DNA of 64,000 nt. Source: Burkholderiaceae bacterium (lineage in GTDB: Bacteria > Pseudomonadota > Gammaproteobacteria > Burkholderiales > Burkholderiaceae_D). The stretch is taken from NCBI GenBank assembly GCA_030158675.1, contig JAOASL010000003.1, positions 1 through 64,000 of the forward strand. The letters are read 5' to 3'. The position numbers and the translations under genes were made by a program. Shown piece after piece: positions 1 through 64,000 of this stretch. The number at the start of each line of letters is the position of its first letter. Position 1 is the first letter of the stretch. The notes under the pieces were generated by a model that saw nothing but the letters and a program-made list of their open reading frames with translations, had not been told where the DNA came from and did not search any database.

Positions 1-404
1 TCAGAGTCGTAGTCTGCCCACTGCACCAACATAAGCCGGCTATCAAGCTTAAATAACAGCTGCATCTCCATGTTTTCTTCGCCACCTCGCGGAAAATCAA
101 ACACTTGGCCTGTCCGGTTATCAGCAACAAATGCGAATGAGCATGACATTCCACAACCGATCTGAATGACACTAAAGTGGCCAGCAAAATTAGGGCCATC
201 TTTTAAACCGTTGCGTATCCTCGTTCGATATGCACTGAAATTTTTATCTCTGCCCTTAAATTTAGGCAACTGCGTCTTGCCTTTATAGGCAGAAGAAACG
301 GCAAATTGCCCGAATGTGTAATTTCCAGCAATCGCAATTTGCGTAGTGATGGTTATCGTCAGGGCAAAAATACCAAGATAGATAAATTTTACGAGATTTT
401 TCAT
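1..404 (-). CDS. Secreted hypothetical protein, 3' end runs off the left edge
   Basis: Manual translation from ATG at 404: MKNLVKFIYLGIFALTITITTQIAIAGNYTFGQFAVSSAYKG...NFAGHFSVIQIGCGMSCSFAFVADNRTGQVFDF...; signal-peptide-like N-terminus; open to base 1. Confidence 0.7.
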   Translation of the reverse strand, partial: MKNLVKFIYLGIFALTITITTQIAIAGNYTFGQFAVSSAYKGKTQLPKFKGRDKNFSAYRTRIRNGLKDGPNFAGHFSVIQIGCGMSCSFAFVADNRTGQVFDFPRGGEENMEMQLLFKLDSRLMLVQWADYDS

Positions 405-825
405 CAGTATTTTTTAATGTATAGGGCGATCAAATCAGTACAGATAACATTTTATTCAAGGTGACGCTTTGCAACGCCTCGAATTTTTCGTTATAAATTA
501 GCATAGCAGTTCATCTAGATATTCGCATCCATTATGTTTTGTATAGACCAGGTCAAGTGCATTGGCTTACGTGGTTGGGTTGATTGAGAGCGAACTGAAG
601 TTCGCTTGCTGCTTCACAAAGCGCCGCTTTGTTCGCCGCTGATTTTTGATGACCCCTGGACTGCTCCGTCCTGGCGGATGGAGGTGTAACGAAGAGGGGA
701 AAATTTAATTCCGCCCATTTGGGAAAAGTTGAGATTCCCTTGTCTTATGAATTACCGGACTTGCACAAAGATCCGTGCTGACCTGCATAGCTGGCTATCA
801 GGTCATCTGCATCGATCATACGCTT

Positions 826-2583
826 TTACGGAGCTCTCCGATATAACCACCAGCTACCAATTTTCTGGGGACGGGAGAGCCAGTCAATATTTTCACCCGC
901 AGTCATGCGATCAGCTAAAGTGCGCTGCCCGTTCTCCAGCTTGGGGGCGGCCGCTTCGTTCGCACAAGCGAGAATATAGTCAATCTGGCGCTCGTCCATT
1001 AAACGCCTGGCCGGGTCATCCGGAATACTGCTGCGCCAGATATGAAAGTAATCTAATAATCCTTTCACATTATGGTGATAATTTCCCGCAATAGTCCTGT
1101 GGTGGGTGCGCCATAATATTTCCGGACCTTCATTGAGCGGTGCCAGTATCGTTCCGGCCGGCAGTGAATTCAGCGTTTCTGCGACTTCCGATACGTAGCA
1201 GCCGTTGTCTGTTGCGTTTTGTTTGTTAGTGACCACGTCGTCTTTTTGAAGAAGCAGCACCAGGAGTACCTGAATTATCGGGATAAAAATCAGAAACAAT
1301 GCAAGCTGCTGTTCGCGCATTGTCGCGTTCATTCTCGATGAATCACGACAGGCCTGTAACTGTGCGAGAGCAATGCCGTAGCCAATCGCAGAAAGCAACC
1401 CGGCAGCCGCCGCCATGCGGATATGCATGGCACCCAACACTGCGTACACCATCAGACTGATCGCTAGCACACACATCCACAGCGCACGGCGCAGGAGTGC
1501 GCTGATTAACATCAGCAAGCCAGCCACGACAGGCATCATCACAAATGCCACCGATTCCGCCGCCGATGCAACTGGCTTCAATTCGCGAATGCTGTTCCAC
1601 CACAGCGATTTAAGTTCTACGGGAATCAGCCCGCTGGGTCCATGCATTGCATTCGGAACGGTGAGCAGCCAGATAGCCGCCGCAATCATTGACGTGACGG
1701 CCAGCATGCCTATGCGAGCGCGCAGCGTCCAAGGGAGGTTCATCAAAACATCGGCAAGCGCCAGCAAAGCCGAGATGAATAACGCGAACTCCAGCCAAGC
1801 CAGACTCAGATGATCCAAAGCCCATGCCGTGAATGTCGGCGGTGGCGGATCTTGCCACCAGGCGAGCAGCAGCAGACTGCACAGACCCAAGCCAATCGGC
1901 CATAGCGCCTCATTTGTTCGCATCTGCATGCGGAATGCGACGCGGGTCGCCAGAAAGACGACCACCAATGGCATCGTTTCCGGAGAAATCCAGAGCGCTA
2001 GCGCCAGTAATCCGCCGGCAAAAAAACTTAATAAATTCCAATGTCGCCGTGGTTTTTCCGATGGCAGCAAGACAATCGCCGCTGCCGCCAGAGGCACGAG
2101 CATGAATATGTGATGGGTGATCTGGATGGCTTGCCCGTAGGCTCGCAGAGGACCATTCGTCAATAAAACAATGACAGCGACGATTGCCGCAATAACGCTG
2201 CCCTGATTGATGACAAGTTTCGCAACCAGCACCGCAAGGCCGAGCATCGACATCAAGGTAATTGCCGAGCCTGCCCACAGCAGTGCAGGTTCGGCTGGAA
2301 GCCCAAACTTCTGAAACGCATCGCTCAGCTGTAACAGTGCCCACGAATGCGCGGCCGACCAGTGTTGGTAAGCGCCGGACGGCGCATTATCCCTTGCAAT
2401 ATATTGAAATCCCGTCGCAGGCGAGTACTCTTTCACCAGAACTAATTTATAAAAACTGTCGGGATTGTTCAGTTTCGCCTCCATCAGCTTCGGCATTTGC
2501 CCGACGCTTGCAAGCGCCAACGCCAGCAACATCATGAAAAAGGCGAGCAGCAGCGTTCTGCGTGGAGTGAGCTTATCAAGCAC
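826..2583 (-). CDS. Multi-pass membrane protein, possibly GT-C-like
   Basis: 585 aa ORF with many TM segments and a soluble C-terminus; next to a GT2 gene. Confidence 0.75.
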   Translation of the reverse strand: MLDKLTPRRTLLLAFFMMLLALALASVGQMPKLMEAKLNNPDSFYKLVLVKEYSPATGFQYIARDNAPSGAYQHWSAAHSWALLQLSDAFQKFGLPAEPALLWAGSAITLMSMLGLAVLVAKLVINQGSVIAAIVAVIVLLTNGPLRAYGQAIQITHHIFMLVPLAAAAIVLLPSEKPRRHWNLLSFFAGGLLALALWISPETMPLVVVFLATRVAFRMQMRTNEALWPIGLGLCSLLLLAWWQDPPPPTFTAWALDHLSLAWLEFALFISALLALADVLMNLPWTLRARIGMLAVTSMIAAAIWLLTVPNAMHGPSGLIPVELKSLWWNSIRELKPVASAAESVAFVMMPVVAGLLMLISALLRRALWMCVLAISLMVYAVLGAMHIRMAAAAGLLSAIGYGIALAQLQACRDSSRMNATMREQQLALFLIFIPIIQVLLVLLLQKDDVVTNKQNATDNGCYVSEVAETLNSLPAGTILAPLNEGPEILWRTHHRTIAGNYHHNVKGLLDYFHIWRSSIPDDPARRLMDERQIDYILACANEAAAPKLENGQRTLADRMTAGENIDWLSRPQKIGSWWLYRRAP

Positions 2584-2650
2584 GATTCATTATGGATTCA
2601 GTCAGGAGCCGATGCCGGGAAAATGATGGGCGGAGGGATCAGTACTAATT

Positions 2651-3604
2651 TCAGCAGTGATGGCTTCTTAAGATGAGTTGCCGCTGTTCGATGCGAACCC
2701 GGGTCAGACTTTCAAGCAAAATTGAAAGAACAGAAAATATAACGGAAATCAGCCCAACGCTGCTTGCAAGAATCGCAGTCGGGAAACGCGGCACCAGGCC
2801 CGTCTGAACAAATTCGTAAACTACTGGCAATCCAAGACTCAGACTGATCATCGCGAAAATTATCGAAAAAAATCCATAGAACCTTTTTGGGCGAAAATGC
2901 CGCAGCAATCGAATATATGTCCTGAATATCCGGAGTCCGTCTGCATAGGTATTTAGCTTGCTGCTGCTTCCGGCAGGACGGGGTGCATACTTGACCGGCC
3001 ACTCGGCGACTGCAAGTTTCAGGACGGCGGCCACGGTCGTGAGTTCGGTTTCAACCTCAAACCCGGAAGACTGAACACACAAGGCACGTGCCAGTCTGGC
3101 GCTGATCACCCGATATCCGGAAAAGATATCTGCAGTTCTTACCTGAAATAAGCCTTCGAATAGTCTGTTGAAGAGCGAGTTTCCGATGACATGACCGCGC
3201 CGATAAGCCGAAGCATCGGTATGCTGTCGTATGCCGGTGACCATATCAAGATGATCGCGTTGCATCAGCGCAATCATTTCAGCGGCCGCATGCGGGTCGT
3301 AAGTTGTGTCGGCGTCGGACATCACATATAGCTTCGCTTCTACCGAATTAAGCAGACGTCTGACGGCATTGCCTTTGCCGCGCAACGGCTCTTGAATGAC
3401 TAGCGCGCCGCTTTCTTTCGCGCGTTCCGCGGTGGCATCTGTTGAGCAGTTATCGCAAACAATGACGGTACATCCGGGAAGTGCACGCAGAAAACCGCGC
3501 ACAGTTTCTCCCACGACAAGCTCTTCATTATGCGCAGGCAATAGCACTGCGACCCCTTTAAAATCAGCATGAAAATCATGCTCAGGGGACAATATATTTA
3601 TCAT
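2651..3604 (-). CDS. Glycosyltransferase family 2 with C-terminal TM segments
   Basis: VAVLLPAHNEELVVGETVRGFL, DNCSTDAT, MSDADTTYDP motifs; two C-terminal hydrophobic helices. Confidence 0.85.
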   Translation of the reverse strand: MINILSPEHDFHADFKGVAVLLPAHNEELVVGETVRGFLRALPGCTVIVCDNCSTDATAERAKESGALVIQEPLRGKGNAVRRLLNSVEAKLYVMSDADTTYDPHAAAEMIALMQRDHLDMVTGIRQHTDASAYRRGHVIGNSLFNRLFEGLFQVRTADIFSGYRVISARLARALCVQSSGFEVETELTTVAAVLKLAVAEWPVKYAPRPAGSSSKLNTYADGLRIFRTYIRLLRHFRPKRFYGFFSIIFAMISLSLGLPVVYEFVQTGLVPRFPTAILASSVGLISVIFSVLSILLESLTRVRIEQRQLILRSHHC

Positions 3605-3832
3605 GTCGTGTACCCGATTGAATGACGTGCATAAGATGCTGCGCGCTTTCCCGGTATAACTGTGTCGGTTTGTTTCAATCAGAAAACCCGAAGCTAGCCG
3701 GTAGCACGACGTATGATAAGGGCAGTCGTTCGTGCAGTCATTGTTCTTCGCTCCCTCTGGGCGGCCAGTGCCGTCAGGTAGAAAGCGATTGTCGAGATAT
3801 CGTTTCAGCGGATCTCGTGCCGATATAAGGCG

Positions 3833-3866
3833 AAAGGGTTACAAGCCAAGACTTGTAACCTTTTTT
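3833..3866 (+). terminator. Rho-independent-type terminator, + strand orientation
   Basis: GGTTACAAG-ccaaga-CTTGTAACC-TTTTTT: 9-bp perfect stem followed by T6. Confidence 0.65.
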
Positions 3867-3904
3867 GCGCGGTGCTTATCAGTACGGCGTTTTGCGCGCC
3901 CCGA

Positions 3905-4480
3905 TTATTCCCGAGGCAGGGAATGCCGGTCGGACCGGCGAGGTCGGATCGGCGGCAGTCGGCGCGCATTGATTGCATTTTGCAGCAAGCAGGCAATGGC
4001 CATGAAACGCAGCGCGAGCAGGCCTGACATCCATTGTGGCGGTGTTGCCGTTGTCAGCAGATAGACATTGAAATAATCCGAGACCAGCGCGGTGGTGGCG
4101 ACCCCGACCACAATCCATGAAATCGTCGCGAAATGCCAGCGCTTAAGGTAACTGAACAGATAGAGCGCGACCAGGAACGAGGCTGACCAGATGCGCCAGT
4201 TCAGGTAGGTGGTTACCGCATGCTCACGGTCACTCGGAATGTCAAAATTCGCGAGCGCGATATCACGAAAAAATACCAGTTTCAAAAGATAGGATAAGGC
4301 GACGGCCAGCAAGAAAAGCATGCGCCATTTGAACCAGCGGTCGTAATTCAGTGCCGCAACCCGATGTGAAGCAAGCAGCGCCTTCCATTCGGCGTTGGTC
4401 ACTTTCGATGCCGACGCTCCGCTCAATCCGGCGCGTTGGGCAGGCGTGGTGCTGGTTTCCCTGTTTGCGGAACGATTCAT
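3905..4480 (-). CDS. Hypothetical membrane protein
   Basis: 191 aa with about 4 hydrophobic segments; family not recognised. Confidence 0.6.
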   Translation of the reverse strand: MNRSANRETSTTPAQRAGLSGASASKVTNAEWKALLASHRVAALNYDRWFKWRMLFLLAVALSYLLKLVFFRDIALANFDIPSDREHAVTTYLNWRIWSASFLVALYLFSYLKRWHFATISWIVVGVATTALVSDYFNVYLLTTATPPQWMSGLLALRFMAIACLLQNAINARRLPPIRPRRSDRHSLPRE

Positions 4481-4881
4481 GGGCGCGCCTTCAAGGAGAG
4501 ACTGGTATTGAAATCAAATCTTACTCGCATATTTCTCTGGGGAAATAAAACCCCGGGATTTGCTAATGGAAATTTCGTCAACTTTAGCATGCATGCCTTT
4601 CTTGCAATTGCTGATTGTGTAACGAAACTTTCGTGTTTGCCAGAATCGCGGCCAGATGGTGCATCGCTCACCGACTGATTGATGGCCCTCGCGCCCATCG
4701 GAGCCAGCAGTCAGTAATAGGGCGCGCAAGTGCCTAGCAGTCCGATGCTGGCGCCAATGCCCAGCATGGCGGCCAGCGCCGAATAATGACGCTCAGTGGC
4801 CGACGGCCGCGGCGTATCGGCGAGTAGCGCGCTACGTAGTCGATGTGCCAGCGATGGTTTTAACGGTTTGATCGGTCGCTC

Positions 4882-5589
4882 TTAATGAGTCGCTTCGAAC
4901 TGGACGAACAACCGGTTGTTTTCCAGATGAATGTGCTCCATCAGGTCATTTACCAGTTGCTCGATGCCGGCATACAGCGCGCGCCAGGTCGTGCAGGCGC
5001 CGGCCGGTGGTGTGGCGTCTTGCGTCATTGCCAGCAACCGGGCGATTTGTTCGCCATGGCTGGTATGTTCCATGCGCATCACCGCGATCGGACCGCCGGC
5101 GAACGGCGAGCCGCCTTGCCTCAAGATTGGAAACAGGATCGTTTCTTCTTTGTTCATGTGATCGAGCAGTTCGGATTCCATTTCCTCAAGCACGACCGAA
5201 AGGCCGGTCGGGCAATCCGGGTTTTCACGGTGCACGGCTTCTACCCGGCGCGCCATGCGAATCAGTTCCGGCAGCTGCTGACGGTGTACCTCGTGATAGC
5301 GCTTCAGGATATGGTCTATCAGCACGCCCGGTGCATCAGCTTCAGGCGCTGCGGTGCGCCGGTCCAGCCTCAGCAGTTCGGTCGAGATCGTATCGACATC
5401 CAGCTCTTTGGCTTCGCAGGCAGCAGCCAGCGGCACATTGCCGCCGCAACAAAAATCCAGTTTCAGGCGCCGGAAAACGGCGGTGGCACCCGGCATTTCA
5501 ACGGCAATCTGCCCCAGCTGACGAGCCTTCAGCACTTCGGCTGACAGCGGGGCAGAGGCAGCGGAGGGGATGGCGATAGCTTCTGACAT
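4882..5589 (-). CDS. ytfE: Iron-sulfur cluster repair di-iron protein YtfE/RIC (ScdA/DnrN family)
   Basis: N-terminal FRRLKLDFCCGGNVPLAAAC (DUF542-like), hemerythrin-like HxxE motifs, HIHLENNRLFVQFE end; start MSEAIAIPS with GGGAG RBS. Confidence 0.93.
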   Translation of the reverse strand: MSEAIAIPSAASAPLSAEVLKARQLGQIAVEMPGATAVFRRLKLDFCCGGNVPLAAACEAKELDVDTISTELLRLDRRTAAPEADAPGVLIDHILKRYHEVHRQQLPELIRMARRVEAVHRENPDCPTGLSVVLEEMESELLDHMNKEETILFPILRQGGSPFAGGPIAVMRMEHTSHGEQIARLLAMTQDATPPAGACTTWRALYAGIEQLVNDLMEHIHLENNRLFVQFEATH

Positions 5590-5610
5590 GGTTAACTCCC
5601 GGCGGCTTGA

Positions 5611-5633
5611 AAGATTCATTTAAGATGCATGTA
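5611..5633. promoter_or_regulatory. Putative NsrR operator upstream of ytfE
   Basis: AAGATTCATTTAAGATGCATGTA against recalled consensus AAGATGYATTTNAAATRCATCTT: 19/23 positions with correct dyad spacing; 22 nt before the ytfE ATG. Confidence 0.6.
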
Positions 5634-5742
5634 TTAAAGCACGGAATTTCCGGGCAAAAAGGCCTATGGCCATCGTTCGGAAGAACTACTACCTTGGCAG
5701 GATGAGGGTGTTCGCATATAGCAAGTGGGGGACAATAGCCAG

Positions 5743-7632
5743 ATGAAGACCACCGCATCCCTGTCGGCCAAGCTGATCCGTATCGGTGCCGCGTTACTGC
5801 TGACGGCGTTGGTGTCGATTGGCCTGACCTTATGGGCGACCTGGAAGCTGGGCGGCGGCGCGGCCGCGTTGAACGAAGCCGGCCGCATGCGCATGCAGGT
5901 ATGGCGCATGACCAGCGCGGTGCAGGCCGGCCTGCCTGAGCGCGATGAGCTGGTCAGGCAATTTGAGCAGAGCATGCAGCTGCTGCGCGCCGGCGACAGC
6001 ACGCGGCCCTTGTTCGTGCCGTGGGACGACGAGGTGCGCACACGCTTTCGTGAAGTCGAGCTGCGATGGAATGCCGAGCGCGAGGATTTTCTGGGCACGC
6101 CGGACAAGCCGCGCTCGATGATCCTCACCGCAAACGAATTCGTCGAGGCGATTGACGGCTTCGTCGGTTCGATCGAGCAGCAAATGGCAGGACTGACGAC
6201 GTTGCTCAACCTGTTCCAGTTCCTCATGATGGCGCTTGCCATCGCCGGCGCGGTGGTCATGCTCTACACCGGTTATCTGTATGTGATCAGCCCGCTGGAC
6301 CAGCTGCGCGACGGCCTGCGCAAGCTCGAGGGAGGGCATTTTTCGACGCGTGTCGAAGTCGCTTCCAACGACGAATTCGGTCAGGTCGGCGCCAGCTTCA
6401 ACCGGATGGCGGCAACGCTCGAATCCTTGTATGGCAGCCTTGAGGCCAAGGTCGAAGCGAAAACGCGTCGCATCGCCGCGCAGAAGGAAAGACTGCAGGC
6501 GCTGTACGAAGTCAGCGCCTTTCTCGCGCAGTCGAATGACCTGAAGATCATGAGCGCCGGCTTCTGTGAGCGGGTGCGCAAGCTGATGAAGGCTGACGCG
6601 ATCGCGTTGCGCTGGTCCGGGGATGATCAGTCGCGCTACCTGATCCTCGCATCCGACCAGTTTCCAATGCAGCTGCAGGAAGAAGAGCGTTGCCTGCGCG
6701 CCGGCATTTGCGCCTGCGGCAACCTTGGGCCGGAGGCGCGCACGCGTGTGATTCCCATCGTCAGTAGCGAGATCGCGCCTTTGCAGCATTGCACGCGCGT
6801 TGGATTCGAGAACCTGATTTCAGTACCGATCCGCCTGCACCAAAAGCTGCTGGGTGAGATCGACCTGTTCTTCAAGCGTGACATCACGCTATCGGTGGAA
6901 GAGCATGAGCTGATCGACACACTGGCTACCCATCTTGCGTCGGCGATCGAAGGGCTGCGCGCCGTCGCGCTTGAGCGCGAGGCAGCGGTATCGGGCGAGC
7001 GCGCCTTTCTTGCGCGTGAGCTGCATGATTCGATTGCACAAGCGCTCGCTTTCCTGAAAATTCAGGTCCAGCTGCTGCGCGCTGCGGTTCGCCGCAACGA
7101 CACTGAGCGGGCTGAGCGGGCGCTCGATGAACTCGACAACGGACTCAAGGAAAGCATCGCCGACGTGCGTGAACTGCTGGTGCATTTCCGCACGCGGGCG
7201 TCCGGCGACGAAATCGAGACGGCGGTGCAGGAAACGCTGCAGAAATTCCAGCACCAGACCGGACTGAAAGTCGGCAGCCGGATTGCGGGTGACGGCTTGC
7301 CGTTGCCACCCGATGTGCAGATTCAGGTCTTGCATATCCTGCAGGAGGCATTGTCGAATGTGCGCAAACATGCCAATGCAAGTCGCGTGCATGTGCAGGT
7401 CGACAAAGGGTTGGCGTGGCGCTTTGCGGTCAATGATGACGGACGGGGCTTTGATGCCGACGCCGAGCGCACCCAGCTGAATGTCGGCATAAAGATCATG
7501 CGCGAGCGCGCCGAGCAAATTGGCGCAACCGTTGATGTACGTTCGGTACCGGGCGAAGGCACGACGGTGTCGCTGATGCTGCCGCCGAATCCGCGCTCGC
7601 GCACCCACACGGTCGAGGCTGGCGAGGCCTGA
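5743..7632 (+). CDS. narX: Nitrate/nitrite sensor histidine kinase NarX
   Basis: Periplasmic type-IV-pili/NarX-like sensor, HAMP, GAF, HisKA_3 (ARELHDSIAQALAFLKIQ) and HATPase; followed by narL. GTG at 5725 is an alternative start. Confidence 0.92.
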   Translation: MKTTASLSAKLIRIGAALLLTALVSIGLTLWATWKLGGGAAALNEAGRMRMQVWRMTSAVQAGLPERDELVRQFEQSMQLLRAGDSTRPLFVPWDDEVRTRFREVELRWNAEREDFLGTPDKPRSMILTANEFVEAIDGFVGSIEQQMAGLTTLLNLFQFLMMALAIAGAVVMLYTGYLYVISPLDQLRDGLRKLEGGHFSTRVEVASNDEFGQVGASFNRMAATLESLYGSLEAKVEAKTRRIAAQKERLQALYEVSAFLAQSNDLKIMSAGFCERVRKLMKADAIALRWSGDDQSRYLILASDQFPMQLQEEERCLRAGICACGNLGPEARTRVIPIVSSEIAPLQHCTRVGFENLISVPIRLHQKLLGEIDLFFKRDITLSVEEHELIDTLATHLASAIEGLRAVALEREAAVSGERAFLARELHDSIAQALAFLKIQVQLLRAAVRRNDTERAERALDELDNGLKESIADVRELLVHFRTRASGDEIETAVQETLQKFQHQTGLKVGSRIAGDGLPLPPDVQIQVLHILQEALSNVRKHANASRVHVQVDKGLAWRFAVNDDGRGFDADAERTQLNVGIKIMRERAEQIGATVDVRSVPGEGTTVSLMLPPNPRSRTHTVEAGEA

Positions 7633-7656
7633 CCCCACCCCAAGACAAAGACCGCT

Positions 7657-8328
7657 ATGGCGCCACAAAAAATTCGTCTTCTGGTTGTCGATGACCATAC
7701 GTTGTTTCGTCGCGGGCTGATCGCCCTGCTGTCACAGGATGAGCGCTTTGAAGTTGTCGGTGAGGCCGGCGATGTCAGTGAGGCATTGCGCGTGCTGCCA
7801 TCAACCCGGCCCGATCTGGTCTTGCTCGACAACCATCTGCCGGGCGTGAAAGGCGTCGATGCGATTCCTTCGTTCAAGGAAGGCATGCCCGAGCTGCACG
7901 TGATGATGCTGACTGTCAGCGAGGACGAAGACGACCTGTCGCGCGCGCTGCAGGGCGGCGCTGACGGCTATTTGCTGAAGACGTCCGAATCAGACCAGCT
8001 GTGCGATGCGATCGTGAAGGTCAGCGAAGGCCAGTCCATGATCAGTCAGCAGATGATGGGCAAGCTGGTCGCGGCACTGCGTGGCCAGGGCACGCCGGTA
8101 CGCGTCGCGGAGCAGCCGGCCGGCGCGCAGGCCATCGACAAGTTGTCGCCGCGTGAGAAGGAAATTCTCACGCTGATCGCAAAAGGCCAGAGCAATAAAC
8201 TGATCGCGCGCGAACTCGACATCGCCGAGACCACGGTCAAGATCCATGTGCAGCACATCTTCAAGAAGCTCGACCTGAGCTCGCGCGTGCAGGTGGCGGT
8301 GCTGGCCGCCAGCCTGGGGCTCGGGTAA
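7657..8328 (+). CDS. narL: Response regulator NarL
   Basis: Receiver domain (LLVVDDHTLFRRGL) and LuxR HTH (LSPREKEILTLIAKGQSNKLIARELDIAETTVKIHVQHIFKKLDL). Confidence 0.95.
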   Translation: MAPQKIRLLVVDDHTLFRRGLIALLSQDERFEVVGEAGDVSEALRVLPSTRPDLVLLDNHLPGVKGVDAIPSFKEGMPELHVMMLTVSEDEDDLSRALQGGADGYLLKTSESDQLCDAIVKVSEGQSMISQQMMGKLVAALRGQGTPVRVAEQPAGAQAIDKLSPREKEILTLIAKGQSNKLIARELDIAETTVKIHVQHIFKKLDLSSRVQVAVLAASLGLG

Positions 8329-8593
8329 TCCGGGTCCGCGCATCGGGCTCGCCCGCTAACGGATTCACGCTGGTTCAGCGCAGCCGAATGACTCTGCGCC
8401 TCTGCGCCGCGCAGCCGGCTGCCTCGCCGTTTCTACTTGAGGAATGACCCCCCGGCCTACTTCCCGGCCTACTACCAAAGGATGAGCCGGCCCGCCTGAG
8501 CCTCCTCCTTTTTTCCAGGCCATCTCGTACCGACAGTGGATGTGCAGAAACTTGTTGCCCAACGAAACTACCGCAATGTTTCGAGGGGTAAAC

Positions 8594-9844
8594 ATGGAAA
8601 ACCAATTAGTCGATAGGCGCCACGCTTGGTCTGTGCTGATCGTCAGCACCATGGCGTTCACCGTCTGCTTCATGAGCTGGATGATGTTCGGCGTGATCGG
8701 TATCCCGATTAAAAAAATGCTGGACCTGAACGCCACGCAATTCGGCCTGCTGATGGCGATGCCGGTGCTCAGCGGCTCGCTGGTTCGGGTGCCACTGGGC
8801 CTGATGACTGATCGCTTCGGCGGTCGCGTCGTGCTGGCGGTGCTGATGGCGGTGACCATTCCTGCGGTCTGGATGATCGCCTATGCCACCACCTACTGGC
8901 AGTTCCTCGCAGGCGGTCTGCTGGTCGGTCTGGCCGGCGGCTCCTTCTCAGTCGGCACGCCATATGTCGCCCGCTGGTTCCCGAAAAAGCAGCAGGGAAT
9001 GGCCATGGGCGTCTTCGGTGCCGGCAATTCCGGCGCAGCGGTCAACAAGTTCATCGCTCCTGTGATCGTGGTCGGCCTGGGCTGGGCCATGGTGCCGCAG
9101 GTGTATGCGGCGATCATGGCGGGCGCGCTGATCCTGTTCTGGCTGTTCAGCCATCACAACCCGGCGCATCTGGTGTCGTCGTCGGTGCCGCTGCGCGAGC
9201 AACTGAAGGCACTGAAGAATCCGCAGGTCATCAAGTACTGCCAGTACTACAGCATCGTGTTCGGTGGTTACGTCGGCCTGTCGCTGTGGCTGGTGCAGTA
9301 CTACGTCGGCGAATACCAGCTGGACCTGCGTACGGCAGCACTGCTGGCCGCTTGCTTCTCGCTGCCGGGCGGCCTGTTGCGCGCGATCGGCGGCATCTTG
9401 TCCGACAAGTACGGCGCGCACCAGGTCACCTGGTGGGTCATGTGGGTCAGCTGGGTCTGCCTGTTCCTGCTGTCCTATCCGCAGACCAGCTTCACGGTGC
9501 TGACCGCCAATGGCCCGGCCAGCTTCGACATCGGCCTGAATGTATATGCCTTCACTGCGCTGGTCTTCGTGCTCGGCGTCTGCTGGGCGTTCGGCAAGGC
9601 CAGCGTGTTCAAGTACATCAGCGATGACTATCCGACCAACATCGGCGCCATCAGTGGCGTGGTCGGACTGGCTGGCGGCCTTGGCGGTTTCGTGCTGCCC
9701 ATCCTGTTCGGCGTGCTGATGGATATCACCGGTCTGCGTTCCTCCGCTTTCATGCTGCTGTACGGCGTGGTCTGGGTGTCGCTGATCTGGATGTACCGGA
9801 CCGAAGTCCGCAATACCCAAGTGCTCGGCACACATGCCGCCTGA
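8594..9844 (+). CDS. narK: MFS nitrate/nitrite transporter NarK1 type
   Basis: 12-TM MFS; GNSGAAVNKF nitrate-signature-like motif; start ATGGAAAACC after GAGGGG RBS. Confidence 0.92.
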   Translation: MENQLVDRRHAWSVLIVSTMAFTVCFMSWMMFGVIGIPIKKMLDLNATQFGLLMAMPVLSGSLVRVPLGLMTDRFGGRVVLAVLMAVTIPAVWMIAYATTYWQFLAGGLLVGLAGGSFSVGTPYVARWFPKKQQGMAMGVFGAGNSGAAVNKFIAPVIVVGLGWAMVPQVYAAIMAGALILFWLFSHHNPAHLVSSSVPLREQLKALKNPQVIKYCQYYSIVFGGYVGLSLWLVQYYVGEYQLDLRTAALLAACFSLPGGLLRAIGGILSDKYGAHQVTWWVMWVSWVCLFLLSYPQTSFTVLTANGPASFDIGLNVYAFTALVFVLGVCWAFGKASVFKYISDDYPTNIGAISGVVGLAGGLGGFVLPILFGVLMDITGLRSSAFMLLYGVVWVSLIWMYRTEVRNTQVLGTHAA

Positions 9845-9865
9845 AACTTCTGACGAGTCAATCTC

Positions 9866-11524
9866 ATGCACACTTCCAAGCTCAATTCCGGCATGGCCAC
9901 TGCGGTGCGTGCCGCCGGCGCCGACATCGACGACTGGCGTCCCGAAGACACGGCATTCTGGGAAAGCACCGGTAAGCAGATCGCTTATCGCAATCTGTGG
10001 ATCTCGATTCCGGCGCTGCTGTGCGGTTTCGCGATCTGGGGCATGTGGGGCATCATCACCGTGCAGATGCTGAACCTTGGCTTTCCGTTCACGCAGCCGC
10101 AGTTGTTCTCGCTGACCGCTATCGCCGGACTGGCCGGTGCGACGATGCGCATCCCCGCCTCGTTCCTCGTTCGCCTGTCGGGTGGCCGCAATACCATCTT
10201 CCTGACCACCGCGATGCTGCTCGCGCCGGCGCTGGGTACCGGCATCGTGCTGCAGCATCCGGAATGGCCGCTGTGGTCCTTCCAACTGATGGCCCTCTGG
10301 TCCGGCGTCGGCGGCGGCAATTTCGCCAGTTCAATGTCCAACATCGGCACCTTCTTTCCGAAGCGCCTGCAGGGAACGGCGCTGGGACTGAACGCCGGCC
10401 TCGGCAACTTCGGCGTGACCAGCATGCAGATTGTCATTCCGCTGGTGATGACGATGGGCCTGTTCGGCGCGCTCGGCGGTGAATCGATGACCCTGGTGAA
10501 GGACAGCGGCTGGATCTTCGGCAAGATCGCCGCCGGCACGCCCACCTGGATGCAGAACGCCGGCTTCGCCTGGGTGCTGTCGCTGGTGCCGCTGGCTGTG
10601 ATCTGCTTCTTCGGCATGAACAACCTGAAGACCGTGTCGCCCAGTATCGGTGGCACCATCCCGGCCTTCCTGAAAATCGTCTGGCTGTACACGCTGTCCT
10701 TCGTCCCCGCCGGCATCGGCCTGTACCTGTACCTGCCAACGCCGACCGGCCTGGGTCTGCTGAACATGTGGGTCGTCCTGCCGCTGATCATCGTCAGCAC
10801 GCTGATGGTGATGAAACTGACCGCGTTCGGCACGATGAAAGACCACCTCAGCGCGCAGTTTGCGATTTTCCGCAACAAGCACACCTGGGCGATGACAGCG
10901 CTGTACATCGTCACTTTTGGCTCTTTCATCGGCTTCTCGATGGCGCTGCCGCTGTCGATCACCGTGATCTTCGGCATCAGCCATGTGCCTGATGCGGCCG
11001 GCGTGCTGCAACACACGCTGAAAAACCCGAACGCGCCGTCTGCGCTGACCTATGCATGGATCGGCCCTTTCGTCGGCGCCGCCGTGCGCCCGGTCGGTGG
11101 CTGGATTGCAGACCGCGTCGGCGGCTCGGTGGTCACGCAGGTGATCTCGGCGGTGATGGCGGTCGCGTCGATCGCGGTCGGTTACGTGATGTTGCAGGCG
11201 TATGAATCCGCGACACCGGAAGCGTACTTCCCGGCGTTCATGGGTCTGTTCGTGCTGCTGTTCCTGGCCAGCGGCATCGGCAACGGCTCCACCTTTCGCA
11301 GCATCGCTTTCATCTTCGATCGCCAGCAGGCCGGCCCGGTGCTCGGCTGGACCTCGGCCGTGGCTGCCTATGGCGCCTTCATCGCGCCGGTGGTGATCGG
11401 CGACCAGATCAAGGCTGGCACGCCGCAGATTGCGATGTACGCATTTTCGATTTTCTACGCGCTGTGCCTGCTGTTGAACTGGTGGTTCTACCTGCGCGGC
11501 GGCGCGGAAATAAAAAATCCATAA
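9866..11524 (+). CDS. narK2: MFS nitrate/nitrite transporter NarK2 type
   Basis: MFS with GLNAGLGNFGVTSMQ nitrate signature; tandem with narK1. Confidence 0.92.
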   Translation: MHTSKLNSGMATAVRAAGADIDDWRPEDTAFWESTGKQIAYRNLWISIPALLCGFAIWGMWGIITVQMLNLGFPFTQPQLFSLTAIAGLAGATMRIPASFLVRLSGGRNTIFLTTAMLLAPALGTGIVLQHPEWPLWSFQLMALWSGVGGGNFASSMSNIGTFFPKRLQGTALGLNAGLGNFGVTSMQIVIPLVMTMGLFGALGGESMTLVKDSGWIFGKIAAGTPTWMQNAGFAWVLSLVPLAVICFFGMNNLKTVSPSIGGTIPAFLKIVWLYTLSFVPAGIGLYLYLPTPTGLGLLNMWVVLPLIIVSTLMVMKLTAFGTMKDHLSAQFAIFRNKHTWAMTALYIVTFGSFIGFSMALPLSITVIFGISHVPDAAGVLQHTLKNPNAPSALTYAWIGPFVGAAVRPVGGWIADRVGGSVVTQVISAVMAVASIAVGYVMLQAYESATPEAYFPAFMGLFVLLFLASGIGNGSTFRSIAFIFDRQQAGPVLGWTSAVAAYGAFIAPVVIGDQIKAGTPQIAMYAFSIFYALCLLLNWWFYLRGGAEIKNP

Positions 11525-11602
11525 AGACATAAAGAACAAAAGAAAGACTGAACTTCGCTGTCACCGCCGGCGCAATGCACCGGCACCCGAATGGAGAAAC
11601 AC

Positions 11603-14600
11603 ATGAGCCACACGCTCGACAGACTGACCTATTTCACCCGGCCGCGCGAGAGCTTCTCCGGCGGCCATGGCCAGACCACCGGCGAGGACCGCACCTGGGA
11701 AGACGCCTATCGTAATCGCTGGTCGCATGACAAGATCGTGCGCAGCACGCACGGCGTGAACTGCACCGGCTCCTGCTCATGGAAGATCTATGTGAAGGGC
11801 GGCATCGTCACTTGGGAGACGCAGCAGACCGACTATCCGCGCACCCGTGCCGACCTGCCGAACCATGAGCCGCGTGGCTGTGCGCGCGGCGCGTCTTACT
11901 CGTGGTACTTGTACAGCGCCAATCGCGTGAAGTACCCGATGATTCGCGCGCGCCTGCTGAAGCACTGGCGTGCCGCGCTGGCGACCGCGAAGTCGCCGGT
12001 CGATGCGTGGGCCAACATCGTCGAGAACGCCGACGCGCGCGCCGAATGGCAGAAGCAGCGCGGCTTGGGCGGTTTCGTGCGCAGCAACTGGGAAGAAGTG
12101 AACCAGCTGATCGCCAGCGCCAACGTTTATACGATCAAGAAATATGGCGCCGACCGCATCATCGGCTTTTCGCCGATTCCGGCAATGTCGATGATCAGCT
12201 ACGCGGCGGGCAGTCGCTATCTGTCGCTGATCGGCGGCGTCTGCATGAGCTTCTATGACTGGTACTGCGACTTGCCGCCGGCGTCGCCGCAGGTGTGGGG
12301 CGAGCAGACCGACGTGCCCGAGTCGGCCGACTGGTACAACTCGACCTACCTGATCGCCTGGGGCTCGAACGTGCCGCAGACTCGCACACCGGACGCGCAC
12401 TTCTTCACCGAAGTCCGTTACAAGGGCGCCAAGACCGTCGCGATCACGCCCGACTATTCGGAAGTGGCGAAGCTGGCCGACCTGTGGATGCATCCGAAGC
12501 AGGGCACTGATGCGGCCGTCGCGATGGCGATGGGCCATGTGATTCTGAAGGAATTTTATTTCGACAAGCGCAGCGCGTACTTTGATGACTATGTGCGCCG
12601 TTACACCGACATGCCGAACCTGGTGCGGCTGGAAGAACGCACCCTGGCCGACGGCCGCAAGGTGATGGTGCCCGGCCAGTACCTGCGCGCCAGCGATTTC
12701 AACGGCAAGCTCGGCCAGGACAATAATCCCGAATGGAAGACCGTCGCGCTCGACCAGCACGACAAGGTGGTGCTGCCAAACGGCTCGATCGGTTTCCGCT
12801 GGGGTGCGGAACAGCGTGCCGACCTCGGCAAGTGGAACCTCGAGGACAAGGAAGCGCGCCACGGCGACGCCGTGAAGCTGAAGCTGTCGCTGATGGAAGG
12901 CGAAGGCAGTGCCTATGAAGTCGGCGAAGTCGCGTTCCCGTACTTCGGCGGCGTGGAATCGCCCGGTTTCGATGCCAACCCACAAGGGCAGGCACAAGAT
13001 GGCGTGCTGGTGCGCAAAGTTCCGGTGCGGCGCATTCGCCTCGGCAAGCAGGGCGACGAGCGTTATGCGCTGGTGGCTACCGTGTTTGACCTGACGGCGG
13101 CGAACTATGGCGTCGCACGCGGGCTGCCCGGCGAGAATCCGGCCGCCAGCTATGACGACGATACGCCGTATACGCCGGCCTGGCAGGAGAAGATCACCGG
13201 GGTCAAGCGTGACCAGGTGATTGCGGTTGCGCGTCAGTTTGCCGACAACGCCGACAAGACCCGCGGCAAGTCGATGGTGATTATCGGCGCGGCGATGAAC
13301 CACTGGTACCACTGCGACATGAATTACCGCGGCATCATCAACATGCTGATGATGTGCGGCTGTATCGGCCAGAGCGGCGGCGGCTGGGCGCATTACGTCG
13401 GTCAGGAAAAGCTGCGCCCGCAAACCGGCTGGACCGCACTGGCGTTTGCGCTCGACTGGGTACGTCCGCCGCGTCAGCAGAACAGCACCAGCTTCTTCTA
13501 CGCGCACACTGACCAGTGGCGTTACGAAAAACTCGGCGTCGAAGAGATCCTGTCACCGCTGGCTGACAAGGCCAGGTTCGGCGGCAGCCTGATCGATTAC
13601 AACGTGCGCGCCGAGCGCATGGGCTGGCTGCCGTCCGCGCCGCAGCTGCAGACCCATCCGATGCAGGTGGTGCGCGATGCGCAGGACGCCGGCATCGATC
13701 CGAAGGACTACGCAGTCAAGGCGCTGAAGGATGGCTCACTGAAGATGAGCTGCGAAGACCCGGATAATCCGCTGAACTGGCCGCGCAATATGTTTGTCTG
13801 GCGTTCCAACATCCTCGGCTCCAGCGGCAAGGGCCATGAGTATTTCCTCAAGCATCTGCTCGGCACCACGCACGGCGTGCAGGGCAAGGACCTCGGCGAC
13901 GACGACGCCAGACCGGCTGAAGTGACATGGCATCACGAGGCGCCCGAAGGCAAGCTCGACCTGCTGGTCACACTGGATTTCCGCATGAGCACCACCTGCC
14001 TGTACTCGGACATCGTGCTGCCGACCGCCACCTGGTATGAGAAGAACGATCTTAATACCAGCGACATGCATCCGTTCATCCATCCGCTGTCGACTGCGGT
14101 CGATCCGGCATGGCAGGCGAAGAGCGACTGGGAAATTTATAAAGGTTTTGCACAAGCCTTCAGCACAGTCTGCGTCGGCCACCTCGGCGTCGAGAAGGAA
14201 TTGATGCTGACGCCGCTGATGCATGACACCCCGGCCGAGCTGGCGCAGCCGTTCGGCGTGGCCGAATGGAAGAAGGGCGAATGTGACCTGATCCCGGGCA
14301 AGACCGCGCCACAAATGACGGTGGTCGAGCGCGACTATCCGAACACTTATCAGCGTTTCACCGCTCTCGGTCCGCTGCTGGCCAAGGCTGGCAACGGTGG
14401 CAAGGGCATCGGCTGGAACACGGTCGATGAAGTGCATCAGCTGGCTGAACTGAACGGCAAGGTGCATGCGGAAGGCGTGACCCAGGGCATGCCGAAAATC
14501 GAGACTGACATCGACGCCTGCGAAGTGGTGCTGCAACTGGCGCCGGAAACCAATGGCCATGTGGCAGTCAAGGCCTGGGAGGCGCTCGGCAAGCAGACCG

Positions 14601-15397
14601 GTCGTGACCATACGCACCTCGCACTGCATCGCGAGGACGAGAAGATCCGCTTCCGCGATATTCAGGCGCAGCCGCGCAAGATCATTTCGTCACCGACCTG
14701 GTCGGGTCTGGAGAGCGAGAAGGTGTCGTACAACGCCGGCTATACCAACGTGCATGAATTTATCCCCTGGCGCACGCTGACTGGCCGTCAACAGTTCTAT
14801 CTCGACCATCCGTGGATGGCCGCGTTTGGCGAAGGTTTCTCGAGCTATCGCCCGCCGGTGGACCTGAAGACAGTCAACGAAATGATCGATCGCAAGCCGA
14901 ATGGCCACACCGAGATCTCGCTGAATTTCATCACGCCGCACCAGAAGTGGGGCATTCACAGCACCTACAGCGACAACCTGCACATGCTGACGCTGAACCG
15001 CGGCGGTCCGGTGATCTGGCTGTCCGAGGATGACGCGAAGAGCGCCGGCATTGTCGACAACGACTGGGTCGAACTGTTCAATACGAACGGTGCGATCGCG
15101 GCGCGCGCGGTGGTCAGCCAGCGCGTGAAGAACGGCATGGTGATGATGTATCACGCGCAGGAAAAGACCATCAACACGCCGGGCTCGGAGATCACGAACA
15201 CACGCGGCGGCATCCACAACTCGGTGACGCGCATCGTCACCAAGCCCACGCACATGATCGGCGGCTACGCGCAGTTCAGCTATGGCTTCAACTATTACGG
15301 AACGATCGGCACCAATCGCGATGAGTTCGTCATCGTGCGCAAGATGCGCAAGATCGACTGGTTGGACGGTGAATCCGCCGCCACCGTGCAGGCCTGA
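11603..15397 (+). CDS. narG: Respiratory nitrate reductase alpha subunit
   Basis: GVNCTGSCSWKIYVKGGIVTWETQQTDYP Fe-S/Mo-bisMGD N-terminus; full-length about 1264 aa; GGAGAAAC RBS before MSHTLD. Confidence 0.98.
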   Translation: MSHTLDRLTYFTRPRESFSGGHGQTTGEDRTWEDAYRNRWSHDKIVRSTHGVNCTGSCSWKIYVKGGIVTWETQQTDYPRTRADLPNHEPRGCARGASYSWYLYSANRVKYPMIRARLLKHWRAALATAKSPVDAWANIVENADARAEWQKQRGLGGFVRSNWEEVNQLIASANVYTIKKYGADRIIGFSPIPAMSMISYAAGSRYLSLIGGVCMSFYDWYCDLPPASPQVWGEQTDVPESADWYNSTYLIAWGSNVPQTRTPDAHFFTEVRYKGAKTVAITPDYSEVAKLADLWMHPKQGTDAAVAMAMGHVILKEFYFDKRSAYFDDYVRRYTDMPNLVRLEERTLADGRKVMVPGQYLRASDFNGKLGQDNNPEWKTVALDQHDKVVLPNGSIGFRWGAEQRADLGKWNLEDKEARHGDAVKLKLSLMEGEGSAYEVGEVAFPYFGGVESPGFDANPQGQAQDGVLVRKVPVRRIRLGKQGDERYALVATVFDLTAANYGVARGLPGENPAASYDDDTPYTPAWQEKITGVKRDQVIAVARQFADNADKTRGKSMVIIGAAMNHWYHCDMNYRGIINMLMMCGCIGQSGGGWAHYVGQEKLRPQTGWTALAFALDWVRPPRQQNSTSFFYAHTDQWRYEKLGVEEILSPLADKARFGGSLIDYNVRAERMGWLPSAPQLQTHPMQVVRDAQDAGIDPKDYAVKALKDGSLKMSCEDPDNPLNWPRNMFVWRSNILGSSGKGHEYFLKHLLGTTHGVQGKDLGDDDARPAEVTWHHEAPEGKLDLLVTLDFRMSTTCLYSDIVLPTATWYEKNDLNTSDMHPFIHPLSTAVDPAWQAKSDWEIYKGFAQAFSTVCVGHLGVEKELMLTPLMHDTPAELAQPFGVAEWKKGECDLIPGKTAPQMTVVERDYPNTYQRFTALGPLLAKAGNGGKGIGWNTVDEVHQLAELNGKVHAEGVTQGMPKIETDIDACEVVLQLAPETNGHVAVKAWEALGKQTGRDHTHLALHREDEKIRFRDIQAQPRKIISSPTWSGLESEKVSYNAGYTNVHEFIPWRTLTGRQQFYLDHPWMAAFGEGFSSYRPPVDLKTVNEMIDRKPNGHTEISLNFITPHQKWGIHSTYSDNLHMLTLNRGGPVIWLSEDDAKSAGIVDNDWVELFNTNGAIAARAVVSQRVKNGMVMMYHAQEKTINTPGSEITNTRGGIHNSVTRIVTKPTHMIGGYAQFSYGFNYYGTIGTNRDEFVIVRKMRKIDWLDGESAATVQA

Positions 15398-15438
15398 CGC
15401 ATCGGCAGCAATACAGCAGAAATACAGGAGAGATACCC

Positions 15439-16971
15439 ATGAAAGTTCGCGCACAGATCGGTATGGTGCTGAACCTTGACAAGTGCATCGGCTGCCATAC
15501 CTGCTCGGTCACTTGCAAAAACGTCTGGACCAGTCGTCCCGGCGTTGAATACGCGTGGTTCAACAACGTTGAAACCAAGCCCGGCATCGGCTACCCGAAG
15601 GACTGGGAGAATCAGGATCGCTGGAACGGCGGCTGGATTCGCAAGTCCGACGGCAGCATCGTGCCCAAGCAGGGCGGCAAGTGGAAGCTGTTGATGAACA
15701 TCTTCGCCAACCCGAACCTGCCGCAGATTGACGACTACTACGAGCCGTTTACCTTCGACTATGAACACCTGCAGGGTGCGCCGGAATCGAAGGCCGCGCC
15801 GACTGCGCGTCCGCGCAGCCTGATCACCGGCAAGCGCATGGAGAAGATCGAATGGGGCCCGAACTGGGAAGAGATCCTCGGTGGCGAATTTTCCAAGCGC
15901 AGCAAGGACCAGAACCTGGCGAACTTCGAGCAGGTGCAGAAGGACATGGTCGGCCAGTTCGAGAACACCTTCATGATGTACCTGCCGCGCCTGTGCGAGC
16001 ACTGCCTGAACCCGGCCTGCGTCGCCTCCTGTCCGTCCGGTTCGATCTACAAGCGCGAGGACGATGGCATCGTGCTGATCGATCAGGACAAGTGCCGCGG
16101 CTGGCGCATGTGCGTGTCGGCTTGCCCGTACAAGAAGATTTATTACAACTGGCAGAGCGGCAAGGCCGAGAAGTGCGTGTTCTGCTATCCGCGCATTGAG
16201 GCCGGCCAGCCGACTGTTTGCTCGGAAACTTGCGTCGGACGTATCCGCTATCTCGGCGTGGTGCTGTATGACGCCGACCGCATCGCCGAAGCCGCCAGCA
16301 CCGAAAACGAGAAAGACCTGTATCAGGCCCAGCTCGACATCTTCCTCGACCCGAACGATCCGAAGGTGATCGAGCAGGCGCGCAAGGACGGCATCCCCGA
16401 GTCGTGGCTGGAAGGCGCGCGCAAGAGCCCGGTGTACAAGATGGCGATTGACTGGAAGGTCGCGCTGCCGCTGCATCCGGAATACCGCACGCTGCCGATG
16501 GTCTGGTATGTGCCGCCGCTGTCGCCGATCACAGCCGCCGCGAACGCCGGCCATGTCGGCGCCAATGGCGAATTGCCCGACATCGCGCAGATGCGCATTC
16601 CGGTCCAGTATCTCGCGAATCTGCTGACGGCCGGCGACACCGCGCCGGTGACGCGTGCGCTTGAGCGGATGCTGGCGATGCGCGCATTCCAGCGCGGCCG
16701 CCATGTCGATGGCATTGAAAACCACGCGGTGCTGGAACAGACCGGCCTGACCGTCGCCGAAGTCGAAGAGATGTATCAGGTGATGGCGATCGCGAATTAT
16801 GAAGACCGTTTCGTGATCCCCAGCTCGCACCGCGAGTACGCAGAAAATGCGTTCGACCTGCGTGGCGGTTGCGGCTTCTCGTTCGGCAATGGCTGCTCCG
16901 ATGGCCAGTCCGACGCCAGCCTGTTCGGCACGCAGAAGCGCCGCACCATCCCGATCCAGTCCGCCGTCTGA
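15439..16971 (+). CDS. narH: Respiratory nitrate reductase beta subunit
   Basis: CIGCHTCSVTCKNVWT, CEHCLNPACVASCPSGSIYKREDDGIVLIDQDKCRGWRMCVSACPYKK. Confidence 0.98.
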   Translation: MKVRAQIGMVLNLDKCIGCHTCSVTCKNVWTSRPGVEYAWFNNVETKPGIGYPKDWENQDRWNGGWIRKSDGSIVPKQGGKWKLLMNIFANPNLPQIDDYYEPFTFDYEHLQGAPESKAAPTARPRSLITGKRMEKIEWGPNWEEILGGEFSKRSKDQNLANFEQVQKDMVGQFENTFMMYLPRLCEHCLNPACVASCPSGSIYKREDDGIVLIDQDKCRGWRMCVSACPYKKIYYNWQSGKAEKCVFCYPRIEAGQPTVCSETCVGRIRYLGVVLYDADRIAEAASTENEKDLYQAQLDIFLDPNDPKVIEQARKDGIPESWLEGARKSPVYKMAIDWKVALPLHPEYRTLPMVWYVPPLSPITAAANAGHVGANGELPDIAQMRIPVQYLANLLTAGDTAPVTRALERMLAMRAFQRGRHVDGIENHAVLEQTGLTVAEVEEMYQVMAIANYEDRFVIPSSHREYAENAFDLRGGCGFSFGNGCSDGQSDASLFGTQKRRTIPIQSAV

Positions 16972-16982
16972 AGGAGCCACGA

Positions 16983-17657
16983 ATGACACACAATCGCTAT
17001 ACCTTGCGCTCGCTGGCCCGGCTGCTAGCCTATCCTGATGCGGCGATGCGGGCCGGGCTCGGCGACCTGCCGTCCGCAGTCGATGAAGAGGCCGCGCTGC
17101 CGGCCGCGCGCCGCGCCGAACTGAAGGCACTGATTCAGGAGCTGCTGCGCCTTGATCAAATCGAGGCCGAGTCGCGCTACGTTGAAACCTTCGACCGTGG
17201 CCGCGCGACTTCGCTGCACCTGTTCGAGCATGTGCACGGCGATTCTCGCGACCGCGGCCCGGCCATGGTCGACCTGACGCAGACCTACGAAAAGGCCGGC
17301 CTGCTGATGGCGCCGGAAGAGTTGCCGGATCATCTGTGCGTGGTGCTGGAGTTCGCGTCGACACAGCCGCCGGCGATCGCCACGGCGTTTCTCGGCGAGC
17401 TCGCGCACATTCTGAATACGGTGTTCAGTGCGTTGCTCAAGCGCGAGAGCCCGTACGCATCGGTGCTGGCGGCCGTACTCGAACTGGCCGGCGAGACCGC
17501 GCAGGCGGTACCGTTCACCGCCGACGAAGCGCTCGACGACAGCTGGCAGGAGCCGGAGCCGTTTGATGGCTGCAGCTCGCGAGGCCAGTCGCGTCCCGGA
17601 CAGCCGCAGCCGATCCACATCGTCCGCAAACCTACTTCTCCGGGAGCTCAGGCATGA
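16983..17657 (+). CDS. narJ: Nitrate reductase molybdenum cofactor assembly chaperone
   Basis: YRLSRLLAYP-like start (TLRSLARLLAYPDAAM), DSRDRGPAMVDL motif; AAGGAG RBS; overlaps narI by ATGA. Confidence 0.95.
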   Translation: MTHNRYTLRSLARLLAYPDAAMRAGLGDLPSAVDEEAALPAARRAELKALIQELLRLDQIEAESRYVETFDRGRATSLHLFEHVHGDSRDRGPAMVDLTQTYEKAGLLMAPEELPDHLCVVLEFASTQPPAIATAFLGELAHILNTVFSALLKRESPYASVLAAVLELAGETAQAVPFTADEALDDSWQEPEPFDGCSSRGQSRPGQPQPIHIVRKPTSPGAQA

Positions 17658-18376
17658 ACGGCCTCGACCATTTCCTGTTCGGTATTTACCCGTACATCGC
17701 GCTGTCGGTTTTCCTGCTCGGCAGCCTGATCCGCTTTGATCGCGACCAGTACAGCTGGAAGAGCGATTCGTCGCAACTGCTGCGCGCCGGTCAGCTGCGC
17801 TGGGGCAGCAACCTGTTTCACCTCGGCGTACTGTTCCTGTTCTTTGGCCATAGCGTCGGCATGCTGACGCCGCACTTTCTGTACGAGCGCTTCATATCGG
17901 CCGGTGACAAGCAGCTTATGGCGATGGTGTCTGGCGGCGTGTTCGGCGTACTGGGCTTCATCGGCGTCACGATCCTGCTGCATCGCCGCCTGGTGGATGA
18001 GCGCATCCGCGCCACCTCGAAGACCACGGACATCGTGCTGCTGGCGCTGCTGTGGCTGCAGTTCGCGCTTGGCCTCGGCACCATTCCGTTGTCTGCACAA
18101 CATCTGGACGGCGGCATGATGCTGAAGCTGGCCGAGTGGGCGCAGCGCATCGTCACCTTCCGGGGCGGTGCGGTGGAATTACTGGAAGAAGCCAGCTGGG
18201 TGTTCAAGACCCACATGTTCCTCGGCATGAGCATCTTCTTCATTTTTCCGTTCACCCGTCTGGTGCATGTGTGGAGCGGCTTCGGCACGCTGGCCTATGT
18301 GGTTCGTCCGTACCAGCTGGTGCGCAGCCGTCGCCTCGGCATGAGCCCGCGCGCGTCGGCCAGCCGTCGCGGCTGA
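17654..18376 (+). CDS. narI: Respiratory nitrate reductase gamma subunit (cytochrome b)
   Basis: FLFGIYPYIALSVFLLGSLIRFDRDQYSWKSDSSQLL... Confidence 0.97.
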   Translation: MNGLDHFLFGIYPYIALSVFLLGSLIRFDRDQYSWKSDSSQLLRAGQLRWGSNLFHLGVLFLFFGHSVGMLTPHFLYERFISAGDKQLMAMVSGGVFGVLGFIGVTILLHRRLVDERIRATSKTTDIVLLALLWLQFALGLGTIPLSAQHLDGGMMLKLAEWAQRIVTFRGGAVELLEEASWVFKTHMFLGMSIFFIFPFTRLVHVWSGFGTLAYVVRPYQLVRSRRLGMSPRASASRRG

Positions 18377-18399
18377 ATCTATCTGACCAGGAGAAAAGC

Positions 18400-19263
18400 A
18401 TGAACACGACTGAAACCGGTTGCGGCGGTGGCTGCACGTGCGGCAGCGCTGCCAGTCAGGCAAGGACCGCACCGGTCGCGCAAGCGCTGGCTGCACCTGT
18501 GCCGACCATTAACGGCATCGCACTGCACGCCGAAGGTGCATTTCACGATAACGAGGCATTGCATGAGCTGGCCTGTGCCGAGCTGCTGCGCCAGCGCGCA
18601 GTCGAGCTGGGCTACCTGCCGGTGATGGATGCCACGATTGCGCCGGAGCTGGACGAAGCTGCGAAGCAATCGATTGATGCGATGCTGGACGCTGAGGTGC
18701 CGGCGAAGGATCCGACCGGGGATGAATGCCGCCGTCATTACGATGCGAACCTGGCGCAGTTTCGCGTCGGCCAGTCGCTGAAGGTGCGGCATATCCTGTT
18801 TGCGGTCACTTCCGGCGTCGATGTGCAAAAGTTGATCCGGCGCGCCGAGGATGCGCTGCTGGCGCTGTCGGCAAAGGCTGTGCCTGCCGACCGTTTCGCG
18901 CAGCTGGCGGCCGAGCTGTCGAACTGTCCGTCGGGCGCCCACGGTGGCGAGCTGGGCTGGATCACGCCGCAGGATCTGTCGCCGGAACTGGCAAAGGAAT
19001 TGTTTTTCAAGCCCGAGACCGGCATGGCCTGCGGTCTGCAGACGCGGCTGATTCACAGCCGGTTCGGGCTGCACATCATTGACGTGACCGCGCAGCAGCC
19101 GGGGCGCCTGCCGGCACTCGACGAGGTAAGCGAGCAGATCGCCCGCCGCCTCACGCTGCGCTCGCGCGCAACCGCGCTCGGGCAGTACATGCGTCTGCTG
19201 GCCGGTGCGGCCGACGTGGCAGGCATTGAACTTGCGTCTGAGGCTTCGCTCTTGGTTCAGTAA
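18400..19263 (+). CDS. Parvulin-type peptidylprolyl isomerase, nar-associated
   Basis: VRHILFAV...SGAHGGELGWITPQDLSPELAKELF...IHSRFGLHIIDV rotamase domain; N-terminal GCGGGCTCGS Cys motif. Confidence 0.88.
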   Translation: MNTTETGCGGGCTCGSAASQARTAPVAQALAAPVPTINGIALHAEGAFHDNEALHELACAELLRQRAVELGYLPVMDATIAPELDEAAKQSIDAMLDAEVPAKDPTGDECRRHYDANLAQFRVGQSLKVRHILFAVTSGVDVQKLIRRAEDALLALSAKAVPADRFAQLAAELSNCPSGAHGGELGWITPQDLSPELAKELFFKPETGMACGLQTRLIHSRFGLHIIDVTAQQPGRLPALDEVSEQIARRLTLRSRATALGQYMRLLAGAADVAGIELASEASLLVQ

Positions 19264-19276
19264 AGGAAATCGTGCA

Positions 19277-19447
19277 ATGCAGCGCGACCGAGTGACCGTT
19301 GTGCTCAAGCCGCAGGAGATCTGCACCGATGTCCTTGGCAATAACTATTCGCCGCGCGTTGCACGCGCGACGACCCGCAAGCATGGCTGCGGCCATTGCA
19401 CGCATTCCTGCTCCCGGCGCTCGCGCCTGAACGGCTGTCCGCGATGA
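19277..19447 (+). CDS. Putative 56-aa Cys/Arg-rich small protein
   Basis: AAAGGAAA RBS, then ATG 19277; stop overlaps the next start as ATGA (19444-19447); MQRDRVTVVLKPQEICTDVLGNNYSPRVARATTRKHGCGHCTHSCSRRSRLNGCPR. Confidence 0.35.
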   Translation: MQRDRVTVVLKPQEICTDVLGNNYSPRVARATTRKHGCGHCTHSCSRRSRLNGCPR

Positions 19448-20136
19448 GCCCGCATATCTCCGACCACAACGACGGCCTGCTGCAGCGGCTGCAGCAGTTC
19501 CATGCCGATTATTTTCCGCTGCACCAGCAGCGTTTTCAGGATCTGGTGGCCGAGGGGCAGCATCCGAAGACCCTGTTCATCGGCTGCTCCGATTCACGCA
19601 TCGTTCCCTATCTGCTGACCGGCACCGGTCCGGGCGAATTGTTCATCGTCAGGAACGTCGGCGCGCTGGTGCCGCCCTACGATGGCTCGCACGGCCTGCA
19701 CGGCACCACCGCGGGTATCGAGTTCGCGGTGCTGCAGCTGAAGGTCAGGCAGATCATTGTCTGCGGACACAGCCACTGCGGCGCGATCCGCGCGGCGTAC
19801 GAAGGCGTGCCGGACGAGGCGAAGGCGCTGCAGAGCTGGCTGACGCTGATCGACGAAGCACTGCTGCCGGTACAGCCTTGCGCGGAGGCGCTGCTGCGTA
19901 CCGAGCAGCGTTCCATCGTGCTGCAGCTCGAGCGGCTGATGGATTACCCGATGGTCGGGCGCGCAGTGGCGGCGGGTGAGCTGACGCTGCACGGCTGGCA
20001 TTACGTGATCGAGGACGGCGATGTGCATGTATTCGACGCCCGGCGCGGCGAATTCATTCCGGCCTCGGTTGCAACCCATATCGGCGCCGGCCCGTACGGC
20101 GGCATCATCCAACACCACCTACAGGAAAAATCATGA
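19444..20136 (+). CDS. Beta-class carbonic anhydrase
   Basis: CSDSRIVP, VRNVGALVPPY, CGHSHCGAIRAA zinc-ligand motifs. Confidence 0.92.
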   Translation: MSPHISDHNDGLLQRLQQFHADYFPLHQQRFQDLVAEGQHPKTLFIGCSDSRIVPYLLTGTGPGELFIVRNVGALVPPYDGSHGLHGTTAGIEFAVLQLKVRQIIVCGHSHCGAIRAAYEGVPDEAKALQSWLTLIDEALLPVQPCAEALLRTEQRSIVLQLERLMDYPMVGRAVAAGELTLHGWHYVIEDGDVHVFDARRGEFIPASVATHIGAGPYGGIIQHHLQEKS

Positions 20137-21404
20137 AACTCACTGTCATTGCCGCCGCCTGCCTCTGCGCTGCGGCCACCAGCGGCGTCCATGCGGCCGA
20201 GCCTGCGGCGGTCGCGCCGGGCTCGCTGGCCGAGGCGATTCAGCGGGGACAGCCGCTGTCGAGCCTGCGACTGCGCGATGAACGCGTCGAGCAGGAAGGC
20301 AAGACCGAAACGGCCAATGCGCTGACAATGCGCACGCTGCTCGGCTGGCAGACGGCGCCATTGCATGGTTTCGCGGTCGGTGCGCAACTGATTAACGTCG
20401 GCGTGTTCGACGATAGCTATGACAATGGCGACAAGGGCGTGGTCCAGCCCGGCCGCTCGACGTTTCCGCGCGTCGCCGATCCCGACTACACCGGTATTAA
20501 TCAGTTGTATATCGACTGGACCGGCCTGACCGATACGCGCTTCCGGCTCGGACGGCAGTCGGTCAAGCTCGATAACGTGCGCTTCGTCGGCAACGTCGAG
20601 TTCCGCCAGATGATGCAGGTGTATGACGGTGTGTCCGTCGAGACCAAGGCGCTGCTGCCGCAGACCACTTTGTATGCAGCGCATTTCGACAGGGTGGTGC
20701 AAGTCTCGACGCTGATGCAGGACACCGGTATCAACCTGCTGAACCTGCGCCATGCGCTGTCGCCGACCGAAAACCTGACCGGCTATGGCTACTTCGTCGG
20801 CTGGGACCGCGCCAGCCTGCAGACGACTTCGACGCGCACGCTTGGCGTACGACTCGATGGCGCGCGACCGCTGTCGGCCGACTGGAAGCTGCTCTATACG
20901 GCCGAGTATGCGAAGCAGGATCCGTATCAGGCCGGCGCAGCCAGCATCGACAGCCACTACGGGCGACTGGGTGGCGGCGCGCAGCGAGGCAACTGGTTCG
21001 CGCGCATCGACTACGAGGTCCTGTCGAGCAATCACGGGCAGTCGGCATTCCAGACACCGCTTGGCACGAACCATTTGTTCCAGGGCTGGGTCGACAAATT
21101 CCTGGTCACACCGAAGGCCGGCATACGCGATACCTTCGTGACTGCCGGAGGCAAGGTCGGTCCGGTCATGCTGCAGACCGAATACCACTGGTTTGATTCC
21201 GATGTGCGCTTCGCGTCGGGCGCGGGCACCGGATCGCGCTACGGCACGGAGTGGGATGTGTCGGCCACCTACCCGGTGCGCAAGGATCTGGTCGCCAGGA
21301 TCGAGTACGGCAGCTTCCGTGAGAAGGATCCGTACACGGCTACCGCGACCTCGCGCGTGCGCGACACCGAAAAACTGTGGGTGACGGCGATGTACAGCTT
21401 CTGA
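20133..21404 (+). CDS. Outer-membrane porin, alginate-export-like
   Basis: Signal peptide, beta-barrel pattern, GRQSVKLDNVRFVGNVEFRQMMQVYDGVSVE, terminal aromatic YSF. Confidence 0.8.
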   Translation: MKLTVIAAACLCAAATSGVHAAEPAAVAPGSLAEAIQRGQPLSSLRLRDERVEQEGKTETANALTMRTLLGWQTAPLHGFAVGAQLINVGVFDDSYDNGDKGVVQPGRSTFPRVADPDYTGINQLYIDWTGLTDTRFRLGRQSVKLDNVRFVGNVEFRQMMQVYDGVSVETKALLPQTTLYAAHFDRVVQVSTLMQDTGINLLNLRHALSPTENLTGYGYFVGWDRASLQTTSTRTLGVRLDGARPLSADWKLLYTAEYAKQDPYQAGAASIDSHYGRLGGGAQRGNWFARIDYEVLSSNHGQSAFQTPLGTNHLFQGWVDKFLVTPKAGIRDTFVTAGGKVGPVMLQTEYHWFDSDVRFASGAGTGSRYGTEWDVSATYPVRKDLVARIEYGSFREKDPYTATATSRVRDTEKLWVTAMYSF

Positions 21405-21554
21405 CCGGGCTCGGATCACGGCCGGAGCCGGCAGCCGGCACTCTGTCGGCTGCCGTCTGGCCGTTTCCTTTTGCAATCAGATACTTGGCGTGCGTGTTCG
21501 GACGGCGCGGGGACATCGGGGTGGTATACTCACGCGCTAAACCAAATCGACCGA

Positions 21555-23033
21555 ATGTCAGATATCAATCCTTCCCAAAATGCCCCTGAGGCCACGCCCG
21601 TCACGCCACTCCGCTTCGATGATTTCGGCCTGGCACCGCCCATCCTGAAGGCCCTGGCCGACCAGGGCTACCAGCATCCGACGCCGATTCAGGCGCAGGC
21701 CATTCCTATCGTCCTGCAAGGGCGCGATGTGATGGGTGCAGCGCAGACGGGTACCGGCAAGACGGCCGGCTTCTCATTGCCAATCATCCAGATGTTGCTG
21801 GCGCATGCGAGCACCAGCGCATCGCCGGCACGGCATCCGGTGCGCGCGCTGATTCTGACGCCGACCCGCGAGTTGGCTGACCAGGTCGCCGACAACGTGA
21901 AGGCCTATTCGCGCCACACGCCGTTGCGTGCGACCGTGGTATTTGGCGGCATCGACATGGCACCGCAGACCGCGGCGCTGCGCGCTGGCGTCGAAATTCT
22001 GATCGCAACACCGGGCCGACTGCTTGACCATGTGCAGCAGAAGACGCTGAACCTGTCGCAGACGCAGATCTTCGTGATGGACGAAGCCGATCGCATGCTT
22101 GACATGGGCTTTTTGCCCGACTTGCAGCGCATCATCAACCTGCTGCCGAAGCAGCGACAGAACCTGATGTTCTCCGCGACGTTCTCGCCAGAGATCAGGA
22201 AGCTGGCCGGCAGCTTCCTCAACGCCCCCGTGCTGATCGAGGTGGCGCGCAGCAATGCGACTGCCGACCGCGTCACGCAGATCGTCTACAAAGTTGACGA
22301 AGAGGCCAAGCGTGAAGCGGTGGTGCATCTGCTGCGCCAGCGCGACATCAAGCAGGTGATCGTATTTTCCAACACCAAGATCGGCGCATCGCGCTTGTCG
22401 CGTGAGCTGGAGCAGCAGGGCATACGCGCGTCGGCGATCCATGGCGACAAGACCCAGGGCGAGCGCATGGCGGCGCTCGATGCATTCAAGACGGGTGGCC
22501 TCGATGTGCTGGTGGCGACCGATGTGGCGGCGCGCGGCCTCGACATTGCCGAGCTGCCCTGCGTGATCAACTACGACCTGCCTTACAACGCGGAAGATTA
22601 TGTGCACCGGATCGGCCGTACCGGTCGTGCCGGAGCGTCCGGCGATGCGCTGTCCTTGTACTCGGACAAGGATGCCCGGCTGCTGCTCGACATCGAAAAG
22701 CTGATCAAGCAGAAGCTGACACCGGTACCGATGGAAGATTTTCGGCCGCGCGGCGCCCGCAGTGGCGGCGAACGCGGAGATCGCCCTGAACGTGGCGGCT
22801 CGGAACGTGGTGAGCAGCGTGCAGAGCGTGGCGAGCGCGAAGAGCGGCGACCCGTCGATCGTCCGCAACGCAGCGCACCGCTGCCGCGTCGCGATAAGGT
22901 CGATCCGTGGTTCCTGAAGCCGTATGAGCCGGCTGTGCCGGTTGAGCCCACGGCTGAGCCAGCTGCGGATCAACGTGGCACCCGGCCAGCCCAAAAGCGT
23001 GCTGCGCTGCTGGGCGGTGGCCCGAGAGACTGA
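21555..23033 (+). CDS. rhlE: DEAD-box ATP-dependent RNA helicase RhlE-type
   Basis: AQTGTGKTAGF, PTRELADQV, DEAD (MDEADRMLDMGF), SATF, HRIGRTGRAG; RGE-rich C-tail. Confidence 0.93.
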   Translation: MSDINPSQNAPEATPVTPLRFDDFGLAPPILKALADQGYQHPTPIQAQAIPIVLQGRDVMGAAQTGTGKTAGFSLPIIQMLLAHASTSASPARHPVRALILTPTRELADQVADNVKAYSRHTPLRATVVFGGIDMAPQTAALRAGVEILIATPGRLLDHVQQKTLNLSQTQIFVMDEADRMLDMGFLPDLQRIINLLPKQRQNLMFSATFSPEIRKLAGSFLNAPVLIEVARSNATADRVTQIVYKVDEEAKREAVVHLLRQRDIKQVIVFSNTKIGASRLSRELEQQGIRASAIHGDKTQGERMAALDAFKTGGLDVLVATDVAARGLDIAELPCVINYDLPYNAEDYVHRIGRTGRAGASGDALSLYSDKDARLLLDIEKLIKQKLTPVPMEDFRPRGARSGGERGDRPERGGSERGEQRAERGEREERRPVDRPQRSAPLPRRDKVDPWFLKPYEPAVPVEPTAEPAADQRGTRPAQKRAALLGGGPRD

Positions 23034-23059
23034 ATCCGGCCGCCGGTCTTCCCCGGCGG

Positions 23060-23938
23060 CTAGTTCCTCACAAACCGTTGTGCCCACGCTGGCACGGCGG
23101 CTTTCCAGAATGCCTCCAGTGAGTGCGTGGCTGGCGTCAGCGCCAGCCCGAGCTGTCTGGCGGCACGCATCAGCTCACTGACCGGATCGCTGCGGTCCAG
23201 CGCAATGGCTCCGGTCTGCTTCGATAATTTTTCCCCGCGTTCATTGGTCACCACCGGCACGTGCAGATAGCGGGGCATTGGCGCGCCGAGCAATCGCTGC
23301 AGGCAGATCTGGCGTGCGGTCGATTCCAGCAGGTCGGCACCGCGGACGACATCCGTGACCTGCTGCTGTGCATCATCGACCACGACGGCGATCTGGTAAG
23401 CCCAGAAGCCATCGGCGCGCCGGAGCACGAAATCACCGACCGTATCCGCCAGATTTTCCGTCTGCGTGCCCTGCCAGCGATCTTCAAAGCGGATCGTGGC
23501 GTCCGGGTCGTCGCGCTCCGGGACCCGCAGGCGCCACGTGCGCGTCTGCCGGCCCGGCGCGAGGCCGTGCCGGCAGGTGCCGGGGTAGATCGCCGCGCCG
23601 TCCGGTGCGAGCGCGACGCGCGAATCGGTGATCTCCTTGCGGCTGCACCCGCATGCAAACACCCAGCTGCCAAGCGTCGCGAATGCCGCTTCATACAGCG
23701 CCTTGCGCCGGCTCTGCCAGACAATTTCTCCGTCGGATTGCATGCCCAATGCCGCCAGCGTGTCGATGATGTCCTGCGCGGCGCCGGCCACCGTGCGCGT
23801 TTCGTCGATATCTTCGATGCGCAGCAGCCAGCGCCCGCCATGCGCGCGTGCGTCCAGGTAACTGGCGAGGGCAGCGAGCAGCGATCCGGCATGCAGCGGG
23901 CCTGTCGGGGAGGGGGCGAAGCGACCGGTATAGTGCAT
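23060..23938 (-). CDS. gluQ: Glutamyl-Q tRNA(Asp) synthetase
   Basis: [32 protein letters not shown]; about 292 aa without an anticodon-binding domain; KLSKQ motif. Confidence 0.93.
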
Positions 23939-24107
23939 TAAAGATGAGGTGATTCGACAACAAGCTTGAGATTATCGGCGGTTTTGGCTTGCGTTATCAG
24001 CCTATAGTCTGTTGTGCAGTTTTCATAAAAACAACGTCCCATGTTGTGTCGACCACGATGGTAGCTTGTCTGCACTATCCGGCATGGGCTCCACACGGAG
24101 GTATGGA

Positions 24108-24542
24108 ATGAATCAAACTCAACAGAATGTCGCGGCGCTCGTCGGCCGTATTCTTGTCGCCGCCGTTTTCGTGCTGTCTGGCATCAATAAAATGGTTGAT
24201 TTTGCGGGCACAACGGCATTGATGAATTCGGTCGGCTTGCCGGTGGCTGAACTGTTATTGGTGATCACGATCCTGATCGAAGTCGGCGCCGGGATGATGC
24301 TGGTGATTGGCTGGCAGACGCGTACTGCCGCGTTGATCCTGCTGCTCTTCATGATTCCGGTCACCATCGTCTTTCACAACCCATGGGCGTCTGCCGAGAG
24401 TGCGGTCGTTCAGCAGCAGATGATTCATTTCCTCAAGAATCTCGCCATCATGGGCGGACTGCTGAATCTGCTGGCCTTCGGTGCCGGCGCCTACAGTGCC
24501 GAGAAGCGCCGCATCACCAACATCGCTGCCCGGCTGGGCTGA
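24108..24542 (+). CDS. DoxX family membrane protein
   Basis: LVGRILVAAVFVLSGINKMVDFAGT...EVGAGMMLVIGWQTR. Confidence 0.88.
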   Translation: MNQTQQNVAALVGRILVAAVFVLSGINKMVDFAGTTALMNSVGLPVAELLLVITILIEVGAGMMLVIGWQTRTAALILLLFMIPVTIVFHNPWASAESAVVQQQMIHFLKNLAIMGGLLNLLAFGAGAYSAEKRRITNIAARLG

Positions 24543-24640
24543 CCTGATCCTTTACGGGCAAAAAGTTTAGACTGTGGCGGAATGCCTGCCGCCGAGCGGC
24601 CGGCATTTGCCAATTCACCACAGACTTTCAGGAGGCAGTG

Positions 24641-25069
24641 ATGCCCACGGTACTCGACAAGCTTGTTTACACCGCACATGCGCACACCACAGGTGGCCGT
24701 GACGGACGTTCCTTTACCGAAGACATGCATCTCGATGTCAGGCTCGCCGTGCCGACGGAGATGGGCGGCAATGGCAAAGGCACCAATCCGGAACAGCTGT
24801 TTGCCGCCGGATATTCTGCCTGCTTCATGAGCGCGCTGAAACACGTCGGCAGTCTGAGGAAGTTGAAGCTTCCTGAGGAAGCGAACATCGACGCCTATGT
24901 CGCCATCGGCACGGTTGCCTCAGGCTTTGGTCTGGCGGTGAAGATGATGATTCATTTGCCGGGCCTCGAGCATGACGTGGCGAGAGAGCTGGTGGACGCA
25001 GCGCACCAGATTTGCCCGTATTCCAACGCGACACGCGGCAACATCGTCGTCGATCTGCAGCTGGCTTGA
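24641..25069 (+). CDS. OsmC/Ohr family organic hydroperoxide resistance protein
   Basis: TNPEQLFAAGYSACFMSAL and CPYSNATRGN Cys motifs. Confidence 0.92.
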   Translation: MPTVLDKLVYTAHAHTTGGRDGRSFTEDMHLDVRLAVPTEMGGNGKGTNPEQLFAAGYSACFMSALKHVGSLRKLKLPEEANIDAYVAIGTVASGFGLAVKMMIHLPGLEHDVARELVDAAHQICPYSNATRGNIVVDLQLA

Positions 25070-25109
25070 GCGACTGCTGAAACGCGGAGTGCGCTTGCGG
25101 CCGCGCGCC

Positions 25110-26267
25110 TCAGGTGTCGAGCAGCAGTTCGGCCTGTGACGGCGGCCGGCTTTCTGCCGGCACGTTTTTCTGCAGGCTGCCGACGCGCACGCCAAGCAGC
25201 CTCAGTCGCCTGGCCAGAGGGATACGTTTCAGACATTCGCCGGCGGCGCGCCGGATGATGCTTGCGTCGTCGGTCGCTAAGGGCAGAGTCAGGTCGCGGG
25301 TCAATGTGCGGAAGTCGTCGTAGCGCAGCTTGATGCCGATGGTTTTGCCAACGTAGCCCTTGCGCTGCAGGTCGCCGGCGACGCGCTGGCACAGCGAAGT
25401 GAAGATCTCCGATAACTGTGCGCGATCCTGTTTCGCATGCAGATCGCGCTCGAAGGTGGTCTCGCGGCTGATTGATTTCGGTTCCGAGCATGTCACCAGC
25501 GGTCGTTGGTCGATGCCACGTGCGGCGTGATAGAGCCATTCACCGTAATTCCTCCCAAAGTGTTGTAGCAGGAATGTTTGCTCCTGCAGCGCCAGTTCGC
25601 CAATGGTGTGGATGCCCAGCGCACTCAGTTTCTCGCCAGCTTTCGGGCCGATGCCGTTGACCTTGCGTACCGCCATCGGCCAGATCCGCGTCGGCACATC
25701 GTCCATCGTCAGCGCGGCAAGGCCATCTGGTTTTTCCAGTTCCGAGCAGATTTTCGCCAGCAGCTTGTTGGGCGCCACGCCGATCGAGCAGGACAGGCCA
25801 GTCGCATCGCGCACCGCTTGCTTGATGCGTTGCGCGAGCATACGGGTTTCCTGATCAAGGTCGGTCAGGTCGATATAGATCTCGTCGATACCGCGATCTT
25901 CGATGGCGGGCGCAATTGCGCGCACGGCGTTTTTGAACAGGCGCGAATAGTGGCGATAAGCGTCGAAGTCGGCCGGCAGCATCCACGCGTCCGGCGCCAG
26001 CTTTGCGGCCTTCATCATGCCCATCGCGGAGAACACGCCGAGTGCGCGCGCTTCATAGGTGGAGGTGGTGACGACGCCACGGCCGACGTAGTCGCGCAGT
26101 TTTGCAAAGCGGCGGCCGCCGTCGGCGTGCAGCGCGGGCTGGTGCAGCGAGCAGCCGCCGATTACGACCGGCTGGCCGCACAGTTCGGGATAGCGCAGCA
26201 GCTCGACGGAAGCATAGAACGCGTCCATGTCGAGGTGCGCGATCCGGCGCGGTGGCGAGTCGCTCAT
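25110..26267 (-). CDS. dinB: DNA polymerase IV (Y-family)
   Basis: IAHLDMDAFYASVELLRYPELCGQPVVIGG, YIDLTDL, SIGVAPNKLLAKI. Confidence 0.94.
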   Translation of the reverse strand: MSDSPPRRIAHLDMDAFYASVELLRYPELCGQPVVIGGCSLHQPALHADGGRRFAKLRDYVGRGVVTTSTYEARALGVFSAMGMMKAAKLAPDAWMLPADFDAYRHYSRLFKNAVRAIAPAIEDRGIDEIYIDLTDLDQETRMLAQRIKQAVRDATGLSCSIGVAPNKLLAKICSELEKPDGLAALTMDDVPTRIWPMAVRKVNGIGPKAGEKLSALGIHTIGELALQEQTFLLQHFGRNYGEWLYHAARGIDQRPLVTCSEPKSISRETTFERDLHAKQDRAQLSEIFTSLCQRVAGDLQRKGYVGKTIGIKLRYDDFRTLTRDLTLPLATDDASIIRRAAGECLKRIPLARRLRLLGVRVGSLQKNVPAESRPPSQAELLLDT

Positions 26268-26292
26268 GCGGGACTGCCCGCGTGGCGGGAAA

Positions 26293-27147
26293 TCAGGCGG
26301 CCTCGGCCACTTTCGCACAGTGCGGGCAGGATTTGCCCTCGACGTACAGCGGCGACAGTTGTTCGCGCGGCGTGACGACCGCGCGGCAGGCGAAACACTG
26401 GCGGGTCGCCGTCTCTTCGAGCTGTGGGTTTAACGCGGTGCGATGGTCAAAGACGAAGCAATCGCCGTTGTAGTGGGCGCCGCCGACTTCCTCGAAGTAT
26501 TTCAGGATGCCGCCCTCGAGCTGGTACACGCTTTTGTAGCCGAGATCCTTCATGTAGATCGCCGCCTTTTCGCAGCGGATACCGCCGGTGCAGAAGGTGA
26601 CCACGGTCTTGTCGCTCAACTCATCCTTGTGCTGCGCGATCACGTCAGGGAATTCACTGAATTTGCGGATCCGGTAGTCGATGGTGTTGGTGAAGGTGCC
26701 GACATCGACTTCGAAGTCGTTGCGCGTGTCGACCATCACGACCGGTTTGCCTTCGTCGTCATGCCCTTGATCCAGCCAGCGCCGCAGATCCTGCGCGTTG
26801 ACGGCCGGCGCGCGGCCGAGCTCGGGCTGGATCAGCGGGTGCTTCATCGTGATGATCTCTTTCTTCAGCCGTACCAGCATCCGGTTGAACGGCTGCTGCT
26901 CGGAGAGGCTTTCTTTCGCGACGATATCGGCCAGGCGCGGATCGGTATGCATCCAGTCCATATAGCCATCGATTGCCTCACGGCTTCCGGAGAGAAACAG
27001 GTTGATGCCCTCCGGCGCCAGCAGAATCGTGCCTTTCAGCCCGAGATCCAGGCATTTTTGCAGGAACTGCGGGCGCATCTCGACGGTGTCGTCGAGCGTG
27101 ACAAATTTGTAAGCCGAGATATTGACGATGGGATGAGTGGACAGCAT
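26293..27147 (-). CDS. trhO: Rhodanese-domain tRNA uridine hydroxylase TrhO (YceA family)
   Basis: [33 protein letters not shown]-terminal CFACR...CPHC zinc site. Confidence 0.92.
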
Positions 27148-27289
27148 GGTGTTCTACCGGTAAAAGCCTGGACCCCGGCATTATAAATTGCCAGTGCCTG
27201 CCTATCCGGTTTGCCGGCCGAAATCCGCGCTTCCTCCAGGCGCTTCCTTCTTGGCGGCGCCGCCATTCCCAAAGGGTAAAATACGCCCC

Positions 27290-30200
27290 ATGACCGCGCC
27301 GCAATTCATCCATCTCCGCTTGCATTCCGAATTCTCCATCGCCGACGGGCTGGTACGTATTGACGACCTGGTGAAGGCCGCTGCTGCGGACGGCCAGCCG
27401 GCACTTGCGATGACCGACCTGGCCAACCTGTTTGGTATGGTCAAGTTTTACAAAGCCGCACGCGGCAAAGGCATGAAGCCCCTTGTCGGCGCCGATGTCT
27501 GGATCACCAACGATGACGACCGCGACAAGCCGTTCCGGCTGCTGCTGCTGGTCAAGAACCGCGCCGGCTATCACGAACTGTGCGAACTGCTGACCCGCGC
27601 CTGGCTCGGTAACCAGCATCGTGGCCGCGCCGAGGTCCGGATTGATTGGCTGGAGCAGCGCCACAGCCGGGATGGCCTGATTGCGCTGTCCGGGTTTCAG
27701 GCGGGTGACATCGGCCATGCGCTGGAGAACGGCAACCCGGCGCTGGCCGAGCGCTGTGCGCAGCGCTGGATGCGTATCTTTCCGGACCACTTTTATGTCG
27801 AGGTACAGCGCAACGGCAATCCGAAACTGGAAGACCTGCTGCGTCGGTCGACCCAGCTGGCGGCCAAGCTGCAGCTGCCGGTGGTGGCGACCCATCCGGT
27901 GCAATTTCTCGACAAGTCGGAATTCACCGCGCACGAGGCGCGTGTCTGCATCGCCGAAGGCGAGATGCTCGCCAATACGCGCCGCGTAAAGCGCTTCACG
28001 CATGAACAATATTTCAAGACCCAGGCCGAGATGGCCGAGCTGTTCGCCGATATTCCGGCGGCATTGCAGAACAGCGTCGCCATTGCGCAGCGCTGCAACC
28101 TGAGCCTGATACTCGGCAAGCCGCAGCTGCCGGATTTCCCCACGCCCGATGGCATGACCATCAATGATTTCCTGGTCGCGCAGTCCGCGCAGGGTCTGGA
28201 AGAGCGGCTGCTGCAGCTGTTCCCGGACGAGGCAAAGCGCGCGGCGGCGCGTGAGCGCTACGAGGCACGGCTGACCTTCGAGACCGACACCATCATCAAG
28301 ATGGGTTTTCCGGGTTACTTCCTGATCGTCGCCGACTTCATTCAGTGGGCGAAGCAGAATGGCGTGCCGGTCGGCCCGGGCCGCGGCTCCGGCGCCGGCT
28401 CGCTGGTCGCCTATGCACTAAAGATCACCGACCTCGATCCGCTCGAGTACAACCTGCTGTTCGAACGTTTCCTGAATCCGGAACGGGTGTCGATGCCCGA
28501 CTTCGACATCGACTTCTGCCAGGAAGGCCGCGACCGCGTGATCCAGTACGTGAAGGATCGCTACGGCAAGGATGCGGTGTCGCAGATCGCCACCTTTGGC
28601 ACGATGGCCGCCAAGGGCGCGGTGCGCGACGTCGGTCGCGTGCTCGACTTTGGCTACAATTTCTGCGATGGCATCTCCAAGCTGATCCCGTTCAAGCCGG
28701 GCAAGCTGGTGACGATCGCCGATGCGCTTGACGAAGAGCCCTTGCTGAAGGAGCGGCGCGACAACGAAGAGGAAGTCAGGCAGCTGTTGGAATTGGCGCA
28801 GCAGGTCGAGGGCATCGCGCGCAACGTCGGCATGCACGCCGGCGGCGTGCTGATCGCGCCGGGCAAGCTGACCGATTTCTGCCCGCTGTACACGCAGGGC
28901 ACCGACGGCGGCGTGGTGTCGCAGTTCGACAAGGACGACGTCGAGGCCGTCGGCCTGGTGAAGTTCGACTTCCTTGGCCTGACCACGCTGACCATCCTCG
29001 ACCGCGCAGTAAACTACATTCGTCAGCTCGATCCGTCACGCGCCGACTTCAGCCTGGAAAAACTGCCGCTCGACGATCGCGCGGCCTACCAGCTGCTGAC
29101 GCAGGCGAAGACGGTCGCAGTGTTTCAGCTTGAAAGCCGCGGCATGCAGGGCATGCTGAAGGACGCGCGGCCGGACCGCTTCGAGGACATCATCGCGCTA
29201 GTCGCGCTGTATCGTCCGGGTCCGATGGATCTGATTCCCGATTTCTGCCGCCGCAAGCATGGCGAGAAATTCGATTATCCCGATCCGCGCACCGAGGGCA
29301 TCCTGTCCGAGACCTACGGCATCATGGTCTATCAGGAGCAGGTGATGCAGATGGCGCAGGTGATCGGCGGCTACTCGCTCGGTGGCGCTGACCTGTTGCG
29401 GCGCGCGATGGGCAAGAAAAAGCCCGAGGAGATGGCAGAACACCGGCTGATCTTCCGCGAGGGCGCGGCGAAGAACGGGCTGTCCGAGCAGAAGGCCGAC
29501 GAGATCTTCGACCTGATGGAAAAGTTCGCCGGCTATGGCTTTAACAAGTCGCATGCGGCTGCGTATGCGCTACTGTCGTACTACACCGCTTACCTGAAGG
29601 CACACTTCCCGGCTGAATTCATGGCGGCCAACTTGTCGCTGGCGATGGACGACACCGACAAGGTGAAGATCCTGGTCGAGGACGCACTCGACACTTGCGG
29701 CCTGACCCTGCTGCCGCCGGACATCAACCTGTCGGTCTATCGCTTTACCGCCGTCGCCGACGCCGGTAAGAAGGCTGACCGGATCCGCTATGGTCTCGGC
29801 GCGGTGAAGGGTACCGGACAGAACGCGATCGAAGCGATCATCGCGGCGCGCCAGTCCGGCTCGTTCACGGATTTGTTCGATTTCATCAAGCGCGTCGACA
29901 AGAAGCAGATCAACCGCCGCACCATCGAGTCGCTGGTCAAGTCGGGCGCGATGGACGGCTTCGGCGTGGATCGCGGCATTCTGATGGCGTCAGTGAGTCT
30001 GGCGATCGATTGTGCAGATCAGGCCGAGGCGGCAGCCAACCAGGTCAGCTTGTTCGACAGCGTTGATAGCGGCTTTGACGACAGCCCCGACTACGTGAGC
30101 GTGCCGCCCTGGAGCGACAAGCAGCGGCTGACCGAGGAAAAGACTGCGCTGGGCTTCTACCTGTCCGGCCATTTGTTCGAATCGTACGCGTCCGAGGTGC

Positions 30201-30742
30201 GCAAGTTCATTCGCGTGAAGCTGGCCGATCTGGCGCCGGCACGCGAACCGAAACTGATGGCCGGCATCATCTCCGGCCTGCGCGTGCAGATGACCCAGCG
30301 CGGGCGTATGGTGATCGTCACGCTGGACGACGGCAGCGCGCAGGTCGAGGTGACCGTCTACAACGAAGTCTATGACCTGAACCGCGCACTGTTTAAAGAA
30401 GACGAGTTCCTCGCCGTGCAGGGCAAGGTATCGGAGGATCGCTTCTCCGGTGGCCTGCGCATCACGGCCGAGAAGGTGATGGACATCGCTGCCACGCGTG
30501 CTGTCTTCGTCAAGGCGCTGCGACTGTCGATGAACGGGCAGGCCGATGCGGCCAGGCTGCGCGAACTGATCGCGCCCTTCCAGCAGTCTGAGGCGTCCTG
30601 TCCGATCGTGGTCCAGTACACCCGCAACGGCGCGCTCGGTGAGCTGCGCCTGTCCGACGAGTGGCGCGTTCGCGCCGACGATAATCTGCGTGCACGCCTG
30701 TCCGAATGGCTGAGCCCCGCCAACGTCTGGTTTGAATATTGA
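27290..30742 (+). CDS. dnaE: DNA polymerase III alpha subunit
   Basis: PHP N-terminus FIHLRLHSEFSIADGLV, PDFDIDFCQEGRDRVIQYV, KSHAAAYALLSYYTAYLK. Confidence 0.98.
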   Translation: MTAPQFIHLRLHSEFSIADGLVRIDDLVKAAAADGQPALAMTDLANLFGMVKFYKAARGKGMKPLVGADVWITNDDDRDKPFRLLLLVKNRAGYHELCELLTRAWLGNQHRGRAEVRIDWLEQRHSRDGLIALSGFQAGDIGHALENGNPALAERCAQRWMRIFPDHFYVEVQRNGNPKLEDLLRRSTQLAAKLQLPVVATHPVQFLDKSEFTAHEARVCIAEGEMLANTRRVKRFTHEQYFKTQAEMAELFADIPAALQNSVAIAQRCNLSLILGKPQLPDFPTPDGMTINDFLVAQSAQGLEERLLQLFPDEAKRAAARERYEARLTFETDTIIKMGFPGYFLIVADFIQWAKQNGVPVGPGRGSGAGSLVAYALKITDLDPLEYNLLFERFLNPERVSMPDFDIDFCQEGRDRVIQYVKDRYGKDAVSQIATFGTMAAKGAVRDVGRVLDFGYNFCDGISKLIPFKPGKLVTIADALDEEPLLKERRDNEEEVRQLLELAQQVEGIARNVGMHAGGVLIAPGKLTDFCPLYTQGTDGGVVSQFDKDDVEAVGLVKFDFLGLTTLTILDRAVNYIRQLDPSRADFSLEKLPLDDRAAYQLLTQAKTVAVFQLESRGMQGMLKDARPDRFEDIIALVALYRPGPMDLIPDFCRRKHGEKFDYPDPRTEGILSETYGIMVYQEQVMQMAQVIGGYSLGGADLLRRAMGKKKPEEMAEHRLIFREGAAKNGLSEQKADEIFDLMEKFAGYGFNKSHAAAYALLSYYTAYLKAHFPAEFMAANLSLAMDDTDKVKILVEDALDTCGLTLLPPDINLSVYRFTAVADAGKKADRIRYGLGAVKGTGQNAIEAIIAARQSGSFTDLFDFIKRVDKKQINRRTIESLVKSGAMDGFGVDRGILMASVSLAIDCADQAEAAANQVSLFDSVDSGFDDSPDYVSVPPWSDKQRLTEEKTALGFYLSGHLFESYASEVRKFIRVKLADLAPAREPKLMAGIISGLRVQMTQRGRMVIVTLDDGSAQVEVTVYNEVYDLNRALFKEDEFLAVQGKVSEDRFSGGLRITAEKVMDIAATRAVFVKALRLSMNGQADAARLRELIAPFQQSEASCPIVVQYTRNGALGELRLSDEWRVRADDNLRARLSEWLSPANVWFEY

Positions 30743-32475
30743 TGAAGCCTCAAAGTACCTTCAGGCGCGTGCTGGGCCTGCTCGTGCCGTACAAGGCCCG
30801 CATTGGCATTGCGCTTGGTGCGATGATGATCACCGCTGCTACCGAACCGGCGGTGGCCGCGATGATGAAGCAACTGCTCGACCAGGGTTTCGCCAAAGTG
30901 CCGTCCTTCCCCTTGTGGCTGGTGCCGGTCTTTGTCGTCGGCATTTTTGTCATTCGCGGATTGTCGACCTTCACCACCGCCTTCCTGATGGCCTGGGTGT
31001 CGGGTCGATTGGTTGCGCAGTTGCGGCAGCGGATCTTTGCGCGCCTGCTCGACGTGCCGCTGAATTTCTACGACAAGCATTCGACCGGCCAGGTGCTGAC
31101 CACGATGATGGTCGAGGTGCAGCAGATCCTCGAGATGCTGCGCAGCGTGATGGTGGTGCTGATCCGCGACAGCCTGACCGTGGTCGGCCTGCTTGGCTAC
31201 CTGTTCTGGCTGAACTGGAAGCTGACGCTGGTGACGCTGGTGCTAGTGCCCGTGATCGCCGTAGTGGTCCGCGTGACGTCGAAGCGGCTGAAGCGGCTGG
31301 TGCGCGAGAGCCAGCAGCTGAACGGCGAAATGATGCAGGCGATTGAAGAGGCGACGCGCGCGCGGCAGGTGATCAAGATCTTCGGTGGGCATTCGTATGA
31401 GAACCGGCGCTTCGAGAAGCGCTCGGAACGGCTGCGCGGCTTCGCGCTGCGCCAGGCCAGCACTAGCGCCACCATTGAGCCGATCACGCAGTCGATCAGC
31501 TCGCTGTCGGTGGCGGTGATCATCGTCATGGCGCTGGTTCAGGCGGGTAACGGCGAGATGACCGTCGGCGGTTTTGCCTCATTCATCACCGCGATGTTGA
31601 TGACACTGACGCCGCTGAAACATCTGGCGGCAGCCAACGGACCGCTGCAACGCGGCATGTCGGCGGCTGAGCGGGTCTTTGCGCTGGTCGACGCCGGCAC
31701 CGAGCGCACCGGCGGCATGCCGTTGCAGGGGCGTGCGCAGGGCCGGCTTGAGTTGCGCGGCGTCGGATTCATTTATCCGGGCATGAATCAGCCGGTATTG
31801 TCGGACGTGAACCTCGACATTGCACCGGGCGAGACCGTGGCGCTGGTCGGTATGTCGGGCGGCGGCAAAACCACCCTGGTGAGTCTGGTGCCGGACTTTT
31901 ATCCGCTGTCGTCCGGGCACATCCTGCTCGACGGCATGCCGATCGAGCAGATCGAGCTGAATAGCCTGCGTGCGCAGATGGCGATGGTCAGCCAGAACGT
32001 CGTGCTGTTCGATGACACCATCGCCGCCAACATTGCCTATGGCGATGCGCAACCGGATCGATCACGCATCGAGGCAGCCGCAAAGGCGGCGCATCTGGCC
32101 GATGTGATCGCCGCGCTGCCGTCCGGCTATGACACCGAGATCGGCGACAACGGCATGCGGTTGTCCGGCGGACAGCGGCAGCGCCTCGCGATCGCGCGCG
32201 CGATCTACAAGGATGCACCTATCCTGATTCTCGATGAAGCCACGTCGGCGCTCGACACCGAGTCGGAGCGCGCAGTGCAACAGGCGCTTGATGGCCTGAT
32301 GCAGGGGCGCACCACGCTGGTCATCGCGCACCGGCTGTCCACCATCGAGCATGCGGACCGCATCGTCGTGCTCGAACATGGCCGTATCGTCGAGGTCGGC
32401 AGCCATGCGCAGCTGCTCGAAGCCGGCGGCGTGTATGCACATCTCTATCACCTGCAATTCGCGAAGGAACGCTGA
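30742..32475 (+). CDS. msbA: Lipid A export ABC transporter ATP-binding/permease MsbA
   Basis: ABC exporter TM domain; GMSGGGKTTLV, LSGGQRQRLAIARAIYKDAPILILDEATSALD. Confidence 0.94.
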   Translation: MKPQSTFRRVLGLLVPYKARIGIALGAMMITAATEPAVAAMMKQLLDQGFAKVPSFPLWLVPVFVVGIFVIRGLSTFTTAFLMAWVSGRLVAQLRQRIFARLLDVPLNFYDKHSTGQVLTTMMVEVQQILEMLRSVMVVLIRDSLTVVGLLGYLFWLNWKLTLVTLVLVPVIAVVVRVTSKRLKRLVRESQQLNGEMMQAIEEATRARQVIKIFGGHSYENRRFEKRSERLRGFALRQASTSATIEPITQSISSLSVAVIIVMALVQAGNGEMTVGGFASFITAMLMTLTPLKHLAAANGPLQRGMSAAERVFALVDAGTERTGGMPLQGRAQGRLELRGVGFIYPGMNQPVLSDVNLDIAPGETVALVGMSGGGKTTLVSLVPDFYPLSSGHILLDGMPIEQIELNSLRAQMAMVSQNVVLFDDTIAANIAYGDAQPDRSRIEAAAKAAHLADVIAALPSGYDTEIGDNGMRLSGGQRQRLAIARAIYKDAPILILDEATSALDTESERAVQQALDGLMQGRTTLVIAHRLSTIEHADRIVVLEHGRIVEVGSHAQLLEAGGVYAHLYHLQFAKER

Positions 32476-33077
32476 TGTCGACCGCTATGCCTGTTTCCCG
32501 TTTTCCTGTCCCCGAACTGAAGGACCTGCCCGACGACATCCGCGCCACGATACTGACGGTGCAGGAAAAGGCCGGCTTCGTGCCGAATGTGTTTCTCGCG
32601 TTGGCACATCGTCCGGCCGAGTTCCGCGCGTTCTTTGCGTATCACGATGCATTGATGCTGAAAGAAGGCGGTAGCCTCAGCAAGGCGGACCGCGAGATGA
32701 TCGTTACCACGACGAGCGCGAAGAATGGCTGCCTGTATTGTGTTGTCGCGCATGGTGCGCTGCTGCGCATTTATGCGAAGCAGCCGCTGGTGGCCGACCA
32801 GGTGGCGGTCAATCACCGCAAGGCCGACATCACGCCGCGCCAGCGCGCGATGCTGGACTTCGCGATCAAGGTCTGCCTGGATTCCGAAGCGATTGGCGAT
32901 GCCGATTACGAGGCATTGCGCCGCCACGGATTCGATGACGAAGATATCTGGGATATCGCGTCGATCACGGCCTTCTTCGGTCTGTCTAACCGCATCGCGA
33001 ATACGATTGCTATGCGGCCGAATGACGAGTTTTACCTGATGGGCCGGCTGCCGAAGGCGCCGAAGCCTGCCGCCTGA
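32475..33077 (+). CDS. Peroxidase-related / AhpD-like carboxymuconolactone decarboxylase-domain protein
   Basis: CLYCVVAHGALLR CxxC motif, LTPRQRAMLDFA-like segment. Confidence 0.88.
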   Translation: MSTAMPVSRFPVPELKDLPDDIRATILTVQEKAGFVPNVFLALAHRPAEFRAFFAYHDALMLKEGGSLSKADREMIVTTTSAKNGCLYCVVAHGALLRIYAKQPLVADQVAVNHRKADITPRQRAMLDFAIKVCLDSEAIGDADYEALRRHGFDDEDIWDIASITAFFGLSNRIANTIAMRPNDEFYLMGRLPKAPKPAA

Positions 33078-33080
33078 TTC

Positions 33081-33917
33081 ATGAAAACCAGTGTCATCTT
33101 CTCTACCTACAATTCGCCGGCCTGGCTGGAAAAAGTTTTGTGGGGATTTTTCGAGCAGACCCGCAAGGACTTCGAGATCGTCATTGCCGATGACGGCTCG
33201 AACGAAGAGACGGCCGGCCTGATCGAGCGCATCCGCAAGGAGGCGCCAGTGCCGATCCGGCACGTCTGGCAGCCCGACGAAGGCTTCCAGAAATGCCGGA
33301 TCCTGAACAAGGCGATCGTGGCGTCCACCGGCGACTATCTGATCTTCACCGATGGCGACACCATTCCACGCAATGATTTTGTCGAGCAGCACCTGCGCCA
33401 TGCAGCATCGGACCAGTATCTGTCCGGCGGCTATTTCAAGCTGCCGATGGACATCAGCAAGGCCGTCACGCACGACGACATTCGCAGCCAGCGCGTGTTC
33501 TCGCCGGCCTGGCTGCGCTTTCATGGCATGAAGGTCGGCGTACGCGGGCTCAAGCTGACTGCACGCGGCTTCGTCAGTACGCTGCTGAACTGGCTGATTC
33601 CGGTGAAGCCGACCTGGAACGGCAACAATTCATCCTGCCATAAGGCGTTGATCGTCAAGGTGAACGGATTCAACGAGCTGATGCAATACGGCGGTCAGGA
33701 TGTGGAGTTTGGGCTGCGCCTGAAGCATATCGGCGTTCGGCCGAAACGGATCCGTTTTTCGACCATCGGCGTGCATCTCGATCATGCGCGCGGCTATGCA
33801 ACTGACGAGATGAAGCAGCACAGCGCCAGCGAGATTCGCAAGACGCTCGCCGAGCGCCGCACCCGCGCGCCGCTCGGCGTTGATCAATACCTGAACGCCG
33901 GGCAGCTTGCGCGATGA
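33081..33917 (+). CDS. Glycosyltransferase family 2
   Basis: SVIFSTYNSPAWLEKVLWGF, IADDGSNEET, FTDGDTIPR. Confidence 0.88.
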   Translation: MKTSVIFSTYNSPAWLEKVLWGFFEQTRKDFEIVIADDGSNEETAGLIERIRKEAPVPIRHVWQPDEGFQKCRILNKAIVASTGDYLIFTDGDTIPRNDFVEQHLRHAASDQYLSGGYFKLPMDISKAVTHDDIRSQRVFSPAWLRFHGMKVGVRGLKLTARGFVSTLLNWLIPVKPTWNGNNSSCHKALIVKVNGFNELMQYGGQDVEFGLRLKHIGVRPKRIRFSTIGVHLDHARGYATDEMKQHSASEIRKTLAERRTRAPLGVDQYLNAGQLAR

Positions 33918-34930
33918 CTCACGTCGCGTCATCTGCGCATGGCGATGCCGCATCTGCTCCGATCGACGTCGTCATTACCTGGGTCGACGGCGACGATGCG
34001 GCGCATCGCGCGAAACTGAATGCCTATCTGGCCGAACTCGGACAGCAGCCGCGCGCCGCCGCGCCGACGCGCTTTCGTTCGATCGGTGAGATCGATTACT
34101 GCATCCGGTCGTTATTAAAGTTCGCGCCGTTCGTGCGGCGCATTCATGTGGTGACCGATGCGCAAGTGCCGCCGATATTCAAGCGGCTGCATGAACTCTC
34201 CGAAGCGGACCGGACGAAGCTGGTACTGGTAGATCACAAGGACATTTTCCCGGCCGGCGTCGATTGCCTGCCGACCTTCAGCAATCGCTCGATCGAGTCG
34301 GTGCTGCATCGCGTACCGGGCCTGGCCGAACATTATGTGTATCTGAACGACGATTTTTTCCTGATCGCGCCGGTCGTGTCCGCAGACTGGTTTGACCAGG
34401 GCAGGCCGGTGATCCGTGGTTTCTGGCGCCGGCAGCCCGAACAAACCCTGCGGTACCGGCTGAAGCAGCGCTTGCAGCGATTTTTCCCGATTGCGCCCGA
34501 ACGTGCGCGTGCCGGCTTTGTGGCAGGGCAAGTCGCTTCGGCGCAGCTGGCCGGCTTCAGTGACTGCTTTTTTTCCGCACACCACACGCCGACGCCGCTG
34601 CGCAAATCGACACTGGAAAATTTCTATCGCGACCACGCCGCTCTGCTGGAGAAAAATATCGGATTCCGGCTGCGGAGTCCGCAGCAATTCTCACCGCAGT
34701 TTCTGGCCAATCATCTGGAACTGGCCGCAGGAACGGCCAGCACGGAGCGCAGCTATCGCTTGCTCTATATGAAGCCGAACGAGATGTCGCGCAACGCCAT
34801 CAGGGCAACGCTGAAGCTATTGCCGCTGCGGGCACACAAACCATTGTTTGCTTGTATCCAGAATCTTGAGAGCACATCCGAAGAGATACAGACCTGCATT
34901 CTTGAATGGTTGACCAGCAAGTTAAATTAA
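33914..34930 (+). CDS. Stealth-family polysaccharide phosphotransferase
   Basis: CR1 IDVVITWVDGDD; CR2 RFRSIGEIDYCIRSLLKFAPFVRRIHVVTDAQVP; CR3 YLNDDFFLI. Confidence 0.88.
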   Translation: MTHVASSAHGDAASAPIDVVITWVDGDDAAHRAKLNAYLAELGQQPRAAAPTRFRSIGEIDYCIRSLLKFAPFVRRIHVVTDAQVPPIFKRLHELSEADRTKLVLVDHKDIFPAGVDCLPTFSNRSIESVLHRVPGLAEHYVYLNDDFFLIAPVVSADWFDQGRPVIRGFWRRQPEQTLRYRLKQRLQRFFPIAPERARAGFVAGQVASAQLAGFSDCFFSAHHTPTPLRKSTLENFYRDHAALLEKNIGFRLRSPQQFSPQFLANHLELAAGTASTERSYRLLYMKPNEMSRNAIRATLKLLPLRAHKPLFACIQNLESTSEEIQTCILEWLTSKLN

Positions 34931-35706
34931 AAACCCATGTCGTCACGCCGCATCACGGTCAGTAAATTGGCCGACAGCACACCACGTGGCTGCGGCGAGA
35001 AAACAAAGCGCACGATACGTTCAAGCAGCTGATGCAGCGCGCGGCGCAGCACGCGCGCAGGCATCGCGCGCAACGAACCTGCGAACAGTGGGTAAAGGTC
35101 CGCGCCGCAATAAATGATGCTCAGACCGGCAGGCGCACACAGATACCGGAGCTTGTGAGCGGTAAGGATGGCCGCATGGGTTGGATCGCCATGCTGGTGG
35201 TTCAAGCCCAGCGGGCTGCCGCCGTTCGGCGTGCGCAGGATGATCCGGCCTTCCGGCGTCAATCGCTCCGACAGCCGGCACAGGAAAGGCGTGATCTCAG
35301 CTGCGGGAATATGCTCGAGTACGTCAAACAGCGCGATCAAGTCGAACCTGCGCTCATTCAGCGCGTCTGGCGTTGCGGCGCAATCAAAGCCTGCATCTTT
35401 GGCACGCGTGAGCAAGGCGTGGTTGGTCTCGACCCCGCGGACCGTCATGCCACGTTGCCGGCACCAGCCAAGAAACTGGCCGTTGCCAAAGCCGATTTCG
35501 AGCACCGACGGCGACGTGAATTTTCTGTCGATAAAGCGTCGCCACAGCAGGTCGAAATAGGCGCATGCAGCCGCTGCGGGCTGGCCAAAATCCTCGCTCT
35601 GCCAGGACTTCCATTCGGCGTAGGAATCCATGCTGTGGTGAGGCCGCAATGAATCGGCCGTGCCGGTCTCAGGCGGGCAACAGCGCGTCATTTCGTGTGT
35701 CTGCAT
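34927..35706 (-). CDS. SAM-dependent methyltransferase
   Basis: VLEIGFGNGQFLGWCRQRG, ALFDVLEHIP motifs; exact start uncertain. Confidence 0.85.
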   Translation of the reverse strand: MQTHEMTRCCPPETGTADSLRPHHSMDSYAEWKSWQSEDFGQPAAAACAYFDLLWRRFIDRKFTSPSVLEIGFGNGQFLGWCRQRGMTVRGVETNHALLTRAKDAGFDCAATPDALNERRFDLIALFDVLEHIPAAEITPFLCRLSERLTPEGRIILRTPNGGSPLGLNHQHGDPTHAAILTAHKLRYLCAPAGLSIIYCGADLYPLFAGSLRAMPARVLRRALHQLLERIVRFVFSPQPRGVLSANLLTVMRRDDMGF

Positions 35707-36964
35707 AGGCCTGTGCCTCGTCGAACAGTTCGTCGGCTACCTGTGCCCAGGAACGTAGCCGGCTGCGGGATGCGCATATCCGCATTGCCAGCTGGTGGCG
35801 AAAGTCCTGATCGCCGACGATGCGCGTGATCAGCACTGCCAGTTGTGCGGGCGACTCCGGATCGAAATAGAGCGCCAGCTCGTCGCTGGCCTCGTGCAGT
35901 GCAGGAATGTCGGCGCAGATCACCGGGGTGCCGAGCCAGAGCGCCTCGCCCGCTGGCAGTCCCCAGCCTTCGATCCGCGTCGGCACGATGACGGCACAGG
36001 CCTGCCGGTAGAGCTGCAGCAGTTCGGCATGGCTGGGTTTATCGAAGAAGATGAGCTGCGCGCGAATAGCATCGTAAGCCGGCTGTGCGAGATGGTCGCG
36101 GGTTCGCCGGCCGGTAGGACCGGCGATAACGATGGAAAATTTTTCGGTGCTGCCGCCCTGACGAATCAGGTTCAGCGCATCGAACACCGTTTCCAGGTTC
36201 TTGCGTCCGACGGCGGAGCCGACGCACAGCAGGTAAGCCCCCGGGGGTGCCGGGCGTGCAGCAAGTGCGCTGCTATGCCGGCATTCCTGGGCCAGACCTA
36301 TGGTGGTGATGCGGGCAGGCGCAGGTAGCAGGCCACTGGCGACGAACCGCAGGATTTCCTTGCGGGTGAACGCCGAGTTGGCCACGATGCCTGCGGCGGC
36401 GCGCAGGATCGCATGATTGTCCCCCCTGAAATTCTGGTAAGCCGAACCGGCCGGATCTTCGTGCAGCGGGATCATGTCATGCAACATCGCCAGCAGTCGG
36501 GTATCCGTTTGCTGCAGCACCCCCAGATAGTCGACGATGAATTTTGGCCGGGCCACCGTGACCAGCAGGCCGGTCGTCATGTCGGCTCGCGGCAGCGTCA
36601 TGCCCGCCGCATCCCAGCGGCGGCGGTTGCGCGCATTGATCAGTGGCGCGCACAGCAGATAAGCCATGCGGCGCAGCCATCGATGTCTGTGGAACACGCG
36701 GCGCAGTTTTTTCGGGACTGCTGCCGTCGGTATGGCGAGGTCGACGGCATCGTCGTCATGCAGTCGGTCGAAACAGGGATGGACCTCAAAGAAGGCCGAA
36801 TGGCCAGGAGAAAAGACGACGAAGCGCACCTCCTTGCCGCTGCGCTGCAGCTCCAGTCCGATTTCGGCGATGACCCGGACTACGCCGTAGATTTTTACGC
36901 GGGCGCCGCCATTGAGAAAAATTTCGCTGAGGTCGTAAAAGACCGGTCTTGCTGCTGGCTGCAT
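35669..36964 (-). CDS. Glycosyltransferase family 4
   Basis: YLLCVGSAVGRKNLETV, VPTRIEGWGLPAGEALWLGTPVIC. Confidence 0.9.
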   Translation of the reverse strand: MQPAARPVFYDLSEIFLNGGARVKIYGVVRVIAEIGLELQRSGKEVRFVVFSPGHSAFFEVHPCFDRLHDDDAVDLAIPTAAVPKKLRRVFHRHRWLRRMAYLLCAPLINARNRRRWDAAGMTLPRADMTTGLLVTVARPKFIVDYLGVLQQTDTRLLAMLHDMIPLHEDPAGSAYQNFRGDNHAILRAAAGIVANSAFTRKEILRFVASGLLPAPARITTIGLAQECRHSSALAARPAPPGAYLLCVGSAVGRKNLETVFDALNLIRQGGSTEKFSIVIAGPTGRRTRDHLAQPAYDAIRAQLIFFDKPSHAELLQLYRQACAVIVPTRIEGWGLPAGEALWLGTPVICADIPALHEASDELALYFDPESPAQLAVLITRIVGDQDFRHQLAMRICASRSRLRSWAQVADELFDEAQAYADTRNDALLPA

Positions 36965-37206
36965 TCACTGTCGCTACGAAGTCGTAGCCCCTGTCCCTGA
37001 CCGGCTTCGCCGCACCGTTGCCATGCCCATGCAGCGTGAGCGTACGGGTGCGGCTGGCAGGAGAACCAGGTCGTTGATTTAATCGAAAGGGGCGATCGTA
37101 GAAGACGACCACAGCAGACTATTGAGAAAAATCAGTCACTGCTTGATCGGGCAAAAAAGCTGTGATGAGTACAACGAAGATCTGAGTGATATCTTCGCCA
37201 ATCGAA

Positions 37207-37234
37207 CATCTGCCGGTGGCTGAGCCGGCAGATG
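37207..37234 (-). terminator. Hairpin just past the 37239 stop, terminator-like without strong U-tract
   Basis: CATCTGCCGG-tggctgag-CCGGCAGATG, 10-bp perfect stem. Confidence 0.45.
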
Positions 37235-37238
37235 CTGC

Positions 37239-38057
37239 TTACTGCGCCTGCGTCAGCAGTGTCAGGTCGTCGCTGGTGTAGGTTTGCGCGGCTTGCACAT
37301 CATTGCGCTTGCCGTCGATATTCGTGCGCTGCAGGGCGCTCTGGCTGGAGCGTGGCACGCCGGGAAATTCGCGTGCACTGCGGTCGATCTGACGGATCGG
37401 GTAGCCGTTCCTGATGGCCATCACGTGCAGCCACAGGTCATCCGCTTTCGGGCAACATGCCTTGAACACATCGCCTGCATTCTTCAGATGCTGCAGCAGC
37501 GCGGGCGGATAGATGACCCCGCCGACACCGGTTGCAAAACGGGTGACGCTGGCGCGCGTGTCGTCACACAGCGGCCATTCATCGTAGGGACGCAGGCCAT
37601 TGCCATCGAACCGCACTTCGCGCGCGCGCCAGCAATTCACCTTGTCCGGATGTGCGTGATATGCGTCGAGCAGGCCGGCCAGCCAGCCACGGTCGTACAT
37701 TTTGTCGTCATCTGCGGTGACCAGCGGACCATCGAACTGCGGCGTGATCAGCAGGTAGGGGTAGTACTTGGTATGCGGGCCGACATCATCGACGTACCTC
37801 ACTTCCAGCCCGCGCTGTACCAGCCGCTGCAGCGTGGCTGGCAGTGCGGCGCTCTCGTATTTTTTTCCGAGGAAAAGCAGGATACGGCGCGGACGCCGAT
37901 CGCCGCGACCGATGCTCTCGACCGATGCGAACGCACGGCCGATGCGGTCGGAATGGGATGTCAGCGTGACGACGACCTGCGAATCGGCGTCAACCACCGA
38001 CGTTCCGGCGAACAGGTTGAGAAAATACAGGCGTATGAAAATCAGTATGCGTTTCAT
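37239..38057 (-). CDS. Glycosyltransferase-like protein
   Basis: VVVTLTSHSDRIGRAFASVESIGRGDRRPRRILLFL...VTADDDKMYDRGWL (DDD metal-site-like). Confidence 0.65.
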   Translation of the reverse strand: MKRILIFIRLYFLNLFAGTSVVDADSQVVVTLTSHSDRIGRAFASVESIGRGDRRPRRILLFLGKKYESAALPATLQRLVQRGLEVRYVDDVGPHTKYYPYLLITPQFDGPLVTADDDKMYDRGWLAGLLDAYHAHPDKVNCWRAREVRFDGNGLRPYDEWPLCDDTRASVTRFATGVGGVIYPPALLQHLKNAGDVFKACCPKADDLWLHVMAIRNGYPIRQIDRSAREFPGVPRSSQSALQRTNIDGKRNDVQAAQTYTSDDLTLLTQAQ

Positions 38058-38115
38058 GAGAATTTCATGAGGTTTTCATGAGATCGGGTCGGCGAGAGGT
38101 GCGTTGGCGCACACT

Positions 38116-39537
38116 TTATTTGTCGTTCGCCACGTCGGTGCGACCGTACGAATCTTCAAAGCGCACGATATCGTCTTCGCCCAGGTACGAGCCCGACTGC
38201 ACCTCGACGATCTCGAGCATCGTCACGCCCGGATTGCGCAGCCGGTGCTTCGTGCCCAGCGGGATATAGGTTGATTCGTTTTCGCCGACCAGATACACAC
38301 GCTCGCCGTTGGTGACTTCGGCCGTACCTTTGACGACGATCCAGTGCTCCGCGCGGTGGTGGTGCATCTGCAGGCTCAGCGATGCGCCGGGATTGACGCC
38401 GATGCGCTTGACCTGAAAGCGCTCGCCACGGTCGACGCTGTCATACCAGCCCCACGGTCGCGCGACGCGCCGGTGCAGCGTGGCTTGTGGCAAACCTTTC
38501 GCCTTCAACTGTTCGACTGCCTGCTTGACGCGCTCCGCCTGATCCTTTGCCACCACCAGCAGCGCGTCGGGCGTATCAACGATCAGTAAATGCGCAGTGC
38601 CGATCGCCACCACCGGGCGCGACGGCGCGTTTACATAAGTGTCGGTTGCACCAAGCAGCAGTGCTTGCCCTTCAATGCGATTGCCGGCGGCATCGGCCGG
38701 CGTCAGTTCAGCGACCGCATTCCAGCTGCCGACATCGCTCCATTGTCCGGCGAACGGCACCACGGCCACTTTGCTGAAATGCTCCATCACGGCATAGTCG
38801 ATCGACTCGCTGCGGCAGCCGAGGAAAGCATCGGGGTCCGGGCGGATGAATGCGCCGTCGCGGGTGGCGCCTGCCATCGCCCGGCTGCAGGACGCCAGAA
38901 TGTCCGGCGCATGCTGACCGAGCGCGGCTTTCAAGGTGCCTGCGGTGCACAGGAAAATACCGGCATTCCACAGATGGTCGCCGCTGAGCAGCAACTGCTG
39001 CGCGCGCTCGACCGACGGCTTTTCGACGAAGCACTTCACGCTGTGCGCCACGCCATCGGCAAGCGCAGAACCGCGCTGGATATAGCCGTATGCCGCGCTG
39101 GGGAAGGTCGGTGTGACGCCGAATGTGACGATGGCGCCGGCCAGGGCGGCCGGTAGGCCGGCGCGCACGGTTGCGAGGAACGCTTCGGTATCGGGAATGT
39201 AATGATCGGCTGGCAGGAACAGCAGCAACTGTTCAGGTGTCGCGGCAAGTGCCGCACAGGCCATCGCCGCTGCGGTATTGCGCCCGGCCGGCTCCAGCAT
39301 TTGCTCGCCGCTGACCCGGCTCAGGTTCAGCGCTTCCTGTACGAAGAAGCGGTGTTCGTGATTGGCAATGCAGAGCACGGAGCCGAGCGAGCCGACGCGC
39401 TCGAGCGTCACCTGCAGCAGGCTTTTGCCGCCGATGAGAGGAGCGAACTGTTTGGGCAGGGCTTCACGGCTGAGCGGCCACAGTCGTGTGCCGGAGCCGC
39501 CGCAGAGGATCACTGGCTGGATGACGGAGCGGGTCAT
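38116..39537 (-). CDS. manC: Mannose-1-phosphate guanylyltransferase/mannose-6-phosphate isomerase
   Basis: QPVILCGGSGTRLWPLSREALPKQFAPL; C-terminal RPWGWYDSVDRGERFQVKRI...HHHRAEHWIVV cupin. Confidence 0.95.
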   Translation of the reverse strand: MTRSVIQPVILCGGSGTRLWPLSREALPKQFAPLIGGKSLLQVTLERVGSLGSVLCIANHEHRFFVQEALNLSRVSGEQMLEPAGRNTAAAMACAALAATPEQLLLFLPADHYIPDTEAFLATVRAGLPAALAGAIVTFGVTPTFPSAAYGYIQRGSALADGVAHSVKCFVEKPSVERAQQLLLSGDHLWNAGIFLCTAGTLKAALGQHAPDILASCSRAMAGATRDGAFIRPDPDAFLGCRSESIDYAVMEHFSKVAVVPFAGQWSDVGSWNAVAELTPADAAGNRIEGQALLLGATDTYVNAPSRPVVAIGTAHLLIVDTPDALLVVAKDQAERVKQAVEQLKAKGLPQATLHRRVARPWGWYDSVDRGERFQVKRIGVNPGASLSLQMHHHRAEHWIVVKGTAEVTNGERVYLVGENESTYIPLGTKHRLRNPGVTMLEIVEVQSGSYLGEDDIVRFEDSYGRTDVANDK

Positions 39538-39549
39538 GGGTTCGAAAAT

Positions 39550-40641
39550 TCAGGTCTGGCGACTAGGGAACTGGCGAAGAACGGCATCATAGACGGTCTG
39601 AATGCCTTCGGCCTCGCGTTCGACAGAAAACATCGATACCGCGCGCTCGCGACCGCGCTCGCCCATCGCGGCGGCGCGCTGCGGATCGGCCAGCACACGT
39701 CGCAGCGCATCGACCAGCGCGGGCACGCTGCCGGTCGGGATCACATGGCCCGTCTGAGCTTCGTCGACAATGCCGCGGAATGCGCCGGTATCGGTGGCAA
39801 TCACCGCGCAGCCGCAGGCCATGCCTTCGAGCGGCGTCAGGCCGAACGGCTCGTAGCGCGGACAGGCCACCGTCAGCAGCACGTCCTGGTAACAGCTGGC
39901 GACCTCGTCCGGACCCAGCACGCCGAGAAAAACGATGCGGTCCGACAGACCGGCGGCGGCGATCTTCGCTTTCAGCGCGTCTTCAAATGCCTGGTGCTGC
40001 GGCGTGCACAGTCCGGCCAGCACGGCCGTCCATTCCGGGAAATCCGGCAGCACTTCGATCATCGCCTCGACGAACACATCCGAGCCCTTGTCATCGCGGA
40101 TGCGGCCGAAGGTGCCGATGCCGTATTTGCCGGGCCGGCCGCTGCGCTGCCAGGCCGTGAGCTTGTCGGGCGGCGGTGAGAAACGTTCGAGCGCGATCCC
40201 GTGCGGCACCACCTTCGTGGTGTTCGGCACATGGCTGGCCGCTTCCGCGGTGGTCGATACCACGCCATCCATGCGGCTGATCAGCCAGCGCGGGAACCAC
40301 GAGTGACGATGCTTGGCGGCCGACGTAAACACGATCCGGATCGGAAAGCGCAGCACGTCGCGCAGACAGATCGCCAGCAGCATTTCCAGGTCTCGTCGCA
40401 CATGCCAGAGCCGCGGCCGGCCGTCCGGCAGGCGCTTGCGCGACAGCCAGATCGCCTGCCACAGCGTCAGCTGCCAGAAATTGCCCGGGCAGCGCTGCGC
40501 CGCCAGCTGCGCGCCGGGCAGATCCGTACCGACGAAGCCGACCGCCAGCGAGCGCGCCTGCACCGGCAGCAGCGCGTTGATCGTTCCCGACACGCCGGAG
40601 TAACGCTTCTTGATGTTGGTGATGATGACTTCGGGATTCAT
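39550..40641 (-). CDS. Glycosyltransferase family 4
   Basis: YGIGTFGRIRDDKGSDVFVEAM, CPRYEPFGLTPLEGMACGCAVIATDTGAF. Confidence 0.92.
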   Translation of the reverse strand: MNPEVIITNIKKRYSGVSGTINALLPVQARSLAVGFVGTDLPGAQLAAQRCPGNFWQLTLWQAIWLSRKRLPDGRPRLWHVRRDLEMLLAICLRDVLRFPIRIVFTSAAKHRHSWFPRWLISRMDGVVSTTAEAASHVPNTTKVVPHGIALERFSPPPDKLTAWQRSGRPGKYGIGTFGRIRDDKGSDVFVEAMIEVLPDFPEWTAVLAGLCTPQHQAFEDALKAKIAAAGLSDRIVFLGVLGPDEVASCYQDVLLTVACPRYEPFGLTPLEGMACGCAVIATDTGAFRGIVDEAQTGHVIPTGSVPALVDALRRVLADPQRAAAMGERGRERAVSMFSVEREAEGIQTVYDAVLRQFPSRQT

Positions 40642-40706
40642 AACGTATTTTAAAATCGCCTGACCCCGGCGCAGCCCGCGGTCCGGTATCTTTCAGCAAG
40701 GGCCCG

Positions 40707-42170
40707 TTACATCAGGATGATGTCGTACTGTTCCTGATGGAAGCTGCTCTCTACCTGCAGCGATATCGGCTTGCCGATGAAGTCGCCGAGCATCGCCAGA
40801 TGTTGCGACTCTTCCTCGAGAAACATGTCGATTACCAGCTGCGATGCCGTGATGCGGAATTCACGCGGATTGAATTGCTTGGCTTCGCGCAGCAGTTCGC
40901 GCAGGATTTCGTAAGCGACGGTGCGCGCAGTCTTTACCTGTCCCTTGCCCTGGCAGGCCGGGCAGGGCTCGCACAGCACATGCGCGAGCGATTCGCGGGT
41001 ACGCTTGCGCGTCATTTCGACCAGTCCGAGCGCGGAGAAATCGGATACGGTCACCTTGGTGCGGTCGCGCGCCAGTGCCTTGTGCAGCTCGGCCAGCACT
41101 GCGTGCCGGTGTTCCGCGCTCTCCATGTCGATGAAGTCGAGGATGATGATGCCGCCCAGATTGCGCAGCCGCAATTGCCGCGCGATTGCATGCGCAGCTT
41201 CCAGGTTGGTCTTGAAAATCGTGTCGTCGAAATTGCGGCCGTTCACATAGCTGCCGGTGTTGACGTCGATGGTCGTCATTGCTTCGGTCTGCTCGATGAT
41301 CAGGTAGCCGCCTGATTTCAGGTCGACGCGCCGACCGAGCGCCTTTTCGATTTCCCCCTCGACGCCATGCAGATCAAACAGCGGGCGCTCGCCCGTGTAG
41401 TGCGTGAGTTTGGGCAGCACCGACGGCGTATAAGTGGCAGAGAATTCGCTGAGTTTCTGGAAATTCTCGCGCGAGTCGATCTGTATGCTCGTCGTTTCCT
41501 CACCGACGAAGTCGCGCAGCACGCGCTGCGCCAGCGACAAGTCCTGATAGAGCAGTGCCGGCGGCGGCACGGCTTTCGACTGTTCCACGATGTGCATCCA
41601 GGTCTTGCGCAGGTAATCGAGGTCCATCCGCAGATCCACTTCGGCCGCGTCCTCGGCCATGGTGCGAATGATGAAGCCGCCTTTCTCGTCAGCTGGCAGC
41701 AGCCGCTGCAGCCGAGAGCGCAACTGCTCGCGCTCGGCCTCGTTGCCGATTCGCTGCGAAATCCCGATATGCGGATCCTGCGGCAGGTAGACCAGCATGC
41801 GGCCCGCGATCGAGATTTGCGTTGACAGGCGTGCGCCCTTGGTGCCGATCGGATCCTTGATGACCTGCACCAGCACGGCCTGGCCGTCGAACAGCAGCTT
41901 TTCGATCGCCATCGGCGGCGTGCCGCTGCCCGTCGGCGCTTTCGCGTCCCAGATGTCGGCCACGTGGAGGAAGGCTGCGCGTTCGAGTCCGATGTCGATG
42001 AAGGCCGACTGCATGCCAGGCAGCACGCGTGCGACCCGGCCGAGATAAATATTGCCAGTACGGCCGCGCGATGCGGTGCGCTCCACGTGCAGCTCTTGCA
42101 CGGCCCCCTGCTGGAGCAGCGCAACGCGTGTCTCTTGCGGGGTGATGTTGACGAGCAGGTCTTCGGTCAT
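40707..42170 (-). CDS. rng: Ribonuclease G
   Basis: S1 start NITPQETRVALLQQGAVQELHVER...GNIYLGRV; IDVNTGSYV; CEPCPACQGKGQV. Confidence 0.95.
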   Translation of the reverse strand: MTEDLLVNITPQETRVALLQQGAVQELHVERTASRGRTGNIYLGRVARVLPGMQSAFIDIGLERAAFLHVADIWDAKAPTGSGTPPMAIEKLLFDGQAVLVQVIKDPIGTKGARLSTQISIAGRMLVYLPQDPHIGISQRIGNEAEREQLRSRLQRLLPADEKGGFIIRTMAEDAAEVDLRMDLDYLRKTWMHIVEQSKAVPPPALLYQDLSLAQRVLRDFVGEETTSIQIDSRENFQKLSEFSATYTPSVLPKLTHYTGERPLFDLHGVEGEIEKALGRRVDLKSGGYLIIEQTEAMTTIDVNTGSYVNGRNFDDTIFKTNLEAAHAIARQLRLRNLGGIIILDFIDMESAEHRHAVLAELHKALARDRTKVTVSDFSALGLVEMTRKRTRESLAHVLCEPCPACQGKGQVKTARTVAYEILRELLREAKQFNPREFRITASQLVIDMFLEEESQHLAMLGDFIGKPISLQVESSFHQEQYDIILM

Positions 42171-42805
42171 AGTGTGTTGATGTCAGCCCGGTTCAGCAGC
42201 GCGGCAGTTTCATACAGCGGCAAGCCCATGATGCCGGAGTAACTGCCGCTGATATGTGAAATGAATTGTGCCGCGCGGCCCTGGACCCCATAGCTGCCGG
42301 CTTTGTCTAGCGGTTCGTCCGATGCGCAATAGGCCCGCAGCGCCCGCTCGTCGACGTCGCCGAAGCGCACCTCGGAGCGGCTGAGGGCCTCGTTCAGTTC
42401 GTCGTTGGCGATCACGGCGACGGCGGTCAGCACTTCATGCGTGCGCCCGCAGAACTGCCGCAACATCTGCAGTGCTTCGTCGGCGCTGCGCGGCTTGCCG
42501 AGGATCTGGCCGTCGATCGTGACCGTCGTATCGGCGGCCAGCACCGGCCGTGGCAGCAGTTTGCGCAAGTGCATCGCGTCGCGACCCGCCAGCGCCTTGA
42601 GGCGGGCGATGCGCTGCACATAGGCATCCGGCGTTTCGCCCGGCAATGGGTCCTCGGACACCGCGCCATCGCGGCCGGCCGTCTCACGCAGCATCAGGAC
42701 TTCAAACTCGACGCCGATCTGTCGCAATAACTCGCGTCGTCGCGGACTTTTCGACGCAAGGTAGATTTTCTGGTCCCTGGGGATCATCCGGCCAATTCCT
42801 GTCAT
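42167..42805 (-). CDS. maf: Maf-family nucleotide pyrophosphatase
   Basis: IYLASKSPRRRELLRQIGVEFEVL; VLAADTTVTIDGQILGKP. Confidence 0.94.
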   Translation of the reverse strand: MTGIGRMIPRDQKIYLASKSPRRRELLRQIGVEFEVLMLRETAGRDGAVSEDPLPGETPDAYVQRIARLKALAGRDAMHLRKLLPRPVLAADTTVTIDGQILGKPRSADEALQMLRQFCGRTHEVLTAVAVIANDELNEALSRSEVRFGDVDERALRAYCASDEPLDKAGSYGVQGRAAQFISHISGSYSGIMGLPLYETAALLNRADINTL

Positions 42806-42811
42806 GCCTGG

Positions 42812-43282
42812 TCAGGCCCGGTGGTAGGGATGGTTCCGGGTGATCGACCAGGCGCGGTATAGCTGCTCCGCCAACAATACGCGGACCAGTCCGTGAGGCA
42901 GCGTCATGCTCGAGATGCGCAGCAGCATGTCGGCACTTTTTTTCAGGGTCGGATCCAGCCCGTCGGCGCCGCCGATGATGAATGTAACATCCCCACCTTG
43001 CTGTTGCCACTGAGTCAAATGGTGCGACAACTGCAGAGTCGTCAGGTCGAGTCCGTGCTCATCCAGCGCAATGATGCGACCGCCTTTGGGCAGCACGGCC
43101 TCGATGCGGCTGCGCTCCTGCGCCATGACAGTCTCGGCGCTGCGGCTGGAAGAGCGCTCGACCGGCTTGATTTCCTTCAGCACCAGCCGGCACTCGGCAG
43201 GCATGCGCTTGGCGTACTCGTGAAAGCCCGTCTCTATCCAGTCGGGCATCTTGTGTCCGACGGCTGCGACGATCAGTTGCAT
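42812..43282 (-). CDS. rlmH: 23S rRNA pseudouridine1915 N3-methyltransferase
   Basis: [51 protein letters not shown]. Confidence 0.96.
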
Positions 43283-43297
43283 CGGCAGTGCAGGGCG

Positions 43298-44053
43298 TCA
43301 GGCTTTGCGAGTCGTGCGGCGCGGCGCGGCCTTTTTGGCGGCGGCAGTCCTGGCCGGAGCCTTGGCAGGGACTTTCCTTGCGGTCGATGGCTTTGCGGCG
43401 GTTTTTGCAGCCGTCTTTGAAGCCGTCTTTGAAGCAGTTTTTGAGGTTGTTTTTGAGGCTGTCCGGGTCGGTGTCTTGGATGCCGCCTTCTTTGCGGCAG
43501 TCCTTGAAGTACCCGCCGTCGCGGTCTTTGTTGCCGTACGGGTGGCCGGAGCCTTGTCTGCCGGCGTCTTTCTGGCCGGGGCTTTCCTGGCCGCCGTTTT
43601 CACTGCGCCTGTTTTCGTTGCGACAGCCTTTTTTGCCACGACCTTTTTCTCCGGTGCGCTCGGCTTGCTGTCCGCTTTTGCACTGGTCTTGCGTGCGCTG
43701 GTGGCGCGCTTGGCTGTAGCCAGGCTGACTTCCTTGTCGCCCCAGATTTCTTCGAGACGATAGTAGGCGCGGATCGCGGGCTGCATGATGTGCACCACCA
43801 TGTCGCCGAGGTCGACCAGCACCCATTCACCGGTGCCTTCGCCTTCCATCTTCACGTGCTGGCCGCCCGCTTCCTTGAATTTGTCGCGTACCGACGCGGC
43901 CAGCGCCTTGGTCTGGCGGTTCGAGGTGCCGGATGCGATGGCGATCCGGTCGAACATGCTGGTCAGATGGGTGGTGTCATAGACGCGGATGTCCTGCGCC
44001 TTGACGTCTTCGAGCGCATCGATGACGAGAGCCTGTAGTTTTTTGATGTCCAT
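43298..44053 (-). CDS. rsfS: Ribosomal silencing factor RsfS with long Lys/Ala-rich C-terminal extension
   Basis: Core MDIKKLQALVIDALEDVKAQDIRVYDTTHLTSMFDRIAIASGTSNRQTKALA...GEWVLVDLGDMVVHIMQPAIRAYYRLEEIWG, then about 130 aa of KTA/KTASKT-type sequence. Confidence 0.93.
   Translation of the reverse strand: MDIKKLQALVIDALEDVKAQDIRVYDTTHLTSMFDRIAIASGTSNRQTKALAASVRDKFKEAGGQHVKMEGEGTGEWVLVDLGDMVVHIMQPAIRAYYRLEEIWGDKEVSLATAKRATSARKTSAKADSKPSAPEKKVVAKKAVATKTGAVKTAARKAPARKTPADKAPATRTATKTATAGTSRTAAKKAASKTPTRTASKTTSKTASKTASKTAAKTAAKPSTARKVPAKAPARTAAAKKAAPRRTTRKA
43301..43702 (-). repeat. Low-complexity repeat-coding segment for the RsfS tail
   Basis: Imperfect reiterated codons for KTASKTASKTAAKTAAK; DNA gtctttgaagccgtctttgaagcagtttttgaggttg around 43410-43450. 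Confidence 0.75.
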
Positions 44054-44060
44054 GGGAGAA

Positions 44061-44723
44061 TTAGAGATTCTGATAAAGATAATGTCGTTGAATATAGTCT
44101 AGCACCGGCCCGGGCAGCCACTGTGCGGCACGGTCCATGTCGCCTTCAGCCAGCGCTTGCCTGATGGCGGTCGATGATACGTCGACCGCCAGATTGCTGG
44201 CGATGAAAGCAAGCCCGTGTGCCGACGCCCTCAGCTGCGTCGGGCTGGCCAGGCGACGGCCCAGCTGTGCCGCCACCTCGGGATCTAGCGCTGCGCCCTG
44301 CAGCGCAAAGCCGGGGCGCGTCGCAAAGCACAAATGGGCCACGTCGAACAATTGTCGCCAGTCGCGCCAGGTAGGCAGGTTCAGCAGCTGGTCTGCACCG
44401 AGCGCCATCACGATCGAAGCGTCCGCGCCAAGCTCGGCGCGCAATGCCCGCAGCGTGTCGATCGCGTAACTGGCGCCGTCACGCTGCACTTCCTGCTCGT
44501 CTATCATCACCGGTGTTGCCCAGCCGGCGAAGGCTTCGCGCAACATCGCTATCCGGTGTGTCGCCGGCGTACGCATGGCGGGCTTTTGCCATGGCTGGCC
44601 AGCCGGCACGATCCGCAGTTCGTCAGGATGCAAGAGCGCACTGCAGTAGCGCGCCAGCGCGACGTGCCCTGCATGGACCGGATCGAAGCTTCCGCCCAGC
44701 AGCAGGACGCAACGCTCACTCAC
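44061..44723 (-). CDS. nadD: Nicotinate-nucleotide adenylyltransferase
   Basis: GTG start [39 protein letters not shown]. Confidence 0.93.
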
Positions 44724-45634
44724 GCAGCCAGCCAGTCCCGATGCGGCAGGAAATCGGTGTAGAGCCTGCTTTCGGGACTGCCGGCCTCGGGCGTCCAGTC
44801 GTAGCGCCATTTGACGATCGGCGGCAGCGACATCAGGATCGATTCGGTGCGTCCGCCGGACTGCAGTCCGAACAGGGTGCCACGATCGAACACGAGATTG
44901 AACTCGACATAGCGGCCGCGCCGGTATGCCTGAAAGTCGCGTTCGCGCTCGCCATAGGCGGTGTCCTTGCGGCGCTGCAGGACCGGCAGATAGGCATTGA
45001 TGAAGTTGTCGCCAACGCTCTTCGTCATCGCAAAGCTTTGCTCAAAGCCCGACGTATTGAAGTCATCGAAGAAGACGCCACCGATGCCGCGTGCTTCGTT
45101 GCGATGCTTCAGGAAAAAATAGTCGTCGCACCATTGTTTGAAGCGCGGATGCAGGTCGTCGCCAAACGGCGCAAGCGCATCGCGGCAAGTCTGGTGGAAA
45201 TGCTTCGCATCTTCGTCGAAACCATAGTAGGGCGTCAGGTCCATGCCGCCGCCGAACCACCAGACCGGGTCCTTGCCTTCGCCGGTGGTGGTGAAGAAGC
45301 GCACATTCATGTGCACGGTTGGCGCAAACGGATTGCGCGGATGGAAGACCAGCGACACACCCATTGCTTCCCACGGCCGACCGGCCAGTTCGGGACGGTT
45401 CGCCATCGCCGACGGCGGCAGCTTGCTGCCCTTCACATGCGAGAAACCGACGCCGCCGCGCTCAAGCACATTGCCTTCCTCGATGAGTCGCGAAATGCCC
45501 CCGCCGCCTTCGGGCCGCTCCCAAGCGTCCCGAAGGAAGGGCTTGCCATCGACTTCCTCGACGGCGGACACGATGCGCTCTTGCAGGGACAGCAACCACG
45601 ATTTGACTGCGCTGGTATTGATGCTTTGGCTCAC
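44720..45634 (-). CDS. hemF: Oxygen-dependent coproporphyrinogen III oxidase
   Basis: [71 protein letters not shown]; probable GTG start at 45634 ([14 protein letters not shown]). Confidence 0.95.
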
Positions 45635-45938
45635 GGGGTAAACGTAATTAAGTCGACTTGCGGATTGTACCGTACCGATGCCGAGCGACTGAGCGTTCAT
45701 CAGACCCCCGAATGCCCGCCGTCGTCTGGGATTCAAGGGGTATCGCGTTTTCCCCCACACAGCGCAGAACCAATCGATCTTTGAGCGAACATTTCGTTGC
45801 AAATTTTTTACATATTTCCCGGGAATTTCAAAAACGACAACCCGTCTGACATCGCCTGCCTTAGAGTCACGCCGGATGCGCGACCTGCAAAAGTCTGATG
45901 GGCTACGACGCACCGAAAAACCAAGACAGGAAGAAGGA

Positions 45939-47096
45939 ATGCAAGCCAGTCGGATTTTCATTCAGCCGCCCAGTTCAGTTGAACATGTCGGCGCAAATCA
46001 GCGCCGATCTGGCGAATATCTTGCACGGATTGAGTCGCTCTTGAATGAAGCGCCTGATCTGGCGGCACGCTTTCATGCACTGTCAGCGCAAGGGAAGCGC
46101 ATCCGGAGTTCGGAGTATCACCTGACGAACGCTTGCAATATTCGTTGCGACGGATGCTGGTTCTTCGCGCATGGCCACGACAAGGAAACACGAGAGGAAA
46201 CTGACCTTAATTCCCTGGCCAGATTTATCGATGGCGAGGCGCGCGATCGCGGCATCAATGCGGCGCTGGTGATCGGCGGCGAGCCCACACTTTTTCCTGA
46301 CAGGCTCAGTGTCATTATCGATCGCATGGAGCATGTCACGATCTCGAGCAACGGGATGAAAAAATTACCCGTCAAGGGATTCGAGCGAGTGGCCATTGGC
46401 ATCACGTTGTTTGGCGGCGGCGCACAGGATGATCAGTTGAGAGGCATACGCCCGGACGGACGGCGCATTTCCGGTCTGTTCGAGCAAGCGCTTGAGAATT
46501 ACCACCAGGATCCTCGGGCCGGATTTGTGTATGCATTGACGCTTGACGGCATCGAACATATCGAAGAGACCGTAAAGCGCATTCAGCGGAACGGTAACCT
46601 GGTTACCTTCAACCATTATTACCGTTCAGGTGCCGACGTCACTGTGGATCCCGACGCCACACACGCACTGTTGGCTGAGGCGCTGCGAGTGAAGTCGCTG
46701 TATGCAGACACAGTGATCAGTCATCCCGAATTTATAACGACGATGTTGACGGGAAAATCACAGTGCGGCGAATTCGGTTACTGGAATTGCCCCAGTATCA
46801 GCGTCGACCATCCCGCACACAAGACCCGCCTGGGCAATGGAAATCCGGTACTGCCACGCTTTAATACCTGGTCCGCCGACTGCAAGACACTAAAGTTCTG
46901 CTGCACTTCCGGACACTGTGAAGGGTGTCGAGATTCCCAGGCAATTTACAGCTGGCTGCTGGTCAGTGGATCGCAATTCCTCGAAAGCCATGAATCGCTA
47001 CTGACCTGGATTGAGGTCGCGGAAAGCTATTGGCGTCAATTCATTTGGTCGCCCTATCACCGATACAACCTGACGGAGAATGCGACATGTCGCTGA
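45939..47096 (+). CDS. Radical SAM protein with C-terminal Cys cluster, unknown function
   Basis: [11 protein letters not shown] (CX3CX2C); GGEPTLF; C-terminal [32 protein letters not shown] before ATG. Confidence 0.88.
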
Positions 47097-47812
47097 ATAC
47101 TGGTGCGGTAGCCACGCCGGCAGATTATTTCAAAATGCCGGCTGAATATCAGGAATTAGTCATGCACCAGCTGCGGCAGCATGTCGAAGGCGAGCTGATC
47201 GGCGCATCCGACTATCTTGAAATTTTTTATCCCCTGGCGCCCGACGTCTTTGAAAAGAAAGTCTGCTGCCAGCGAGCCCTGGAAGAAATCGATCATTTCA
47301 TGCTGGGTGCCGCGGTGCTGGCAGACATCGGCTTCGATGCGACATATATGCTGGGCCAAACGATCTCCGATCGTAAATATTACAAGACTGAGGGCGTCAC
47401 GGTCGTCGATACATGGCTGAAACGTGGCATGTTTTCCTTTATTGGAGAAGCCGTCGTCCTGTCGATTCTCGAGGAGATGGCGGCCAGCAGTTATGTACGC
47501 ATTGCCGAGATGACGCGCCAGGTCATCATTGATGAACATGTTCATGTGGCGCATGGGCGCCGGATTGTTGAGTCATGTATTCGTGAGCATGGCGCGGTTG
47601 CCGTGCAGCCGGAATTCGAAATCGCGTGGGCGATGTCACTGGACCTGTTCGGAAAATCAGATTCCGTCCGCTCTGATAAATACGTCGAATGGGGGTTGCG
47701 AACATATACAAACAGCGACGCGCGAAGACGGTTCATTGAAAGGATGGCACCCCAACTTGAGGCCATGGGATTGCATATTCCGGAAGCCGGCAAGCTGAGG
47801 AAATTCCTGTGA
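47087..47812 (+). CDS. Ferritin-like diiron protein (A)
   Basis: Helical protein with ordered ligand motifs GELIGASDY...ALEEIDHF (ExxH)...IGEAVVLSILEE...IIDEHVHVAHG (ExxH); overlaps the radical SAM gene by 10 nt. Confidence 0.75.
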   Translation: MSLNTGAVATPADYFKMPAEYQELVMHQLRQHVEGELIGASDYLEIFYPLAPDVFEKKVCCQRALEEIDHFMLGAAVLADIGFDATYMLGQTISDRKYYKTEGVTVVDTWLKRGMFSFIGEAVVLSILEEMAASSYVRIAEMTRQVIIDEHVHVAHGRRIVESCIREHGAVAVQPEFEIAWAMSLDLFGKSDSVRSDKYVEWGLRTYTNSDARRRFIERMAPQLEAMGLHIPEAGKLRKFL

Positions 47813-48918
47813 AAAACTTCGAAGATACTCGCCAGAGCGACGCGACACAGACCGTGAAGAATGATGCTTCATTTGTTTCATTCGACGGTAGCTTTGATGA
47901 CCGGCTCACCGGTGATTATTTTGCCTCAGCGGGAAGGAGCTTTACCGGAACGATTGCAGCGACGCATCGACATTTCTGGAATCCGGAGGACAGCCGCTAT
48001 ATCGACTTCTCTATTCCGTTCGACGTGGAGCGCTCGCCGATCATGCCGTTCAGTACGGTCCCAGAGCTATGTAGTGATTTACGAAACGAATTGTCGGAAC
48101 GCCAGCAAGTGGCATTTGCGAATGACAGCCTGCACTGGTGGTTGTCGGGATTCCTTTTCGGGGAACAGGGCGCGCTGTGGTTGTCGCTATCGCTGGCCGA
48201 TATGCTTGGTAATCCGGACGGAGTCGAATATGTGGTCAACCAGGCGCGAGAAGAAGCGCGCCATGTAGCTGCATTCACACGCTATATTGAGACGCGCTGG
48301 GGACCTCCGCTGCCAGTGGCCCCCGCATTCAGGCAGTTACTTGGCCGGATCGTGAATTCAGACACTATTCACAGGAAGTTGATCGGCATGCAGATCCTGG
48401 TTGAAGGTCTGGCGATGGGTTTCATGGCGTCCCTCTATAACAAGGCGGCGGATCCCGTGTTGGTGCGTCTCGCGCAGCTGGTGATGACGGACGAGACTTT
48501 TCATCACAAGGCCGGGCATTTATGGGCTGAAAATGATCTTCCCCGTCTGTCTGCGGCTGAGCGTGCGGATGCAGAAGACTGGGCGCTTGAATGCTTTCAG
48601 GCGCTGATGTTCAATGTTTTCAATCCGTCACAGAAAACGGCGCTTTACGAAAAATACGGCTGGGACACTGAGTATGTCAGGCAGAAGATTCGTGCCTATT
48701 ACACGGAAGAAGTGCGGAAGCAGGAGCTTTCGGAGCAGGCTGGCGTTTTCAGGATCCTTGCACGCACCCTGATTCGCTCGGGCATCGTCACTGAGCGCAC
48801 CCGTCCTGTGTATGCACAGTGGCTCGACCTCGATTCCCTTGCGGAAGATGACACGAATTCCGTCGAAGCGTCGATCGCCCGACAAGGATTGGAACTGATT
48901 GCCTCGATCAATTGCTGA
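47809..48918 (+). CDS. Ferritin-like diiron oxygenase/oxidase-like protein (B)
   Basis: FGEQGALW...AREEARHVAAF (EEARH)...VEGLAMGF...MTDETFHHKAGH; GTGA overlap with the upstream gene. Confidence 0.78.
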   Translation: MKNFEDTRQSDATQTVKNDASFVSFDGSFDDRLTGDYFASAGRSFTGTIAATHRHFWNPEDSRYIDFSIPFDVERSPIMPFSTVPELCSDLRNELSERQQVAFANDSLHWWLSGFLFGEQGALWLSLSLADMLGNPDGVEYVVNQAREEARHVAAFTRYIETRWGPPLPVAPAFRQLLGRIVNSDTIHRKLIGMQILVEGLAMGFMASLYNKAADPVLVRLAQLVMTDETFHHKAGHLWAENDLPRLSAAERADAEDWALECFQALMFNVFNPSQKTALYEKYGWDTEYVRQKIRAYYTEEVRKQELSEQAGVFRILARTLIRSGIVTERTRPVYAQWLDLDSLAEDDTNSVEASIARQGLELIASINC

Positions 48919-48934
48919 CCCGGAAAATTCGACT

Positions 48935-49420
48935 ATGTTGGATGAAGCATCCTGTGCTCAGCCACCCGGTTGCGGGTTTGTCGAGTTCCCGTCCTTAAGT
49001 CCCTATGTCGCGCTGAACGGTCCGGTCTATGCGCGCGTCGGAGAGAACGACCAGCTTGAGCTGGGGTTTGTGGTCCAGCAAAAAAACACGAACTTGAATG
49101 GCTGCTGCCATGGCGCAGTGCTGTTCTCGCTGCTGGACTCTGTGATGGGGGCAAGTATCCTCTATCGGCTGGAGCCGGAATACAGTGTCGCGACGCTCAA
49201 TTTGTCATCTAATTTCCTCGGGGTTGCCCGAGTAGGCGAGTGGCTTGTAGGCAGGGCGGCCATCGATGGCTGCAGCAAGTCTCATTTTTTCGCATCGGGA
49301 TCCCTGTCGGGATCCGGCGGCATCGTGGCTACAGCCACGGGTACATTTTCCAAGATCCGCAGCAAGGCGCCTGTTGCCAATTTTCGGGAGCTGGTCAAAG
49401 GCCTTTTGCAATCTGCATGA
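48935..49420 (+). CDS. Hotdog-fold thioesterase (PaaI-like)
   Basis: NTNLNGCCHGAVLFSLLDSVMGASILYRLEPEYSVATLNLSSNFLGVARVGEWLVGRA. Confidence 0.82.
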   Translation: MLDEASCAQPPGCGFVEFPSLSPYVALNGPVYARVGENDQLELGFVVQQKNTNLNGCCHGAVLFSLLDSVMGASILYRLEPEYSVATLNLSSNFLGVARVGEWLVGRAAIDGCSKSHFFASGSLSGSGGIVATATGTFSKIRSKAPVANFRELVKGLLQSA

Positions 49421-49520
49421 AGTTGCGCACGATTTGGCTCGCATCGCAAAAATCCGCTGGGACATCGGCTATCAGCCGCCGGCCGTGTCCAGTAGCTGCT
49501 CATTTCCACCTGAACTAATC

Positions 49521-50687
49521 ATGCCCACAGAACTTTCCCGACGAGCCCGGAAGCTGACCTCGTCCGTGATTCGCGAAATCCTCAAGGTGACCGCGTCTCC
49601 GGATGTGATTTCATTCGCCGGTGGTATTCCCGCGCCGGAAACTTTTCCGGTGGACTTGCTGCACACCGCATGCGAGCAGATTTTTGCTGAGGAAGCGCGC
49701 GAAGCGCTGCAGTATTCCCTCACGGAGGGTTTTCTGCCGTTACGGCAGTGGATAGCCAGCCGGCACTCGGCCGATGTCGATCAGGTGCTGATCACTACGG
49801 GTTCCCAGCAGGCGCTCGATTTGCTTGCCAAGGCGCTGCTCGATCCCGGGGTCACGGTGCTGGTCGAGTCGCCGACCTATCTTGGCGCGCTGCAGGCCTT
49901 TTCGCTGTTTGAGCCCAGCTTCAGGGAGTTGCCATGCGACGACGCCGGCATTTGCACCGCGGAGCTCACGCCTGCTGATGCAGCCGATGCGAGGCTGGCC
50001 TATCTAATGCCGAACTTCCAGAATCCGACAGGCCGACTGATGTCAGCTGAGCGGCGGCATGATGTCTGCCGGTTGATGGGCGACGCAGGTGTGCTGATTG
50101 TCGAGGATGATCCCTATGGTGAATTAGGCTTTAACGGACAGCGCTTGCAAAGCCTGCGTTCCATTCATCCCGAAGGTGTTGCTTACCTTGGCTCGTTTTC
50201 CAAGGTGCTTGCTCCCGGGTTGCGGGTCGGGTATGTGGTTGCTCCGGCCTGGCTGACCGCCAAGCTGACGCAATTGAAGCAGGCGGCTGACTTGCATAGT
50301 TCGACCTTCGATCAGCGGCTTGCATACCGGGTGCTGGCCAGCGGCGCGTTGCCGGCGCAGATCGACACCATTCGCAAGCTCTACGCGTCGCGATGCGACG
50401 CCATGCTGCAAGCACTGCAGGCCTCAATGGCTGCGGAGGTCCGATGGAATCGCCCTGAAGGCGGTATGTTCATTTGGCTGAACCTGCCACCTCAATGCGA
50501 CAGTCATCTGCTGCTGCAGAAGTCGATTGCTGTCGCGCAGTCAACACGGGTAGCCTTCGTTCCCGGCGCACCTTTCCATGCAGTCGCACCACGTTCGGAT
50601 TGTCTGAGGCTGTCGTTCGTGACGGTCGACGCCGAGCGCATTCGCATCGGCATTTGTCAGCTGGCGGAGAACATCCGAACCATGTGA
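49521..50687 (+). CDS. PLP-dependent aminotransferase class I/II (2-aminoadipate/LysN-like fold type I)
   Basis: VISFAGGIPAPETFP, ITTGSQQALDLLAKAL, PNFQNPTGRLMS, VEDDPYGELGF, GSFSKVLAPGLRVGYVVAP. Confidence 0.93.
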   Translation: MPTELSRRARKLTSSVIREILKVTASPDVISFAGGIPAPETFPVDLLHTACEQIFAEEAREALQYSLTEGFLPLRQWIASRHSADVDQVLITTGSQQALDLLAKALLDPGVTVLVESPTYLGALQAFSLFEPSFRELPCDDAGICTAELTPADAADARLAYLMPNFQNPTGRLMSAERRHDVCRLMGDAGVLIVEDDPYGELGFNGQRLQSLRSIHPEGVAYLGSFSKVLAPGLRVGYVVAPAWLTAKLTQLKQAADLHSSTFDQRLAYRVLASGALPAQIDTIRKLYASRCDAMLQALQASMAAEVRWNRPEGGMFIWLNLPPQCDSHLLLQKSIAVAQSTRVAFVPGAPFHAVAPRSDCLRLSFVTVDAERIRIGICQLAENIRTM

Positions 50688-50724
50688 ACCGACCCTGGGA
50701 GATAGGCTGCTTCCCCGGGCCGGT
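50688..50724. terminator. Imperfect GC-rich hairpin between convergent aminotransferase and purD
   Basis: ACCGACCCTGGGA / TCCCCGGGCCGGT (11 of 13 paired) followed by GCATAAAAATTATGC. Confidence 0.4.
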
Positions 50725-50755
50725 CAGGCATAAAAATTATGCGATTTGTATCGGA

Positions 50756-52024
50756 TCAGCGCTTCAGTGCGCGCCAGCCGATGTCACGGCGGAACTGCAT
50801 GCCATCGAAGCGGATCTGGTCCAGGGCATCATAGGCGTTCTTCTGCGCGATGCGCACATTATCGCCGAGGCCGACCACGCACAGCACGCGGCCGCCCGAG
50901 GTTTTCAGCTCGCCATTTTCCAGCGTGGTACCGGCGTGGAAGGTGACGCTGTCGGCGGTCTCGGCCGGGATGCCGGTGATGGCGTCTCCTTTGGTCGGCG
51001 CATCAGGGTAGCCGCCGGCGGCCATCACCACACCCAGTGCAGTGCGGCGATCCCAGTCAAGTTCGATCTGGTCCAGCGTGCCGTTGACGGCATGCTCCAT
51101 CACCGTTAGCAGGTCGGTCTTCAGGCGCGCCATGATCGGCTGCGTCTCCGGGTCACCCATGCGGCAGTTGAATTCCAGCGTCTTCGGGTTACCTTTTGCA
51201 TCGATCATCAGGCCCGCATACAGGAAGCCGGTGTAAGGAATGCCGTCCCTGGCCATGCCCTGCACGGTCGGCTGGATGATCTCGCGCATCACGCGCGCAT
51301 GCAGTTGCGGCGTGACGATGGGCGCAGGTGAGTACGCACCCATGCCGCCGGTATTCGGGCCTTCGTCGTGATCGAGCAGGCGCTTGTGGTCCTGGCTGGT
51401 GGCCAGCGGCAGGATATTTGTGCCGTCCACCATGACGATGAAGCTTGCTTCTTCGCCGTCCAGAAATTCCTCGACCACGACACGGGCACCTGCATCGCCG
51501 AAGCGATTGTCCGACAACATCATGTCGATGGCGCCATGCGCCTCGTCCAGCGACATCGCCACGACCACGCCCTTGCCGGCCGCCAGGCCATCGGCCTTGA
51601 TGACGATCGGCGCGCCTTGCTCATCGATATAGCGGTGGGCGGCTGCGGCGTCGGAGAAGGTCTGGTACTTCGCGGTCGGAATGCCGTGGCGCTGCATGAA
51701 CGCCTTGGCGAAATCCTTCGAGCTCTCGAGTTGCGCGGCCTTCTGCGTCGGGCCAAAGATCTTCAAGCCGCGCTGGCGAAAGATGTCGACGATGCCGGCG
51801 GCCAGCGGCGCCTCGGGCCCGACCACGGTCAGGCCAATGCCTTCGCTCTGTGCGAAATCAGCGAGCCTGGCTGGATCGCTGATGGGCAGGTTATCAATGT
51901 GCGGATCGAGTGCGGTGCCGCCATTGCCGGGCGCGGCGATCACACGCTGAATGCGATTGGACTGCGCGAGTTTCCATGCCAGCGCATGTTCACGGCCACC
52001 AGAGCCTACGACGAGAATCTTCAT
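50756..52024 (-). CDS. purD: Phosphoribosylamine-glycine ligase
   Basis: MKILVVGSGGREHALAWKLAQS; GPNTGGMGAYSPAP. Confidence 0.97.
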   Translation of the reverse strand: MKILVVGSGGREHALAWKLAQSNRIQRVIAAPGNGGTALDPHIDNLPISDPARLADFAQSEGIGLTVVGPEAPLAAGIVDIFRQRGLKIFGPTQKAAQLESSKDFAKAFMQRHGIPTAKYQTFSDAAAAHRYIDEQGAPIVIKADGLAAGKGVVVAMSLDEAHGAIDMMLSDNRFGDAGARVVVEEFLDGEEASFIVMVDGTNILPLATSQDHKRLLDHDEGPNTGGMGAYSPAPIVTPQLHARVMREIIQPTVQGMARDGIPYTGFLYAGLMIDAKGNPKTLEFNCRMGDPETQPIMARLKTDLLTVMEHAVNGTLDQIELDWDRRTALGVVMAAGGYPDAPTKGDAITGIPAETADSVTFHAGTTLENGELKTSGGRVLCVVGLGDNVRIAQKNAYDALDQIRFDGMQFRRDIGWRALKR

Positions 52025-52077
52025 CTGGAAATTCGAAAAAAAGTTGGGTGCCCGTTGCAGGCAGCGGGCACTGAGCG

Positions 52078-52803
52078 TCAGTCGTTGACGACGGCGTTGG
52101 TATAGACCTCTTGCACATCGTCGAGGTTTTCCAGCGCATCGAGCAGTTTCTGCATCTTCAGCGCATCCTCGCCGGCAAATTCGGTCGCAGTGGACGGCTT
52201 CATCGTGACCTCGGCCACGTCCGGCTTGAAGCCCGCCTTCTCAAGCGTCTCGCGAATGCGCGACAGCTCATAGGGATCGGTCAGCACTTCGAAGCCGCCC
52301 TCGTCATCCGCGATCACGTCATCGGCGCCGGCCTCGAGCGCCGCTTCCATCAGCGCATCTTCATTGGCGCCGGGAGCGAACAGCATTTGTCCACAGTGCT
52401 TGAACAGGAAGGCGACCGAGCCCTCGGTGCCCATGTTGCCGCCGAACTTGCTGAATGCATGGCGGACTTCCGCCACGGTGCGCACGCGGTTGTCAGTCAT
52501 GCAATCGACGATGATTGCGGCGCCGTTCAGGCCATAACCTTCGTAGCGGATTTCTTCATAGTTTGCGCCGTCGAGGCCGCCGGTGCCGCGCTGTATCGCA
52601 CGGTTGACGTTGTCCTTCGGCATATTCGCATCGGCGGCTTTTTCGACTGCCAGACGCAGGCGGGGGTTGGCATTCAGGTCGCCGCCGCCGAGTCGCGCGG
52701 CGACCGTGATTTCCTTGATGAGGCGGGTCCAGATCTTGCCCCGCTTCGCGTCAGTGGCCGCCTTCTTGTGCTTGATGTTGGCCCATTTGCTGTGTCCTGC
52801 CAT
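52078..52803 (-). CDS. yebC: YebC/PmpR family transcriptional/translation regulator
   Basis: [62 protein letters not shown]. Confidence 0.97.
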
Positions 52804-53078
52804 GTGTGTGGTTCTTTCCGGGTTGGTTTTGCCGGCCTCGTGCCGCGATTTTCGCCTGGAAGATCAGGCGGATGGAAGAGAAAGGCTGCGCGCCGCAGGC
52901 GCGAAAACAGGGGGCAGATTTTACCATACGGACCCCTGCACCCTTCCCGTGCCGGAGTCACAGCGAGAGGCCGGCGTGCCTTGCCGGGGCAGAGCTATTG
53001 CGGCGCAGCAGATATAATCGCGCCGGTCAATATTGCGGGCAGCGGCCGACAGGGGCACTCGCGGCGAGAGGAAATATT

Positions 53079-54245
53079 TTGAAAATTGCAATTGCGGGCT
53101 GCGGTTATGTCGGGCTGTCGCTGGCGGTGCTGTTAGCGCAGCGTAACGAGGTGGTGGCGCTGGATATCAGCGCCGAGAAGGTCGCGCAACTCAATCGCGG
53201 CATTGCGCCGATCGTCGACGCCGACATCGAGCGGCAACTGCAGGCAGGCCAGCTGAATTTTCGCGCGACGACCGACAAAGACGATGCGCTGAAAAATGCC
53301 AGCTTTGTGATTATTGCGACGCCAACCGATTACGACCCGCAGACCAATTATTTCAACACCACATCGGTCGATGCGGTGATCCGGGATGTCAAGGCGATCT
53401 GCCCGGATGCGCTGGCCGTGATCAAGTCGACCATACCGGTCGGTTTCACGCAGCGCGCGCGCCAGCAGCATGGGTTCGAGAATCTCATTTTTTCGCCGGA
53501 GTTCCTGCGCGAAGGCCGTGCACTGTATGACAACCTGTACCCATCGCGCATTGTGATCGGATCGGAGCAGCCGGAGGCCAGACGCTTCGCGCAATTGCTG
53601 ATCGACGCTGCCCTGAAGCCGGATGTGCCGGTGTTGTACACCGGCTCCACTGAGGCTGAGGCAATCAAGCTGTTTGCCAATACCTTTCTGGCGATGCGGG
53701 TGGCCTTCTTCAATGAGCTCGACACCTATGCCGCCACGCACGGACTGGATACGCGTCCGATCGTCGAGGGCGTCAGCCTCGATCCGCGCATCGGCAATTA
53801 CTACAACAACCCGTCGTTCGGCTATGGTGGCTATTGCCTGCCGAAGGACACCAAGCAACTGCTGGCCAATTACAAGGATGTACCGCAGAACCTGATTCAT
53901 GCCATCGTTGAATCCAACAGTACCCGCAAGGACTACATTGCATCGAGTATTCTGCAGCACAGTCCGAAGGTGGTCGGCATGTATCGGCTGACGATGAAGG
54001 CCGGCTCCGACAATTTCCGTTCGTCCAGCGCGCAGGGCGTGATGAAGCGCATCAAGGCCAAAGGTGTGGAAGTGATCGTCTATGAACCGACCCTGCACGA
54101 TGCCGAATTCTTCCGTTCGCGGGTCGTCAACGACCTGGCCGCTTTCAAGCGCGAGGCCGACGTGATCGTTGCCAATCGCGTCACCGAAGAACTCGGGGAT
54201 GTGCGCGCCAAGGTATTTAGCCGCGACCTGTTCGGCAACGACTGA
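53079..54245 (+). CDS. ugd: UDP-glucose 6-dehydrogenase family
   Basis: TTG start, [57 protein letters not shown]. Confidence 0.92.
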
Positions 54246-54307
54246 GGCGTCGCCGGATTGGCGTTATCATTCGCTCCTTTTACAGAACAACAAAGCGGGG
54301 GGTCAGG

Positions 54308-55282
54308 ATGACAAAAGCAATTCGCTGCTTCAAGAACGGCGGTCCGGAGGTCATGGAATATGTAGATGTCGAAGTCGGCGAGCCGGGTGCAGGCGAGGCG
54401 CGCGTACGCCACCATGCGATCGGCCTGAACTACATCGATGTCTATTTCCGCACCGGCCTGTATCCGCAGCCGCTGCCTGCCGGCATCGGCATGGAAGGCG
54501 CCGGCGTGGTCGAGGCCATCGGTCCGGGCGTGACGGAAGTCAAAGTCGGCGACCGTGTTGCCTATGCCTGTCGTCCGCCGGGCGCGTATGCCGAAGTGCG
54601 TGTGATGCCGGCCGCCAGCCTGGTGACGCTGCCCGACGCGATTGATTTCGAGACCGCTGCGGCGATGATGCTGCAGGGGATGACGGTGCAGTACCTGTTT
54701 CGTCGCACCTACCGCTTGCAGGGCGGTGAAACCATCTTGTTCCATGCAGCCGCCGGTGGCGTGGGCCTGATCGCCTGCCAATGGGCCAAGGCGCTCGGCG
54801 TGACCATGATCGGCACGGTCGGCTCCGACGAGAAGGCGGCGATCGCCAAGGCGCATGGCTGCACGCACACAATCAACTACGCTACGGAAGATGTGGTCGC
54901 CCGCGTGAAGGAAATCACCGGCGGCAAGGGCGTGCCGGTGGTGTATGACTCGATCGGCGCAGATACCTTCATCAAGTCGCTCGACTGCCTGTCACCGCTG
55001 GGCATGATGGTCAGCTTCGGTTCCGCATCGGGGCCGGTGCCGCCGTTCTCGCTGCAGGAACTGGCCGCGCGCGGCTCGTTGTTCATCACCCGTCCGACGC
55101 TGTTCGCGTACACCGCGACCCGCGCTGACCTCGAGGCGACGGCCAACGAGTTGTTCGACCTGGTCGCCAGCGGCAAGATCAAGATCGATATCAACCAGCG
55201 TTATGCGCTGAAGGATGTGCAGCAAGCCCACATCGATCTCGAGTCGCGCAAGACCACCGGTTCGACTATCCTGCTGCCATAA
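54308..55282 (+). CDS. qor: NADPH:quinone oxidoreductase (zinc-type MDR family)
   Basis: GMEGAGVVEAIGPGVTEVKVGDRVAYA; HAAAGGVGLIACQWAKALG. Confidence 0.92.
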   Translation: MTKAIRCFKNGGPEVMEYVDVEVGEPGAGEARVRHHAIGLNYIDVYFRTGLYPQPLPAGIGMEGAGVVEAIGPGVTEVKVGDRVAYACRPPGAYAEVRVMPAASLVTLPDAIDFETAAAMMLQGMTVQYLFRRTYRLQGGETILFHAAAGGVGLIACQWAKALGVTMIGTVGSDEKAAIAKAHGCTHTINYATEDVVARVKEITGGKGVPVVYDSIGADTFIKSLDCLSPLGMMVSFGSASGPVPPFSLQELAARGSLFITRPTLFAYTATRADLEATANELFDLVASGKIKIDINQRYALKDVQQAHIDLESRKTTGSTILLP

Positions 55283-55302
55283 CCGGATATCCGGAGCTAC
55301 TG

Positions 55303-55461
55303 ATGACCAGCCCGCACGATGACAATCCCATGCAGCACCCGGACGAACAGCCGGTCGGCTCGGACAAGGGCCCGCAATTCGGCAAGTTGCTTGTCGTACT
55401 GGCGCTCGCCGTGATGCTGATGGGTGTCATCGTCTGGGTATCGGTCGAGGTGGTTACCTGA
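55303..55461 (+). CDS. 52-aa predicted single-pass membrane protein
   Basis: Manual translation MTSPHDDNPMQHPDEQPVGSDKGPQFGKLLVVLALAVMLMGVIVWVSVEVVT*; 20 nt after qor stop with CCGGAG upstream. Confidence 0.55.
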   Translation: MTSPHDDNPMQHPDEQPVGSDKGPQFGKLLVVLALAVMLMGVIVWVSVEVVT

Positions 55462-55522
55462 TGCCAGCGGCGCAGGCTAATTCGCTCCGTTCCCTGTCCT
55501 GGCTCAGGCATTGCAGCGCTGT

Positions 55523-56182
55523 TCAGCGCTTCATTTTCATCTCGATCACGCGCGGCGTGCCATTCGGTCCGGGAAAATCACGGAACGCGGCCTCGGTCAG
55601 ATAGGGCATCACCTCCACCAGACTGCCCGTTTCGCCGGAACTGCGCACGCTCACGTCATACCAGGCCTGCTGGCTGGCGGCATCGATGATTTTCACTTTC
55701 AGCTCACGGTCGAACGCCGTGAAGCGCCGTTCCTGCTGCTGTGCGACCGGTAGCGCGGGCCACATCGGACCGTAGGACGGATAGCCATAACCCGGCCATC
55801 CCCAATACGGCCGGTAAAAGCCGGAGCCATGCCAGGGTGTACCTAACCAGGGATCAATCAGCACCGTCTCGATCACGCGTACGTCGCGCGCCTTGATACT
55901 GTAGTCGACACGTACCGCGAGCTGCGCCGGCTGGCCTGCTGCAGGGTCGCGCAGACCCAGCCGCAACAGCTGCAGCCGGACCAGATTTTCATGGTGCTGC
56001 CGCTCGAGGTCCTGCGCTTCGCCCGACCGGTGCGTAAACGCGAAGCTGCGCCCGCCGGCGTCGGCCGGCCACTGTTGGAATGAGGTGACTTCCGAACGTA
56101 TCGTCGACGCGCAGCCGGACACTAGCAGCGGCAGTGCAGCTAGGCAGAGCAGCAGGAAATTTTTGCAGGTTCGCATACGCAT
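55523..56182 (-). CDS. DUF4136-type lipoprotein
   Basis: MRTCKNFLLLCLAALPLLVSGCAST lipobox; FQQWPADAGGRSFAF. Confidence 0.82.
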   Translation of the reverse strand: MRMRTCKNFLLLCLAALPLLVSGCASTIRSEVTSFQQWPADAGGRSFAFTHRSGEAQDLERQHHENLVRLQLLRLGLRDPAAGQPAQLAVRVDYSIKARDVRVIETVLIDPWLGTPWHGSGFYRPYWGWPGYGYPSYGPMWPALPVAQQQERRFTAFDRELKVKIIDAASQQAWYDVSVRSSGETGSLVEVMPYLTEAAFRDFPGPNGTPRVIEMKMKR

Positions 56183-56277
56183 TCCAAGCCCGAAACAGAA
56201 CATGCAGTGATCTTACCGCGATGTCGCAGCTTGATAGAATGCCGGCTTCACGCACTCACACTTTGTCACAAGTCCCT

Positions 56278-58962
56278 ATGCGTACAACCTCCGCTCCCTC
56301 CATACATCGGCTCGACTACGCGCCGCCCGCCTATCTGGTCGACACCATTGATCTCGGTTTTGACCTCGACCCCGCCGCCACACGGATTGCGGCACGCAGC
56401 ACGCTGCGTCGCAATCCGGACAGCACGCAGCGTGAGCTGGTGCTGCATGGCGAGGAACTGGAACTGGCAGCCATCCGCATCAACGGCAAGGCGCTGTCGA
56501 AACGACAGTACCTGCTGCAGCCGGGCCGGCTGGTGGTGCCGCATGCGCCGGACGAGTTGACGCTGGAGATCGAGACGGTCATCCGCCCGGACCGGAATAG
56601 CTCGCTGATGGGGCTCTACGTGTCGAACGGGAATTTCTTCACGCAGTGTGAAGCCGAGGGTTTCCGCAAGATCACGTTCTTCCCCGACCGTCCGGACGTG
56701 ATGGCGAAGTACCGAGTGATGCTGCGCGCGGACAAGGCGCAGTATCCGGTGCTGCTGTCCAACGGCAATCTGGTCGAGCAGGGCGACCTCGGCGACGGCC
56801 GTCACTATGCGTTGTGGGAAGACCCGTTCAGGAAGCCGTCGTATCTGTTCGCGCTGGTGGCTGGCCGACTGGTCTGCGAGGAGCAGACGATCACGCGCAA
56901 ATCCGGCCGCGACGCGCTACTGCAGGTCTGGGTGGAGGACGGCAATCTGGACAAGACCGCGCATGCGATGGAATCACTGGTCCGCAGTATCCGTTGGGAC
57001 GAACAGCGCTTCGGGCTGGAGCTTGACCTCGACCGCTTCATGATCGTTGCCGTTGGCGACTTCAACATGGGCGCGATGGAGAACAAGGGCCTGAACATCT
57101 TCAACACCAAGTACGTGCTGGCGAATCCGCGCATTGCGACCGATGCGGACTACGCCGGCATCGAGTCGGTGGTCGCGCATGAATACTTCCATAACTGGAC
57201 CGGCAACCGCGTCACCTGCCGCGACTGGTTCCAGCTGTCGCTGAAGGAAGGCCTGACGGTATTCCGCGACCAGGAATTCTCGGCTGACATGATGGGCAGC
57301 GACAGCGGCCGCGCGGTCAGGCGCATCGAGGACGTGCGTGTGCTGCGCGCCGCGCAATTCCCGGAGGACGGCGGCCCGATGTCGCATCCGGTGCGGCCCG
57401 ATGCCTATGTCGAGATCAACAATTTCTATACGTTGACCATCTACGAGAAGGGCGCCGAGGTGGTGCGGATGTATCAGACCTTGCTCGGCCGCGAGGGCTT
57501 TCGGCAGGGCATGGATCTGTACTTCGCCCGGCATGACGGGCAGGCCGTTACCTGCGACGACTTCCGTGCGGCGATGGCCGATGCGAATGGCCGCGACCTG
57601 TCGCAGTTCGAGCGCTGGTACAGCCAGGCCGGTACACCGCGTGTGACGGTACGCTCGGATTTTGACCAGGTTGCCGGCACCTATACGCTCGAGATGACAC
57701 AGTCCTGCCCGGCCACGCCGGGGCAGGCCGACAAGCTGCCGACGCATATCCCGGTGGCCGTCGGCTTGCTCGACGCGTACGGCGCCGACCTGCCGCTACA
57801 GCTGGCCAGCGCCGGTGCGCCGGATGAGGTCGAGGTGCATACGGTGCCGACAACGCGGGTGCTCGAACTGACCGAGCCGACGCAGCGCTTTACCTTCGTC
57901 GGGCTGGAGCACCGACCGGTGCCTTCGCTGCTGCGCAATTTCTCAGCGCCGGTGATTCTCGACTATGACTACACGGATGGCGAGCTGGCGTTCCTGCTGG
58001 CGCATGACAGCGATCCGTTCAATCGCTGGGAGGCTGGGCAGCGGCTGGCGACGCGCCGGCTGCTGGCGCTGGCCGCCGCCGGCGTCGCGGCAGACCGCGT
58101 GTATGCGACGACCGAAGAGGACACACTGATCGCCGAGGCGTTGAGGACGCTGCTGCGCGACGCCACGCTGGACCCGGCGTTCCGCGATCTCGCGCTGACG
58201 CTGCCATCCGAAGGCACGCTGGCCGAACAGGCCGCGGCGATCGATCCCCAGGCAATCCACCGGGCGCGCCGCGCGCTACGGCGCTATCTGGCGCATGCGC
58301 TGCGCAGCGACCTGCTCGATGCTTATCATGCGAACCACGTCGCCGGTGCCTACCGCGCAGATCCCGAGCATGCGGGCCGGCGCGCGCTACGCAACACCGC
58401 ACTCGGCTATCTGGCCGCACTGGGCGACGACACCGTCCAGACCTTGATGCGCGCACAGCTTGGAAGCGCCGCCAACATGACCGATCGCATCGCTGCGTTG
58501 TCGGCGATGGTTCACCATGGCGCCGCCGGCATTGCCGACGCGCTGCAGCAGTTCTACGCCGACTTTGTCGACGAGGCGCTGGTGATCGACAAGTGGTTCA
58601 CGCTGCAGGCGACTGCGCCTGACACCACCGTCGCACGAGTGCGCGAGTTGATGACGCATCCGGCCTTCACGCTGAAGAATCCGAACCGCGCGCGCAGTCT
58701 GCTGTTCGCGTTCTGCAACAGCAATCCGGCGCAGTTTCACGCGCCCGACGGCAGTGGCCATGCGTTCTGGGCTGAGCAGGTGATCGCGCTCGATGCGATC
58801 AACCCGCAGGTGGCCGCACGACTGGCGCGTGCGCTTGATCGCTGGCGCAAATACGTGCCGGCGCTGCAGCCCGGCATGAAGGCGGCACTCGAGCGGGTTG
58901 CCGGCACGAAGACACTGTCGAATGATGTCGCCGAGGTGATCGGCAAGGCGCTGGCGGACTGA
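56278..58962 (+). CDS. pepN: Aminopeptidase N (M1)
   Basis: [56 protein letters not shown] (HExxHx18E). Confidence 0.97.
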
Positions 58963-59018
58963 CTGGTCGGCTGCGCCGAACGCAATTTCACAGAATTTAT
59001 ATCACCACAGGGAAATCT

Positions 59019-60023
59019 ATGAAACGCATCAGCCTGACGCAGCACCTGATCGAGGAGCAGCGGCTGAATAGCACCATCCCGGCCGAACTTCGTTTGTTGA
59101 TCGAAGTGGTCGCACGTGCCTGCAAGACCATCAGCCATGCAGTCGGCAAGGGCGCGCTCGGCGATGTGCTCGGCGCGGCCGGCAGCGAGAATGTGCAGGG
59201 CGAGATCCAGAAGAAGCTCGACATCATCTCCAACGAGATCCTGCTGCAGGCAAATGAATGGGGCGGCCACCTGGCGGCGATGGCATCGGAAGAAATGGAG
59301 ACTATCCATCCGATCCCGAACCGCTACCCGAAGGGCGAGTACATGCTGTTGTTCGATCCGCTCGACGGTTCGTCCAACATCGACGTCAATGTCACGATCG
59401 GTACTATCTTCTCGGTGCTGAAGGCACCTGAGGGCATGACCGAGCCGACCGAGCAGGACTTCCTGCAGCCGGGCACGAAGCAGGTCGCGGCAGGCTATGC
59501 GGTATACGGCCCGCAGACGGTACTGGTGCTCACCACCGGCAATGGCGTGAACTGCTTTACGCTGGATCGCGAGATGGGTTCGTGGGTGATGACCCAGCGT
59601 GGCATCCGCATTCCCGAAGACACAGCCGAATACGCAATCAACGCATCGAACTCGCGCCACTGGTTCCCGCCGGTCAAGCGCTATGTCAATGAACTGGAGG
59701 CCGGCAAGGCCGGAGCGCGCGGCAAGAATTTCAACATGCGCTGGATCGCATCAATGGTGGCCGACGTGCACCGTATCCTGACGCGTGGCGGCATCTTCAT
59801 GTATCCCGCCGACGCGCGCGATCCCGACAAACCGGGCAAGCTGCGCCTGATGTACGAGGCCAATCCGATGTCCCTGCTCGTCGAGCAGGCGGGCGGTGCG
59901 GCCACCAATGGAACGACCCGTATCCTTGACATCCAGCCGCACACCTTGCACCAGCGTGTTGCGGTGTTTCTCGGCTCGAAGAACGAGGTCGAGCGCGTTA
60001 CCGGCTACCATCGCGAGCAGTAA
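59019..60023 (+). CDS. fbp: Fructose-1,6-bisphosphatase class 1
   Basis: [48 protein letters not shown]. Confidence 0.97.
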
Positions 60024-60041
60024 TCCGGGGCGCAAGGAAAT

Positions 60042-60072
60042 TTGCTGTTCGGGTATGATTTTTTGCTATAAT
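60042..60072 (+). promoter_or_regulatory. Sigma70-like promoter for tRNA-Thr
   Basis: TTGCTG - 19 bp - TATAAT, followed by GC-rich discriminator CTCGCGC. Confidence 0.6.
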
Positions 60073-60109
60073 CTCGCGCTTCGCCGGTGACACTAGCTTA
60101 TCGGCACGT

Positions 60110-60185
60110 GCCGGCATAGCTCAGTTGGTAGAGCAGCGCATTCGTAATGCGAAGGTCGGGGGTTCGACTCCTCTTGCCGGCACCA
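60110..60185 (+). tRNA. tRNA-Thr (anticodon CGT), CCA encoded
   Basis: GCCGGCA...TGCCGGC acceptor stem; anticodon arm CGCATTCGTAATGCG; GGTTCGACTC T-arm; ACCA end. Confidence 0.96.
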
Positions 60186-60285
60186 AGCTTCAATGGCCTG
60201 AACTCTCAGGCCATTTTCTTTTGTGGATCGATGGGCGCCGGTTGCCCTTGCGGACGCGTTTTCATTGTCAAGAGGAGTACTCATC

Positions 60286-60822
60286 ATGGCATTCACTACT
60301 GAATCCTATCCTGGTGTCGCCGCTGAACTGCCGCAAGCCGCGCAAGGTTTCGTGCTCAATCATTCGATGCTGCGCGTGAAGAATCCGGCCGTGTCGCTCG
60401 ACTTCTATTCGCGCATCATGGGTATGCGTGTTCTGCGCAAGCTCGATTTCCCGGAAATGAAATTTTCGCTGTATTTTCTGGCGAAGGTCGAAGATCCGTC
60501 GCAGGTCCCCGAAGAGGTGGGCGAGCGCACCGCATGGACATTCAGCCAGCACGGCATTCTCGAGCTGACCCATAACTGGGGTACCGAGAACGATCCTGAA
60601 TTCAAATACCATGACGGCAACGCGCAGCCGCAAGGCTTCGGCCACCTCTGCTTCTCGGTGCCTGACCTGGCGGCAGCGGTCAAATGGTTTGATGAGAACA
60701 ACGTGACGTACGTGAAGCGTCCGGATCAGGGCAAGATGCGCGATGTCGCGTTCATCAAGGACCCGGACGGCTACTGGATTGAGATCGTCCAGCCCAGCCT
60801 GCTGACGCAACTGGGTCGCTGA
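60286..60822 (+). CDS. gloA: Lactoylglutathione lyase (glyoxalase I)
   Basis: NHSMLRVKNPAVSLDFYSRIMGMRVLRKLDFPEMKFSLYFLA; ELTHNWGTE; GFGHLCFSVPD. Confidence 0.95.
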   Translation: MAFTTESYPGVAAELPQAAQGFVLNHSMLRVKNPAVSLDFYSRIMGMRVLRKLDFPEMKFSLYFLAKVEDPSQVPEEVGERTAWTFSQHGILELTHNWGTENDPEFKYHDGNAQPQGFGHLCFSVPDLAAAVKWFDENNVTYVKRPDQGKMRDVAFIKDPDGYWIEIVQPSLLTQLGR

Positions 60823-60868
60823 CGCAACGCTACGCCAGCCAGTGGCGGTGGCGGTCGTGCGCTGCCGT

Positions 60869-61483
60869 TCAGTTCGCTGACACGGCCGTCGTTGGCGTCA
60901 GCCCGCGGCTGGAGAGCAGTGCAAGAATGCTGTCGGCGCACGCATCAACCGACAGCGCGGTGGTGTTGACATGCAGATCCGGCTGCGCCGGTGGTTCATA
61001 GCGCGAGTCAATGCCGGTGAAATTCTGCACCAGTCCCTGGCGGGCATTCTTGTACAGCTGTTTCGGGTCGCGCTCTTCGCACACCTGTTTCGGCGTGTCG
61101 ATATAGACCTCGATGAAACGCCCGGCGCCGATCGTCTGACGCGCTTTTTCCCGCATGCCCTGCAGCGGCGAGATCGTCGCAACAATCGCAACCAGGCCGG
61201 CGTCAACGAAAAGCCTTGCCACTTCCGCTACACGGCGCTGATTTTCAGCGCGATCGTCTTCCGAGAATCCCAGGTCACTGTTCAGGCCGGCACGCAGGTT
61301 GTCGCCGTCGAGGATATAACCCTGCCGGCCGATTGCGCGCAGCTTGCGCAGCACGGCCTGAGCGATCGTCGATTTCCCCGCGCCGGAAAGGCCGGTGAAC
61401 CATAGCGCACAGGCCGTGTCGCCACCGTGTGCAGGTTCGTGGGCGGTCGGGAAAATGTTTTTTGGGATCTTGGCGGTGGTCAT
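60869..61483 (-). CDS. cysC: Adenylylsulfate (APS) kinase
   Basis: ALWFTGLSGAGKSTIAQAVLRKLRAIGRQGYILDGDNLRAGLNSDLGFSEDDRAENQRRVAEVA. Confidence 0.95.
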   Translation of the reverse strand: MTTAKIPKNIFPTAHEPAHGGDTACALWFTGLSGAGKSTIAQAVLRKLRAIGRQGYILDGDNLRAGLNSDLGFSEDDRAENQRRVAEVARLFVDAGLVAIVATISPLQGMREKARQTIGAGRFIEVYIDTPKQVCEERDPKQLYKNARQGLVQNFTGIDSRYEPPAQPDLHVNTTALSVDACADSILALLSSRGLTPTTAVSAN

Positions 61484-61683
61484 GAGGGCAAGGCGCCGAC
61501 TTGCAAAGCCGGCATGCAAATAACTGGAGAATGGAAAAAATCACGGGCCATGCCGCAAAACGCCCGTCAATAGTCTGCCGAAAAAGCCGATATACGTTCT
61601 GTGATCAGCGTCATGTTTCGGTTGGTGGCTATGGAGCGCGAATTATATAATGCAATGCAAGTAGCACATAAATCTCGCCAACC

Positions 61684-62421
61684 ATGCTCCGCACCCTCTT
61701 CCAAAAGAATTCTCCCCGAGTGGCAGTGATGGGTGCTTTTCGTACCGGAACGAATTACGTTCGCTTTCTGCTCGAAAAAAACTTTGCATGCCGGATCGTG
61801 TACGACGCTTACGGCTGGAAGCATGGCGGCGTACCGGTGCTGACGCGCTATTCCGGCCTGACGTATCCGCCGGTGCCGGTGGTTTACGTGGTCAAGCATC
61901 CGGCGTCCTTCATCACCTCGCTATACGACTATTTCAGGGACGTGAACCGGAACATCCTCGCGCCGACCGAATGGGAAGCCTTCCTGCGCTCGCCGCTGGT
62001 GATCTTCGATTCGAAGGCGGAGAACTCAAGTCAGATGCGTTTCTCCAACCCGGTGCAGTACTGGAATTTCATTTACTGGAACCTGTCGACCTTGCCCGCG
62101 GATCGCTTTCGCTCGGCCGGATTGCGTTATGAGAGCGTGCTCGAGAATCCGAAGGAGGAGATCGACCGGGTAGCAGAGACGCTGGGGCTGAAGCCGAACT
62201 TGGCGCCGTTCTCTATCCCGGAAGGCAAGCTGGCGCGACTGAATGACCGGCAGCGTTTCGAGCCGCAAAAGGCCGTGACTGATGAAACCTTCAATTCGGT
62301 TTTGTATCGCGACAATAGTTACCTGCGCCGCTACTCTGCATCCGATCTGGATTTTCTGCGTGCTGAATTGGACCCGCAGCTGATGGCGCGCTTCAATTAC
62401 GAGATCAGCGACGCCAGCTGA
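61684..62421 (+). CDS. Sulfotransferase-like protein
   Basis: VAVMGAFRTGTNYVRFLLEKNF (5'-PSB-like loop), VVYVVKHPASFITSLYDYF, LRYESVLENPKEEIDRVAETLGL. Confidence 0.75.
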   Translation: MLRTLFQKNSPRVAVMGAFRTGTNYVRFLLEKNFACRIVYDAYGWKHGGVPVLTRYSGLTYPPVPVVYVVKHPASFITSLYDYFRDVNRNILAPTEWEAFLRSPLVIFDSKAENSSQMRFSNPVQYWNFIYWNLSTLPADRFRSAGLRYESVLENPKEEIDRVAETLGLKPNLAPFSIPEGKLARLNDRQRFEPQKAVTDETFNSVLYRDNSYLRRYSASDLDFLRAELDPQLMARFNYEISDAS

Positions 62422-63328
62422 CCGCTGCCGATAATTCGTCCAGTGACAGTTTCGGCGCCAGCTGCCGAATGAAGTCGATCGCATACTCGCGCAGGAAAGC
62501 GCCGCGCCGCACCGCAACGCGCGTGACGTTCGAGGCGAACAGATGATTCGCGCGAATAGTCTGCAGGCCGGGCGACAGTTGCTCGACGGCCATCGAGGCG
62601 ACGATGCCCACGCCCAGTCCCATCGTCACGTATTGCTGGATGACGTCGGAGTCCATTGCCGTCAGCACGACATCGGGCGTCAGCTGACGTAAGTCAAACG
62701 CCTCATCGATATGGCTGCGGCCGGTGAAGCCCTGGTCATAGGTGATCAGCGGATGATCGGCCAGGTGTTCCAGGGTCACTTCCTTCAGCGCCAGCAGCGG
62801 ATGCCTGTCCGGCACCACGATCGCGTGATGCCATTCATAGCAGGGAAAAGACACCAGTCCGTCGAAGCGCGACAGGCCTTCGGTTGCGATGCCGATGTCG
62901 GCCTTGCCCGACAACACCCATTCGGCGATGTGTTCAGGAGCGCTCTGCTGCAGTGCGATCCGCACGTCCGGAAACGCGGAACGGAATTGCTGTACTGCCT
63001 TCGGCAGGACATAACGCGTTTGCGTGTGCGTGGCCGCGATCGACAGCGTGCCGGTGGTTTTGCCCGAATACGTCTCGCCGGCGCGCTGCAGGTTTTCTGC
63101 TTCAAGCAGCAAGCGCTCGACGATATGCAGCACTTCCTTGCCGGGCTCGGTCAGTCCGGTCAGCCGTTTGCCGTTGCGCTCGAAGATATCAATGCCCAGC
63201 TCGTCCTCAAGCTCGCGGATCTGCCGGCTCACGCCCGGCTGCGAGGTGAACAGTGCATGGGCGACTTCGGTCAGGTTGTAGCCGCGTCGCGCTGCCTCGC
63301 GCACGGATTTCAATTGCTGGAAATTCAT
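62405..63328 (-). CDS. cysB: LysR-type regulator of the CysB/Cbl group
   Basis: MNFQQLKSVREAARRGYNLTEVAHALFTSQPGVSRQIRELEDELGIDIFERNGKRLTGLTEPGKEVL; TQTRYVLPKAVQQFR. Confidence 0.9.
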   Translation of the reverse strand: MNFQQLKSVREAARRGYNLTEVAHALFTSQPGVSRQIRELEDELGIDIFERNGKRLTGLTEPGKEVLHIVERLLLEAENLQRAGETYSGKTTGTLSIAATHTQTRYVLPKAVQQFRSAFPDVRIALQQSAPEHIAEWVLSGKADIGIATEGLSRFDGLVSFPCYEWHHAIVVPDRHPLLALKEVTLEHLADHPLITYDQGFTGRSHIDEAFDLRQLTPDVVLTAMDSDVIQQYVTMGLGVGIVASMAVEQLSPGLQTIRANHLFASNVTRVAVRRGAFLREYAIDFIRQLAPKLSLDELSAAVSWRR

Positions 63329-63341
63329 CGTGTTCTTTCGC

Positions 63342-64000
63342 TCAGACGGCGTCGTCGAGGAATACGCGCACGCGCTTCGGCCGGACGCGCACGGTGGCGC
63401 CCGCCTGCAGTTGCAATTGCGCATAGTGCTCGGCCGGCAGGACCGCTTCGATCAGGCTGCCGTCGTCGAGGCGCTCAAGTTCCAGTTGTGCGAGCGGGCC
63501 GATCGCATGCGCGCGCCGTAGTTGCGCGACGATGCCGTCACCGTCCTGCGTGAACGGAACGACATCCAGCTCATGCGGACGCACATAGCCGACGCCGGTG
63601 GCGTCACGCGCATGGCTGTGGTCGGGCGCGGCCAGTGTCGTGCCGCCGGCGGCCAGCACACCTTCATGCACGCGGCCGTGGAACAGGTTGACGTTACCGA
63701 GGAAACCATAGACGAACGGCGTGGCAGGATGGTTGTACACATCGTCGGGCGCACCAGTCTGCTCGACCTTGCCGCGGTTCATCAGCACCACGCGGTCCGC
63801 GACCTCGAGCGCTTCTTCCTGGTCATGCGTGACGAAGATGCTGGTCACGTGCAGCTCGTCATGCAGCCGGCGCAGCCAGCGCCGCAGTTCCTTGCGCACT
63901 TTTGCATCGAGTGCGCCGAAAGGCTCGTCGAGCAGCAGTACGCGCGGCTCCACTGCCAGTGCGCGCGCCAGTGCGATCCGCTGTCGCTGTCCGCCAGACA
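63342..64000 (-). CDS. cysA: Sulfate/thiosulfate ABC transporter ATP-binding protein, 5' end truncated at window edge
   Basis: Reading continues to the edge as [67 protein letters not shown]-like C-terminus. Confidence 0.92.

Follow-up and report, generated by a model that had tools for sequence, protein, structure and literature searches.

A five-gene cassette built on a mobile triad of PaaA-like diiron, radical SAM and hotdog enzymes, a candidate tailoring operon in a Burkholderiaceae bacterium

Among the described systems that resemble the locus studied here is the 1,2-phenylacetyl-CoA epoxidase (PaaABCDE), in which PaaA normally requires PaaC and further partners. The cassette likewise encodes a PaaI-like hotdog protein and a diiron protein that aligns to PaaA over its length with all ligand positions, but it contains no PaaB, C, D or E, and its PaaA-like gene is always paired with a radical SAM gene. 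SPASM/twitch enzymes (SkfB, anSME, SpeY) share the radical SAM core and a C-terminal auxiliary-cluster cysteine motif with the cassette's radical SAM enzyme, which has about five C-terminal cysteines compared to seven in SPASM and a fold match confined to the core (TM-score about 0.44). A further cassette protein shares the four-helix ferritin-like diiron fold and six-ligand set of AurF/CmlI, R2lox and aldehyde-deformylating oxygenase (ADO); however, it reaches no curated family and does not have AurF's extra histidine. In dihydroxyphenylglycine-type pathways, thioester oxidation and hydrolysis are followed by an aminotransferase. The cassette may follow the same logic, with a thioester oxidised and released and a 2-oxo acid transaminated, although the enzymes are all different and a polyketide synthase is lacking.

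The locus lies in a 64,000-nucleotide stretch of DNA, referred to as the window, where five intact, co-directional reading frames occupy positions 45939-50687 of the + strand. The features are as follows:

45641..45938, no strand: intergenic gap to the divergent hemF, left edge of the insertion
45939..47096, + strand: radical SAM enzyme, core gene (PF04055 match, cysteine conservation, structure model)
47087..47812, + strand: PaaA-family diiron protein, core gene (PF05138 match, PaaA structure profile match, alignment)
47809..48918, + strand: ferritin-like diiron protein of no curated family, GTG start (conserved ligands, fold search)
48935..49420, + strand: predicted PaaI-like hotdog-fold thioesterase (PF03061 match)
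49521..50687, + strand: PLP-dependent class I/II aminotransferase (PF00155 match; homologues beside the core elsewhere)
50688..50755, no strand: 68-nt gap to the convergent purD, right edge of the insertion

Coordinates and junctions were exactly as the initial annotation had described them: a 10-nt overlap between the radical SAM and PaaA-like genes, a GTGA overlap between the PaaA-like and ferritin-like genes, a 16-nt gap before the hotdog gene and a 100-nt gap before the aminotransferase gene. No sigma-70-like site was found on the + strand of the hemF-side gap (45641..45938), and promoter and terminator scans did no better than chance. The block has a GC content of 0.53-0.60 against about 0.62 in its surroundings, with a higher value for the aminotransferase gene.

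The five-gene block between hemF and purD is an accessory insertion. In 14 sampled congeners hemF and purD are directly adjacent, with neither the cassette nor the aminotransferase between them. In one congener, G157, the whole set recurs in identical order beside purD, at 62-69% identity to the window; between the two, pN is 0.20-0.26 and pS 0.78-0.95 (saturated), and the cassette genes are under strong purifying selection. Conservation of gene content, order and position at this identity, with low pN, shows that the cassette is not a chance assembly. The complete set was found in these two genomes only, and no carrier protein or synthetase lies between hemF and purD in the window or within the block of G157. 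Another congener, G952, carries the aminotransferase alone at the hemF-purD site, and no remains of the four missing genes turned up when its gap was searched. We rejected, as a general state, the idea that the aminotransferase is a native purD neighbour to which four genes were later added, since 14 congeners have neither and one keeps the aminotransferase only.

Profile searches agreed with the families first assigned to the radical SAM enzyme, the first diiron protein, the hotdog protein and the aminotransferase. The radical SAM protein belongs to its superfamily, with a PF04055 score of 29.6 bits (cut-off 29.5), a GGEP motif and the cluster motif C66-x3-C70-x2-C73 (CX3CX2C), whose cysteines are invariant in 16 sequences. 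A C-terminal auxiliary-cluster motif comprises C284, C321, C322, C327 and C330; all five are conserved in the core clade only, and three of the five are invariant in distant kin. The SPASM subfamily is defined by seven C-terminal cysteines and two auxiliary clusters, and the protein falls outside it; its sequence suggests a SPASM/twitch-like enzyme with one predicted auxiliary FeS cluster. SkfB was the best profile match (E 1.4e-12), and SkfB and anSME were the nearest folds to the structure model (pLDDT 80, pTM 0.83). None of the NCBIfam models reached its cut-off. Identity with the antiviral viperin was rejected, as the protein scored 32.2 bits against an equivalog cut-off of 180 and 31.7 bits against PADLOC pVip, through the generic core region only.

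The PaaA-like protein scores 55.5 bits against PF05138 and matches the profile of PaaA structures (3pvr) with an E value of 4.9e-27. Its ligand positions (E36, E67/H70, E121, E150/H153) are all kept in an alignment with the genome's own PaaA, which points to a PaaA-type fold carrying the diiron ligands. It is not PaaA itself: it reaches 63.1 bits against an equivalog cut-off of 280, shares 22.8% identity with the PaaA of the same genome and has no PaaA partners in the cassette. A complete paa operon, including PaaE, lies elsewhere in the same genome, separate from the cassette. The hotdog protein belongs to the 4HBT family (PF03061, 32.7 bits; cut-off 20.6) and is predicted to be a PaaI-like thioesterase. 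The aminotransferase belongs to Aminotran_1_2 (PF00155, 105.3 bits; cut-off 19.7) and corresponds to a MocR-type catalytic domain without the DNA-binding domain.

The initial annotation had also counted a second, distinct diiron protein, and this held although no curated family scores above its cut-off. The ligand set E...ExxH...E...ExxH (E119, E149/H152, E199, E229/H232) is complete and invariant across nine homologues, and the protein models as an R2/AurF-like ferritin fold resembling AurF, CmlI and R2lox; ligands and model together place it among the ferritin-like diiron carboxylate proteins, with six ligands on a four-helix bundle. The model's best TM-scores were to AurF (0.54) and CmlI (0.48), whereas by sequence profile R2lox and ADO match better than AurF. 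Identity as an AurF-type N-oxygenase was rejected: the AurF score is 12.7 bits (cut-off 29.6), and an invariant V225 replaces AurF's extra histidine ligand, which sits four residues before the glutamate of the last ExxH.

Neighbourhood comparison showed that the genes do co-occur elsewhere, the five-gene set in a second species and the core pair far more widely. Every one of the 12 distinct lineages that carry the radical SAM gene, from Streptomyces to Alteromonas, has a PaaA-like gene beside it, and the pair spans Actinomycetota and Alpha-, Beta- and Gammaproteobacteria. The distance matrices of the two proteins are correlated (r = 0.935) and their trees largely congruent; the two genes are inherited together. 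A hotdog enzyme lies beside the pair in 11 of the 12 lineages, the exception being Solimicrobium, which has no adjacent hotdog gene. These hotdog enzymes come from at least three unrelated, non-orthologous groups (PaaI-like, FadM/YbgC-like and MaoC), which indicates that the thioester function was recruited repeatedly. The second diiron gene occurs in three of the 12 lineages and the aminotransferase in six, counting Burkholderia stagnalis, where it lies about 11 kb away; aminotransferase homologues adjoin the core in Oxalobacteraceae BJB404, Cupriavidus and Roseateles. The conserved unit is thus the triad of PaaA-like, radical SAM and hotdog genes, and the second diiron gene and the aminotransferase are optional parts.

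The triad moves as transposon cargo. On Alteromonas plasmids and on the IncC plasmid pVIM-Exn692, a complete Tn3-family transposon, with intact ends and flanked by target-site duplications, carries the triad and no other metabolic genes. A search of 5,426 E. coli genomes found no match to the triad at near identity. The triad core is older than the five-gene set, and mobile. As a cargo of three genes is enough in hosts that are not related, the core probably acts on a common metabolite.

In B. stagnalis the PaaA-like, radical SAM and PaaI thioesterase genes and a related aminotransferase lie in one region, as in the window. The region differs from our cassette in that its triad has as neighbours a type II thioesterase and a LuxI/halogenase/NRPS-like cluster with an adenylation domain, carrier proteins and a chlorinating enzyme. 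The functional link between triad and cluster is suggested by adjacency, and B. stagnalis is the only lineage with a carrier protein or synthetase beside the triad. The adenylation-domain code, read by eye from an alignment as DAFWLGGTFK, resembles valine codes and serves as a lead only. We found no characterisation of this cluster. The absence of a carrier protein or NRPS had been taken to suggest a small-molecule or cofactor-like product, an argument that, given the B. stagnalis region, fails to generalise.

On balance, we consider it somewhat probable that the five genes form a small biosynthetic (tailoring) operon on a portable core of PaaA-like oxygenase, radical SAM enzyme and hotdog thioester enzyme. 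The original proposal of such an operon stands as regards a functional cassette, with an acyl thioester the most likely substrate; its unit needs revision, as the triad and not the five-gene set is conserved. The core is best read as a portable module that would tailor an acyl thioester oxidatively, to which the window adds another diiron enzyme and an aminotransferase. Genes linked to thioester chemistry beside the core fit this reading: an AMP-ligase in Trinickia, MaoC in Cupriavidus and Tistrella, and the type II thioesterase, adenylation domain, carrier proteins and chlorinating enzyme of B. stagnalis. Distant radical SAM kin also lie near NRPS/ACP and ketosynthase genes. The substrate would be a small acyl group in thioester linkage to CoA or a carrier protein. 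Its oxidation with O2 would fall to the PaaA-like enzyme, with electrons probably supplied by a housekeeping reductase, for instance the PaaE encoded in this genome, and the radical SAM enzyme would abstract hydrogen through a 5'-deoxyadenosyl radical to give a rearranged, desaturated or cross-linked form of the oxidised intermediate. The hotdog enzyme would hydrolyse the thioester. In the window's genus the second diiron oxidase may add one further oxidation, and the aminotransferase may open or close the pathway by converting a 2-oxo acid to an amino acid or the reverse. The tailoring reading has to accommodate an O2-dependent enzyme alongside a radical SAM enzyme that is sensitive to O2, an awkward combination; the missing PaaA partners and the lack of an adjacent hotdog gene in Solimicrobium also count against it.

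A small unit for catabolism or detoxification could have the same appearance as this cassette. The triad might oxidise and remove an environmental or stress-derived acyl or aryl thioester, carried on transposons because hosts survive or feed on the compound. We regard this as rather unlikely, even though plasmid and transposon carriage would fit, as would an AraC regulator near the core in five lineages, an AMP-ligase beside it in Trinickia, and a Rieske oxygenase and MaoC in Tistrella (MaoC also neighbours the core in Cupriavidus). The triad travels without a ring-cleavage or beta-oxidation set, a radical SAM enzyme in aerobic catabolism would be unusual, and the B. stagnalis triad lies beside a halogenase/NRPS-like cluster.

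It is improbable that the second diiron protein acts as an AurF/CmlI-like N-oxygenase, converting an amine from the aminotransferase to an oxime or nitro compound: the best model TM-scores and a weak AurF profile match would agree, but the sub-threshold AurF score, V225 and the profile preference for R2lox and ADO argue against it. We give equally little credence to there being no single pathway, with the aminotransferase and second diiron gene trapped beside the triad at an insertion hotspot. The lone aminotransferase of G952, the 100-nt spacing and the higher GC of that gene are consistent with trapping; the conserved order in G157, with 62-69% identity and purifying selection, and the recurrence of an aminotransferase beside the core in other lineages count against it. 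Similarly improbable is peptide or protein maturation, in which the radical SAM enzyme would modify a RiPP precursor or protein and the diiron enzymes would finish it, for despite the SkfB and anSME matches the TM-score of about 0.44 covers only the core barrel, the full SPASM cysteine set is absent, no precursor gene was seen by eye in the loci and the hotdog enzyme would have no obvious role.

As first suggested, we found no characterised cluster of such composition, nor a curated family that matches it; a full-text search, with most subscription journals outside it, returned no paper on this gene combination. Returning to the tailoring reading, the cassette probably makes or modifies a small molecule. 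More tentatively, the PaaA-like/radical SAM pair may be a new two-metalloenzyme machine that turns a common CoA- or carrier-bound acyl thioester into a small molecule by O2-dependent oxidation coupled to a radical rearrangement, and the three-gene trait would be useful enough for transposons to carry it from marine Alteromonas to an IncC plasmid of enterobacteria. It is unusual for a radical SAM enzyme to be constantly accompanied by a diiron enzyme that activates O2, and the two are inherited as a unit in Actinomycetota and in Alpha-, Beta- and Gammaproteobacteria. The transposon version is a minimal three-gene system, and in the window's five-gene form the core has gained one more oxidase and an aminotransferase. 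If the proposed chemistry is true, the triad would be a compact, portable route to a new metabolite.

An ORF check of the window confirmed the five intact + strand genes that the initial annotation had placed at 45939-50687, flanked by hemF on one side and purD on the other, both on the minus strand. Pfam and NCBIfam searches upheld the family calls for the PaaA-like diiron (PaaA_PaaC), hotdog (4HBT) and aminotransferase (Aminotran_1_2) proteins with clear matches and for the radical SAM protein with a match only just above the cut-off; the second diiron protein, encoded by the third gene, attained no curated family in either collection. The cassette genes have a lower GC content (0.53-0.60) than their neighbourhood (about 0.62). 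Elsewhere in the window, 43298-44053 (-) encodes an RsfS-like ribosome silencing factor whose C-terminal tail, roughly 140 residues, is unusually long, rich in Lys/Ala and histone-H1-like, and 5725-19263 (+) holds, in a single run, a two-component regulator, two NarK-like transporters and narGHJI-like nitrate reductase genes, after which comes a parvulin-type protein.

The proposed grouping recurred in the congener G157, where the same five genes adjoin purD in the same order on a contig that stops before hemF could be seen. The five proteins are 62-69% identical between the two genomes, and the cassette genes are under purifying selection (pN 0.20-0.26, pS 0.78-0.95; purD dS 1.42). Because purD and hemF are directly adjacent in 14 sampled congeners, a further congener (G952; L031, L046) has the aminotransferase alone between them, and the G157 cassette is lower in GC (0.36-0.51) than the flanking part of its contig (about 0.57), the five-gene block is an accessory insertion. 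No remnant of the other four genes was detectable at the G952 hemF-purD junction. The block may have arrived twice, independently, at one site, or may have arrived once, long ago, and then been lost unevenly; both histories are possible since synonymous divergence is saturated and higher than at purD.

Strong radical SAM relatives were rare. At family level, 3 of 195 sampled genomes had one, counting the window's own, and the class, order and phylum samples (369, 398 and 399 genomes) added none; the class sample yielded only distant kin (29-34% identity). All these samples together cover a small fraction of the available genomes, and several of the searches shared genomes. The close relatives, at 48-62% identity, come from Cupriavidus (two loci), Solimicrobium, an Oxalobacteraceae isolate, Roseateles, Trinickia, B. 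stagnalis, Tistrella, Streptomyces and Alteromonas, which with the window and G157 make 12 lineages. The PaaA-like gene adjoins the radical SAM gene or lies one gene off in all 12, and a hotdog-fold gene is present in 11. A related aminotransferase occurs in six (the B. stagnalis copy about 11 kb away on the opposite strand), an AraC regulator nearby in five and the second diiron gene in three. The radical SAM and PaaA-like proteins have correlated pairwise distances (0.935), and well-supported groups in their trees agree; the two genes are co-inherited. The core is older and wider than the five-gene set.

The triad is also mobile. Alteromonas plasmids carry the PaaA-like, radical SAM and MaoC genes within a Tn3-family element that also encodes a transposase and a resolvase and is bounded by 36-bp terminal inverted repeats (one mismatch):
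L026:14582-22332, Tn3-family transposon, intact, 7,751 bp
Further loci are L025, L065 (NZ_OR497351.1) and L066. Whole or interrupted, the element is present in about eleven Alteromonas plasmid records. One plasmid has AACAG as target-site repeats and a second has TATATA, and four records part ways exactly at its right terminal repeat. The clinical Enterobacter hormaechei IncC plasmid pVIM-Exn692 carries the same element (99.9% identical; target-site repeat AAACA), its transposase broken by an IS21-type element. The triad is the only metabolic cargo; the rest of the cargo is two ORFs, one of 90 aa that is response-regulator-like and one of 50 aa. Three genes therefore appear to be enough for whatever trait is under selection, and this speaks for a common substrate.

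In the radical SAM protein, C66/C70/C73 are invariant in the alignment, and there is a GGEP motif. C-terminal C321, C327 and C330 are invariant in 16 sequences, joined in the close clade by C284 and C322, a motif suited to an auxiliary cluster. Its predicted model (pLDDT 80, pTM 0.83) best matched SkfB and anSME at a TM of about 0.44, so that only the core is in common. The second cassette protein is a PaaA relative over its full length; a profile from 13 homologues matches PaaA structures at 4.9e-27, and its ligand positions align with those of the PaaA that the genome itself encodes; the two sequences differ at 77% of positions. The second diiron protein keeps E119, E149/H152, E199 and E229/H232 in nine homologues, and its predicted model (pLDDT 75) resembles R2lox, CmlI and AurF, but AurF's extra histidine is absent. 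In two further genomes of the same order, orthologues 46-47% identical (L033:7441-8550, L034:9177-10310) stand alone, with no radical SAM core.

The hotdog enzymes of the 12 lineages belong to more than one orthologous family: one type is common to the window and G157, another occurs in the Burkholderiales clade, and those of Streptomyces and Alteromonas are FadM/YbgC and MaoC (as annotated in the record), respectively. From this repeated recruitment of a thioester-handling fold, which we rank as the best evidence, we infer a thioester substrate. The PaaA-like enzyme would oxidize the thioester-bound acyl group with O2, the radical SAM enzyme would perform a radical step, in either order, and the hotdog enzyme would hydrolyze the thioester; in the window's genus, the second diiron enzyme may add an oxidation and the aminotransferase a transamination. 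An electron donor could exist, since the window's genome has a complete paa operon including the PaaE reductase, which might serve the cassette's PaaA-like enzyme.

In B. stagnalis, a type II thioesterase (PF00975, 144 bits) precedes the PaaA-like gene, opposite which lie an adenylation protein, two carrier proteins, a SyrB2-type chlorinating enzyme (TIGR01762, 470 bits) and an AHL synthase. This plasmid cluster (L024:2898-17097), which includes the triad, is apparently uncharacterised; read by eye, the adenylation code resembles that for valine. No paper on the cassette's gene combination was found in the open-access literature searched. Neighbours of the core include an AMP-ligase in Trinickia; in Tistrella they are a Rieske oxygenase, MaoC and ABC efflux genes. 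Among distant radical SAM kin, the Methylomagnum gene is beside NRPS/ACP genes and others are beside a ketosynthase or MBOAT/AlgJ-like genes (both read by eye). Such kin (23-27% identical) have as neighbours an ACP/TauD/NRPS set (L027:6380-15172), an MBOAT/AlgJ-like pair (L038 and L039) and a ketosynthase (L040), which suggests a wider acyl-thioester-linked family.
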